From IMG/VR virus record IMGVR_UViG_3300042868_005071, positions 1 through 41,149 of that record: 41,149 nt of DNA; one strand, written 5' to 3'. Shown here piece by piece: positions 1 to 41,149 of the stretch. Source of the DNA: a virus. The notes beneath the pieces were generated by a model. It did no database searches and had not been told where the DNA came from. It saw only the letters and a list, made by a program, of their open reading frames with translations. Position 1 is the first letter of the stretch. Each line of letters begins with the position of its first letter. The position numbers and the translations under genes are program-made.

Positions 1-115
1 CACAAAGTTGAGTATCTTGGGTTAATGCTTGCTTAACTGCTTCAATTGGGTCAACACCTGCGATGATTAGGTTGATCGCTCTTTCTTCTACTGATTTTGA
101 AAACATTGTTGTCAT
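1..115 (-). CDS. Small early protein, N-terminal part (3' end outside window)
   Basis: The start codon is at 115 and the reading frame stays open to the window edge, so only about 38 residues are visible. They match the 68-aa protein at 29021-29227 exactly as far as seen (MTTMFSKSVEERAINLI...). It is the first gene after the promoter at 138-168. I do not recognise a family. The text is consistent with a small, mostly helical cytoplasmic protein. Confidence 0.7.
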   Translation of the reverse strand, partial: MTTMFSKSVEERAINLIIAGVDPIEAVKQALTQDTQLC

Positions 116-137
116 AGCTTGTTTGTTTTTGGTATTA

Positions 138-168
138 CAAAGATAAGGGTAAAAATTAATTGTGCAAG
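138..168 (-). promoter_or_regulatory. Bacteroidetes-type early promoter
   Basis: On the minus strand a CTTG box (165-168) is followed by 19 nt and then TATCTTTG (138-145), matching the TAnnTTTG -7 element. The spacer begins CACAATTAA, shared with the promoters at 4364 and 5866. It points at the small gene starting at 115. Confidence 0.8.
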
Positions 169-175
169 TTTTTTT

Positions 176-931
176 TTAAGAAAGTCCAAAATTATTTTCG
201 TTCTTCTTTCTCATGTACGCTACAAGTGATGGGGTCTTTTCGTAACTGGCTACAAAGTGATCTTTGGAAACGTTATCGAAATACCCTAACTGCGTTCTCA
301 AATCGGTTTCCGTTGGGAACTGATCAAAGAATAACTTACAAGCGTAAGCGCAGGCAGTTGCGTTGTTTCTGAACTCGTCGCTTTCGTCACGGGTTAGAAA
401 TGCGTTGAACATTTGCGAAAGTGATAAACGTTTACTCATTTCGAAACACCATTCACGTTGATCGTTTGAAAGGTTGTAACCGCAGTACTTGTAGATTGCC
501 TCATAGGTAGGCGCACCGAAGTCGTAAAACTTGGTCATGTCCTTGTTTTCTTCGTGGTATTGACGGTAGCTTGAAATGATCCACGCTTTGCGCTGTTCGA
601 TTGGGTAGTTGCGTGTAAGTGTTGTTCCTGAGTGCGTAATCTTTTGCTCTGACTTGTTGAAGCGTACAACGTAGTTCGATACCCATTGCACGATCAATCG
701 AATGGAAGGCTTAAAAGCTTCCATGCTTTCCTTACGTCCGTTCCTTAGTGCTTGCTCGAATTGGTCGGTTGTTAGGTTGGTGTATGTTTCAAGATCTTCC
801 TCTAACGCTTCAACCTGTCGCATGATGTTTTCTCCAACGGTTACGTTGTTGTTGAAGTAATCGTACAGTTTGAGCAGTTGTTTTGTTAGGTATTCCGCTC
901 GGGTTGCTGGTTGCATTTCTTTGATTTTCAT
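176..931 (-). CDS. Putative replication accessory protein (helicase-loader-like), 251 aa
   Basis: It lies 10 nt downstream of the O-like initiator gene, the position held by helicase loaders such as lambda P. The stretch FEQALRNGRKESMEAFKPSI at about residues 58-77, followed by a tryptophan-containing helix, resembles the region of P-like loaders before the F-PS-x-F-x-W motif. No Walker A motif is visible, so it would be a P-type loader and not a DnaC-type ATPase. Function is inferred from position and weak resemblance. The copy at 29288-30043 differs at about five residues. Confidence 0.6.
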   Translation of the reverse strand: MKIKEMQPATRAEYLTKQLLKLYDYFNNNVTVGENIMRQVEALEEDLETYTNLTTDQFEQALRNGRKESMEAFKPSIRLIVQWVSNYVVRFNKSEQKITHSGTTLTRNYPIEQRKAWIISSYRQYHEENKDMTKFYDFGAPTYEAIYKYCGYNLSNDQREWCFEMSKRLSLSQMFNAFLTRDESDEFRNNATACAYACKLFFDQFPTETDLRTQLGYFDNVSKDHFVASYEKTPSLVAYMRKKNENNFGLS

Positions 932-941
932 ATCGTTTTTT

Positions 942-1709
942 TTAAGGTTGTTTTCCGAATTTTCTCTCGACTACCCACTGAGCGATTTCGTCTGCTGTCA
1001 TGTTTCGGGAATCGAGCTTTTGTTCTTTTGGTTTGTTGATCTTGTTCAGGTCAATGCGTTTTATCCAGTGCGCAAAGTGTTTGAATGAATCGGCTTTGAA
1101 GTGATACACTTTTGCTTCAAGTTCTTGATAGTTCACAAAGGTATCGACTGCGGTGCGTATTTGTTCAACCGTGTAATTGGTTGCTTGTTTGAGGTTGTGA
1201 ATGTGCAGTTCTAATTGCTCGTTAATGTACTCTTTGCAATCGCTTGGTTTCAAATTTTGAAATGGCTCTTTAATACTACTACTACTATTAGTAGATTCTT
1301 TATTTTTGATTCTTTCTTCTTTCTTATTTATGTGCACGGATTCGATAAAATTTTTTAATAGCATTTGTTCATTTTCTTTTATCGCATTCGTTTCGAATTG
1401 TGAAATACTAAACGGATTCGCTAAAATTTTTTTATCGAATGTGATTCGAATAATTGGTGCTTGATTCTTCTTTCCTTGCTCTAAAATTGCTATCAATCCC
1501 TTTGTTTGCAAGCCTTCCAAAGTACGGTAATAGGTTGGATTGGATAGGTTCAAATGTGCCGAGGTTGTACGGGTAGGCAACCCGAATAAATCCGATCTAA
1601 GCGTGTTTTGTAGGTTGATAATAACAAACATCAAAGCGATTTCGTTTGTCGTTAACATCCCTTCCTTAATGATCGAATTAAGGCGAAAATTGTAATCGAT
1701 AAGGTTCAT
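942..1709 (-). CDS. Replication initiator, lambda O-like, variant 1 (255 aa)
   Basis: Residues 1 to about 95 look like a winged-helix DNA-binding domain (TTNEIALMFVIINL, then a recognition-like stretch LNLSNPTYYRTLEGLQTKGLI). A low-complexity charged linker with KKEERIKNKEST follows. The C-terminal part from about residue 148 (PFQNLKPSDCKEYINEQL...) is shared with the initiator at 30821-31606, whose N-terminal half is unrelated. AT-rich repeats lie inside the gene at 1337-1453, as the lambda origin lies inside gene O. It probably binds its internal origin and recruits the replicative helicase through the downstream gene. The family assignment is inferred from architecture. Confidence 0.7.
   Translation of the reverse strand: MNLIDYNFRLNSIIKEGMLTTNEIALMFVIINLQNTLRSDLFGLPTRTTSAHLNLSNPTYYRTLEGLQTKGLIAILEQGKKNQAPIIRITFDKKILANPFSISQFETNAIKENEQMLLKNFIESVHINKKEERIKNKESTNSSSSIKEPFQNLKPSDCKEYINEQLELHIHNLKQATNYTVEQIRTAVDTFVNYQELEAKVYHFKADSFKHFAHWIKRIDLNKINKPKEQKLDSRNMTADEIAQWVVERKFGKQP
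1337..1453. repeat. Iteron-like repeats inside initiator gene: candidate origin (copy 1)
   Basis: CGGATTCGATAAAATTTTTT (1337-1356) recurs with one change at 1413-1432, and inverted forms of the ATTCGA/TCGAAT core lie at 1378-1398 and 1432-1450. The tract is very AT-rich. It sits between the DNA-binding and C-terminal halves of the initiator, where lambdoid phages place their origin. Origin function is inferred. Confidence 0.55.
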
Positions 1710-1777
1710 AAATAATTAACCCCCTAAATGGAATGCAGAGACAGTGCAAACCAAATAGAGGGCTTTATGTTGTTGAA

Positions 1778-1796
1778 ACCGATCTGTCTCATCGGT
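1778..1796 (-). other. Leader hairpin of the initiator transcript (copy 1)
   Basis: The minus-strand leader contains ACCGAT, a 7-nt loop, and ATCGGT shortly after the putative start of transcription from the promoter at 1811. The remaining leader (1710-1777) holds no gene that I can see. Copy 2 has a hairpin of different sequence in the corresponding place (31681-31698). Confidence 0.5.
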
Positions 1797-1810
1797 GTAT
1801 TAATCTGCTT

Positions 1811-1841
1811 CAAAGATAGCATGATTTGTTTAATAAGCGAA
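1811..1841 (-). promoter_or_regulatory. Candidate promoter for initiator variant 1
   Basis: A perfect TATCTTTG -7 element lies at 1811-1818. At the usual 19-nt spacing the upstream box is TTCG, a poor match to TTTG. It is the only good candidate upstream of the gene starting at 1709 and would give a leader of roughly 95 nt. Confidence 0.55.
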
Positions 1842-1879
1842 ATAAATGTGCGCCAATAAATGAGTTAGCAAACATAAAA

Positions 1880-2086
1880 TTATTCCACACGCCTTTTCAA
1901 TTTAACTTCGTATATATTAGCGGTCTGTATTTTATATTTACCTATTTGTAATCTGTAATCAAAGTATGGTTCTTTTTTAATTGAAAAGGCTTCCCACCCC
2001 TCTCTACCAAATTCATTCAAAATATCATCACAGGTTTTATCACTATTTCGTTCTACTTTGAATTCTTCTGTTTTATATTCCCACAT
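1880..2086 (-). CDS. DUF4177-like small protein (68 aa)
   Basis: The protein begins MWEYK, has ILNEFGREGWEAFSI in the middle and ends YEVKLKRRV. That is the usual layout of short DUF4177 proteins: a beta strand, the LNxxGxEGWE motif, then a closing strand ending in LKR. Function unknown. It is present only in copy 1. In copy 2 the interval between the neighbouring genes is about 300 bp shorter and lacks it. Probably a replaceable early accessory gene. Confidence 0.75.
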   Translation of the reverse strand: MWEYKTEEFKVERNSDKTCDDILNEFGREGWEAFSIKKEPYFDYRLQIGKYKIQTANIYEVKLKRRVE

Positions 2087-2130
2087 AATTTTTCGTTTTT
2101 AAATTCGCAACTAAATCAATCTCGATACCG

Positions 2131-2340
2131 TTACGATCCACAACCAAAACATTCAAAGTTTGAATCGGTCGGACGTTCGGGATATTCAACCGAGCGAAGC
2201 AGTTGCTTAATTTCGCTGATCTCCTGACGTAGCACCATTTCTTCGTCACATAGTTGCCCCGTTAATTGGTTTTCGAGGTAACTCATTTTCCATTTCAAGG
2301 ATTCAATGTCCTGTTTGTTCTGTGGTTTCTGATATTTCAT
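2131..2340 (-). CDS. Hypothetical protein with C-terminal CxxC (69 aa)
   Basis: I chose the ATG at 2340 (MKYQKPQNKQDIE...) because a longer reading frame would lie mostly inside the preceding gene. The predicted protein has a helical, possibly coiled-coil middle (LKWKMSYLENQL to LRQEISEIKQLL) and ends FECFGCGS, with two cysteines that could bind metal as a dimer. It overlaps the end of the preceding gene by 38 nt. No family recognised. Confidence 0.6.
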   Translation of the reverse strand: MKYQKPQNKQDIESLKWKMSYLENQLTGQLCDEEMVLRQEISEIKQLLRSVEYPERPTDSNFECFGCGS

Positions 2341-2671
2341 TTTGTGTTTGATTAAATTGTTCTTCGATTTGATTAAGCACGTCTTCCAGTACTGCCATTT
2401 GTGCAGGATGCCACGTAGCGAGCGCACCCGTAACGGCATCAATGCCTCGGCTTATTTGCATCATTAACTCCTCATCCTCACCCCAAAACGCTACGGATAA
2501 CGTATTGAGGTAAACTGACAAATCTTGCTCTAAAAGGTTCAATCTGTTCTTTAATGATTGACGGTAGGCCTTGGTGCGTTTTAGGTCGTCCAATGTTTCC
2601 GCAAGGGCTTGCATCAACACAACGGCACGGGTAATCGCTAACTGTTCTTTGGTTGGGTCGGGGTAGTTCAT
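2303..2671 (-). CDS. Hypothetical helical protein (122 aa)
   Basis: The protein is largely alpha-helical with heptad-like stretches (QALAETLDDLKRT, LKNRLNLLEQDL, VLEDVLNQIEEQF). Its start overlaps the stop of the preceding gene by 4 nt, so it belongs to the same early operon. The copy 2 version differs at four residues. No family recognised. Confidence 0.65.
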   Translation of the reverse strand: MNYPDPTKEQLAITRAVVLMQALAETLDDLKRTKAYRQSLKNRLNLLEQDLSVYLNTLSVAFWGEDEELMMQISRGIDAVTGALATWHPAQMAVLEDVLNQIEEQFNQTQNEISETTEQTGH

Positions 2672-2940
2672 AGTGCAGTGTAGTTGTATGTTTTTGAAAG
2701 TTCGAACCCTACACGGTTGATCAGGTGCATGGCTTGGAGTGCCTTGTAAAAGTCTTTGTGCTCAATGCACTGGGAACGCAATCGGTACAAGCGTTGCATA
2801 CGATGGTTTAAAATGTCGAATCTCGATACCCTTGAAAGGTCGATTTTCTTTGCCGTATATTCAGCGTTAACGTGTACTTCCATGGCTTTAAGTTTAATAC
2901 CTTGAATGAAGTCGATTAGTTGTTGTGGGCTTGTTCTCAT
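2668..2940 (-). CDS. Hypothetical basic helical protein (90 aa)
   Basis: Start overlaps the stop of the preceding gene by 4 nt. The sequence is rich in basic and hydrophobic residues with predicted helices (QQLIDFIQGIKLKAMEVHVNAEY, FYKALQAMHLINRV). The right edge of the identical island falls inside this gene: the C-terminal part differs in nucleotide sequence between the copies while the protein differs at one residue. No family recognised. Confidence 0.65.
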   Translation of the reverse strand: MRTSPQQLIDFIQGIKLKAMEVHVNAEYTAKKIDLSRVSRFDILNHRMQRLYRLRSQCIEHKDFYKALQAMHLINRVGFELSKTYNYTAL

Positions 2941-3410
2941 TTCATTGTTACTTTTAAGGTTGTTGTACTTCTTTTGATTGGTGGGGTAATGGTAATTATT
3001 TCACCGTTTGCATCCACGATGTTTTCGGGCTTGGTCAGTGATCGCAACCACTTCTCACGGGCTTTCAGCATTTCGGTTGTACGTTCTACGTTCTCCTTCA
3101 AAATAATCCATTCGATGTCGTTGCAACTCTCGTAGTCGTACTTCACACCCATTTCGGAAGTTGTGGCCACCGCTCCAAACATTTCAGCCGTTTTCCCGTG
3201 CTTTTCCTGCTCATTGATTGCAAGGTATTGGGTATCGGTTAAAGTCTGCTCTAAGGCCTTAATAATCATGCGTGCTTTGATTGCAAACTCCAACGGGTTG
3301 ATATTACCCTCTTCTATTTGAATGCGAAATTCTTGGTGCATCAATTCCACCTGCTCCCTTCCAGTAACAGAAGAAAGCAGGTTGTTTGATTGGGTTATGA
3401 TATTATCCAT
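2937..3410 (-). CDS. Hypothetical early protein (157 aa)
   Basis: The ATG at 3410 (MDNIITQSNNLLSS...) is preferred over an in-frame ATG 48 nt upstream, because it gives an 8-nt overlap with the preceding gene and drops a basic tail encoded over that gene. The protein is helical with a long ENVERTTEMLKAREKWLRSL segment and ends in a beta-rich, lysine-rich tail. It sits in the operon with the ERF recombinase, so a role in DNA metabolism is possible but unproven. Confidence 0.6.
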   Translation of the reverse strand: MDNIITQSNNLLSSVTGREQVELMHQEFRIQIEEGNINPLEFAIKARMIIKALEQTLTDTQYLAINEQEKHGKTAEMFGAVATTSEMGVKYDYESCNDIEWIILKENVERTTEMLKAREKWLRSLTKPENIVDANGEIITITPPIKRSTTTLKVTMK

Positions 3411-3744
3411 TGGCTTGCGTTTTAATTTGAAGTTTGTAGAATGGGTGGAAACGTCCATGGGTTTCGAATTGTTGTTTTCTGAATTCCTTTACTCGCTCCC
3501 AATAGGGCATTTCTTTATTTCTTAAAATATTGAAACGTTCATTATGGTAATCTCTTGCTTCTTTAATTTTTTCAAAGCTTCGTTTCTTTTGATCTTCAAG
3601 ATATTCAGCCTCTTTTTTAAGGTTGTACTTTCGAGCGTAATAAGAAATTAATCCAGGATTCATTTCCAACATACTTGCAAGGTCAACGTTTTTAATCTTT
3701 GAATAAAGTTCAATGATTACTTTGATTTTGTCTTCGTGTGTCAT
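3403..3744 (-). CDS. Hypothetical HTH-containing protein (113 aa)
   Basis: The ATG at 3744 overlaps the ERF stop codon as ATGA and is preferred to the TTG 6 nt upstream. Residues 5 to about 45 read like a helix-turn-helix (KIKVIIELYSKIKNVDLASM, then NPGLISYYARKYNL), similar to resolvase or transposase HTH units. The remainder is a charged helix. Possibly a DNA-binding partner of the recombinase. No named family assigned. Confidence 0.6.
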   Translation of the reverse strand: MTHEDKIKVIIELYSKIKNVDLASMLEMNPGLISYYARKYNLKKEAEYLEDQKKRSFEKIKEARDYHNERFNILRNKEMPYWERVKEFRKQQFETHGRFHPFYKLQIKTQANG

Positions 3745-4346
3745 GCCCAATCCTTTCCAGTATCTTTTTTGAATTGAGCCTTAACCTCGGAAGTAATGCG
3801 ATAGTGCGCTTCCAACTTCTTGCATAGTTCAGGGTCGGTTTCGTGAAGTTCCAATAACTTTGAGTACTTTTCAGCGGTGAATGGTTGCAGTTCGTCAGCC
3901 TTTGCAAACTTTGGAGCGGATTCTTTTTTGCTCTGAACCTTGTTAATGTCGGCCGTTGTACGTAGGTTAGTTGCACCATTCGCGTCGTCATCTTCTTGAA
4001 TTACACCGAAACAAGCGGACAAACTGTAACGACGGGCATACGTCAACGCACTGCCGTATCCGTGTGGGTCGTTTTTAGGCGCAGGAACGAACGTAATACC
4101 GTTGCTCATAGTTTCTCCCGATTCGTGGATAATAAGCGTTTCTACGCCAACTCCACCCTCTAATCGATGAATGATTTGTGAGTAGGTTAAACCGTTCTCG
4201 TTTAACGGCTTCTTGATTGCATCCGTAACGCTCGCAAGGTCTGCGTATTTGTTGCGGAAGTGAGGGTTGGTACTGTCTTTTGTAGCACCTTCGATTTGGG
4301 CGGTTGCTTTAACCAAAGCTTTCGCCAAGTTCTTGATGTTTTCCAT
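3741..4346 (-). CDS. erf: ERF-family single-strand annealing recombinase (201 aa)
   Basis: The ERF family hallmark is clear: residues 96-120 contain GYGSALTYARRYSL followed by EDDDAN, preceded by a conserved NPHFRNKYADLASV segment at 27-40. ERF proteins form rings that anneal complementary single strands and support phage recombination and genome circularisation. An in-frame GTG at 4364 gives a longer frame, but it lies inside the -7 promoter element (4364-4371). The ATG at 4346 is therefore the start. It is the first gene of its operon. Its nucleotide sequence is identical in copy 2. Confidence 0.9.
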   Translation of the reverse strand: MENIKNLAKALVKATAQIEGATKDSTNPHFRNKYADLASVTDAIKKPLNENGLTYSQIIHRLEGGVGVETLIIHESGETMSNGITFVPAPKNDPHGYGSALTYARRYSLSACFGVIQEDDDANGATNLRTTADINKVQSKKESAPKFAKADELQPFTAEKYSKLLELHETDPELCKKLEAHYRITSEVKAQFKKDTGKDWA

Positions 4347-4363
4347 AATTTTGTTTTGGTTCA

Positions 4364-4394
4364 CAAATATACAAATGAAAGTTAATTGTGCAAA
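4364..4394 (-). promoter_or_regulatory. Bacteroidetes-type promoter for the ERF operon
   Basis: TTTG at 4391-4394, a 19-nt spacer beginning CACAATTAA, and TATATTTG at 4364-4371: a complete match to the Bacteroidetes consensus. Expected start of transcription is near 4357, about 11 nt before the ERF ATG. Confidence 0.88.
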
Positions 4395-4402
4395 CTATTT
4401 TT

Positions 4403-4855
4403 TTAGTCTTTACGATATGGCACGTAGGCGGTGCGGTTTCCGATCTTGGTTGCACGTAAAATTTGCTTACGGTTTCCCGTCTTTGCGTAACTGATATGCA
4501 CCCAGTCAGGCTCTTGCTTAGTGCCGAACTCCCAAATGATTTGATCGAACTCGGGTAGCTTGCAGGCTTCCTCGAATAGGTGGAAGTTCGATGTGTTTAA
4601 CGCTTCCATATCGATTGCCTCACCTTTGCAGTGCTGTGAACTTTTGCTTCCTCCAATGGCTCGGTTAAGGTCGGGGGAACGGTAGAAGGAACTTACTCGG
4701 ATTGCACCAAGGATTTCGCGTAAAGGTTCGAATACCTTTTCAGCGGTTAGCTTCATGGTTTCAACCGTTGCTTCGTTTGGCGTGTTGTTGATTCCTAAAC
4801 GTGTGGCCGTGTTGCTCTTTGTGGCTTCGGTTAGTGTAATGTGTTTGCTAATCAT
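4403..4855 (-). CDS. Peptidase M15-type endolysin (150 aa)
   Basis: This is a single-domain zinc peptidase of the M15 D-Ala-D-Ala carboxypeptidase/VanY-like group. SSFYRSPDLNRAIGG (55-69) is the family's substrate-loop motif. H75 and D82 in QHCKGEAIDM and H120 in DWVHISY fit the zinc-binding triad. It has no signal peptide, so export would need a holin, and holin-like genes lie at 6025-6547. It is separated from them by a terminator and is transcribed with the early-type small genes, which is unusual for a lysis gene. Confidence 0.88.
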   Translation of the reverse strand: MISKHITLTEATKSNTATRLGINNTPNEATVETMKLTAEKVFEPLREILGAIRVSSFYRSPDLNRAIGGSKSSQHCKGEAIDMEALNTSNFHLFEEACKLPEFDQIIWEFGTKQEPDWVHISYAKTGNRKQILRATKIGNRTAYVPYRKD

Positions 4856-5061
4856 AAAAAGAATTTAGTTAGTTTTATCAAGGTTTGTTGATCGCAGTAC
4901 CCCGTGTTAATTACCTTTCGGTAAGTTGGTGGGCTAACTGGTAATCTATGTACGGATATTTTCCGTTCGTTCCTGATTTGCTCCCATCGTTGTGCTAAGG
5001 CCGTGGAAACCAAGGGGCGTGCAGGTTTACGCCCCCGTTTGATTTGTTTAATTTCTCGCAT
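4852..5061 (-). CDS. Small basic putative DNA-binding protein (69 aa)
   Basis: It begins with a basic KRGRKPARP patch like an AT-hook, then has a segment (QIRNERKISVHRLPVSPPTYRKVINTG, then DQQTLIKLTKFF) that resembles a divergent Cro/C1-type helix-turn-helix. It sits between promoters in the early region and could be a phage transcription regulator. The start overlaps the preceding stop by one base. Assignment is from composition and layout only. Confidence 0.55.
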   Translation of the reverse strand: MREIKQIKRGRKPARPLVSTALAQRWEQIRNERKISVHRLPVSPPTYRKVINTGYCDQQTLIKLTKFFL

Positions 5062-5435
5062 TATTTGAAATAACTAAATATGACTGAATAGTTTTCTACC
5101 GTGTTGAAATTCATTTTGAAACTGATTGCTACACCGATTCCAATTTGCTCGCTGAAACTTGCATCGGTAACGCACAACTCTGAATTTTTAAGGTCCCATC
5201 GGATTACCTCGTTAAGCAATTCTCCAACGTGGCGGTCTTCGTGGTCAATGTAACCCCTCAGGTGTTTGAAGATTGTAATTACATCGTTGAAAATGTAATG
5301 GCTTACGGGGTCGCACATATTCTCGGAATGTGCGTGGCCAATAAAGATGTCCCAACCGCAGGAAATAGTGTCAGGTGCTAACTTCCAAAAGCGCAAAGCG
5401 TCAACTGGAAATTGTTTTTCGTTCATTGTTTTCAT
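5061..5435 (-). CDS. Hypothetical protein (124 aa)
   Basis: The ATG at 5435 (MKTMNEKQFPVDALRF...) follows the stop of the small membrane protein by one base. A longer frame to 5480 would run over that gene. An alternative start is the ATG at 5426. The protein has IFIGHAHSENMCD and HLRGYIDHEDRHVGELL, with several histidines, but no pattern I can assign. Sequence identical in copy 2. Confidence 0.6.
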   Translation of the reverse strand: MKTMNEKQFPVDALRFWKLAPDTISCGWDIFIGHAHSENMCDPVSHYIFNDVITIFKHLRGYIDHEDRHVGELLNEVIRWDLKNSELCVTDASFSEQIGIGVAISFKMNFNTVENYSVIFSYFK

Positions 5436-5436
5436 A

Positions 5437-5577
5437 TTATTTGGATTTTTTAGTTTCGATTCTTTTGGAAATGTAGCCACCGATAAACACCATGTAAATA
5501 ATTGTAAATGGGTTTTTGGTTAGGAAGAAAACGTAAAGCATTACGATTCCCCAAATTGTTGTTTGTGTTTTGTTCAT
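5437..5577 (-). CDS. Small single- or two-pass membrane protein (46 aa)
   Basis: The frame reads MNKTQTTIWGIVMLYVFFL, then TKNPFTIIYMVFIGGYI, and ends SKRIETKKSK. That gives two hydrophobic stretches with a short turn and a basic cytoplasmic tail. I chose this frame over a 72-aa competing frame (5450-5668), which is rich in Asn, Gln and Arg and looks like a shadow. It abuts the next gene by one base. It could be a holin-like or host-envelope-modifying protein. No family recognised. Confidence 0.7.
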   Translation of the reverse strand: MNKTQTTIWGIVMLYVFFLTKNPFTIIYMVFIGGYISKRIETKKSK

Positions 5578-5627
5578 CTTGTTTTTGGTTTGTTTGTGCG
5601 TTACGGATGCGCACCCCCCGTTTTGTT

Positions 5628-5843
5628 TTATAGTTGAAATCCTGATTTGATAAACCCATTTCCATCAATTACAATTTGACTTCCGTCGTTCATAATTTTG
5701 GTATCAAATACCTCGGTCATTTCTTGTCCGTAAAATGAATAGTTAATTTGAACAAGTTGAAAAGCTACAATGCCTGCCTGTAAAAATTCAGCATCTGTGT
5801 TTTCTACTCTTGTAAATTTCTTGGTTGTAATTGCTGTTTTCAT
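5628..5843 (-). CDS. Hypothetical protein (71 aa)
   Basis: The ATG at 5843 (MKTAITTKKFTRVENTD...) lies just downstream of the promoter at 5866-5896. Longer frames start upstream of that promoter and are rejected. The protein ends in a beta-rich segment (DTKIMNDGSQIVIDGNGFIKSGFQL). It is the first gene of the operon that runs to the endolysin. The left edge of the identical island falls inside it. No family recognised. Confidence 0.65.
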   Translation of the reverse strand: MKTAITTKKFTRVENTDAEFLQAGIVAFQLVQINYSFYGQEMTEVFDTKIMNDGSQIVIDGNGFIKSGFQL

Positions 5844-5865
5844 AGTGTGCTTCTCTTTGGTATTA

Positions 5866-5896
5866 CAAAGATAGACATGAAATTTAATTGTGCAAA
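5866..5896 (-). promoter_or_regulatory. Bacteroidetes-type promoter
   Basis: TTTG (5893-5896), 19 nt beginning CACAATTAAA, and TATCTTTG (5866-5873) on the minus strand. It drives the gene starting at 5843. The TTGCACAATTAA upstream box is shared with the promoters at 138 and 4364. Confidence 0.88.
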
Positions 5897-5935
5897 CTTT
5901 TTCAGAAAAAAAATGAAACTTTTTTTTGAACGCAT

Positions 5936-5962
5936 AAAAAAACCCCCGATTTCTCAGGGGTT
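5936..5962 (-). terminator. Rho-independent terminator ending the late operon and the small RNA
   Basis: Minus strand: AACCCC, a short loop, GGGG(G)TT and then a run of T. It closes the block of virion and lysis genes and would also end a transcript started from the promoter at 6012-6042. Confidence 0.9.
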
Positions 5963-6005
5963 CAACCAAAAATTAAACTACGAAAACAACGCAAAAACGT
6001 GGCTT
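5936..6005 (-). ncRNA. Candidate phage small RNA, about 70 nt
   Basis: The segment between a good promoter (6012-6042) and a strong terminator (5936-5962) has no start codon followed by a usable frame. It begins near GCGCAAGCCACG, can form a CGCAA/TTGCG hairpin, has an unpaired U-rich middle, and ends in the terminator hairpin: the layout of a trans-acting bacterial small RNA. Bases 5928-6022 are identical in copy 2, while the coding sequence immediately upstream is heavily diverged. Target unknown. Confidence 0.6.
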
Positions 6006-6011
6006 GCGCTA

Positions 6012-6042
6012 CAAAGATACGACTTTATTTGTTCTCGTCAAC
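6012..6042 (-). promoter_or_regulatory. Promoter inside the end of the holin-like gene, driving the small RNA
   Basis: GTTG at 6039-6042, a 19-nt spacer, and TATCTTTG at 6012-6019. The spacer does not carry the CACAATTAA box of the early promoters. It overlaps the stop codon of the gene at 6025-6276. Spacing and -7 element are preserved in copy 2 even though the spacer sequence is diverged. Confidence 0.75.
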
Positions 6043-6276
6043 AGTTATTTGTGAAACAGTGGTAATAATTGTACCTGCCGTGATCAAATAACCGCTCAAA
6101 GCTACAATCGAGGCGGGTAGCGAAACTGGTGCAGTAGCCAAAGCACCCCCGACCACACCAACCACAATACCAATAGTGCGCAGTTTCTTAAAAAATGGAG
6201 GGGTTTCTGCCGTCGCTCTCTCATAAATCGACATTTCGTTTGCCTTCTTAGGCATCAGGTTTTTTAGATTTTTCAT
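6025..6276 (-). CDS. Holin-like membrane protein (83 aa)
   Basis: I chose the ATG at 6276 (MKNLKNLMPKKANEM...) over a TTG 21 nt upstream. After a charged N-terminus there are two hydrophobic segments, IGIVVGVVGGALATAPV and IVALSGYLITAGTIITTV, separated by a short turn, and a short charged tail. Two-span small proteins beside another membrane gene at the end of the late operon are typical of holin/antiholin pairs. It overlaps the preceding gene by 29 nt. Confidence 0.65.
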   Translation of the reverse strand: MKNLKNLMPKKANEMSIYERATAETPPFFKKLRTIGIVVGVVGGALATAPVSLPASIVALSGYLITAGTIITTVSQITVDENK

Positions 6277-6547
6277 TATTGATAAATTTAGTTGCAAAAA
6301 TTTCAGTTCCTTTCAATCCAAGGTAGCCCATAATAAAAGCAATACCGTACTCCGCTGATCCTTGTTGCATTCCTAACGCATCCACCACAATCGGGGTAAG
6401 ATAGTTTGCAGAAAACACACCGCTCGGAATACTCACCAACGCTTTCTTCCACGAAAATTCTTTCTTTCCGATCATTACGAGCGAACCTGCAAATCCTGCA
6501 AAGGATAGGCCGAGGTTTATGCCGAGGTCATGTAGTAACTGCTTCAT
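6248..6547 (-). CDS. Putative holin (99 aa)
   Basis: A small membrane protein with hydrophobic segments LGLSFAGFAGSLVMIG, ALVSIPSGVFSANYLTPIVV and YGIAFIMGYLGLKGTEIFA, and a charged C-terminal tail. It follows the tail fibre module and its start overlaps the stop of the 47-aa gene. Size, topology and position fit a phage holin that permeabilises the inner membrane for the M15 endolysin. The copy 2 form is 103 aa with a different tail. Confidence 0.7.
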   Translation of the reverse strand: MKQLLHDLGINLGLSFAGFAGSLVMIGKKEFSWKKALVSIPSGVFSANYLTPIVVDALGMQQGSAEYGIAFIMGYLGLKGTEIFATKFINNEKSKKPDA

Positions 6548-6687
6548 GGTACAAAGATTTCAAAGTAGGTTGCACCATCGTTTTCACTCGCCCATAAACG
6601 GCATCCAGGTACGTACAAAGCCATCGCACCATCAAAGGTTAGGTCGTAGGTGGTAACACCTTGTAAATTTGTTATTGCGTAAATCAT
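6544..6687 (-). CDS. Small protein coupled to fibre tip, variant 1 (47 aa)
   Basis: An ATG at 6687 overlaps the fibre stop as ATGA, and the stop overlaps the holin start. The protein reads MIYAITNLQGVTTYDLTFDG, then a middle with AMALYVPGCRLW, and ends ATYFEIFVP. In copy 2 a 45-aa protein in the same slot is unrelated except for the last residues EIFVP. It changes together with the fibre tip, so it may be a fibre-tip cap, chaperone or second tip subunit. Confidence 0.7.
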   Translation of the reverse strand: MIYAITNLQGVTTYDLTFDGAMALYVPGCRLWASENDGATYFEIFVP

Positions 6688-8189
6688 GCTGTAATAATTT
6701 CAAGGAACGCACTTTCGCACGTAACCGTATCCGTTCCCGTGGTTTTCTGAATGGTAATAATAAAGCTAATCGGTTGTGTACGGTCAATGGTTTGGTTAAC
6801 CAATGCACCCGTATTCGCCCCGTAAATCACTGCGTTAGCAATACCGTTGGTTGAGAATCGCAAAGTTGTTGAACCCGTAACAACTGCGAGTAAATCGATT
6901 TGCGTTGATGTAACCGAAGCACTAAGGGAAGCAGGGGAAAGTATTGCCGTGCCTGCCGTCGTTGTTCCAAAGCGTACACGCACGGCTTTTGTTCCAGTTG
7001 TAGTGTAAGTATTGAGCGCACCAATACGGATTACATCGCCCACGTTCAAAGTGTTTGCAGGAATGGTCAACGTTTGCATGATATTCTCGTTGGTATTATT
7101 CCCCGAGGTAACGGCTGAGCCTGCAATAGCAACCGCAGGAATGACTTTCGGGATGCGTGCCTTATCGAATGTCCCCGAAGTAATTTGCGACGCTGAAAAC
7201 GTCTTATTTGCATCGCTTGTATTATCCACGTTTCCAAGTCCAACCATTGATTTTGTCACTTGTTTGTTCTTCCACAACTGCGAAGAACTTTCGTAAATCA
7301 ATGCGTCGTTATCGGTTAAGGTAGCAGGGTTGATGTAAACATTATGAAGTTCGTCAAGTTCCCATCCGTTCATGATCTTAACGTAGATTTTCCCGTTGTT
7401 AGCGTGCGAATATTCCACGTAACCAAGTACCACGATGTGACCCGTAGAACCGTTTGGTTTTACGTTAGTCATGCGACCTGCCGTGGTTGGGCTTAAATAC
7501 AACACGTCACCGTCCACCCACGTTTCACCCTGCAAACTTCCCGTAGTGTTAATACCTTCAATTTGCCCTACCGTTAGAATAAATCCTTCTTGGTTTGGTG
7601 CAATCGTTTCCGTTACCACTCCGAGCGTATCGGCTGAATTAAGATCGCTATTGGCTTGCGCTAAATTAACCGCTAACCTCTGACCTTGCGCTCCCGTAAC
7701 CTTTACAACTTGGTATTCTGCTTTCGTTAATGTGGTATTTGGGTTCACCTTATTTACAACACGCGCGACCAAATCAACGCCGTTTTTCAACGTAACCGAT
7801 CCACCTTTCAAAAGTGTTTGTGAACTTCCAAGGCTATCGTTCCATTCAGTCATTCCAACTGAAAGCGCACCCGTTGGGTTTACGTTCAACGCTAATTGAT
7901 CAGCTGTTAAATTGTACGTGCCGAGGTCTACGTTTTGTGTTGCACCCGTGTAAGGTACACCACCACCGCCACCTCCCGTTGACTTTGCTTCAAGGTCAGC
8001 ATTTGTCACACCTTCTTTGAACCAATACTCAGTCGCTCCAGTTCCATCGTCCACAATAACCGTTAAACCAATGTAACGTCGATCTTCGGGAACAGAACTT
8101 AAAGCCGAAGCAGTTGAAACAAACACACCTAATCGATCATCGACTGGTGCAGGTTTGTTGATTTCTAAATTATCGCTTAATCTTATCAT
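6684..8189 (-). CDS. Tail fibre / receptor-binding protein, variant 1 (501 aa)
   Basis: The ATG at 8189 (MIRLSDNLEINKP...) overlaps the upstream stop as ATGA and is preferred over an in-frame ATG at 8225 inside the preceding gene. The N-terminal part attaches to the tail. A glycine run and VPYTGATQNVDLGTYNLTAD follow. The middle (about 120-290) is rich in short beta repeats. The tip from about residue 320 (VDNTSDANKTFSASQ onward) is Thr/Ser/Ala-rich beta structure and unrelated to the copy 2 tip. It likely recognises a surface receptor. Confidence 0.82.
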   Translation of the reverse strand: MIRLSDNLEINKPAPVDDRLGVFVSTASALSSVPEDRRYIGLTVIVDDGTGATEYWFKEGVTNADLEAKSTGGGGGGVPYTGATQNVDLGTYNLTADQLALNVNPTGALSVGMTEWNDSLGSSQTLLKGGSVTLKNGVDLVARVVNKVNPNTTLTKAEYQVVKVTGAQGQRLAVNLAQANSDLNSADTLGVVTETIAPNQEGFILTVGQIEGINTTGSLQGETWVDGDVLYLSPTTAGRMTNVKPNGSTGHIVVLGYVEYSHANNGKIYVKIMNGWELDELHNVYINPATLTDNDALIYESSSQLWKNKQVTKSMVGLGNVDNTSDANKTFSASQITSGTFDKARIPKVIPAVAIAGSAVTSGNNTNENIMQTLTIPANTLNVGDVIRIGALNTYTTTGTKAVRVRFGTTTAGTAILSPASLSASVTSTQIDLLAVVTGSTTLRFSTNGIANAVIYGANTGALVNQTIDRTQPISFIITIQKTTGTDTVTCESAFLEIITA

Positions 8190-9001
8190 TGTATAGTCAT
8201 TTGTACGGTTGCTTCCGTTTGCCACCTTGTTACATAAATATCGTACTCGTCTTGCGTATCGTACACCTCAAACAATTGATCGAACGCCCCTTGGTCGAAT
8301 GCACTTCTAAACCAATGCGAGAACGAATAAGTTGAAGGAACTGCAAACCAAAGAAACAAATTGCTAACCGCTCCACTATCAAAGGTAATGTTAATCGGTT
8401 GGTTGGGTGCAACCGCTATCGTGCTACCGTCGTAAAGGTCAATTTGATTGGTAGCTTCCACGCCTCCAAAGTAACAAACATCGGGGTTCATTTCAGTTGG
8501 AATGGTACACACGCTCAAAGCGAGTGGAACGTTAAACGATACCACCGCCCTGCATCCTGCAACCCTATCGCCAAACCGATCAACAAAGTAATCCACGTTA
8601 GCATCCACCGAAATATCGAAGTCATTGCCAAAAGTACGTTGGTACTTAATCATGAAATCCCCTGCCAGTTGGGTCATGTCGCTCATGACCTCATCGGGTT
8701 GGAGTGTTTGGAAGTTCAAAGCATTTGAACCTGTCGGACGGTCAGCTACCTTTTGGCTTTCCTCAATCTTATCCATGAAAACCAAACCAACGGTAAACGT
8801 AACCGAGTTGCTTCCAAACCTCGAAGAATCCAACGTCGCAAAAACTAACGGGTAATAAATCCGATCAATTTCGGGAGTAACAAAATTGGTTATTTGTGCG
8901 CTATCAGGGTCGAGAATGTTACCCGTCCCAAACGAATTAACGAGCGGGTGGGTTTCGCTGAACTCCTTTAAGCTTCTTTTTATCGTGTTCCAACTTTGCA
9001 T
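8186..9001 (-). CDS. Putative neck/baseplate structural protein (271 aa)
   Basis: It lies between the head-tail connector and the fibre. It begins MQSWNTIKRSLKEFSETHPL and contains TVGLVFMDKIEESQKVADRP, a pattern seen in tail-terminator-like proteins that probe dimension-limited rings. The second half is beta-rich and ends VYDTQDEYDIYVTRWQTEATV. The C-terminal third diverges more between the copies than the N-terminal part. I cannot decide between tail terminator and an adaptor for the fibre. Confidence 0.6.
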   Translation of the reverse strand: MQSWNTIKRSLKEFSETHPLVNSFGTGNILDPDSAQITNFVTPEIDRIYYPLVFATLDSSRFGSNSVTFTVGLVFMDKIEESQKVADRPTGSNALNFQTLQPDEVMSDMTQLAGDFMIKYQRTFGNDFDISVDANVDYFVDRFGDRVAGCRAVVSFNVPLALSVCTIPTEMNPDVCYFGGVEATNQIDLYDGSTIAVAPNQPINITFDSGAVSNLFLWFAVPSTYSFSHWFRSAFDQGAFDQLFEVYDTQDEYDIYVTRWQTEATVQMTIQ

Positions 9002-9059
9002 CTTTCTCTTTTGATAGGTAAACCCTTAATTTGTCGACGTTCTTTTTGTGGTAACTCAT
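8937..9059 (-). CDS. Conserved 40-aa basic protein
   Basis: A frame starting MSYHKKNVDKLRVYLSKEKD bridges the gap between the connector gene and the 271-aa gene and overlaps the latter by 65 nt in another frame. It is very lysine-rich. In copy 2 (38416-38538) the frame is kept: Val, Lys and Arg codons change synonymously and Asp/Glu exchange conservatively in the non-overlapping part. That pattern shows selection on the protein. Function unknown. Confidence 0.65.
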   Translation of the reverse strand: MSYHKKNVDKLRVYLSKEKDAKLEHDKKKLKGVQRNPPAR

Positions 9060-9064
9060 AGATT

Positions 9065-9646
9065 TTAATAACAGTCACAATTCCGATTGAAGTTAGCTTG
9101 GTAACGACTTGCGTAGTCACCACAACAACCGTAGTTATTCAACACCAATCCAGCAGTGTAATTGCGTCGGTTTGGTAAAATAGTATCGATTTGCCCGCTT
9201 GGCGATTGATACTCAGGAAAGTCGGTGATATTGGTTAAGATATAACGTGTAATCCTTTCAGCGTACCACTCCGCTTTCGATTTGTAGTAATCAATCAACC
9301 TTTGAAGTTCATTCATGGAGGCCTGCGTACTGTTTTGATCCGTACCACGCTCCACGTTCTTATTGCGTAACTGGAAACCGAAGGCCATCGGGAACTCCAT
9401 TTGTACAAACATTTGTAAACATGGCTGAATGTATTCAATAAGCAAGTCCTCATTCTCTTGGGTTAAATCGTCCGCAATGATTTGATTAGCAATTTCTTTG
9501 TAAAGGTCGCTACCTAAAATCGGTTGAATGTGCATTTCTTGGCACATGATCAACGTAGGTCGTAACTTAACCATGGAAACGTTTTCGTTAATCAACGAAG
9601 CATCTTTTAATTGCTTCTCGGTTATGAATAGGGCTTTTTGGCTCAT
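9065..9646 (-). CDS. Head-tail connector-like protein (193 aa)
   Basis: The ATG at 9646 (MSQKALFITEKQLKDASLINEN...) overlaps the portal stop as ATGA. A longer frame to 9745 runs over the portal gene and is rejected. The N-terminal helical part with LRPTLIMCQEMHIQPILGSDLYKEI resembles head-completion (gp6-like) adaptors of Bacteroidetes phages. The C-terminus is cysteine-rich (NNYGCCGDY and CDCY). The position after the portal supports a connector role. Confidence 0.7.
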   Translation of the reverse strand: MSQKALFITEKQLKDASLINENVSMVKLRPTLIMCQEMHIQPILGSDLYKEIANQIIADDLTQENEDLLIEYIQPCLQMFVQMEFPMAFGFQLRNKNVERGTDQNSTQASMNELQRLIDYYKSKAEWYAERITRYILTNITDFPEYQSPSGQIDTILPNRRNYTAGLVLNNYGCCGDYASRYQANFNRNCDCY

Positions 9647-11493
9647 GCTTTCGGTTTTACTAAGGTTTGCATCCAAGTGTGACGGCACGTTGGGTAGTGT
9701 TGGTTCGTGCCGGGCTTTGTGTACCAACCGCCTTTTCGTTCCCAAACCGAGTACCCCATGATTTGCGAAATTTGGTTAATATCTTGACGGGTGTAATACC
9801 TTCCTAAGTCAATCATTTTCGAGCAAAATTCACGACTGCCAGCGATCAACTTTTGAGGACCGAACTCAGGAAGTACGTCGTATTTGTACATCACTTGCAC
9901 CAACGGTTCACCTTCGGGGTTGCGTGGCTTGATAAAGTCCTTTGCTGACTCTCCTAACTCTTTTAACGCTCCACGAATATTGATAGCCTTCGCTTCAATA
10001 AGTGCGCTGATACGGTCTGAAATTAGCTCTATTGACTTTCCTAATTTATCAGCTAATTTATCCGAAGTAATCGCAGGGTCTTTCTCAATCATTTTCAAAA
10101 TGTCGGCATCAAGTTCTGCGTACTCACTGGCAAATTCTTGTTCTAATAATTCGAACCCGTAGCGCATGGGTCTGCGTGTGACTTCAACGAACTCGGAAGC
10201 GTCACGGCCAAACTTTTGAAACAACGCTAACTCTTCTTTCTCTTTGCGAAAATCTTGGTGCGTAAATGACTGCGGTTGCTCGGTAACGGTTACTTCGGCC
10301 AAAGGTGGCAAACCTGCCTTTTCTCGCAGTTCGTCTTTGGTCATGATTTGAAGCAAAGATTGTTCGGTTAATCTTTCCGTGATCGGCTCGGTAGGTTCGA
10401 TTTCTAACACGCCCAACCCATTGAAAGAAAAAATGTAATTAAATACCTTTTCCAACTTTTGAACTCGATCGTTAACGTAAACCGCCTTAAACAGTTCGTA
10501 TGCTTCAACCAACTCCGAACGTCCACCAAGTTGCCCTGAAACACGTACACCGAAAAGCATCGGGGAGGTTACGCGGTGAGCAACAAAGATTTCAGTTTGG
10601 ATTGTTTCGTTTAGAATGTTAAACTGCTTATCTAAATCGTTAGCGTTTAATGGCTCAATCTTTAATCCAGTGTCGGCACTATCGTTGAAGTTCACCACGA
10701 TACGCTCCCCGTCATCGCCTTTTAATTGCTTTTGTAATTGACGTTTGATTTCCCTTTGCTCTTCGTTTGAAGGCACTCCATTGTTGAAGTTGAAAAGGAA
10801 ACCACCAAGGAAACCGTTACGTAAGTTGTTCACGTGGTAATTTGCAATCCTTGCATCCGTTTCGATGTAAGCAAGCGCGCCCAAGTACTCAGGAATGGGG
10901 TAATAACGCACGCTTGGAGCGTAACTGCAATAGTAAAATAGTTGCTTACCCAAACGTTTTTCGGGGTCGAATGGCATATACTCGGTAAGCCTTTCAGGTT
11001 CGCCAAATTCTTTCCACTCATCCGCATAATAAAACTTGCTTCCATCCACGTTTCTACGTAGGTTACCAAAGTTTTTATGTGCGATTTGGCTAACCTTACC
11101 ATTCATATTCCACACAATTTCCAACGCAAAGCCGTTAAAAATTTCGAAGTCAAGTGCGGTCTTGTAAAGAATATCGTTTAAATCGTCGTATGGGTTTGGG
11201 TTCTCCAACAAACGATTTAATTCACCAATCATTTCGCTCGGTACTTTGTCGGCTTCATACGTCCAACCTTTACCCGTGATGTAATTTACCTTCCCGTTTA
11301 CAATAGCGTTATGCTTTGCGCTACGTTGGTACATTTCCAACAAGTAATCGGGGTATCGGTTATGTTCTCCGTACATCACATAATCCTTACCGTTCGCAAC
11401 CTTGTACTCAGGTAACTTCGTTTCAAAGTCCTGTCGTACAATAGGCGAACTGGTAGGCATACCATACGCATTTTTTACTCTTCTTGAACTCAT
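9643..11493 (-). CDS. Portal protein with extra C-terminal domains (616 aa)
   Basis: Residues 1 to about 400 have portal features: YGEHNRYPDYLLEMYQRSAKH near the N-terminus, a long helical stem region and VTSPMLFGVRVSGQLGGRSE at about 310. After that, residues 480-530 read like a winged helix (DPAITSDKLADKLGKSIELI). The last 80 residues (YKYDVLPEFGPQKLI, then YTRQDINQIS and ERKGGWYTKPGTNQHYPTCR) resemble the MuF-type minor head protein end. It may combine portal and minor head functions. It is among the best-conserved proteins between the copies. Confidence 0.85.
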   Translation of the reverse strand: MSSRRVKNAYGMPTSSPIVRQDFETKLPEYKVANGKDYVMYGEHNRYPDYLLEMYQRSAKHNAIVNGKVNYITGKGWTYEADKVPSEMIGELNRLLENPNPYDDLNDILYKTALDFEIFNGFALEIVWNMNGKVSQIAHKNFGNLRRNVDGSKFYYADEWKEFGEPERLTEYMPFDPEKRLGKQLFYYCSYAPSVRYYPIPEYLGALAYIETDARIANYHVNNLRNGFLGGFLFNFNNGVPSNEEQREIKRQLQKQLKGDDGERIVVNFNDSADTGLKIEPLNANDLDKQFNILNETIQTEIFVAHRVTSPMLFGVRVSGQLGGRSELVEAYELFKAVYVNDRVQKLEKVFNYIFSFNGLGVLEIEPTEPITERLTEQSLLQIMTKDELREKAGLPPLAEVTVTEQPQSFTHQDFRKEKEELALFQKFGRDASEFVEVTRRPMRYGFELLEQEFASEYAELDADILKMIEKDPAITSDKLADKLGKSIELISDRISALIEAKAINIRGALKELGESAKDFIKPRNPEGEPLVQVMYKYDVLPEFGPQKLIAGSREFCSKMIDLGRYYTRQDINQISQIMGYSVWERKGGWYTKPGTNQHYPTCRHTWMQTLVKPKA

Positions 11494-11858
11494 AAATTTG
11501 GCTCTATGTAAGTTGTATTGTTATCAAATACGATATCGGTGTTTTCATTCGCCAAAACTTCGTACAATCCAACTTCCAACACGTTTAAAATTTCTTCGCT
11601 TTCAGGGTTGACCGCTCCTTCATTACCCTCGTAAAGTGTATATAAACACTGACCAACGGGTAAATTCCCAACATTGCAATCCCAAGCATCAAAACGGCCA
11701 GTAAATACGCTAAGGTTTTGAGCCTTTTCAAAGCCGAAAAAATAATCTTCATTCGTTGCTACGTGGTGAATGTTTAAATATACCCATGCACCGCTCACCA
11801 TGTTCTCGGTAGCGGTAAAGTATAGGCGGTTAACTGCGTTCGTTGTGATCAACTGCAT
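11490..11858 (-). CDS. Hypothetical virion-associated protein (122 aa)
   Basis: It starts directly behind the TTCCCATT element and overlaps the portal start by 4 nt. The sequence is beta-rich (MQLITTNAVNRLYFTATEN, WVYLNIHHVAT, GQCLYTLYEG) with an acidic C-terminus. Bacteroidetes phages often carry such a small beta-sandwich protein next to the portal. No family named. Copy 2 contains its C-terminal part. Confidence 0.65.
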   Translation of the reverse strand: MQLITTNAVNRLYFTATENMVSGAWVYLNIHHVATNEDYFFGFEKAQNLSVFTGRFDAWDCNVGNLPVGQCLYTLYEGNEGAVNPESEEILNVLEVGLYEVLANENTDIVFDNNTTYIEPNL

Positions 11859-11874
11859 ATTTATATAATGGGAA
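11859..11874 (-). promoter_or_regulatory. TTCCCATT element, instance D (portal module)
   Basis: Minus strand TTCCCATTATATAAAT immediately before the ATG at 11858, just after the terminator at 11893-11920. A new transcript is needed here to express the portal module, so this is the instance that most favours a promoter. The AT half reads TATAAATA across the start codon. Confidence 0.6.
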
Positions 11875-11892
11875 AAAACGAAAATGTAACGA

Positions 11893-11920
11893 ATAAAAAA
11901 AGGGAGCGTAAACGCCCCCC
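11893..11920 (-). terminator. Rho-independent terminator after the tail tube gene
   Basis: Minus strand GGGGGGCG, loop TTTA, CGCTCCC and a T7 tract. It separates the capsid/tail tube genes from the portal module. Confidence 0.85.
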
Positions 11921-11945
11921 TTCAAAATATGGAAAGTGTGTAGGG

Positions 11946-12437
11946 TTAAGGAGTGGTAATTGTATCAGAAGTGGTCAAGATTGGGTCTTTCTCCATTGAG
12001 GTAATGGTCAAAGTCATTCCGTTCAAGTCACCCATGGCAGTTCCAGTCGCACTTGTTCCAGTGGTTAAGTACGCTCCGTTTTCGACACCAAGTACCCACT
12101 GAACACCGTTGCGGTCAACGGCTACAACGGCCAACTTAGCTTGCGCCAACAACTTCAACTCATTGCGAAGGCCTGCGGTTAGCTTAGGCAATACGATTGA
12201 AAGTTCTGTTTGGTAAAAGGTAGTTCCATTTTCGATGCTCGATGTTACTGTTTCAGTAAATTGAGCGGTGTTCATTGGTAACTCGTAAAGGTACATATCG
12301 CCTGTAACGGTAGCGATAACACCTGAAACGGGAGCGGAATATGTGATATCCTCGAAGTTAGCCAAATAAACTTTTTTTAATCCACCAACGCTATCCTTAC
12401 AAGCGAGAGTGTATCCTGCGGTTAATGCGCAACTCAT
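11946..12437 (-). CDS. Major tail tube protein (163 aa)
   Basis: The protein starts MSCALTAGYTLACKDSVGGL and continues with beta strands KVYLANFED and VTGDMYLYELP, then an AQFTETVTSSIENGTTFYQTELSIVLPKL segment typical of tail tube subunits of Bacteroidetes phages. It sits next to the capsid gene between two strong terminators, as expected for a protein made in large amounts. Confidence 0.78.
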   Translation of the reverse strand: MSCALTAGYTLACKDSVGGLKKVYLANFEDITYSAPVSGVIATVTGDMYLYELPMNTAQFTETVTSSIENGTTFYQTELSIVLPKLTAGLRNELKLLAQAKLAVVAVDRNGVQWVLGVENGAYLTTGTSATGTAMGDLNGMTLTITSMEKDPILTTSDTITTP

Positions 12438-12458
12438 ATCTTTTTTTTTATTTTAGTT

Positions 12459-12489
12459 AAAAAAAAAGGGTGGGCGATTTCACCCACCC
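12459..12489 (-). terminator. Rho-independent terminator between capsid and tail tube genes
   Basis: Minus strand GGGTGGG, 8-nt loop, CCCACCC followed by nine T. It is a strong terminator inside the structural block. The tail tube gene 20 nt downstream has no promoter that I recognise, so partial read-through is implied. Confidence 0.9.
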
Positions 12490-12514
12490 CTTGGTTAATA
12501 GTTCAATCGATCTA

Positions 12515-13483
12515 TTAGGATGCAGCCATCATGAAACGACGTGTCTGATCAGGGAATGCGATTTGAACGCCTGCCTTGAATTCAGCAACGAAACGAACTT
12601 GATCAGCTTCTTTTGCGTAGAAGATTTCGAAACGCTCCTCTTCATTCAACAAGTCAGTACCGAAAACGAAGTGTGAAGTGCGACCTGCGTACAAATCATA
12701 TTCTCCGTTCAACCCGTTTACTCCGTACAACTTGATGTTAGAACCTGGCAAAGTCAATTCGTAATTTTCAACACCGTTCAAGTAAGAAATATTGAAATAG
12801 TTTTCAGCTACCAAACCTTGCTTAATTGCAGTGAATACGTCAACACCGCAGAAAATAGCAACGTCATCGTAACCTTTGATGTCCGCAGGAAGGTAAGTTT
12901 CAAAAGTGTTCAACAACTTGATAGCGTTTGTAGGTGTTGATTGCAAAGTAGCAAATGAAAGGTCAGTAGCCCAACCGTAAGCAGAAGCATTTAAGTCGAT
13001 ACAATCGGTAGAAGGGTTAGCAGTAGCTGCATCAGCAAAAATCTTGGCAAAACCAGTGATTGAACCTGACGTTCCTGCACCAGTCCATACCGCAGTTTCC
13101 AACGCCTTTTGAATAGAAGCAACCTTTTGTTCAGCGTAAACTTGTTCAAATGGAATGGTTGTAGGCATTGAACCAGCGGTTAACTGAGTTTGCATCCAGT
13201 ACTGCTCCAAAGACTTAGGACACATTGCTTCGTGTACTTTGGTATGAACCGCAGTCAAGTTGCGTTGTGTAAAATCAGTTGTGTTTCCTGAACCGTCAAA
13301 ACCACAAGTATTGCCATAAGCAAAAGTAGTTGTAGTGTCTAACAAGTTCAAAGCAGAAACATACTTAACACCAACTTGCTTGTTGATCAAAGAAATGGTG
13401 CGTGCGTTGAATAACGACTTTGTGATTAGGGGTAGGGTTTGTTGATTAGTATAAGTACTTAACCCAGCTAAATTGTAACTCAT
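12515..13483 (-). CDS. Major capsid protein (322 aa)
   Basis: Size, position after the protease and scaffold genes, and composition fit a HK97-fold capsid protein of Bacteroidetes phages. Features include an N-terminal arm (LSTYTNQQTLPLITKSLFNA), a segment EAMCPKSLEQYWMQTQLTAG, helix-rich EQVYAEQKVASIQKALETAVW, and a C-terminal beta-rich stretch ending in TRRFMMAAS. A strong terminator follows it. Confidence 0.85.
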   Translation of the reverse strand: MSYNLAGLSTYTNQQTLPLITKSLFNARTISLINKQVGVKYVSALNLLDTTTTFAYGNTCGFDGSGNTTDFTQRNLTAVHTKVHEAMCPKSLEQYWMQTQLTAGSMPTTIPFEQVYAEQKVASIQKALETAVWTGAGTSGSITGFAKIFADAATANPSTDCIDLNASAYGWATDLSFATLQSTPTNAIKLLNTFETYLPADIKGYDDVAIFCGVDVFTAIKQGLVAENYFNISYLNGVENYELTLPGSNIKLYGVNGLNGEYDLYAGRTSHFVFGTDLLNEEERFEIFYAKEADQVRFVAEFKAGVQIAFPDQTRRFMMAAS

Positions 13484-13489
13484 TTTTGT

Positions 13490-14068
13490 TTATTTTAATG
13501 CGTTTAAAAGATTTGAAAATTTATCGTTTTGCTTTTCCTTTGGATTCAAATAAGTGAAAGCAACAGGCTTTGAAACTTCGGCAGTTGGACGGCTTGCAAC
13601 CTCTTCAACAACAGCACTCATGGCTTCGGTAGCTTTACCCATTCCATCCATTCGGGTCATCATGTCGGCAATCATACCTTCCAACTTGGTGATACGCTCG
13701 CTCATTGATTCCATTTCCTTGGCGTGCTCAGGCATCATTTCGGCTTCGGCCATTTCCTCTTTCTTTTCGCCTGCTTCGATTTCTACTTCGATTTTTGGCT
13801 CTTCTTCAATAGGCATGATTTCAACAATCTTACCGCCTTCGGTTTTGATCTTAGCAACACCAACCAATTCGTGCTCTCCGTCTGGGGCAGGAACGGCGTT
13901 ACCATCTCCGTCGAGTACCATTACCTCCGCACCTACAACGATTTCACCGTTGATCGATACTTGACCACCACTTGCAAGGTCGTACATGGCGAACTCTTGG
14001 GCGGTTGGGGTAACTTCGGTCGACATGAGATAGCTTTTAATTTTTAGCAATTCAGCTTTAATATCCAT
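13490..14068 (-). CDS. Capsid scaffold-like protein (192 aa)
   Basis: The first 90 residues form a beta-rich domain with DLASGGQVSINGEIVVGAEV. A Glu/Lys/Met-rich coiled-coil region (EMESMSERITKLEGMIADMM) and a C-terminal NPKEKQNDKFSNLL tail follow. An acidic coiled coil between protease and capsid genes is the usual layout of a scaffold that is cleaved and leaves the prohead. Confidence 0.75.
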   Translation of the reverse strand: MDIKAELLKIKSYLMSTEVTPTAQEFAMYDLASGGQVSINGEIVVGAEVMVLDGDGNAVPAPDGEHELVGVAKIKTEGGKIVEIMPIEEEPKIEVEIEAGEKKEEMAEAEMMPEHAKEMESMSERITKLEGMIADMMTRMDGMGKATEAMSAVVEEVASRPTAEVSKPVAFTYLNPKEKQNDKFSNLLNALK

Positions 14069-14123
14069 GTGAAAAAAGTTTATTACTTATGAAATGGGAA
14101 GGCAAAAAAAAGTGACAAAAAAA
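14069..14123 (-). promoter_or_regulatory. TTCCCATT element, instance C (capsid module)
   Basis: Minus strand TTCCCATTTCATAAGT at 14085-14100, followed by a 16-nt AT-rich leader and the scaffold ATG at 14068. This is the only instance with a spacer to the start codon, and it fits a promoter whose transcript starts shortly after the element. Confidence 0.6.
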
Positions 14124-14708
14124 TTATAGCATCGAAAGGATTTCGTCAATCAAAATGACTTCCAACGGTAGTTGCTTGGATGCTTGGAAAGGAGCGTGAA
14201 TGAAATCACCCTCAACGCTAAATCCTTTAAACGTTCCGTCTTTAACCTGATTCCATACGTCTTCGTTGTTCACTTTGTACGTTCCAAACCAAGTTCCTTC
14301 GGGGCAATCCTCGAAACCTTTTGGCGAACCGATACCACGATCAGCATCGGTAATAAACGATTCAATCATAAACACGTCCTTAACGGGTGTTTTGTGTTCG
14401 GTGTTGACGTTGGAAATGTATTGGTTTTGCATGAACTTCTCCGCAATCTTTTTGATTGTTTCAGCGGTGTAAGTCACGTAGTACTCCCCAAACTTTTCGT
14501 CACGTCTGAAAATCATTGAATCGGGTATCATTAACGGACCTGTAACCAACCTTTTGTCTTCGTTAGCGGTGAACTTCACACGGTTGTTAAATGCTTGGAA
14601 ATTACGCTCGATTGCAGGAGCATTAACGAGTGCGACAAAGTCAACACCTGTGCCTTCGTCATCGTTTACTACAAGCGAGTAAACTGGTAAATCATTGTAA
14701 GTATTCAT
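14124..14708 (-). CDS. Prohead protease, XkdF/peptidase S78_2-like (194 aa)
   Basis: The pattern is characteristic: VTGPLMIPDSMIFRRDEKFG (about 56-75), GEYYVTYTAETIKKIAEKFM, NVNTEH (about 100-105, probable catalytic His), DRGIGSPKGFEDCPEGTWFG, and VKDGTFKGFSVEGDF with the probable catalytic Ser. These proteases mature the capsid and scaffold. It is followed directly by scaffold and capsid genes. Confidence 0.88.
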   Translation of the reverse strand: MNTYNDLPVYSLVVNDDEGTGVDFVALVNAPAIERNFQAFNNRVKFTANEDKRLVTGPLMIPDSMIFRRDEKFGEYYVTYTAETIKKIAEKFMQNQYISNVNTEHKTPVKDVFMIESFITDADRGIGSPKGFEDCPEGTWFGTYKVNNEDVWNQVKDGTFKGFSVEGDFIHAPFQASKQLPLEVILIDEILSML

Positions 14709-14709
14709 A

Positions 14710-16464
14710 TTATTTTCCTAATGTTGCGGTTCTTTGTAATCTTTGTGAGCGTTTTTGTTTGTCTGATATATCGGTTTCAAGTACGTAGGTTCTCATTGAA
14801 CCTTGTTGTAAGTTACCCTGAGCATCTAATTGAAGTTGGGTGCTTCCGATCGTTGGTGTAGTTGTAGCCATTGCAGAAGGTTGAGGAACTGAACCAACGC
14901 CACCGCCTGCACCACCTGCACCTTGCGATCCACCACCGAATTGAGTTTTGGCAATCTTTGCTACGTTTGCAAGTCCTGCGGTAAGTGCAATTCCCGCTTC
15001 AACAAATTGTGCACCCGTTGCAAGCTTGATCGGGTTACCACCTGCGGTTAGCGCACCCGTAACGGCTTGGTATGTTTGAATCAATGCTTGCGCTATTTGA
15101 AAAGATTTGTTAATCTTAAATGCTTTGCGTTGACTTTCCTCGGTGTTCTTTGTGAATGCCGTTGTTAACTGCATCAATGAATCCAACCCCATGGATGCAA
15201 GGCGCAACCCTGAGGAAATTTCGTCCATTTTATGTTGCTTTCTTTCATACGCTAATTGCGCATCAACTTCATTACTTTGTTTTTTTAAATCATTTAAAGT
15301 TAATAGTGAACGCTCTTCCTCTTTTGCAGTGTTTTGAATTAACCCTACTTCCTTGGTTTTTAATTCCCCTAAATCTTTGAAAAATGCTGTATTGTTTTCA
15401 CGTTCCTTTTCACGTCTTTTTTCCTCTGCTTTTTGGTTTGCATCTGCAACCGCTTTTTTGAAGTTAGCATCGAGAATTAAACGCTTATTTGTAGCGTCTG
15501 CAATTTCAGTAGTTAATTCTTTAATGCGTTTCTTTTCGTCATCGGTTGCAGTTCCTGCCTTCTCTTTGAGTTTCAAAGCATCTTGTTCTATCTTTAAATT
15601 CTTAATGCGTAGGTCTGCAAGTTGTTTTTCTAAATTGTAAATTTCTCTAATACCTTTTTGTTCGGCTTTTGCAAGTTCGATTCTGCGTTCAATTACCTTT
15701 TCGTTTTCTTTCATGGCATCCTTCGTTTTGTTAAAGGCTTCCACCACTTGTTCGGCGTTTTCTTTTGTTTTTTTAGTGGCCGTATTATCAATCAATCCAA
15801 AGGAAATTACGCTCAAAAAGTCACGCACCTTTGCAATGATTCCATCGAACGGTTTTAAAAGGTTCATTACAACCTTTTTAACGTCGTCAAAGTTGCTAAT
15901 CAATAAACCCAAACCAACAACCAACGCACCGATTCCAGTGGATGCTAACGCTAATCGAAACAACTTCATCGCACCCGTTGACGTTCCCACAACTGCGGTA
16001 TATGCCGTTTGAGCAGTTGTTGCAATCGCTAACCTCAACGCACTTTCTTTTTGCAATACGTTTGTGATAGCCGTTACCCCTTGAAGCAAAGCCATTGCAC
16101 CTTGCGTTTTTTTGATCGCTTCCTCAACTTGTTTATTCTCCGTACCAAACAAAGCGAGCGCACCCTGTGCAGCTGCGAAACCGCCCGCAATAGCCTGCGC
16201 ACCCTGAGCGAACGCATCCAACCTAAACGTATCGGAAGACAAAGCTTTGATCGCTGCCTTGGTATCCCCGATTTGGTCTTTAACTTCCCCTGCTCTTTGT
16301 TGTAAAACTTTAAAGTCAGCCGAACCTGCTTTGCCAGCATTCGACATATCATTTAAGGCTTTTTCTATTTGCCTTAATTCGTCTTTTAATGATTTAAAAT
16401 CTTTGTTTGCGTCGTCTGTTTCGGTCTTTACGCGCAACAAAATATCCTTAGTAGTATCTGCCAT
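14710..16464 (-). CDS. Tape measure protein (584 aa)
   Basis: Long helical and coiled-coil protein: DTTKDILLRVKTETDDANKD at the start, hydrophobic spans (ALASTGIGALVVGLGLLISN near 170-190, probable membrane-insertion region), a Lys/Glu coiled coil to about 400, and a Gly/Ala/Ser-rich tail (GGGSQGAGGAGGGVGS). At about 1.5 angstrom per residue the tail would be roughly 85-90 nm. The start overlaps the stop of the 737-aa gene by one base. Confidence 0.85.
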   Translation of the reverse strand: MADTTKDILLRVKTETDDANKDFKSLKDELRQIEKALNDMSNAGKAGSADFKVLQQRAGEVKDQIGDTKAAIKALSSDTFRLDAFAQGAQAIAGGFAAAQGALALFGTENKQVEEAIKKTQGAMALLQGVTAITNVLQKESALRLAIATTAQTAYTAVVGTSTGAMKLFRLALASTGIGALVVGLGLLISNFDDVKKVVMNLLKPFDGIIAKVRDFLSVISFGLIDNTATKKTKENAEQVVEAFNKTKDAMKENEKVIERRIELAKAEQKGIREIYNLEKQLADLRIKNLKIEQDALKLKEKAGTATDDEKKRIKELTTEIADATNKRLILDANFKKAVADANQKAEEKRREKERENNTAFFKDLGELKTKEVGLIQNTAKEEERSLLTLNDLKKQSNEVDAQLAYERKQHKMDEISSGLRLASMGLDSLMQLTTAFTKNTEESQRKAFKINKSFQIAQALIQTYQAVTGALTAGGNPIKLATGAQFVEAGIALTAGLANVAKIAKTQFGGGSQGAGGAGGGVGSVPQPSAMATTTPTIGSTQLQLDAQGNLQQGSMRTYVLETDISDKQKRSQRLQRTATLGK

Positions 16465-18677
16465 TATTCAGTTATTAATTGGGGTTTAGGTTCGTCTGCA
16501 ATAAATGCACCAGTACCTCCCGTTAATTGGAAAACGGTTGGTTCAAATGGCGCTAAATCTAACACTTTCAAAAGTTCGATTGAGGTTGACTCGTCGCTAT
16601 TTGCATCGTAATCATTTACTGATAGCAAGTAAAACAAAGTACCGTTAATATAAATCGGTTTGCGGAAGTCAAGGTTCAACACGTCAACTGCCGAAAGTTG
16701 TACAAATAACTTGACTTTCTTAGCATCCTTGTCGGTGTATAGCTTGACGTAATCCAACCAAAAACGGTTGAATAGGTTGTTGTTAGTGTACCTATAAATC
16801 GCTCCGCTTGTTTCGTCCGATTGGTAGTACAACTCCCGTGGAATACCAAAGCATAAATCGTAGGTTGGGTTGTATGGGTTATCTAAATTACCTGCGTATG
16901 GGTAACTCGTGTATTCGTTACCCTCGAAAACAAACTCCGTTTCGCTCGGAAATGGGATATACTCATGGTAAAGAATACGAAGGTTAGGGGTAACGGGTTT
17001 CACGTTCAATTCAACATCGCCACCGCTCGCAGTTCCTTTGTTATCGATGTCGTAATAACGTGCGTAAATACGTGGGCTTGGAGAAAATCCAACCATAACG
17101 CTATTGCCAAATCCAACGTCCTCGGATTGCTCCCCATTGCTGAACTCATTTGAACTAATGTAGGTGCGTGAACCGTAACTTGATTGATACGCACTTTGGT
17201 AACGTTTCTCGAAGTAACCGCCTGCATCCTTGTAATTGAACTTGTACGTCTTTGGGTTCATGTAGCCACATGGCACTACTTCGTAACCTTTCTCAACATC
17301 CCATAACGGAGTCCAGTCAAGGTAGTTCGAAGTATCGTAGAAATCCGAGAACGGCTCGATGTACAATTTCTTTTGGTCGTACTTATCCGGCATGATAAAC
17401 AAGTTGAACATACGAACCAAATACATAAGAAAATCGGATTGCTTCACCTTTGGCACAATCGTTTGGTTCATATCCCAAACAAATCCCGGTTGCATCAATG
17501 GCGTTCCACTGATCTGATTCAACCAATACGTACCATCGGTAAAAATACGCACGTAAGGTGCAGGCGAAATTGGCGTACCGCTATCAACTGAAAAATCCAT
17601 CCACACTTCAACGTAATCGGAAGTGGTCAAACTCATTTGTAAAATTCCGCTCAACTGTTGTGCCGTTGAACCTCCACCTGCAACCCATGTGTATTCAATA
17701 ATTTGGGTTAATGTAGTTCCATTTTTACGAACGTACACTTTAACCGTCTGATCAAATCCAAGTGCCAAGTTAGGTTGAACGTTAACACGTACTTGAATAT
17801 TGAAATCACCGTTAAATGGTGGGGTGTATCGCTTATTCGTGGTATCATAACCGCCACCGTCAAAGAATGGTGAAGGCGTATCGGTAGCCATGTTCACCTT
17901 TTGAAGCGTGCCATCAGAAATATCTTGAATACCACCACTCAAACCAATGTAAAACAACGCACCGCTCATTTGCTCTTCCGTCAAATAAGGCACACCACTA
18001 ACGCCATACGGTACTATCAACTGCTTAAACCATTGCGAGGTAAGGAAGTTACTCTCATAAGTAAATCCCGCACCGCTCACAATCTTATCGAGGTACTTTT
18101 TTACCGAAATAGCAGGGTAAAAGTCAGCCGTAGTAAATACGTCCGCATAAGGTGCAGGGGCTTGGGTACGTGTGAAACTCGATTGGCCGTAATCGATTGC
18201 AGGGTAATAGTAATCGTTACCCGTGCTTCCTACGGAATTAGTCCACGAATCCACGATATTACTCCCATCCCATTCGTGGTTCAACTCACTAAAATCTAAA
18301 TCAGTCAATTCGCTATCGCCTAACTGCTTAAACAAGTTGACGTTTTCCCCGTACAAACCGACTTCGTACGTCTTAAATTGGCCGTCACTCTTAACCGCCA
18401 ATAATTGCGCAATGCCATTAAATACCTCAACACCGTTCTGCAACACGTAAGCATTAACCCGCACGCTCGGGTCAAATCCAATTACCCACTGATCAAATCG
18501 GTAAATCGAACCAAACACATTGTCGTTGCTTGGAGTTCCCGGAATTTCAATGGTTCTGCTAACCGTTCCTTTGCGCTCTACGGGGTTTTCTATGTCAGTG
18601 ATGGAATACGTCAAGCGAATATCAATATCGTCGCTTAAATCCAATCTTTGCCCGTCTATGTAAAGTTCTGTTATCAT
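16464..18677 (-). CDS. Large tail-tip/baseplate protein (737 aa)
   Basis: Begins MITELYIDGQRLDLSDDIDI with TVSRTIEIPGTPSND, a start I associate with tail proteins of Bacteroidetes siphoviruses. The N-terminal part resembles a tail-hub fold. The centre is rich in aromatic residues and beta strands, and the C-terminus ends in a short acidic tail. It lies between the 440-aa tail protein and the tape measure gene. It is probably the tail-hub or tail-associated protein. Exact role inferred. Confidence 0.7.
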   Translation of the reverse strand: MITELYIDGQRLDLSDDIDIRLTYSITDIENPVERKGTVSRTIEIPGTPSNDNVFGSIYRFDQWVIGFDPSVRVNAYVLQNGVEVFNGIAQLLAVKSDGQFKTYEVGLYGENVNLFKQLGDSELTDLDFSELNHEWDGSNIVDSWTNSVGSTGNDYYYPAIDYGQSSFTRTQAPAPYADVFTTADFYPAISVKKYLDKIVSGAGFTYESNFLTSQWFKQLIVPYGVSGVPYLTEEQMSGALFYIGLSGGIQDISDGTLQKVNMATDTPSPFFDGGGYDTTNKRYTPPFNGDFNIQVRVNVQPNLALGFDQTVKVYVRKNGTTLTQIIEYTWVAGGGSTAQQLSGILQMSLTTSDYVEVWMDFSVDSGTPISPAPYVRIFTDGTYWLNQISGTPLMQPGFVWDMNQTIVPKVKQSDFLMYLVRMFNLFIMPDKYDQKKLYIEPFSDFYDTSNYLDWTPLWDVEKGYEVVPCGYMNPKTYKFNYKDAGGYFEKRYQSAYQSSYGSRTYISSNEFSNGEQSEDVGFGNSVMVGFSPSPRIYARYYDIDNKGTASGGDVELNVKPVTPNLRILYHEYIPFPSETEFVFEGNEYTSYPYAGNLDNPYNPTYDLCFGIPRELYYQSDETSGAIYRYTNNNLFNRFWLDYVKLYTDKDAKKVKLFVQLSAVDVLNLDFRKPIYINGTLFYLLSVNDYDANSDESTSIELLKVLDLAPFEPTVFQLTGGTGAFIADEPKPQLITE

Positions 18678-19996
18678 AACGGCATCGCTTCGTCAAAGGT
18701 GAATTTGTAGGTAATGGTGAGCGTGTGCAACTGGTCGAAGTCACGTTTCCAAACGTTATAGCTGGTATCGGTTACCAAAATGGGAACTAAATAATCGACA
18801 ACCCCTTCATCGGTCTGAAATGATTTGCGTAACCAAAGACGTGGCGAACGTACCATTTGCGCTAACCATTCAAATTCTTGATCAGTCAACCAATCAGAAG
18901 AAACCGTAAACTCTTTGTTGTAATCTACTTGTGCGTTGTACTTGGAGAAATTAGTGTAACCACCATAAACAGCAGGAACTCCACCATCACCAAAATTATC
19001 CGTCAAATACGGACGGCTCGCTTCCGTTCTTTGTATCGTTTGCCTTTCTCGGTTTGGCTTGGTAAACACGTAAGAATCCACTCCACCCAACTGGTTCTCA
19101 AAATGTACCTCGGTAAAGTCAAAACGTGAACATTCGTTGGTCATTCTAACCGTGTACTCGATCGATGCTTGGTTAGTTCCTTCATCCTGAAAAGCTGTAA
19201 CGGTATAGTAAGAACTTTCATTCAATACATCAATCCCGTTTTCCCCATCCGAAGTAATTGTACCGCTAATGTTTGAAACATCAAAAGGCATAAATGGAAC
19301 TGCAATAAGATTAAAGTCATTTTGCTCACTCGAAGCGTGCGACGTGTGGTTAACCGTTGGAATATAGTACTCACGTCCCAACGTGTTTGTTGAATCGTAA
19401 TAACGGTAACGGATGTAATCAATATTAGGCGATGTTTCCTTACTACATAGGAAGTAAAGATTTCCACTTTGAAGGTAAACTTGCGAAAAGTTACCGTAAG
19501 CCTTGGTTGATTGTGGGCGGTTTGTCAATGGCAATCGAGTATCAACCACATCGCTATCTATCCAGTAATTACCTTTGAAGTAAGGAAATTGAGCAAAGTC
19601 AAAAACAGTCCAAGCCCCGTTGTAAATAATAGCAGGTTCAGCCTGAATCGCTGACGAACTTCCACCCGTGTATTCTTCGTCAAATTCTACTTCAAACTCA
19701 ATGTATTGCGTAGGGCATCCAAAACTTTCGGATACTACAATCGAACCATCTGCAATTCGTGGGGTAACTTCAAAATAACCTCGCACGATTTCTTGAAAAT
19801 TGAACCTTCCACGGTTGCTATTCGTCACGCTCGGTACCGTCTTCAACTTCGCTACCAAGTTTCCATTTATAGAAACATTTGCCACGTATCGAAAGTTCGG
19901 CTCGGTACTATTATCACTATCAACCACGTACACCAACGGATTACCCGCAGGCGAATACCTTGGTTCAGTTACTTGGGTTATTATCGTTATTGCCAT
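18674..19996 (-). CDS. Tail structural protein (440 aa)
   Basis: A beta-rich protein beginning MAITIITQVTEPRYSPAGNP. It has aromatic-rich stretches such as FAQFPYFKGNYWID and DYIRYRYYDSTNT, and ends FDQLHTLTITYKFTFDEAMPL. The gene overlaps the 737-aa gene start by 4 nt. It is probably a distal tail or tail-tip component working with that protein. No catalytic motif seen. Confidence 0.65.
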   Translation of the reverse strand: MAITIITQVTEPRYSPAGNPLVYVVDSDNSTEPNFRYVANVSINGNLVAKLKTVPSVTNSNRGRFNFQEIVRGYFEVTPRIADGSIVVSESFGCPTQYIEFEVEFDEEYTGGSSSAIQAEPAIIYNGAWTVFDFAQFPYFKGNYWIDSDVVDTRLPLTNRPQSTKAYGNFSQVYLQSGNLYFLCSKETSPNIDYIRYRYYDSTNTLGREYYIPTVNHTSHASSEQNDFNLIAVPFMPFDVSNISGTITSDGENGIDVLNESSYYTVTAFQDEGTNQASIEYTVRMTNECSRFDFTEVHFENQLGGVDSYVFTKPNRERQTIQRTEASRPYLTDNFGDGGVPAVYGGYTNFSKYNAQVDYNKEFTVSSDWLTDQEFEWLAQMVRSPRLWLRKSFQTDEGVVDYLVPILVTDTSYNVWKRDFDQLHTLTITYKFTFDEAMPL

Positions 19997-19997
19997 A

Positions 19998-20564
19998 TCA
20001 TTTAAAAATCACTGCGGTCATCGCTTGGGCTGTAAATTCTGCAACCCTTTGCGCTAAATCATTTAATCTGTTTTCGGTAAGTGTTGGTTGAACGAATGGG
20101 TGAGCATAAGTTCCCTTTTTGTAAATGCTTCTACGTACTCGTGAAGCCAAAGAATACACATCCTTTTTCCCGCTCGCCATATTTTTGAATTGTACCCATT
20201 TAACCATATCGTCTAATCGTGGGTATTCCTTAACGGTAAATGGAGAATTAGGGGCTTTGGTACTGCTTTCAGTACCTTTTTGCCCGTACTCCAACGTCTT
20301 CCAGTACGCAGGTGCTACAATTTCAACAACGTACTCTTTACCAAAACGTTTCATAGGTAATGGCACTGTGCCCGATTGAAGATTACCCGTTACTTGGCTT
20401 CCGTTATCTTTAATTTGTTTGCGGAATAACTCGATCTGTTCGTGACACCAATCGACGATTTCCTTTTCAACACCTTCAAAAGCTTGGTCAACGTCGGTAG
20501 TACCAAACCCACTAACCGCAGGATTGAACGCACCACTCACATCGTTAAACTCGATAAATGCCAT
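19998..20564 (-). CDS. Tail completion / HK97 gp10-like protein (188 aa)
   Basis: The segment DVDQAFEGVEKEIVDWCHEQ leads into a beta-rich middle with YVVEIVAPAYWKTLEYGQKG, and the protein ends YAHPFVQPTLTENRLNDLAQ. The A-x-x-YWxxLEYG and HPFVxPT features are typical of gp10-type tail completion proteins. It follows the tail assembly chaperones and starts directly behind a TTCCCATT element. Confidence 0.72.
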   Translation of the reverse strand: MAFIEFNDVSGAFNPAVSGFGTTDVDQAFEGVEKEIVDWCHEQIELFRKQIKDNGSQVTGNLQSGTVPLPMKRFGKEYVVEIVAPAYWKTLEYGQKGTESSTKAPNSPFTVKEYPRLDDMVKWVQFKNMASGKKDVYSLASRVRRSIYKKGTYAHPFVQPTLTENRLNDLAQRVAEFTAQAMTAVIFK

Positions 20565-20580
20565 ACTTATTAAATGGGAA
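20565..20580 (-). promoter_or_regulatory. TTCCCATT element, instance B (tail module)
   Basis: Minus strand TTCCCATTTAATAAGT directly abutting the ATG at 20564, in the 27-nt gap behind the tail assembly chaperone frame. It differs at two positions from instance C and at one from instance A. Confidence 0.6.
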
Positions 20581-20591
20581 ATCCTGAAAAG

Positions 20592-20867
20592 TTACCCATT
20601 CGCTCTACGCTTTATTTCAAAGGCCTCATGCTTGCTTTTCTCAACTTGGTAACTCGCATAGTTCAAGAACTCCATCGCTGGCAATTCAAAGACTTCACTC
20701 CATTTAAGAACATCGCTACCGGCTAACCGATCAATGACTACAATCCATCCGTAACGCTCGGTGAATCCTGTTCCAAGGTCAGGGCGTCCATCTCCGCCTT
20801 CAACGTCTGCATTTCCTTGTCCAAATAGGTTGGTAAATCTTCGAGCAACTTCACCCAACTGGCCAAA
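20592..20867 (-). CDS. Downstream frame of the tail assembly chaperone pair, reached by -1 frameshift
   Basis: This frame is -1 relative to the upstream gene and has no convincing start of its own: the first possible codon is a TTG. The C-terminal part (ERYGWIVVIDRLAGSDVLKW, then SEVFELPAMEFLNYASYQVE) looks like the T part of G/GT tail chaperones. Slippage on the T9 tract at 20865-20873 would fuse it to 162 residues of the upstream protein, giving about 253 aa. Confidence 0.78.
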   Translation of the reverse strand, partial: FGQLGEVARRFTNLFGQGNADVEGGDGRPDLGTGFTERYGWIVVIDRLAGSDVLKWSEVFELPAMEFLNYASYQVEKSKHEAFEIKRRANG

Positions 20868-21352
20868 AAAAAAGCGGACAATCCCAACGCTTCAACAGCT
20901 AACATCTTTTCCTTCACCAACGTCGCACGCTTTGAATGGTCTTTCCCGTTGTACTTTTCAGGAAACCAACCTAACTTCGTTTCACGTAGAAGCGATGCAA
21001 CGCACAAATGCAAGTTCTTTACACCGTCTTCTTTTGTCTTATTCCACTCGCTTATTTCCACGAACTGAGCGGTGTTTATTTCGTCAAAGAATCGTGTAAC
21101 GTAGTATCGCTTTCCGTCAACCTTTACGAATGATTTGAACGGTTTGAACGGCTCTTTCTCCAACTGCTTGGCAATGGCTTCGTACCGTTTACGTAATTCA
21201 ATCAACGGGTAATTATCAACGGCATCAAATCCGTTACCCTCAACGATTGCTACAACCGATCGCATATACTCCCACCCTTCCAAGTGGTTGAGGTCTGCCA
21301 AAAGTTGATACTGACCTACGGTTAATTTTTTCCAAATGTTATTGTATCGCAT
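20738..21352 (-). CDS. Tail assembly chaperone, unshifted form (204 aa)
   Basis: Starts MRYNNIWKKLTVGQYQLLAD and continues as a helical protein (LIELRKRYEAIAKQL, NLHLCVASLLRETKLGWFPE), as expected for lambda G-like chaperones that coat the tape measure protein. Codons 160-163 read GCT TTT TTT TTG, containing nine T in a row. The frame overlaps the next frame by about 120 nt, giving the standard short product plus a minor frameshifted product. Confidence 0.8.
   Translation of the reverse strand: MRYNNIWKKLTVGQYQLLADLNHLEGWEYMRSVVAIVEGNGFDAVDNYPLIELRKRYEAIAKQLEKEPFKPFKSFVKVDGKRYYVTRFFDEINTAQFVEISEWNKTKEDGVKNLHLCVASLLRETKLGWFPEKYNGKDHSKRATLVKEKMLAVEALGLSAFFLASWVKLLEDLPTYLDKEMQTLKAEMDALTLEQDSPSVTDGL
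20865..20873 (-). promoter_or_regulatory. T9 slippery site for -1 ribosomal frameshift
   Basis: Nine consecutive T on the coding strand contain the X XXY YYZ heptamer T TTT TTT in the zero frame (codons 160-162). A GTTGG/CCAAC pairing (20855-20859 with 20829-20833) could form a weak downstream stem. Confidence 0.8.
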
Positions 21353-22499
21353 ATTTTCCTCTATTCTTTTCTGCTAATTTATTTAATGCTAAATACCTCA
21401 AAGCATCCATGCCGTGATTGAATGAATCTATCGGTACGTTGGTAGCGTTACCGTCCTTTTCCTTCCATTTGTAGGCATTCAATTCTTTGAGTAAGTTACT
21501 GGACCTATTCGTTACATTAAAGCGAAATCGTTTCAATATATCGATGCCGTTTAGTATACTATCTTTCCCCTTGTTTGCGCCTTCAACCCTCCAACCCATG
21601 CGCCTGATTTCCTCGATGCTTTTCGGTTCGGCTGAATCCGCTACAATGGTAACGCTTCTATCTATACCCGATTGGGTAAAATATTGGCTAATGTCCTGAT
21701 TTGTGTACCCTTTATGGTACATTACTTCGTCAATGATTAACTCACCGTTGTAACGGTACACTCCCACAACTGCGGTCGGGTCATTGGTGAATCCGAAGTC
21801 CATCCCGTAGCCAATCAACTGAGCATCGCTCGGTATCGTTCCAATCGTTCCCCAATTACGGTAAATCAACCCTTCAATTTTACCCGTCATCCCACGGGCG
21901 TACACCTTCCAAAGTTCCTCGTCCTCGCTCCTAATCGCTTCAATCTTTTTGCGAATAATATCGGGTAAAAATGGGTTATGTCGGTGATCTGATATGATTA
22001 ATTCCACGCCTTCCTTACCTATCAATTTATCATGCACCCAGAACCGAGCGTTCGGGTTGTAGTCAATAAACACTTTTTTCTTTGTACGCATTGCAAGCTC
22101 GGAATAGATTTCATAGCTAATTCCGTTGGCTTCGTTTAAAAAGAAATAGTCACGCTTTCCGCTCTTTGCATCTTGCGAATCTTGGTAGCTTTTGAATTCA
22201 ATGATTGAACCGTTTTGAAACGTGTAAATACGATCGCTCGCATTGTATCCTTTTATCCAACTTTGAATATCAGGCGAACTTGCTACAATCGTTTGCATAT
22301 CCCTGAGCGCACCGCTTTTAAGGTTCGGCACGTCCTGACCTACAACGCTAATTACTTGGTCATTTTCGGCAATCGCTTTTAAGCATAGCACTTGTAATAT
22401 CGAGTAAGTTTTGCCCGAACTGGTCCCGCCTTGGTTAACAATAACCTCGGCAGTTGAATTGTAGTTGCGATCGAATATGACAGACGTTTGAAACATCAA
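21339..22499 (-). CDS. terL: Terminase large subunit (386 aa)
   Basis: Walker A GGTSSGKT at 24-31, Walker B YFFLNEAN at 118-125, and nuclease acidic residues D234 (GMDFGFTNDP), D288 (VADSAEPKS) and D365 (NHGMDALRY). This is the PBSX/XtmB-like group of packaging ATPase-nucleases. It cuts and pumps genome DNA into the prohead through the portal. It overlaps the small terminase stop by 4 nt and the chaperone start by 14 nt. Confidence 0.95.
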   Translation of the reverse strand: MMFQTSVIFDRNYNSTAEVIVNQGGTSSGKTYSILQVLCLKAIAENDQVISVVGQDVPNLKSGALRDMQTIVASSPDIQSWIKGYNASDRIYTFQNGSIIEFKSYQDSQDAKSGKRDYFFLNEANGISYEIYSELAMRTKKKVFIDYNPNARFWVHDKLIGKEGVELIISDHRHNPFLPDIIRKKIEAIRSEDEELWKVYARGMTGKIEGLIYRNWGTIGTIPSDAQLIGYGMDFGFTNDPTAVVGVYRYNGELIIDEVMYHKGYTNQDISQYFTQSGIDRSVTIVADSAEPKSIEEIRRMGWRVEGANKGKDSILNGIDILKRFRFNVTNRSSNLLKELNAYKWKEKDGNATNVPIDSFNHGMDALRYLALNKLAEKNRGKYAIQ

Positions 22500-22939
22500 T
22501 CCAAAATAATTGCATCCTCACTGTTTGAAAGCGGTGTAACACTTTGAACCAACCCAATCTGTATTTCGGCTTTTGGAAGGCTTACGGTAGTATCAACGGT
22601 TTCCTTCGGTTTACCGTATACCCTATCCATCAACACCTCGATCAAGTGAATTGAACCACGCTCGTAATCACGTTGGGCTTTCTTTGCAATCATGGAAATC
22701 CAAAACGGTACATCGTCACTCTTTGCGTAATCCATTAACTGCGTACGGGTCATTCCAAGTATTCCCGTAATAATTTCATTGGCTTGGGAATGGCTTAACC
22801 TAACGTTGAACTCTTGCAGGAACGTGTCTTTAATTACGTTCTTCAATAGCTTTGGCCTTCCATTTCGGTTGATGTTTTCTGAATTGGTATCGAACCCGTT
22901 TTTTGGTGGTTTCCCTTTTAATTTTTCTCCGCTTGGCAT
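22496..22939 (-). CDS. terS: Putative terminase small subunit (147 aa)
   Basis: Begins MPSGEKLKGKPPKNGFDTNS with NINRNGRPKLL, a KGRPK-type N-terminal arm also found in DUF5681-like small terminases. A DNA-binding helical region follows, then KAQRDYERGSIHLIEVLMDR and VYGKPKE. It directly precedes the large subunit, the canonical position. Family assignment is moderately certain. Confidence 0.75.
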   Translation of the reverse strand: MPSGEKLKGKPPKNGFDTNSENINRNGRPKLLKNVIKDTFLQEFNVRLSHSQANEIITGILGMTRTQLMDYAKSDDVPFWISMIAKKAQRDYERGSIHLIEVLMDRVYGKPKETVDTTVSLPKAEIQIGLVQSVTPLSNSEDAIILD

Positions 22940-24075
22940 ACTCCGTTTATTTTAATGGTTAACGATGGGTCTAACTTTTTCATGCGGTCAATAATGCCTT
23001 GGCAATACCTCGGCTCAAGTTCCATCCCATAGCATTTGCGTTTCAATTGATGTGCAGCTACCATTGTAGAGCCACTTCCTAAAAATACATCAACAATAAT
23101 ATTACCAATGTCCGAAGTTGCTTCAATTGCTCGTGCTGGTAATTCAACTGGCTTTTGTGTTGGATGGATATATTCTTTACTTCTATGATCTTGAGTTTCC
23201 CATAAATTTCCCTGCCTTTTCCCACGCAATTTAACTTTGCCATTAACAGCATATATTGCAAATTCATGCTGATTCCAAAAAGATTCCAAATCACCGAGCC
23301 CTCCTGCTTGTTTCGCCCATACTATGCAATTTGTAACTTTGTAAGATTGCGAAACTAAATCAATCCATTTCGAATAAACATCCCATCTTGTCCAAATGTA
23401 AAAAGCAACATTTTTGTTTACTGGGATAATTGGCAAAAAGTCGCAATCAATTACATCATCATTTTTTATATATTCAAATTCATCTTTTCGTTTATTAGAC
23501 TTATAGTTTATACCATATGGAGGATCAGTGTGAACCATGTCAGCTTTTTCCCCATTCATTAACCGAGCAACTTGGTCGCTATCAGTACTATCCCCACAAA
23601 GCAAACGATGCTCACCAATTTCGATTAAATCACCCAACACAATATCCGTTTCAATACCATCTTCGGAAACTTCAAAGTCATCCTCAACCGCTTCCATTTC
23701 AATAAAAGAATCAGTCGGTAAATCCAATCCCCACTCCGTCAACTCTTCGGCATCCCAATTATTCGCTAAATCTTCCCAATCCCATTCCCCAAACCCAACG
23801 TTATCCTTGATGATAAATTCCTTTTGTTGGTCTTCGGTTAAATCTTCGGCCTTGATCACTGGAACTTCTTTCAACCCTGCTTCCTTGCACGCCTTCAATC
23901 GCATATTACCACCCAAAACAATACCGTCAATGTTAACTACAATCGGGCGCAGTTCTAACATTTCGGGAAAGTCCTGAATCGACTTAACCAACTTTTTGAA
24001 CTTATCGTCTTTAATTACCCTTGGATTGTTGGGGTTCGCTTTAACCTCCGATACTTTCCACTTTTCAATTTTCAT
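22918..24075 (-). CDS. ParB-like domain fused to DNA N-methyltransferase (385 aa)
   Basis: Residues 1-110 are a ParB/sulfiredoxin-like domain (NPNNPR at 14-19, GGNMRLKACKEAG at 55-67). The methyltransferase part has the catalytic DPPYG (184-188), HPTQKP (304-309) and the SAM-binding FLGSGST (331-337). DPPY before FxGxG is the order of beta-class N6-adenine or N4-cytosine enzymes. It probably modifies phage DNA against host restriction. It overlaps the small terminase start by 22 nt. Confidence 0.9.
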   Translation of the reverse strand: MKIEKWKVSEVKANPNNPRVIKDDKFKKLVKSIQDFPEMLELRPIVVNIDGIVLGGNMRLKACKEAGLKEVPVIKAEDLTEDQQKEFIIKDNVGFGEWDWEDLANNWDAEELTEWGLDLPTDSFIEMEAVEDDFEVSEDGIETDIVLGDLIEIGEHRLLCGDSTDSDQVARLMNGEKADMVHTDPPYGINYKSNKRKDEFEYIKNDDVIDCDFLPIIPVNKNVAFYIWTRWDVYSKWIDLVSQSYKVTNCIVWAKQAGGLGDLESFWNQHEFAIYAVNGKVKLRGKRQGNLWETQDHRSKEYIHPTQKPVELPARAIEATSDIGNIIVDVFLGSGSTMVAAHQLKRKCYGMELEPRYCQGIIDRMKKLDPSLTIKINGVCQAEKN

Positions 24076-24266
24076 ATTTCAATTTTGTTAACGATCTCTT
24101 TTAGCTTCTGCATACACATAAGCTTTAATTCGTAATCGGTAGCACCGCCCACGCTCACATGGTCGGCAGTTTCTGCAATATCCATAAGCAAGTTGGCAAT
24201 GGTAGCGTATAACTCAACCGCCCCAATCGCCTGTTCAATTACGTCCTTTTCTTTTTCCGTAGTCAT
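24072..24266 (-). CDS. Hypothetical helical protein (64 aa)
   Basis: Short acidic helical protein (EKEKDVIEQAIGAVELYATI, LLMDIAETADHV). It is translationally coupled to both neighbours by 4-nt overlaps. No family recognised. Confidence 0.6.
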   Translation of the reverse strand: MTTEKEKDVIEQAIGAVELYATIANLLMDIAETADHVSVGGATDYELKLMCMQKLKEIVNKIEI

Positions 24267-24715
24267 TTTTCTAACTCCTTCAACTTTGCTTCACTCCAAC
24301 GTAACCCAGCTAAACCACCCCAAAGAAGGTAGGAAATGTAACCGCAATCAGTAGGCTTACCCGTTTCGTAATACGTCTTTGCACGGCTCAAATAGGAGTA
24401 CATTCTTTTAATCGTTGATACACTTAGAGGCTCACCATCACGCAACTGCGTTGCACGAATTTTGCCCACCTGCGTGGCGCACTGATTACCGTTCTTTTCG
24501 TTAAGTTCAATCCCTCGTTTGGCATTGTTCTTTACCGCTTCGGGGTAATCGGAATGGCTTTCAAACTTTGCGTAACTTTCCTTTCGGCTCAAAGCGTTAC
24601 ACACCGCTAACCGTTGGATTGGGTCTTCATACTCCGTTTTCATGACTGTATTAATCATGCAACGGTCTAAGAACTCACTTTTGCTTTCGTCTTGGTTTCT
24701 TTTCGGTAGTGGCAT
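24263..24715 (-). CDS. Conserved phage protein with YPEAVKNNAKRGIEL motif (150 aa)
   Basis: Residues 57-71 read YPEAVKNNAKRGIEL. A VGKIRATQLRDGEPLSVSTI segment and RMYSYLSRAKTYYE follow, and the end is GYISYLLWGGLAGLRWSEAK. This helical unit recurs in phages, often attached to prohead or packaging proteins. I recognise the pattern but not a proven function. It overlaps the preceding gene by 41 nt. Confidence 0.6.
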   Translation of the reverse strand: MPLPKRNQDESKSEFLDRCMINTVMKTEYEDPIQRLAVCNALSRKESYAKFESHSDYPEAVKNNAKRGIELNEKNGNQCATQVGKIRATQLRDGEPLSVSTIKRMYSYLSRAKTYYETGKPTDCGYISYLLWGGLAGLRWSEAKLKELEK

Positions 24716-24983
24716 CTTGAATGATTTGTTCGTGAATGGCTTTGTGTCTTAGGTCTAATTCAGCATCGTAATGGTTCATGATAGTCGAGAATGCGTTAAC
24801 GGTGCACGCTTGGCATCCACCCGTCCAACGTTTACCCATTACCTCACTCCATACACCACCCATTAACGCTACTTGCTCACCACTTAGGCGCAACGTCTTT
24901 TCGTTTTGGAACTGAACCCACTTTGGGTACAATGGCTCTAACCGCTTCAACTGTTCGTCGGTCATTTTGTTAGCTAATTTCAT
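24675..24983 (-). CDS. Hypothetical protein with CxxC (102 aa)
   Basis: Helical, with GGCQACTVNAFSTIMNHY (one CxxC) and a very basic C-terminal tail (EKKPRRKQK). A metal- or nucleic-acid-binding role is possible. It overlaps the DUF3310-like gene by 14 nt at its start. Confidence 0.6.
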   Translation of the reverse strand: MKLANKMTDEQLKRLEPLYPKWVQFQNEKTLRLSGEQVALMGGVWSEVMGKRWTGGCQACTVNAFSTIMNHYDAELDLRHKAIHEQIIQDATTEKKPRRKQK

Positions 24984-25161
24984 ATTTCTGCATTTCTCGT
25001 TTAAGGTAATAAAACGCTTTTTCTAAATCCTCTAAGGTATCCCCTTTGCGCCCTGCACGACTTACGTACTTAACCACGTTTCCGAGGTTGAAGTTTAAGT
25101 CAAACGCTTCAATTAGGTCAATCGGTTGTACCTTTTGTTTATAGTGGTTTGGTGTTGTCAT
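24970..25161 (-). CDS. DUF3310-like protein (63 aa)
   Basis: Begins NHYKQKVQPIDLIEAFDLNF and continues NLGNVVKYVSRAGRKGDTLE, the signature of DUF3310, a small phage protein family found next to nucleotide metabolism genes. Its exact activity is not established. The length is at the short end for the family. Confidence 0.85.
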   Translation of the reverse strand: MTTPNHYKQKVQPIDLIEAFDLNFNLGNVVKYVSRAGRKGDTLEDLEKAFYYLKREMQKYEIS

Positions 25162-25355
25162 TTGCCGTAAGTTTCGTTATAGTATTCGATTGAGTCAATT
25201 CGATCACGGGCAACTTCACCATGACAGAACGCTCTTCTAATCTGTTCCTTCTCCATTTCTTTGGCTTGGCTGATAACTTTTTCAGCACTATTTCTTGTAA
25301 GTGCTCTATAATTTTCTATTTGTTCAACCAACCATTCTACTGCTGTTTGTTTCAT
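25158..25355 (-). CDS. Hypothetical helical protein (65 aa)
   Basis: MKQTAVEWLVEQIENYRALT starts an amphipathic helix, and VISQAKEMEKEQIRRAFCHG follows. Small phage proteins with this WLVEQIE start are common in Bacteroidetes phages and of unknown function. Coupled to its neighbours by 4-nt overlaps. Confidence 0.65.
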   Translation of the reverse strand: MKQTAVEWLVEQIENYRALTRNSAEKVISQAKEMEKEQIRRAFCHGEVARDRIDSIEYYNETYGK

Positions 25356-25609
25356 CGGTAAATCCTATCGATTAAAAAATAAGCAATGATACAAGCGATA
25401 AAACCGCACCCAATAGAATAAGCAAACAGGCTCAACACGGGCAGTTCTACCGTTGCAAAGAACGAACCCACCGCAGTCCAAAACGAAAGGCATACAAAGC
25501 AGTTAAATGGCTTGAACCCTATCTTGTCGCCAATACCCGTAAGCTTGGTAATCGTTACTCCTGCACAAGCAGAGAAAAACGCAATGAATAATATTTGTAA
25601 GTAAATCAT
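25352..25609 (-). CDS. Small membrane protein (85 aa)
   Basis: Three hydrophobic segments: LQILFIAFFSACAGVTI, FWTAVGSFFATVELPVL, and SLFAYSIGCGFIACIIAYFL. A FNCFVCLSFW motif with CxxC lies before the second span, reminiscent of DUF1360-like membrane proteins. It lies in the middle gene block, so superinfection or envelope functions are as plausible as lysis. Confidence 0.6.
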   Translation of the reverse strand: MIYLQILFIAFFSACAGVTITKLTGIGDKIGFKPFNCFVCLSFWTAVGSFFATVELPVLSLFAYSIGCGFIACIIAYFLIDRIYR

Positions 25610-25830
25610 TTTATTTCGTGAATTTTAGGGTATTGTTTGTTTAACTCAAACCATTCTTTCCTACGTTGAATAATCATTTCAGCTTCTTCAAATGTTTTAA
25701 CGATTGGCTTGATATGATAATAACTTAATGAAATTATTTGCGTATCTATTGATTCCCATTTTGAAAACAAATCCTTTTTTATTTGGGCGCAAAATTCATT
25801 TTCGCTAAATTGAATAATTCGGTATTTCAT
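25606..25830 (-). CDS. Hypothetical protein (74 aa)
   Basis: A MKYRIIQFSENEFCAQIKKD start and IVKTFEEAEMIIQRRKEWFE near the end give an alpha/beta layout seen in many small phage proteins of unknown role. Coupled to the sigma-like gene by a 4-nt overlap. Confidence 0.6.
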   Translation of the reverse strand: MKYRIIQFSENEFCAQIKKDLFSKWESIDTQIISLSYYHIKPIVKTFEEAEMIIQRRKEWFELNKQYPKIHEIK

Positions 25831-26339
25831 TTCAATTTCTTTTTTAATTTGTCCTTAACCGTGTTAATGGTCAATCTTATGCTGTTGTATGGTATAGTAG
25901 TCGATGTGCTGATACGTCGCATATTTTTGGCTTCAACGTAAACCATAAACAAATTACGTTCGTACCAATGCAGTTCAGCAATGGCTTCCTCAATTGCTTC
26001 CATTTGCTTTGATGTTTGAACCTCGCTTTCATGGTCGTAGATTTCAGCGATCACTTCAACACGTGTCCAGTCAACGTCAACACGTAACAACCGATCACGG
26101 TACTTCTGATCCCACAACGAACCCTTACCCAAAAACAAACGGTAGATTAATGATAGCACGTACCACCGATGCCCTCCCGAATGCCATACCTCCCAAAGCT
26201 TTGCATCCTCTTTTTCAAGTAGTGCAAGTAGCATTTCTTGGTATAAGTCCTCCCCGTCGAAGTGCGTACCCCTCACAATGTCATAGCAGGATTTGCGATA
26301 ACTTTGGTGTTGGAGTACGTCTGCGATCAGTGGGTGCAT
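25827..26339 (-). CDS. Sigma-70-like factor, candidate late transcription factor (170 aa)
   Basis: Residues 28-45 (DGEDLYQEMLLALLEKED) look like sigma region 2, the core-binding EDLxQExxLxL helix. The C-terminus (LFMVYVEAKNMRRISTSTTI, then PYNSIRLTINTVKDKLKKKL) fits a region 4 helix-turn-helix. Regions 1 and 3 are missing. Small phage sigma relatives such as T4 gp55 direct late transcription. The gene starts right behind a TTCCCATT element also found before three virion modules. Confidence 0.72.
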   Translation of the reverse strand: MHPLIADVLQHQSYRKSCYDIVRGTHFDGEDLYQEMLLALLEKEDAKLWEVWHSGGHRWYVLSLIYRLFLGKGSLWDQKYRDRLLRVDVDWTRVEVIAEIYDHESEVQTSKQMEAIEEAIAELHWYERNLFMVYVEAKNMRRISTSTTIPYNSIRLTINTVKDKLKKKLK

Positions 26340-26355
26340 ACTTATTGAATGGGAA
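26340..26355 (-). promoter_or_regulatory. TTCCCATT element, instance A (before the sigma-like gene)
   Basis: Minus strand TTCCCATTCAATAAGT directly abutting the ATG at 26339, in the short gap behind the SSB-tip gene. If it is the promoter read by the sigma-like factor, the factor would amplify its own synthesis. Confidence 0.6.
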
Positions 26356-26358
26356 ATT

Positions 26359-26631
26359 TTAGAAAGGTAACCCGTCGTCTTCGGGTACGAATCCTGCCTT
26401 GGTTAATGCAGGGTGAATTTCGCTCGGTGCTTGCATCGGTGCATCCTTTGCTTTCCATTTTACCCAGTGCGTTGCTTTGCTCTTTTGATCAACCTCTTTG
26501 CGCTGACCTACAAATACTTCAATATCCCCGTATTGGTTGGTGGGTAAATCGAGTAAATCTTGTTTTTTCAGTTGAACCTTTACACCGTACTGGTTTGCCC
26601 AACCTTTGCCTACATACTTTTCGTTTTCCAT
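26359..26631 (-). CDS. Small protein with SSB-type acidic C-terminal tip (90 aa)
   Basis: An N-terminal beta-rich domain (GWANQYGVKVQLKKQDLLDL, GDIEVFVGQRKE, THWVKW) is followed by a linker and a final PEDDGLPF. Single-stranded DNA-binding proteins end in a similar D-D-x-x-P-F tip that recruits replication and repair proteins. The domain is shorter than a usual OB-fold SSB. It may be a phage ssDNA-binding protein or a mimic of the SSB tip. Confidence 0.6.
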   Translation of the reverse strand: MENEKYVGKGWANQYGVKVQLKKQDLLDLPTNQYGDIEVFVGQRKEVDQKSKATHWVKWKAKDAPMQAPSEIHPALTKAGFVPEDDGLPF

Positions 26632-26635
26632 ATTT

Positions 26636-27514
26636 TTAAATGTTTGAATAAATAGCTTGAAAATCGGGGTTAATGTAATTACGCTCTTTTTCTTTTCTAT
26701 CTCTAACGTAATTCAATCGCATTAAATAACCGCCTATCGGTTTACCATACGCACCCCTTTCGATATGCCAACCAAACGCCCCGTCGGTAAACTCGTCTTT
26801 GTAGGTTGATGTTCTAATATCGTGTTGAATGCGTTGCTTAACCTCGTAAGGTGCAACCCCTTGTATTCCTTCTTTGATGTTGATGTGGTGATACAATTCG
26901 TGAACGTGACCCATCCAAAGAACGTCTGCACCGTCAACTTGTGCGCCCATCCGTTGGTGTTGGATTACTCCCTTCGTTACCACCCCACCGCCACCGTGGC
27001 CGTGGTGGTATTTCACTTTGAAGTTGAGGTACGTTTTGGCATCGTCTCTTCGATAAACGTTAAACACAATCCAACCTGCGTACCCACCATTCAACACCTT
27101 TAAACCCGTCTTGTAATTCAGCAAAGAAACAAACCGCTCGGTTAGGTCTATTTCGTGTCGCTTACTCACTGCGGTTTCGTGGTTACCGTAGCCCACAAAA
27201 AGTAAATGGTCGGCATATTTTGCCCACCATTCAACTGCTTCGTTAACAACCAAGTCAAAGTAATTCCCGCCTTGATGCTCGGGGCGAATATCGTCCTTAC
27301 TTGCACGTTTGTCGTACTTACCCTGCATGATACAAAAGAAGTCACCATTGATCAGGATTTTCGCTCCCAGGTTAATGGCTTTCTCGATGTGTTCTTGCAG
27401 AATGTCACGTCTGCATTTCGGGTGATCGAAGTGAAGGTCTGATAGCATCAAAAATTGATCTCCGTCTTTGCACCTGATTGATACGATGTTACGCCCGTGC
27501 TTGGTTGTCTCCAT
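26636..27514 (-). CDS. Calcineurin-like metallophosphoesterase (292 aa)
   Basis: All family motifs are present: D26-LH (SDLHFD), GD at 57-58, GNHE at 110-113, HGHG at 171-174 and GHVH at 202-205. Such enzymes bind two metal ions and cleave phosphodiesters or phosphomonoesters. In phages they act on nucleic acid ends or RNA. The substrate here is unknown. Confidence 0.9.
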   Translation of the reverse strand: METTKHGRNIVSIRCKDGDQFLMLSDLHFDHPKCRRDILQEHIEKAINLGAKILINGDFFCIMQGKYDKRASKDDIRPEHQGGNYFDLVVNEAVEWWAKYADHLLFVGYGNHETAVSKRHEIDLTERFVSLLNYKTGLKVLNGGYAGWIVFNVYRRDDAKTYLNFKVKYHHGHGGGGVVTKGVIQHQRMGAQVDGADVLWMGHVHELYHHINIKEGIQGVAPYEVKQRIQHDIRTSTYKDEFTDGAFGWHIERGAYGKPIGGYLMRLNYVRDRKEKERNYINPDFQAIYSNI

Positions 27515-27516
27515 GG

Positions 27517-27714
27517 TTAGAATGTAAATTTGTTGATAGCCTCATTAGTCTTTTCACGACTCCATCCTAAACTGTATAAACAATTAATTGTTTCAAATAC
27601 AATTTTTTCAAGTGTTTCAGCGTCACCATGATACGGAAATCCCGATTCAATGGTTTGATTAACTTCATCAATTTGAACTTTAAATGTGATTGTGATGCTG
27701 TTGTTTTGGTTCAT
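27517..27714 (-). CDS. Hypothetical protein (65 aa)
   Basis: MNQNNSITITFKVQIDEVNQ starts a beta hairpin, then a helix DAETLEKIVFETINCLYSLG. It precedes the phosphoesterase by 2 nt. The 42-nt gap before it (27715-27756) shows no promoter. No family recognised. Confidence 0.55.
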   Translation of the reverse strand: MNQNNSITITFKVQIDEVNQTIESGFPYHGDAETLEKIVFETINCLYSLGWSREKTNEAINKFTF

Positions 27715-27756
27715 AATTTTGGTTTTTATGGGTTAATGAATTGTTTGTCGTTCAGT

Positions 27757-28128
27757 TTATTTGATAATTGAAAGATAATACTTTGCGTCTTTACTTTCGC
27801 TCTGTTCATAGTTTTTTATTAGGATACTTTTGAACTTGAATAGTTCCACCCTGTCTATTTTTGTGGATTTTAAAAAAGCTTTGTGGTAAGGTCGGAATGC
27901 TATCTTGGATGCAAAGGTATGGATGGTTTGCGATATTTGGATTAACTCTTCCTTGACTGCAATAAACCGCTTCATTACTTCCTCATTCTCAAAGCGTTCG
28001 TTTTTCAGTTTGTTGCGGTATTCTTTCAGCGATGCACGGTAGTTGTGTAGCCACTCAAACCATTCCAGTTCCTGACCTACTTCAAAGCCGAACCGATTGT
28101 ACTTGTATTTGTCAAATGGATGGGTCAT
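27757..28128 (-). CDS. Hypothetical coiled-coil protein (123 aa)
   Basis: Residues 20-60 form a charged helix (RASLKEYRNKLKNERFENEE) and the rest is also helical and basic. Start overlaps the DUF1064 stop by 4 nt, so it may act with the nuclease. No family recognised. Confidence 0.6.
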   Translation of the reverse strand: MTHPFDKYKYNRFGFEVGQELEWFEWLHNYRASLKEYRNKLKNERFENEEVMKRFIAVKEELIQISQTIHTFASKIAFRPYHKAFLKSTKIDRVELFKFKSILIKNYEQSESKDAKYYLSIIK

Positions 28129-28445
28129 GTTTCCGTAATTGTAATTTGGTGTTGGTTCTCGATTAGTTTCTTTTTCAATTTGTACAACGGCGTTCGCATT
28201 CCCTTCACGTCTTCAATAATCGTCTTACTTAGCGTTTTGTCGTAGTAAACGAAATCGGCTTTGTACGTGAACATTTTTTTGCCTTCTAAGGCGAAAACGA
28301 AAGGTACTTGGAGGTGTAGGTCAAGTACCTCCCCGATCGTCGCTCTAAGCGTCAGAAAAACGTATCTATCGGCTTCCTTCTTGCTATCGAAGGTGATACC
28401 GTCGACCTTAGTTTTTTTATTGTTGTATTTTGAGCGTTTAATCAT
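28125..28445 (-). CDS. DUF1064-like PD-(D/E)XK nuclease (106 aa)
   Basis: KYNNKKTKVDGITFDSKKEA at the start is the DUF1064 signature. Catalytic-type residues follow in YKADFVYYD and IIEDVKG (D, E-D, K in the usual spacing). The family is a small phage endonuclease group sometimes proposed to resolve recombination intermediates or cut host DNA. Located just after the tRNA-like genes. Confidence 0.85.
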   Translation of the reverse strand: MIKRSKYNNKKTKVDGITFDSKKEADRYVFLTLRATIGEVLDLHLQVPFVFALEGKKMFTYKADFVYYDKTLSKTIIEDVKGMRTPLYKLKKKLIENQHQITITET

Positions 28446-28457
28446 CGTTTTATTTTG

Positions 28458-28616
28458 TAGTCAGGACAGGATTCGAACCTGTATTGTTGTACACCATTAA
28501 TTGCATATTTTCTGAGGCTTCCACCTTTGTAAGCGTTGATAGGTGCTACCTAACACTTTCTTACTCCGATCTTTTTTCCAATACACAATCAGCGTTTACC
28601 ATTCCGCCACCTGACT
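28458..28616 (-). tRNA. tRNA-like gene with 75-nt insertion in the anticodon loop (159 nt)
   Basis: Every arm except the anticodon loop fits a class II tRNA: acceptor AGTCAGG/CCTGACT (28610-28616 with 28459-28465), D-arm GCGGAATGGTAAACGC, anticodon stem GATTG/CAATT (28586-28590 with 28499-28503), a 16-nt variable region, and T-arm ACAGG-TTCGAAT-CCTGT. The loop has 82 nt where 7 are expected. Inside it, 28529-28564 forms a strong hairpin. CCA is not encoded. The anticodon cannot be assigned, because position 33 would be G without knowing a splice site. It may be a decayed tRNA or a functional RNA. Confidence 0.55.
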
Positions 28617-28693
28617 ATGTTGCTGTCTTTCCAGCTGTCATCGATTTGGTTATTAAGTTTGAAAAGTCTATTAAATCGAGAACCTTTACTTAG
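28617..28693 (-). other. Spacer between tRNA-like genes with a 7-bp inverted repeat
   Basis: No gene. Minus strand contains TCGATTT and, after about 25 nt, AAATCGA, plus two GCTGTC direct repeats on the plus strand. The structure suggests a processed RNA linker between the two tRNA-like units. Confidence 0.4.
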
Positions 28694-28774
28694 CAGTCAG
28701 GACAGGATTCGAACCTGCAACAATGCAACCACCTAAGGATAAGATACCGTTTTCTTATTACGCATTACCTGACT
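28694..28774 (-). tRNA. tRNA-like gene with canonical ends but no cloverleaf core (81 nt)
   Basis: The acceptor stem AGTCAGG/CCTGACT and T-arm GCAGG-TTCGAAT-CCTGT are nearly the same as in the neighbouring 159-nt gene. Between them no D-arm and no 5+7+5 anticodon arm can be drawn. Instead AATGC/GCATT and a nested ATAAG/CTTAT hairpin pair. This layout (acceptor, T-arm, long helix) is that of tRNA-like domains. It could be a degenerate tRNA. The anticodon cannot be read. Confidence 0.45.
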
Positions 28775-28780
28775 TTTGCT

Positions 28781-29017
28781 TTAATCATCGTTGAACATTT
28801 CTCGCATATCGTCGTAATAATCCTGCTCCGCTTCTTTCGCCCACTCATCCGCCATATCTAACATCATGGAAAATTCGGATTCGTTTTGTTCGTACGGTTC
28901 ACCGTTGCGCCTTACTTCGAGGATCTCCCAATCGTGTGTGTCTTCGGTATCAACGAGTACTTTAAATTCAATATCCCCGTCTTCGGTTTCGAGCGTTAGC
29001 CATTCTGTTAGGTTCAT
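28781..29017 (-). CDS. Acidic hypothetical protein (78 aa)
   Basis: Starts MNLTEWLTLETEDGDIEFKV with an acidic C-terminus (WAKEAEQDYYDDMREMFNDD). Strongly acidic small early phage proteins often mimic DNA to inhibit host factors, but nothing specific supports that here. No family recognised. Confidence 0.6.
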   Translation of the reverse strand: MNLTEWLTLETEDGDIEFKVLVDTEDTHDWEILEVRRNGEPYEQNESEFSMMLDMADEWAKEAEQDYYDDMREMFNDD

Positions 29018-29020
29018 AGC

Positions 29021-29227
29021 TTAGGAATTTATGTGGATTAAACCATAAACATTTTTGCAAATTTGTGTTTTTGCTTTTTTGCTTCGATCGGTTGTTTGTG
29101 CAATCATTTCCTCACAAAGTTGAGTATCTTGGGTTAATGCTTGCTTAACTGCTTCAATTGGGTCAACACCTGCGATGATTAGGTTGATCGCTCTTTCTTC
29201 TACTGATTTTGAAAACATTGTTGTCAT
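29021..29227 (-). CDS. Small early protein (68 aa), complete copy
   Basis: This is the complete version of the gene cut at the window start (1-115). It has helical MTTMFSKSVEERAINLIIAG and ALTQDTQLCEEMIAQTTDRS, and a basic stretch near the end. It is the first gene behind the promoter at 29250-29280 and probably among the first expressed. No family recognised. Confidence 0.65.
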   Translation of the reverse strand: MTTMFSKSVEERAINLIIAGVDPIEAVKQALTQDTQLCEEMIAQTTDRSKKAKTQICKNVYGLIHINS

Positions 29228-29249
29228 AGCTTGTTTGTTATTGGTATTA

Positions 29250-29280
29250 CAAAGATAAGGGTAAAATTTAATTGTGCAAC
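29250..29280 (-). promoter_or_regulatory. Bacteroidetes-type early promoter (copy 2)
   Basis: GTTG (29277-29280), 19 nt beginning CACAATTAAA, and TATCTTTG (29250-29257). Counterpart of 138-168. The -33 box is CTTG there and GTTG here, and neither matches TTTG fully. Confidence 0.82.
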
Positions 29281-29287
29281 TTTTTTT

Positions 29288-30043
29288 TTAAGAAAGTCCA
29301 AAATTATTTTCGTTTTTCTTTCTCATGTACGCTACCAACGACGGGGTCTTTTCGTAACTGGCTACAAAGTGATCTTTGGAAACGTTATCGAAATAGCCTA
29401 ACTGCGTTCTCAAATCGTTTTCCGTTGGGAACTGATCAAAAAACAATTTGCAGGCATAAGCGCAGGCGGTTGCGTTGTTTCTGAACTCGTCGCCTTCGTC
29501 ACGGGTAAGAAATGCGTTGAACATTTGCGAAAGTGAAAGTCGTTTGCTCATTTCAAAACACCATTCACGCTGATCGTTTGAAAGGTTGTAACCGCAGTAC
29601 TTGTAGATTGCCTCGTACGTAGGCGCTCCGAAGTCGTAAAACTTGGTCATGTCCTTGTTTTCTTCGTGGTATTGACGGTAGCTTGAAATAATCCACGCTT
29701 TGCGCTGTTCGATCGGGTAGTTACGTGTAAGTGTTGTTCCTGAGTGGGTAATCTTTTGCTCGGATTTATTGAACCGTACAACGTAGTTCGATACCCATTG
29801 CACGATTAAGCGAATGGAAGGCTTAAAAGCGTCGGTGCTTTCCTTACGTCCGTTCCTTAACGCTTGCTCGAATTGGTCCGTTGTTAGGTTGGTGTATGTT
29901 TCAAGGTCCTCTTCCAAGGCTTCAACCTGTCGCATAATGTTTTCACCTACGGTTACATTGCTGTTAAAGTAATCGTAAAGTTTGAGCAGTTGTTTGGTTA
30001 GGTATTCCGCTCGGGTTGCTGGTTGCATTTCTTTGATTTTCAT
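29288..30043 (-). CDS. Putative helicase-loader-like protein, copy 2 (251 aa)
   Basis: Same protein as 176-931, with about five substitutions (for example NNV to NSV and ME to TD). Here its start overlaps the stop of the PAPS-reductase-like gene by 4 nt, and not a gap behind the initiator, so the extra gene was inserted without breaking coupling. Confidence 0.6.
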   Translation of the reverse strand: MKIKEMQPATRAEYLTKQLLKLYDYFNSNVTVGENIMRQVEALEEDLETYTNLTTDQFEQALRNGRKESTDAFKPSIRLIVQWVSNYVVRFNKSEQKITHSGTTLTRNYPIEQRKAWIISSYRQYHEENKDMTKFYDFGAPTYEAIYKYCGYNLSNDQREWCFEMSKRLSLSQMFNAFLTRDEGDEFRNNATACAYACKLFFDQFPTENDLRTQLGYFDNVSKDHFVASYEKTPSLVAYMRKKNENNFGLS

Positions 30044-30828
30044 ATGTTTTCGATGTTTATTTGGTTGTTCAAAATTAGTTCTGTTTTTTGAGAAATCAAA
30101 TCAGCAAATTCAACTTCACAAAATATTCCGCAGTCGGGCATGATTTGAGGTTCATTGATTCCGTCGTTTGGTTGTAGGTCTTTTAAAAATTTTCCATTGA
30201 TGCAACTTCTTTCAAGGTTCTGTTCTATTTCACTCATTTTTTGGAACTCTTTGGGAAAGTGTGTTTTAATCTTATTCCAGTAACCCATTCCACCTTTAAC
30301 GCACCCAATGCAGTTGTTATTTGAGAATCCTAACTTGTACATTGTTGGAAGTTCAATACCGTTGCTTTGCATTATGTAAGCGCATTGCTCTTTATTCAAT
30401 TGCCTTTCAATTAGTGGGTATATTGGTTTAGTATGTGGGTTTTGTTCTTTGAAACGTATTGCACGGTTGATTTCTTTTTTATCAAACTCAAATCCGAAAA
30501 CTTGGTGTTTAAAATTAATTTCCTTTTCAACCTTTGTTCTAACGTCTTTTTTTAATTTTTTAGTACATGAAGCGCCATGAACTCCGTTGATATACTTAAT
30601 CTTTTCGATTACCTCAAATTGGTCTTTAAACTTATTTGACTGTACTACTTTGATTTCTGCACCGAACCATTGCTCGCATTCTTTAATAAATCGGTCATTG
30701 TCTCGGTGTGCTGAATCGATTTTGATATAAACGATTTCGCAATTTTCTTTTCCGTATTTCTCGATTGCTAATTTGCAACTAACTGCGGAAGTTATCCCGC
30801 AGGAGAAACAGCATAAAATTTTATCCAT
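30040..30828 (-). CDS. PAPS-reductase-like PP-loop protein, present only in copy 2 (262 aa)
   Basis: The N-terminus carries a PP-loop-like motif FSCGITSA (8-15), a variant of SGGxDS used to bind ATP or PAPS. C88 lies in GASCTKKLKK, and C173 and C176 in NNCIGCVKGGMGYWNKI could hold an iron-sulfur cluster or metal. Related phage proteins are annotated as PAPS reductase/DndC-like and may serve sulfur-based DNA or tRNA modification. No dnd partner genes are visible. It overlaps both neighbours by 4-8 nt and is absent from copy 1. Confidence 0.82.
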   Translation of the reverse strand: MDKILCCFSCGITSAVSCKLAIEKYGKENCEIVYIKIDSAHRDNDRFIKECEQWFGAEIKVVQSNKFKDQFEVIEKIKYINGVHGASCTKKLKKDVRTKVEKEINFKHQVFGFEFDKKEINRAIRFKEQNPHTKPIYPLIERQLNKEQCAYIMQSNGIELPTMYKLGFSNNNCIGCVKGGMGYWNKIKTHFPKEFQKMSEIEQNLERSCINGKFLKDLQPNDGINEPQIMPDCGIFCEVEFADLISQKTELILNNQINIENI

Positions 30829-31606
30829 TATCGTTTTGTTTTCCGTATTTTCTCTCGACTACCCACTGAGCGATTTCGTCTGCGGTCATGTTTCGTGAAT
30901 CGAGCTTTTGTTCTTTTGGTTTGTTGATCTTGTTCAGGTCAATGCGTTTTATCCAGTGCGCAAAGTGTTTGAAGGAATCCGCTTTGAAGTGGTACATTTT
31001 CGCTTCAAGTTCTTGATAGTTCACAAAGGTATCTACTGCATTTTGTATTTGTTCAACGGTGTAATTGGTTGCCTGTTTTAGGTTGTGAATGTGAAGTTCT
31101 AATTGCTCGTTGATGTACTCTTTGCAGTCGGTTGGTTTCAAATTTTGAAATGGCTCTTTAATACTACTACTACTTATATTAGTAGATAAGTTCTTTTTTC
31201 TTTTTTCTTCTTTCTTTAATGTGTTAAAATTTTTAACATCACTTTTAACACCACCTTTAACATCAACGTTAACATCGACGTCTTTACTGCCTATTTCGAT
31301 GTTAATATTTTTAACATCACTTTTAACATCAACTTTGCAATCAATGTACACTTTTGCACCTTTATTTGAGGTCAATTCAACCACTTTAATAAATCCGATA
31401 TTCACCAACTCATCAAAGTATTTTGAAGCTGATTGACGGCTAATATTGAGCGTTGTAGCCATGGAAGAAATGATCACCGTAAACACGTGTACATTCTTAA
31501 AATTCTGAATCTTTTTGATGTAGTGCCCGACGGCATAGGCTTGCATGGTTATTCTTTCTGAATTCACCAAGTCAAATAAATGATTATCTATTTCGTAACC
31601 AGTCAT
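30821..31606 (-). CDS. Replication initiator, lambda O-like, variant 2 (261 aa)
   Basis: The C-terminal half from about residue 151 (PFQNLKPTDCKEYINEQL...) is the same as in the copy 1 initiator. The first 90 residues are unrelated but again read as a winged helix (FTVIISSMATTLNISRQSAS, then KYFDELVNIGFIKVV). The linker is built of DVK-type repeats encoded by 12-bp tandem units (31231-31332). This suggests the same helicase-recruiting part with a different DNA-binding part and its matched repeats. Confidence 0.72.
   Translation of the reverse strand: MTGYEIDNHLFDLVNSERITMQAYAVGHYIKKIQNFKNVHVFTVIISSMATTLNISRQSASKYFDELVNIGFIKVVELTSNKGAKVYIDCKVDVKSDVKNINIEIGSKDVDVNVDVKGGVKSDVKNFNTLKKEEKRKKNLSTNISSSSIKEPFQNLKPTDCKEYINEQLELHIHNLKQATNYTVEQIQNAVDTFVNYQELEAKMYHFKADSFKHFAHWIKRIDLNKINKPKEQKLDSRNMTADEIAQWVVERKYGKQNDNG
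31231..31332. repeat. Six 12-bp iteron-like repeats inside initiator gene: candidate origin (copy 2)
   Basis: Four tandem 12-bp units (ttttaacatcac, ttttaacaccac, ctttaacatcaa, cgttaacatcga) occupy 31231-31278 and two more lie at 31309-31332. The 12-bp period equals four codons and encodes the DVK-type repeats. The sequence is unrelated to the copy 1 repeats, as expected if each initiator has its own binding site. Confidence 0.65.
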
Positions 31607-31680
31607 GGTAAAAAATAAACCCCACCAAGAACGGTATAGCGGTACACGTCCAAGGCAGGGTTATTAGGTTTTATTAAAAG

Positions 31681-31698
31681 GCAAATCCGCTAATTTGC
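31681..31698 (-). other. Leader hairpin of the initiator transcript (copy 2)
   Basis: GCAAAT, a 6-nt loop and ATTTGC follow the promoter at 31713. The leader 31607-31680 contains no gene that I can see. It lies in the same relative position as 1778-1796 but has a different sequence. Confidence 0.5.
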
Positions 31699-31712
31699 TT
31701 TTGTTTCTGCTT

Positions 31713-31744
31713 CAAATATACAAAACAAATTTAACTCCCACAAC
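31713..31744 (-). promoter_or_regulatory. Candidate promoter for initiator variant 2
   Basis: TATATTTG at 31713-31720 with GTTG at 31741-31744, giving a 20-nt spacer. The promoter lies across the stop codon of the upstream gene. Confidence 0.55.
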
Positions 31745-31940
31745 CAAAACATTCAAAGTTTGAATCGGTTGGACGTTCGGGGTATTCAACCGAGCGAAGC
31801 AGTTGTTTTATTTCGCTAATTTCCTGACGTAGCACCATTTCTTCGTCGCATAGTTGCCCAGTTAATTGGTTCTCTAAGTAACTCATTTTCCATTTCAAGG
31901 CTTCAATGTCCTGTTTGTTCTGAGGTTTCTGATATTTCAT
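31731..31940 (-). CDS. Hypothetical CxxC protein, copy 2 (69 aa)
   Basis: Same protein as 2131-2340 except Ser to Ala in DIEALKWK. It keeps the FECFGCGS end. The candidate initiator promoter overlaps its stop codon. Confidence 0.6.
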   Translation of the reverse strand: MKYQKPQNKQDIEALKWKMSYLENQLTGQLCDEEMVLRQEISEIKQLLRSVEYPERPTDSNFECFGCGS

Positions 31941-32271
31941 TTTGTGTTTGATTAAATTGTTCTTCGATTTGATTAAGCACGTCTTCCAGTACCGCCATTT
32001 GTGCAGGATGCCACGTAGCGAGCGCACCCGTAACCGCATCAATGCCTCGGCTTATTTGCATCATTAACTCTTCATCTTCACCCCAAAACGCTACGGAAAG
32101 CGTGTTGAGGTAAATAGATAGGTCATGTTCTAATAAGTTCAATCGGTTCTTTAACGATTGACGGTAGGCATTAGTTCGTTTCAAGTCATCCAAGGTTTCT
32201 GCTAAGGCTTGCATCAATACCACGGCTCGGGTAATCGCTAATTGTTCTTTGGTTGGGTCGGGGTAATTCAT
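31903..32271 (-). CDS. Hypothetical helical protein, copy 2 (122 aa)
   Basis: Counterpart of 2303-2671 with four residue changes (RTNAY, LLEHDLSIYL, ETSEQ). Many more synonymous changes show real divergence right next to the identical island. Confidence 0.65.
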   Translation of the reverse strand: MNYPDPTKEQLAITRAVVLMQALAETLDDLKRTNAYRQSLKNRLNLLEHDLSIYLNTLSVAFWGEDEELMMQISRGIDAVTGALATWHPAQMAVLEDVLNQIEEQFNQTQNEISETSEQTGH

Positions 32272-32540
32272 AGTGCGGTATAGTTGTAAGTTTTGGATAG
32301 TTCGAAGCCTACACGGTTGATCAGGTGCATAGCTTGAAGTGCCTTGTAAAAATCTTTGTGTTCAATGCACTGGGAACGTAAACGGTACAACCGTTGCATA
32401 CGTTGGTTTAAAATATCAAAACGGCTAACCCTTGAAAGGTCGATTTTCTTTGCCGTATATTCAGCGTTAACGTGTACTTCCATGGCTTTAAGTTTAATAC
32501 CTTGAATGAAGTCGATTAGTTGTTGTGGGCTTGTTCTCAT
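32268..32540 (-). CDS. Hypothetical basic helical protein, copy 2 (90 aa)
   Basis: Counterpart of 2668-2940 with one residue change (His to Gln). The nucleotide identity with copy 1 becomes complete from 32428 upward, inside this gene. Confidence 0.65.
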   Translation of the reverse strand: MRTSPQQLIDFIQGIKLKAMEVHVNAEYTAKKIDLSRVSRFDILNQRMQRLYRLRSQCIEHKDFYKALQAMHLINRVGFELSKTYNYTAL

Positions 32541-33010
32541 TTCATTGTTACTTTTAAGGTTGTTGTACTTCTTTTGATTGGTGGGGTAATGGTAATTATT
32601 TCACCGTTTGCATCCACGATGTTTTCGGGCTTGGTCAGTGATCGCAACCACTTCTCACGGGCTTTCAGCATTTCGGTTGTACGTTCTACGTTCTCCTTCA
32701 AAATAATCCATTCGATGTCGTTGCAACTCTCGTAGTCGTACTTCACACCCATTTCGGAAGTTGTGGCCACCGCTCCAAACATTTCAGCCGTTTTCCCGTG
32801 CTTTTCCTGCTCATTGATTGCAAGGTATTGGGTATCGGTTAAAGTCTGCTCTAAGGCCTTAATAATCATGCGTGCTTTGATTGCAAACTCCAACGGGTTG
32901 ATATTACCCTCTTCTATTTGAATGCGAAATTCTTGGTGCATCAATTCCACCTGCTCCCTTCCAGTAACAGAAGAAAGCAGGTTGTTTGATTGGGTTATGA
33001 TATTATCCAT
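32537..33010 (-). CDS. Hypothetical early protein, copy 2 (157 aa)
   Basis: Identical to 2937-3410. Start chosen for the same reason as there. Confidence 0.6.
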   Translation of the reverse strand: MDNIITQSNNLLSSVTGREQVELMHQEFRIQIEEGNINPLEFAIKARMIIKALEQTLTDTQYLAINEQEKHGKTAEMFGAVATTSEMGVKYDYESCNDIEWIILKENVERTTEMLKAREKWLRSLTKPENIVDANGEIITITPPIKRSTTTLKVTMK

Positions 33011-33344
33011 TGGCTTGCGTTTTAATTTGAAGTTTGTAGAATGGGTGGAAACGTCCATGGGTTTCGAATTGTTGTTTTCTGAATTCCTTTACTCGCTCCC
33101 AATAGGGCATTTCTTTATTTCTTAAAATATTGAAACGTTCATTATGGTAATCTCTTGCTTCTTTAATTTTTTCAAAGCTTCGTTTCTTTTGATCTTCAAG
33201 ATATTCAGCCTCTTTTTTAAGGTTGTACTTTCGAGCGTAATAAGAAATTAATCCAGGATTCATTTCCAACATACTTGCAAGGTCAACGTTTTTAATCTTT
33301 GAATAAAGTTCAATGATTACTTTGATTTTGTCTTCGTGTGTCAT
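33003..33344 (-). CDS. Hypothetical HTH-containing protein, copy 2 (113 aa)
   Basis: Identical to 3403-3744, with the same ATGA overlap to the ERF gene. Confidence 0.6.
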   Translation of the reverse strand: MTHEDKIKVIIELYSKIKNVDLASMLEMNPGLISYYARKYNLKKEAEYLEDQKKRSFEKIKEARDYHNERFNILRNKEMPYWERVKEFRKQQFETHGRFHPFYKLQIKTQANG

Positions 33345-33946
33345 GCCCAATCCTTTCCAGTATCTTTTTTGAATTGAGCCTTAACCTCGGAAGTAATGCG
33401 ATAGTGCGCTTCCAACTTCTTGCATAGTTCAGGGTCGGTTTCGTGAAGTTCCAATAACTTTGAGTACTTTTCAGCGGTGAATGGTTGCAGTTCGTCAGCC
33501 TTTGCAAACTTTGGAGCGGATTCTTTTTTGCTCTGAACCTTGTTAATGTCGGCCGTTGTACGTAGGTTAGTTGCACCATTCGCGTCGTCATCTTCTTGAA
33601 TTACACCGAAACAAGCGGACAAACTGTAACGACGGGCATACGTCAACGCACTGCCGTATCCGTGTGGGTCGTTTTTAGGCGCAGGAACGAACGTAATACC
33701 GTTGCTCATAGTTTCTCCCGATTCGTGGATAATAAGCGTTTCTACGCCAACTCCACCCTCTAATCGATGAATGATTTGTGAGTAGGTTAAACCGTTCTCG
33801 TTTAACGGCTTCTTGATTGCATCCGTAACGCTCGCAAGGTCTGCGTATTTGTTGCGGAAGTGAGGGTTGGTACTGTCTTTTGTAGCACCTTCGATTTGGG
33901 CGGTTGCTTTAACCAAAGCTTTCGCCAAGTTCTTGATGTTTTCCAT
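33341..33946 (-). CDS. erf: ERF-family single-strand annealing recombinase, copy 2 (201 aa)
   Basis: Identical to 3741-4346, including the promoter-constrained start. An annealing recombinase inside the island that is identical between two diverged copies fits a role in phage-phage recombination, although the identity itself does not prove that it made the exchange. Confidence 0.9.
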   Translation of the reverse strand: MENIKNLAKALVKATAQIEGATKDSTNPHFRNKYADLASVTDAIKKPLNENGLTYSQIIHRLEGGVGVETLIIHESGETMSNGITFVPAPKNDPHGYGSALTYARRYSLSACFGVIQEDDDANGATNLRTTADINKVQSKKESAPKFAKADELQPFTAEKYSKLLELHETDPELCKKLEAHYRITSEVKAQFKKDTGKDWA

Positions 33947-33963
33947 AATTTTGTTTTGGTTCA

Positions 33964-33994
33964 CAAATATACAAATGAAAGTTAATTGTGCAAA
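33964..33994 (-). promoter_or_regulatory. Promoter of the ERF operon, copy 2
   Basis: TTTG at 33991-33994, 19-nt spacer, TATATTTG at 33964-33971. Identical to 4364-4394. Confidence 0.88.
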
Positions 33995-34002
33995 CTATTT
34001 TT

Positions 34003-34455
34003 TTAGTCTTTACGATATGGCACGTAGGCGGTGCGGTTTCCGATCTTGGTTGCACGTAAAATTTGCTTACGGTTTCCCGTCTTTGCGTAACTGATATGCA
34101 CCCAGTCAGGCTCTTGCTTAGTGCCGAACTCCCAAATGATTTGATCGAACTCGGGTAGCTTGCAGGCTTCCTCGAATAGGTGGAAGTTCGATGTGTTTAA
34201 CGCTTCCATATCGATTGCCTCACCTTTGCAGTGCTGTGAACTTTTGCTTCCTCCAATGGCTCGGTTAAGGTCGGGGGAACGGTAGAAGGAACTTACTCGG
34301 ATTGCACCAAGGATTTCGCGTAAAGGTTCGAATACCTTTTCAGCGGTTAGCTTCATGGTTTCAACCGTTGCTTCGTTTGGCGTGTTGTTGATTCCTAAAC
34401 GTGTGGCCGTGTTGCTCTTTGTGGCTTCGGTTAGTGTAATGTGTTTGCTAATCAT
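34003..34455 (-). CDS. Peptidase M15-type endolysin, copy 2 (150 aa)
   Basis: Identical to 4403-4855, with the same H75, D82 and H120 zinc-ligand candidates. Confidence 0.88.
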   Translation of the reverse strand: MISKHITLTEATKSNTATRLGINNTPNEATVETMKLTAEKVFEPLREILGAIRVSSFYRSPDLNRAIGGSKSSQHCKGEAIDMEALNTSNFHLFEEACKLPEFDQIIWEFGTKQEPDWVHISYAKTGNRKQILRATKIGNRTAYVPYRKD

Positions 34456-34661
34456 AAAAAGAATTTAGTTAGTTTTATCAAGGTTTGTTGATCGCAGTAC
34501 CCCGTGTTAATTACCTTTCGGTAAGTTGGTGGGCTAACTGGTAATCTATGTACGGATATTTTCCGTTCGTTCCTGATTTGCTCCCATCGTTGTGCTAAGG
34601 CCGTGGAAACCAAGGGGCGTGCAGGTTTACGCCCCCGTTTGATTTGTTTAATTTCTCGCAT
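34452..34661 (-). CDS. Small basic putative DNA-binding protein, copy 2 (69 aa)
   Basis: Identical to 4852-5061. AT-hook-like N-terminus and divergent helix-turn-helix. Confidence 0.55.
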   Translation of the reverse strand: MREIKQIKRGRKPARPLVSTALAQRWEQIRNERKISVHRLPVSPPTYRKVINTGYCDQQTLIKLTKFFL

Positions 34662-35035
34662 TATTTGAAATAACTAAATATGACTGAATAGTTTTCTACC
34701 GTGTTGAAATTCATTTTGAAACTGATTGCTACACCGATTCCAATTTGCTCGCTGAAACTTGCATCGGTAACGCACAACTCTGAATTTTTAAGGTCCCATC
34801 GGATTACCTCGTTAAGCAATTCTCCAACGTGGCGGTCTTCGTGGTCAATGTAACCCCTCAGGTGTTTGAAGATTGTAATTACATCGTTGAAAATGTAATG
34901 GCTTACGGGGTCGCACATATTCTCGGAATGTGCGTGGCCAATAAAGATGTCCCAACCGCAGGAAATAGTGTCAGGTGCTAACTTCCAAAAGCGCAAAGCG
35001 TCAACTGGAAATTGTTTTTCGTTCATTGTTTTCAT
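34661..35035 (-). CDS. Hypothetical protein, copy 2 (124 aa)
   Basis: Identical to 5061-5435, with the same start reasoning. Confidence 0.6.
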   Translation of the reverse strand: MKTMNEKQFPVDALRFWKLAPDTISCGWDIFIGHAHSENMCDPVSHYIFNDVITIFKHLRGYIDHEDRHVGELLNEVIRWDLKNSELCVTDASFSEQIGIGVAISFKMNFNTVENYSVIFSYFK

Positions 35036-35036
35036 A

Positions 35037-35177
35037 TTATTTGGATTTTTTAGTTTCGATTCTTTTGGAAATGTAGCCACCGATAAACACCATGTAAATA
35101 ATTGTAAATGGGTTTTTGGTTAGGAAGAAAACGTAAAGCATTACGATTCCCCAAATTGTTGTTTGTGTTTTGTTCAT
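35037..35177 (-). CDS. Small membrane protein, copy 2 (46 aa)
   Basis: Identical to 5437-5577: two hydrophobic stretches and a basic tail. Confidence 0.7.
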   Translation of the reverse strand: MNKTQTTIWGIVMLYVFFLTKNPFTIIYMVFIGGYISKRIETKKSK

Positions 35178-35227
35178 CTTGTTTTTGGTTTGTTTGTGCG
35201 TTACGGATGCGCACCCCCCGTTTTGTT

Positions 35228-35443
35228 TTATAGTTGAAATCCTGATTTGATAAACCCATTTCCATCAATTACAATTTGACTTCCGTCGTTCATAATTTTG
35301 GTATCAAATACCTCGGTCATTTCTTGTCCGTAAAATGAATAGCTAAGTTGAACAAGTTGAAAAGCTACAATGCCTGCCTGTAAAAATTCAGCATCTGTGT
35401 TTTCTACTCTTGTAAATTTCTTGGTTGTAATTGCTGTTTTCAT
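35228..35443 (-). CDS. Hypothetical protein, copy 2 (71 aa)
   Basis: Counterpart of 5628-5843, with two substitutions near QLVQLSYSF that mark the left edge of the identical island. Confidence 0.65.
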   Translation of the reverse strand: MKTAITTKKFTRVENTDAEFLQAGIVAFQLVQLSYSFYGQEMTEVFDTKIMNDGSQIVIDGNGFIKSGFQL

Positions 35444-35465
35444 AGTTTGTTTCTCTTTGGTTCTA

Positions 35466-35497
35466 CAAAGTAACAACATGAAATTTAATTGTGCAAA
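35466..35497 (-). promoter_or_regulatory. Degenerate promoter, copy 2
   Basis: TTTGCACAATTAA is intact at the upstream box (35494-35497), but the -7 element is TTACTTTG, which lacks the TA, and the spacer is 20 nt. It should be weaker than its counterpart at 5866-5896. Confidence 0.5.
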
Positions 35498-35537
35498 CTT
35501 TTTACGAAAAAAAATGAAACTTTTTTTTTGAACGCAT

Positions 35538-35564
35538 AAAAAAACCCCCGATTTCTCAGGGGTT
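35538..35564 (-). terminator. Rho-independent terminator, copy 2
   Basis: Same hairpin and T tract as 5936-5962. Confidence 0.9.
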
Positions 35565-35607
35565 CAACCAAAAATTAAACTACGAAAACAACGCAAAAAC
35601 GTGGCTT
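35538..35607 (-). ncRNA. Candidate phage small RNA, copy 2
   Basis: Identical in sequence to 5936-6005, between the promoter at 35614-35644 and its terminator. Its identity contrasts with the diverged gene just upstream. Confidence 0.6.
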
Positions 35608-35613
35608 GCGCTA

Positions 35614-35644
35614 CAAAGATACGAATTTATTTTCCTTCGTCAAC
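35614..35644 (-). promoter_or_regulatory. Promoter driving the small RNA, copy 2
   Basis: GTTG at 35641-35644, 19-nt spacer of different sequence from copy 1, TATCTTTG at 35614-35621. The promoter elements are conserved and the spacer is not. Confidence 0.75.
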
Positions 35645-35878
35645 AGTTATTTGAGAAACAGTGGTAATAATTGTTCCAGCCGTGATTAAGTACGTACTCA
35701 AACTAACCAACGCCACGGGTAAAGCTACGGGGGCAGTAGCCAAAGCACCGCCAACAACACCCACGACAATCCCAATAGTCCGTAACTTAGCAAAGAACGG
35801 AGGAGTTGGAGCCTTAACCCGTTCCATAAGATCCATTTCATTTGCCTTTTTCGGTAGAAGATTTTTCAAGTTTTTCAT
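35627..35878 (-). CDS. Holin-like membrane protein, copy 2 (83 aa)
   Basis: Counterpart of 6025-6276 with clear divergence in the N-terminal region (DLMERVKAPTPPFFAK) and conserved hydrophobic segments. Confidence 0.65.
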   Translation of the reverse strand: MKNLKNLLPKKANEMDLMERVKAPTPPFFAKLRTIGIVVGVVGGALATAPVALPVALVSLSTYLITAGTIITTVSQITVDEGK

Positions 35879-36149
35879 TATTAATAAATTTAGTTGCAAA
35901 AATTTCAGTTCCTTTTAATCCCAAGTAACCCATGATAAACGCAATGCCGTATTGAGCATTTGCGCCTTCCATTCCCAACCCATCAACCACAATAGGCGTT
36001 AGGTAGTTAGCAGAAAAAACACCACTCGGAATGGTTACAATTGCCTTCTTCCACGAGAAGTCCTTCTTTCCGATCATCACGAGCGAACCTGCAAACCCTG
36101 CAAAGGACAAACCCAGGTTAATACCTAAATCATGGAGTAGTTGCTTCAT
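35838..36149 (-). CDS. Putative holin, copy 2 (103 aa)
   Basis: Counterpart of 6248-6547. The middle has GMEGANAQYG in place of GMQQGSAEYG, and the C-terminal tail is KLEKSSTEKGK. Divergence of the charged tail is usual for holins. Confidence 0.7.
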   Translation of the reverse strand: MKQLLHDLGINLGLSFAGFAGSLVMIGKKDFSWKKAIVTIPSGVFSANYLTPIVVDGLGMEGANAQYGIAFIMGYLGLKGTEIFATKFINNEKLEKSSTEKGK

Positions 36150-36283
36150 GGTACAAAGATTTCATCGTAAACGCCCTCGGCTCGCTTTTGAAATATACGA
36201 CCGCCAAACAAATTGTAAAAATCAACCGCTTCGCCAAAGTTGGGAAAGTAGTTGTCAGTGTCGGTAATAACCAAGTATTCCAT
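36146..36283 (-). CDS. Small protein coupled to fibre tip, variant 2 (45 aa)
   Basis: Starts MEYLVITDTDNYFPNFGEAV, with LFGGRIFQKRAEG in the middle and EIFVP at the end. Only the end is shared with the 47-aa variant at 6544-6687. Overlaps the fibre stop by one base and the holin start by 4. Confidence 0.7.
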   Translation of the reverse strand: MEYLVITDTDNYFPNFGEAVDFYNLFGGRIFQKRAEGVYDEIFVP

Positions 36284-37668
36284 CAATAAATAATTTGAAT
36301 AAGACAGTGTTCAACAATGATTGTCCCCGATGCGGAAGAACCCCAAAAAGAAAGGGTGTGAGTACCGCTGGAAGCGTTGATGTCAACGTACGCAGTGGTT
36401 GTAGATACCCCAAACCCGTTACCGCCCACACGGCTGATTCTAAGCGTTCCATTTGCGCCACCGATATAACGTGCCACGAAGTAGAATTGACCGCTCGTAA
36501 ACGTTCCCGTAGATAGCGTGGGACTTGTATTATTTGAACTCAACCCGAAACCCTTTGCACTCGATGCACTCCCAGTATAAAAACCCGTACAGATAAAGGT
36601 CGTGCCTACTCGCATATCAGTAATGTTGATTGGTGAGCCTTCAAAGATTTTCGCCAAAGTGGTAACCGATGCCGATGCAGAACTATTGGCAAAGTAAACA
36701 CGTGGGTAAGCAGTCAAGGTCGGTAGGTCAGAACTTTCAATAGGTCTGTTTTTCCAAAGTGATACACTGCTATCGTACATCAACGCATCCCTATTCGCTA
36801 ACGTAGCGGGGTTAACATAAACGTCGTGAAGTTCCGCTAACTCCCACCCGTTCATAATCTTAACGTAGATCTTCCCGTTGTTGGCGTGAGCGTATTCAAC
36901 GTAACCGATAACAACGATATGCCCCGTCAAACCGTTTGGCTTCACGTTCGTAATAAGTCCCGCAGTTGTTGGACTTAGATATAAAACGTCCCCATCCGTC
37001 CACGTTTCACCCTGCAAGCTTCCAGTGGTGTTGATGTTCTCGATTTGTCCAACGGTTAAAATAAAACCTTCCTGATTCGGTGCAATGGTTTCAATTACCA
37101 TCCCGAGCGTATCCGCCGAATTTAAATCGTTGTTTGCTCTCGCTAACTCAACCGCCAATCTTTGTCCTTGCGCCCCCGCTACCTTAACCACCTGATAGGA
37201 TGCCTTGGTTAGTGTGGTGTTTGGGTTAACCTTATTCACTACCCGAGCGACCAAATCAACGCCATTCTTCAACGTAACTGAACCACCTTTCAAAAGTGTT
37301 TCTGAACTTCCAATCGTGTTATTCCATTGCGTCCCTCCCACCGCTAACGTTCCCGTAGGCGTTACGTTCAAATTGACTTGATCGGCAGTTAGGTTGTACG
37401 TTCCAAGGTCAACGTTTTGCGTTGCACCCGTATAAGGTACACCACCACCACCGCCTTGCGATTTCGCAACCAAGTCAACATCGGTCACACCGTCTTGAAA
37501 CCAATACTCAACCGCTCCGCTTCCATCGTCCACAATAACGGTCAAACCTACATAACGTCGGTCTTCTGCAATAGAAGTCAAAGCCGAGGCAGTGGAAACA
37601 AATACACCTAATCGGTCGTCGATTGGTGAAGGCTTGTTAATTTCTAAATTATCGCTTAATCTAATCAT
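36283..37668 (-). CDS. Tail fibre / receptor-binding protein, variant 2 (461 aa)
   Basis: The N-terminal two-thirds, up to LWKNR, are homologous to variant 1 at 6684-8189. The last third is unrelated (SSASASVTTLAKIFEGSPIN and FVARYIGGANGTLRISRVGG, ending VEHCLIQIIY). It is 40 residues shorter. The exchanged tip implies a different receptor or receptor variant. Confidence 0.82.
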   Translation of the reverse strand: MIRLSDNLEINKPSPIDDRLGVFVSTASALTSIAEDRRYVGLTVIVDDGSGAVEYWFQDGVTDVDLVAKSQGGGGGVPYTGATQNVDLGTYNLTADQVNLNVTPTGTLAVGGTQWNNTIGSSETLLKGGSVTLKNGVDLVARVVNKVNPNTTLTKASYQVVKVAGAQGQRLAVELARANNDLNSADTLGMVIETIAPNQEGFILTVGQIENINTTGSLQGETWTDGDVLYLSPTTAGLITNVKPNGLTGHIVVIGYVEYAHANNGKIYVKIMNGWELAELHDVYVNPATLANRDALMYDSSVSLWKNRPIESSDLPTLTAYPRVYFANSSASASVTTLAKIFEGSPINITDMRVGTTFICTGFYTGSASSAKGFGLSSNNTSPTLSTGTFTSGQFYFVARYIGGANGTLRISRVGGNGFGVSTTTAYVDINASSGTHTLSFWGSSASGTIIVEHCLIQIIY

Positions 37669-38480
37669 TGTATAGTCATTTGTACGGTTGCTTCCGTTTG
37701 CCACCTTGTAACGTAAATATCGTACCCATCCTGAGTATCGTACACCTCGAATAAATCCACGAATGAACCTTGATCAAATGCGCTTCGATACCAATGCGAA
37801 AACGAATAATTTGAAGGCACGGCAAACCAAAGGAATAAGTTACTAACCGCACTCCCATCAAAGGTAATGTTTATAGGTTTATCAATCGCAACGGCCAACG
37901 TACTACCGTCGTAAAGGTCGATTAAGTTGGTAGCTTCAACACCACCATAGTAACACGTATCGGGGTCCATTTCCGTTGGAATGGTACACACACTCAAAGC
38001 AAGTGGTACGTTGAAAGATAGCACCGCTCTACATCCCGCAACACGATCACCAAAGCGGTCCACAAAGTAATCTACGTTAGCATCTACGGAAATATCAAAG
38101 TCGTTTCCAAAAGTACGTTGGTACTTAATCATGAAATCCCCAGCTAGTTGGGTCATGTCGCTCATGACTTCGTCGGGTTGTAGCGTTTGGAAGTTCAAAG
38201 CATTAGAACCCGTAGGACGATCTGCTACCTTTTGGCTTTCCTCAATCTTATCCATGAACACCAAACCCACCGTGAACGTGGCTGAATTAGAACCGAACCT
38301 TGCACCGTCCAACGTGGCGAAAACCAAAGGGTAATACACCCGATCGATTTCAGGACTAACAAAGTTGGTTATTTGTGCGCTGTCAGGGTCCAGGATGTTA
38401 CCCGTACCGAACGAATTAACGAGTGGGTGACTCTCGCTGAACTCCTTTAAGCTTCTTTTTATCGTGTTCCAACTTTGCAT
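37665..38480 (-). CDS. Putative neck/baseplate structural protein, copy 2 (271 aa)
   Basis: Counterpart of 8186-9001. Most substitutions fall in the last third (LIDLYDGSTLAVAIDKPINI, RSAFDQGSFVDLFEV), next to the fibre. Confidence 0.6.
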   Translation of the reverse strand: MQSWNTIKRSLKEFSESHPLVNSFGTGNILDPDSAQITNFVSPEIDRVYYPLVFATLDGARFGSNSATFTVGLVFMDKIEESQKVADRPTGSNALNFQTLQPDEVMSDMTQLAGDFMIKYQRTFGNDFDISVDANVDYFVDRFGDRVAGCRAVLSFNVPLALSVCTIPTEMDPDTCYYGGVEATNLIDLYDGSTLAVAIDKPINITFDGSAVSNLFLWFAVPSNYSFSHWYRSAFDQGSFVDLFEVYDTQDGYDIYVTRWQTEATVQMTIQ

Positions 38481-38538
38481 CTTTGTCTTTTGATAGGTAA
38501 ACCCGTAACTTTTCTACGTTCTTTTTATGGTAACTCAT
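38416..38538 (-). CDS. Conserved 40-aa basic protein, copy 2
   Basis: Frame MSYHKKNVEKLRVYLSKDKD, the counterpart of 8937-9059, with conservative Asp/Glu changes and synonymous codon changes outside the overlap. Confidence 0.65.
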   Translation of the reverse strand: MSYHKKNVEKLRVYLSKDKDAKLEHDKKKLKGVQRESPTR

Positions 38539-38543
38539 AAGTT

Positions 38544-39125
38544 TCAATAACAGTCACAATCTCGGTTGTAATTGGCTTGGTAACGCTTAGCGTAATCACC
38601 ACAACAACCGTAATTATCTAATACCAAACCTGCCGTGTAATTGCGTCGGTTCGGTAAGATAGTATCTATCTGTCCACTTGGCGATTGATACGCAGGAAAG
38701 TCGGTAATATTGGTTAAGATATAACGGGTAATTCTTTCAGCGTACCATTCGGCTTTTGATTTGTAGTAATCAATCAATCTTTGAAGTTCACTCATGGAGG
38801 CCTGTGTACTGTTTTGGTCCGTACCACGTTCCACATTCTTATTTCGTAACTGGAAACCGAAGGCCATCGGAAACTCCATTTGTACAAACATTTGTAAACA
38901 TGGCTGAATGTAGTCAATAAGCAAGTCCTCATTCTCTTGGGTTAAATCGTCGGCAATGATTTGATTTGCAATTTCTTTGTAAAGATCGCTACCTAATATC
39001 GGTTGAATGTGCATCTCTTGACACATAATCAACGTAGGTCGCAACTTAACCATGCTTACGTTTTCGTTTATCAATGAAGCATCCTTCAACTGCTTCTCGG
39101 TTATGAATAAAGCTTTTTGGCTCAT
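38544..39125 (-). CDS. Head-tail connector-like protein, copy 2 (193 aa)
   Basis: Counterpart of 9065-9646 with about seven substitutions, several near the cysteine-rich end (LDNYGCCGDYAKRY). Confidence 0.7.
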   Translation of the reverse strand: MSQKALFITEKQLKDASLINENVSMVKLRPTLIMCQEMHIQPILGSDLYKEIANQIIADDLTQENEDLLIDYIQPCLQMFVQMEFPMAFGFQLRNKNVERGTDQNSTQASMSELQRLIDYYKSKAEWYAERITRYILTNITDFPAYQSPSGQIDTILPNRRNYTAGLVLDNYGCCGDYAKRYQANYNRDCDCY

Positions 39126-40972
39126 GCTTTCGGTTTTACTAAGGTTTGCATCCAAGTATGACGGCACGTAGGGTAATGTTGGTTCGTTCCGGGCTTTGTG
39201 TACCAACCGCCTTTTCGCTCCCAAACCGAGTACCCCATGATATCGGAAATCTGATTGATATCTTGACGTGTGTAATACCTTCCGAGGTCAATCATTTTTG
39301 AGCAAAATTCACGGCTTCCAGCGATCAACTTTTGTGGACCAAACTCGGGAAGTACGTCGTATTTATACATCACTTGCACCAATGGTTCACCTTCGGGATT
39401 GCGTGGCTTAATAAAGTCCTTTGCAGACTCTCCAAGCTCTTTTAACGCTCCACGAATATTGATAGCCTTCGCTTCAATAAGTGCGCTTATACGGTCTGAA
39501 ATTAGCTCGATTGACTTACCCAACTTTTCGGCCAATTTATCCGAAGTAATGGCAGGGTCTTTCTCGATCATCTTCAAAATATCAGCGTCTAATTCTGCGT
39601 ATTCACTGGCAAATTCTTGCTCTAACAATTCGAACCCGTAACGCATGGGTCTGCGTGTAATTTCCTCAAACTCGGAAGCGTCACGGCCAAACTTTTGAAA
39701 CAACGCTAACTCTTCTTTCTCTTTTCGGAAGTCATGGCGCTCGAAGGCTTGCGGTTGCTCGGTAACGGTTACTTCGGCCAAAGGTGGTAAACCTGCCTTT
39801 TCTCGCAGTTCGTCTTTGGTCATGATTTGAAGCAATGACTGCTCCGTTAGTCTTTCAGTGATCGGTTCAGTTGGTTCGATTTCTAACACGCCCAAACCAT
39901 TGAAAGAAAAAATGTAGTTGAATACCTTTTCCAACTTTTGAACTCGGTCGTTTACATAAACCGCCTTAAATAGTTCGTAAGCTTCAACCAACTCTGAACG
40001 TCCACCAAGTTGCCCTGAAACACGTACACCGAAAAGCATCGGTGAGGTTACACGGTGAGCAACAAAGATTTCGGTTTGGATGGTTTCGTTTAGAATATTA
40101 AACTGCTTATCGAGGTCGTTAGCGTTTAATGGTTCAATCTTTAATCCAGTATCCGCACTATCGTTGAAGTTCACCACTATACGCTCCCCGTCATCGCCTT
40201 TTAATTGCTTCTGTAATTGACGTTTGATTTCTCTTTGCTCTTCATTAGATGGAACTCCATTGTTGAAGTTGAAAAGGAAACCACCAAGGAAACCGTTTCG
40301 TAAGTTGTTCACGTGGTAATTGGCAATACGTGCATCGGTTTCGATGTAAGCAAGCGCACCAAGGTATTCGGGAATGGGGTAGTAACGCACGCTCGGAGCG
40401 TAACTGCAATAGTAAAATAGTTGCTTACCTAATCGCTTTTCAGGATCGAATGGCATATACTCCGTTAACCGTTCGGGTTCACCAAACTCTTTCCATTCAT
40501 CTGCATAATAGAACTTGCTTCCATCCACGTTGCGACGTAGGTTACCGAAGTTTTTATGTGCAATTTGGCTAACCTTACCGTGCATATTCCACACAATTTC
40601 CAACGCAAATCCGTTGAAAATTTCAAAGTCTAACGCAGTTTTGTATAGAATATCGTTCAAATCGTCGTAAGGGTTTGGGTTCTCCAACAAACGATTCAAT
40701 TCACCAAGCATTTCGCTCGGTACTTTGTCGGCTTCGTAAGTCCACCCATTACCCGTAATGTAGTTTACCTTCCCGTTTACAATAGCGTTATGTTTTGCGC
40801 TACGTTGGTACATTTCCAACAAGTAATCGGGGTAACGGTTATGCTCACCGTACATAACGTAATCCTTACCGTTCACTACCTTGTACTCAGGTAACTTCGT
40901 TTCAAAGTCCTGTCGTACAATAGGCGAACTGGTAGGCATACCATACGCATTTTTTACTCTTCTTGAACTCAT
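39122..40972 (-). CDS. Portal protein with extra C-terminal domains, copy 2 (616 aa)
   Basis: Counterpart of 9643-11493 with about 12 substitutions in 616 residues. Most lie in the linker after the portal core (QAFERHDF, EFEEITRR), and the core and the C-terminal end are nearly unchanged. Confidence 0.85.
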   Translation of the reverse strand: MSSRRVKNAYGMPTSSPIVRQDFETKLPEYKVVNGKDYVMYGEHNRYPDYLLEMYQRSAKHNAIVNGKVNYITGNGWTYEADKVPSEMLGELNRLLENPNPYDDLNDILYKTALDFEIFNGFALEIVWNMHGKVSQIAHKNFGNLRRNVDGSKFYYADEWKEFGEPERLTEYMPFDPEKRLGKQLFYYCSYAPSVRYYPIPEYLGALAYIETDARIANYHVNNLRNGFLGGFLFNFNNGVPSNEEQREIKRQLQKQLKGDDGERIVVNFNDSADTGLKIEPLNANDLDKQFNILNETIQTEIFVAHRVTSPMLFGVRVSGQLGGRSELVEAYELFKAVYVNDRVQKLEKVFNYIFSFNGLGVLEIEPTEPITERLTEQSLLQIMTKDELREKAGLPPLAEVTVTEQPQAFERHDFRKEKEELALFQKFGRDASEFEEITRRPMRYGFELLEQEFASEYAELDADILKMIEKDPAITSDKLAEKLGKSIELISDRISALIEAKAINIRGALKELGESAKDFIKPRNPEGEPLVQVMYKYDVLPEFGPQKLIAGSREFCSKMIDLGRYYTRQDINQISDIMGYSVWERKGGWYTKPGTNQHYPTCRHTWMQTLVKPKA

Positions 40973-41149
40973 AAATTTGGCTCGATATAAGTTGTATTGT
41001 TTTCAAATACGATGTCGGTGTTTTCATTCGCCAACACTTCGTACAATCCAACTTCCAACACGTTTAAAATTTCTTCGCTTTCAGGGTTGACCGCTCCTTC
41101 ATTACCCTCGTAAAGTGTATATAAACACTGACCAACGGGTAAATTCCCA
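40969..41149 (-). CDS. Hypothetical virion-associated protein, copy 2, C-terminal part
   Basis: Counterpart of 11490-11858. The start lies beyond the window end. About 60 C-terminal residues are visible. Confidence 0.6.
   Translation of the reverse strand, partial: GNLPVGQCLYTLYEGNEGAVNPESEEILNVLEVGLYEVLANENTDIVFENNTTYIEPNL

Follow-up and report, generated by a model that had tools for sequence, protein, structure and literature searches.

What do four near-identical short elements do in front of the main gene modules of an uncultured Bacteroidota phage? The window analysed here is the whole 41,149-nt stretch of IMG/VR record IMGVR_UViG_3300042868_005071, and it carries all four elements on the minus strand. 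A preliminary description placed them before a sigma-like gene and the tail, capsid and portal modules, and interpreted them as a phage late promoter. The positions proved right: the copies at 26340-26355, 20565-20580 and 14085-14100 are exact and that at 11859-11874 has one mismatch. As described, three copies abut an ATG, with open reading frames beginning at 26339, 20564 and 11858, and the copy at 14085-14100 is followed by a 16-nt leader and a frame beginning at 14068. With the upstream box identified below, the elements read as follows.

26340..26371, minus strand: element 1, full two-box unit GTTACCTTTCTAAAATTTCCCATTCAATAAGT, abutting the ATG of the sigma gene
20565..20595, minus strand: element 2, GTAACTTTTCAGGATTTCCCATTTAATAAGT, abutting the ATG of the first tail-module gene (neck/tail-completion)
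14085..14116, minus strand: element 3, GTCACTTTTTTTTGCCTTCCCATTTCATAAGT, wholly non-coding, followed by the 16-nt leader and the scaffold-like gene of the capsid module
11859..11890, minus strand: element 4, GTTACATTTTCGTTTTTTCCCATTATATAAAT, directly behind a terminator and abutting the ATG of the pre-portal gene

The structural genes served are listed here; a capsid search of genome contigs returned no relative and hence no host or prophage link.

19998..20564, minus strand: neck/tail-completion-like protein, opening the tail module (phrog_5, E=0.0014)
13490..14068, minus strand: scaffold-like protein, first gene of the capsid module (from its position between protease and capsid, and its composition)
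12515..13483, minus strand: major capsid-like protein (from position and conservation)
11490..11858, minus strand: conserved 122-aa gene, first of the portal module and preceding the portal gene (syntenic by position with gp05 of phage P12024S)
9643..11493, minus strand: portal protein

The core CCCATTnnATAAnT occurs four times in the sense orientation and never antisense, compared with 0.015 per strand on average over 200 dinucleotide shuffles. No further site within one mismatch was found in the whole record, and a reversed-pattern control also gave zero. At three mismatches or fewer, 12 matches against 6.2 expected are barely above chance, so only close copies count. All four copies share a second conserved box, GTnACnTTT, missed in the preliminary description and located 16-17 nt upstream: GTTAC, GTAAC, GTCAC and GTTAC, each followed by nTTT, start 16 or 17 nt before TCCC. 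The resulting bipartite unit is GTnAC-N11/12-TCCCATTnnATAAGT-A. The pattern GTnAC-N11/12-TCCCATTnnATAAGT is found at the four sites, nowhere else in the window and in none of the shuffles, and of just seven GTHACNTTT occurrences on the minus strand of the 41-kb window, the elements account for four. The upstream box was derived from these same four sites, and its weight therefore rests on the relatives. A chance repeat of an AT-rich motif would accord with the three-mismatch count, but it has negligible likelihood in view of the core and two-box counts, and conservation across relatives refutes it.

The -35-like boxes of elements 1 and 2 overlap the end of the upstream coding sequence, where conservation may be partly coding; in element 1, GTTAC (26367-26371) overlaps the DGLPF-stop end of an SSB-like gene.

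Relatives were collected by an exact scan of IMG/VR and by tblastn with the sigma protein. The motif search in related phages that the preliminary description had called for found the element conserved in dozens of IMG/VR contigs, at the same four genes. Four genomes of about full length (G001, G002, G007 and G008) have four elements each, on one strand and before the same genes; a further one (G005) has five, with the pre-portal site present a second time towards the other end of the record. We examined 24, 21, 25 and 23 distinct upstream contexts for the four genes, and all but six contain the element with two changes or fewer. The exceptions are one contig with a recognisable variant (L159), two sites in the distant relative G004 and three contigs of a sibling clade. 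Element 1 is conserved in 23 of the 24 distinct contexts. Among 42 distinct instances from the window phage's family, the unit is always 31 or 32 nt long, with variable spacer sequence. The element keeps its place despite a changed spacer, flanking terminator or downstream tail-gene allele; in L036, L070 and G002, the element is unchanged and is followed directly by another tail-gene allele. Outside the family, around 28 matches to the element pattern in viral contigs were taken as chance; they include one conserved locus (MLKEG...) with a Shine-Dalgarno-like site.

A more distant relative, G004, is collinear over its full length at 24-69% protein identity, and there the copies have changed jointly. 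Its form of the element, TCTGCATTCnAT, has exactly three occurrences, all in the same register at the tail, scaffold and pre-portal sites homologous to those of the window, and no antisense match. At the scaffold site, GTCACTTTTT is kept (capsid 69% and scaffold 44% identical). The element is absent upstream of its sigma gene (42% identical), which indicates that autoregulation is not universal. In viral contigs, the variant pattern was found in G004 itself and in no other genome. Allele switching right behind an unchanged element, in a phage that encodes an Erf-like annealing protein, is what a conserved linker for module exchange through homologous recombination would predict. We find such a linker scarcely credible: two-box anatomy, fixed spacing, orientation bias, base-specific conservation and the joint change in G004 are unexpected of passive linkers, and exchange at promoters is a normal by-product.

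Where would transcription start? The base following the element is A in 41 of the 42 distinct instances and G in the other, and in 26 this A is the ATG's own. Within TCCCATTnnATAAGT lies a -10-like box, CATTnnAT, which, counting transcription from the base after the element, occupies exactly positions -12 to -5. The flavobacterial sigma-A box TAnnTTTG takes up the same interval relative to its start site, -12 to -5 (PMC9723704), and the two boxes thus share a register. Transcription most likely begins with the A behind the element. At three of the four positions this would be the A of the start codon, producing leaderless mRNAs, and the fourth would yield a 16-nt leader. The start codon of the sigma gene is genuine, as the MHPL beginning is also present in G004. 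In Flavobacterium psychrophilum, leaders are usual and leaderless mRNAs make up 5.5% (PMC9723704), which counts against this reading.

Where the element abuts the ATG, it places A at -3 and -6, Kozak-like positions at which A aids translation initiation in Flavobacterium (PMC6847099), so an additional translational role is possible. An element acting solely as a translation-start enhancer, or as a docking point at the start codon for an RNA-binding translational regulator, would account for the three abutting copies with these two A residues and for the ATG-adjoining elements of the sibling clade and of P12024S described below. It is nevertheless distinctly improbable. The scaffold site shows conservation away from the ATG, its unit being 16 nt distant yet equally conserved; the fixed-distance upstream box can fall within the gene before it or just after a terminator; the C-rich part plays no role of this kind; and most phage genes have no element.

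The genomic surroundings point towards transcription. We located two intrinsic terminators and four host-type promoters.

11898..11923, minus strand: intrinsic terminator separating the capsid module from the portal module, directly ahead of element 4 (hairpin)
12465..12492, minus strand: intrinsic terminator behind the capsid gene
29250..29279, minus strand: host-type promoter TTGCACAATTAAATTTTACCCTTATCTTTG in the early region, ahead of the sigma gene
5866..5895, minus strand: host-type promoter TTGCACAATTAAATTTCATGTCTATCTTTG, early region
4364..4393, minus strand: host-type promoter TTGCACAATTAACTTTCATTTGTATATTTG, before the Erf-like gene
6012..6041, minus strand: host-type promoter TTGACGAGAACAAATAAAGTCGTATCTTTG

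The copy at 11859 does sit after a terminator, as first described; the hairpin at 11923-11898 has a predicted energy of -16.4 kcal/mol (z -3.1), and its sequence changes among relatives while the adjoining promoter boxes stay. The host-type form TTG-N18..22-TAnnTTTG, with TTGCACAATTAA..., precedes early genes at 29279, 5895, 6041 and 4393 and recurs in the early region of close relatives. Host-type promoters are also present in the second, partial copy. Weaker TAnnTTTG-type matches inside coding sequences are at chance level, and no convincing host-type promoter was found in the structural region. The two promoter types are thus separate, early versus structural, and the original statement that the elements lack the host promoter form holds, TAnnTTTG being absent from all four copies. 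A scan for E. coli-type sigma-70 promoters gave 27 matches against 41 expected and was uninformative. No strong minus-strand terminator was found between 29279 and 12492, so early transcription can reach the sigma gene.

The gene behind element 1, called sigma-like in the preliminary description, could be assigned to the ECF type on its predicted fold and a profile match below the curated cut-off.

25827..26339, minus strand: ECF-type RNA polymerase sigma factor, 170 aa, with regions 2 and 4 (TIGR02937, PHROG 1740 and predicted fold)

Residues 13-169 match TIGR02937 (sigma70-ECF) with E=5.3e-5 and 22.9 bits, compared with a curated cut-off of 42.9, and the product also matches PHROG 1740. The G004 copy matches TIGR02937 at E=9.2e-8, again scoring below the curated cut-off, and the sibling-clade sigma alone gave no match to this profile. 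Neither a Pfam search nor a PDB sequence-profile search with the window protein found a sigma match, tblastn of the window and sibling sigmas against named phages returned nothing, and no anti-sigma partner was identified in the window phage. An earlier AlphaFold model built from 10 near-identical rows (pLDDT 55) was set aside. The model from 18 aligned relatives (pLDDT 71) has two confident helical domains and a poorly modelled linker, owing to which full-length TM-scores are low. A fold comparison with the PDB ranks ECF sigma chains first (prob 1.00) and other sigma chains next, with a best E value of 2e-3. The region-4 domain fits region 4 of sigma-E on -35 DNA with a TM-score of 0.72-0.75. 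The model thus predicts a two-domain ECF sigma fold.

Similar arrangements exist in more divergent phages. In a larger sibling clade (capsid 42% and sigma 31% identical to the window phage), the unit consists of GACACnnTT/GCAACATT/GTGAAATT, a variable spacer and ACATTTACC. This last box stands 11 nt before the ATG in two cases, the tail gene and the protease gene; the element also lies upstream of a third gene, there with a leader. The ACATTT boxes of this clade share some likeness with the host TAnnTTTG box, and an overlap with the host box is possible. The proposal that the sibling TACATTT boxes are host-type promoters, in which case a sigma would be expected to be absent, was dropped: the sigma is present and many boxes read GACATTTACC.

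Through its portal protein we also reached the cultured marine Nonlabens phage P12024S. Seven AAAACAAA-N-CGTTAATA units stand 11-12 nt before ATGs there, one of them at the pre-portal gene. CGTTA[AC]TN3-6ATG occurs seven times sense and never antisense (0.31 expected), with AAAACAAA upstream at near-fixed spacing, and the element is kept in marine relatives with sigma identities of 67% and 48%. A P12024S late-gene ATG stands behind CGTTAATAnnnn. Just upstream of the terminase lies gp33, which carries a Sigma-70 region 2 annotation and fits the sigma profile of the window phage's family (E=1.2e-5). All four clades with start-codon-fused elements have a related sigma near the terminase. When the two-box pattern is relaxed to span the clades, single genomes exceed the shuffles only modestly and G004 does not exceed them.

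These comparisons suggest that the phage sigma reads the element, given their association and a promoter form that varies by clade along with the sigma. A phage-specific late promoter might instead be read via a host ECF sigma or another phage activator, with the phage sigma serving otherwise. The -10-like forms do resemble flavobacterial ECF promoters with their CGT box (PMC9723704), and the link between sigma and element here is one of association. We consider this reading unlikely, because a phage sigma is found near the terminase in all four element-bearing clades, the element differs along with it, and element 1 sits on the sigma gene itself.

We conclude that the elements are probably late and autoregulatory promoters, read by the phage sigma with the host core polymerase; transcription would start on the A of the ATG or beside it, and the mRNAs would mostly be leaderless. 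The promoter part of the original proposal is supported, and 'late plus autoregulatory' is more exact than 'late', as one copy precedes the sigma gene. Supporting a promoter are the -35/-10-like anatomy, in which the spacing stays at 16-17 nt while the spacer sequence varies; conservation at the same four genes with a purine always directly after the element; the position behind a terminator in a structural region where no convincing host-type promoters were found; and equivalent elements before late genes in other sigma-carrying phage clades. The boxes, spacing, conservation, following purine, sigma family with its predicted fold, segregation from host-type promoters and joint copy change in the distant relative are seen in the sequence, and from these we infer promoter activity, reading by this sigma, start site, timing and feedback; the 'late' timing is suggested by the structural genes served. 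In the proposed mechanism, host-type TAnnTTTG promoters would drive the early genes, and read-through out of the early region would yield the first sigma protein. With host core RNA polymerase, this protein would recognise the -35-like GTnACnTTT and the -10-like box, boosting its own gene via element 1 and opening the tail, capsid and portal modules via elements 2-4.

It is an evenly balanced question whether this extends to a widespread Bacteroidota phage group with a long-used phage ECF-type sigma, start-codon-fused promoters, late mRNAs that are leaderless as a rule and possibly translated in preference to host mRNAs, and sigma and promoters that change together. Virion genes may then normally yield leaderless transcripts, although such transcripts are rare in the phylum. 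Late transcription control in Bacteroidota phages is little described: we found no description of it in the literature searched, which was thin on subscription journals, and none of the P12024S promoters. The elements offer a testable rule (genes, boxes and first base) for abundant uncultured phages, with P12024S as a cultured phage suited to testing it, and the matched sigma-promoter pairs provide a natural series for specificity studies.

Phage-encoded sigmas that read late promoters are established in phiEco32 and 7-11 (PMC8948821). New here appear to be the phage group, the fusion to start codons and a promoter sequence that changes from clade to clade. The closest layout is that of Salmonella phage 7-11, in which the sigma SaPh711_gp47 acts with the host core polymerase, early genes are likewise served by host-type promoters, and the late promoters GTAAtg-(16)-aCTA are bipartite, have a GTnA -35 box and lie upstream of late genes (PMC8948821). 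The comparison is one of layout, and there are differences: 7-11 is an enterobacterial phage of another group, its transcripts start 6-9 bp from the element with no leaderless fusion described, and its promoters were found by RNA mapping, whereas those of the window phage were found by conservation (PMC8948821). In phiEco32, gp36 is likewise a phage sigma for middle and late genes, but it lacks a recognisable region 4 and reads the single-element promoter tAATGTAtA, in contrast to the two boxes and region-4 domain of the window phage (PMC8948821). The ECF sigmas of F. psychrophilum, which belongs to the same phylum as the inferred hosts, share the two-domain form and a motif (SM6, CGT box) with a CRTT/CGTT-like -10; they differ in serving host regulons (secretion and other functions) with an anti-sigma partner and in the usual presence of leaders (PMC9723704). 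P12024S (Inhavirus), a distant relative, has its sigma gene gp33 close to the terminase and a repeated element of its own that abuts the ATGs of late genes, and differs in the element itself, AAAACAAA / CGTTAATA, present in seven copies.

Behind the candidate late-promoter element at the tail site (20565..20595, minus strand), which abuts the ATG of the first gene of the tail module, the IMG/VR relatives L036, L070 and G002 carry a different allele of that gene, its start lying immediately 3' of the conserved element. This switch directly behind the element suggests, at the sequence level, that modules are exchanged at promoters. In the early region, a repeat family of the window mostly overlaps the host-type promoters (TTG-N18..22-TAnnTTTG).

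Repeats and other features of the window

107-174, 4355-4401, 5835-5902, 29219-29285, 33955-34001 and 35456-35503: repeat family, 47-68 bp
28458-28616, minus: tRNA-like gene (Rfam tRNA, 38.7 bits)
28694-28774, minus: second, weaker tRNA-like copy, next to the first
26359-26631: gene for a 90-aa product, upstream of element 1 (the copy abutting the sigma-gene ATG)

Comparing the window with itself, we found positions 29113-41149 to be 87-95% identical to 1-11670; past a single phage unit of ~29.1-29.6 kb, the sequence runs on for 12 kb into a second copy. The record is therefore either a tandem pair of related phages or the product of assembling two strains together, their genome being circularly permuted.

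At the tRNA-like locus, the Rfam-matched gene has ~90 nt extra in its anticodon region, and ARAGORN called no tRNA; the gene could be an intron-bearing or a decayed tRNA. The 90-aa gene ends in DDGLPF, a tail resembling the C-terminus of single-strand binding proteins. In relative G001 (L123; 9579-11633), an insertion of ~890 bp splits the terminase gene within the Walker A motif (GGTS^SGKT); it begins with CFHPDTMIV, ends with VHN, contains internal stops or a frameshift and, from its sequence, resembles an intein.
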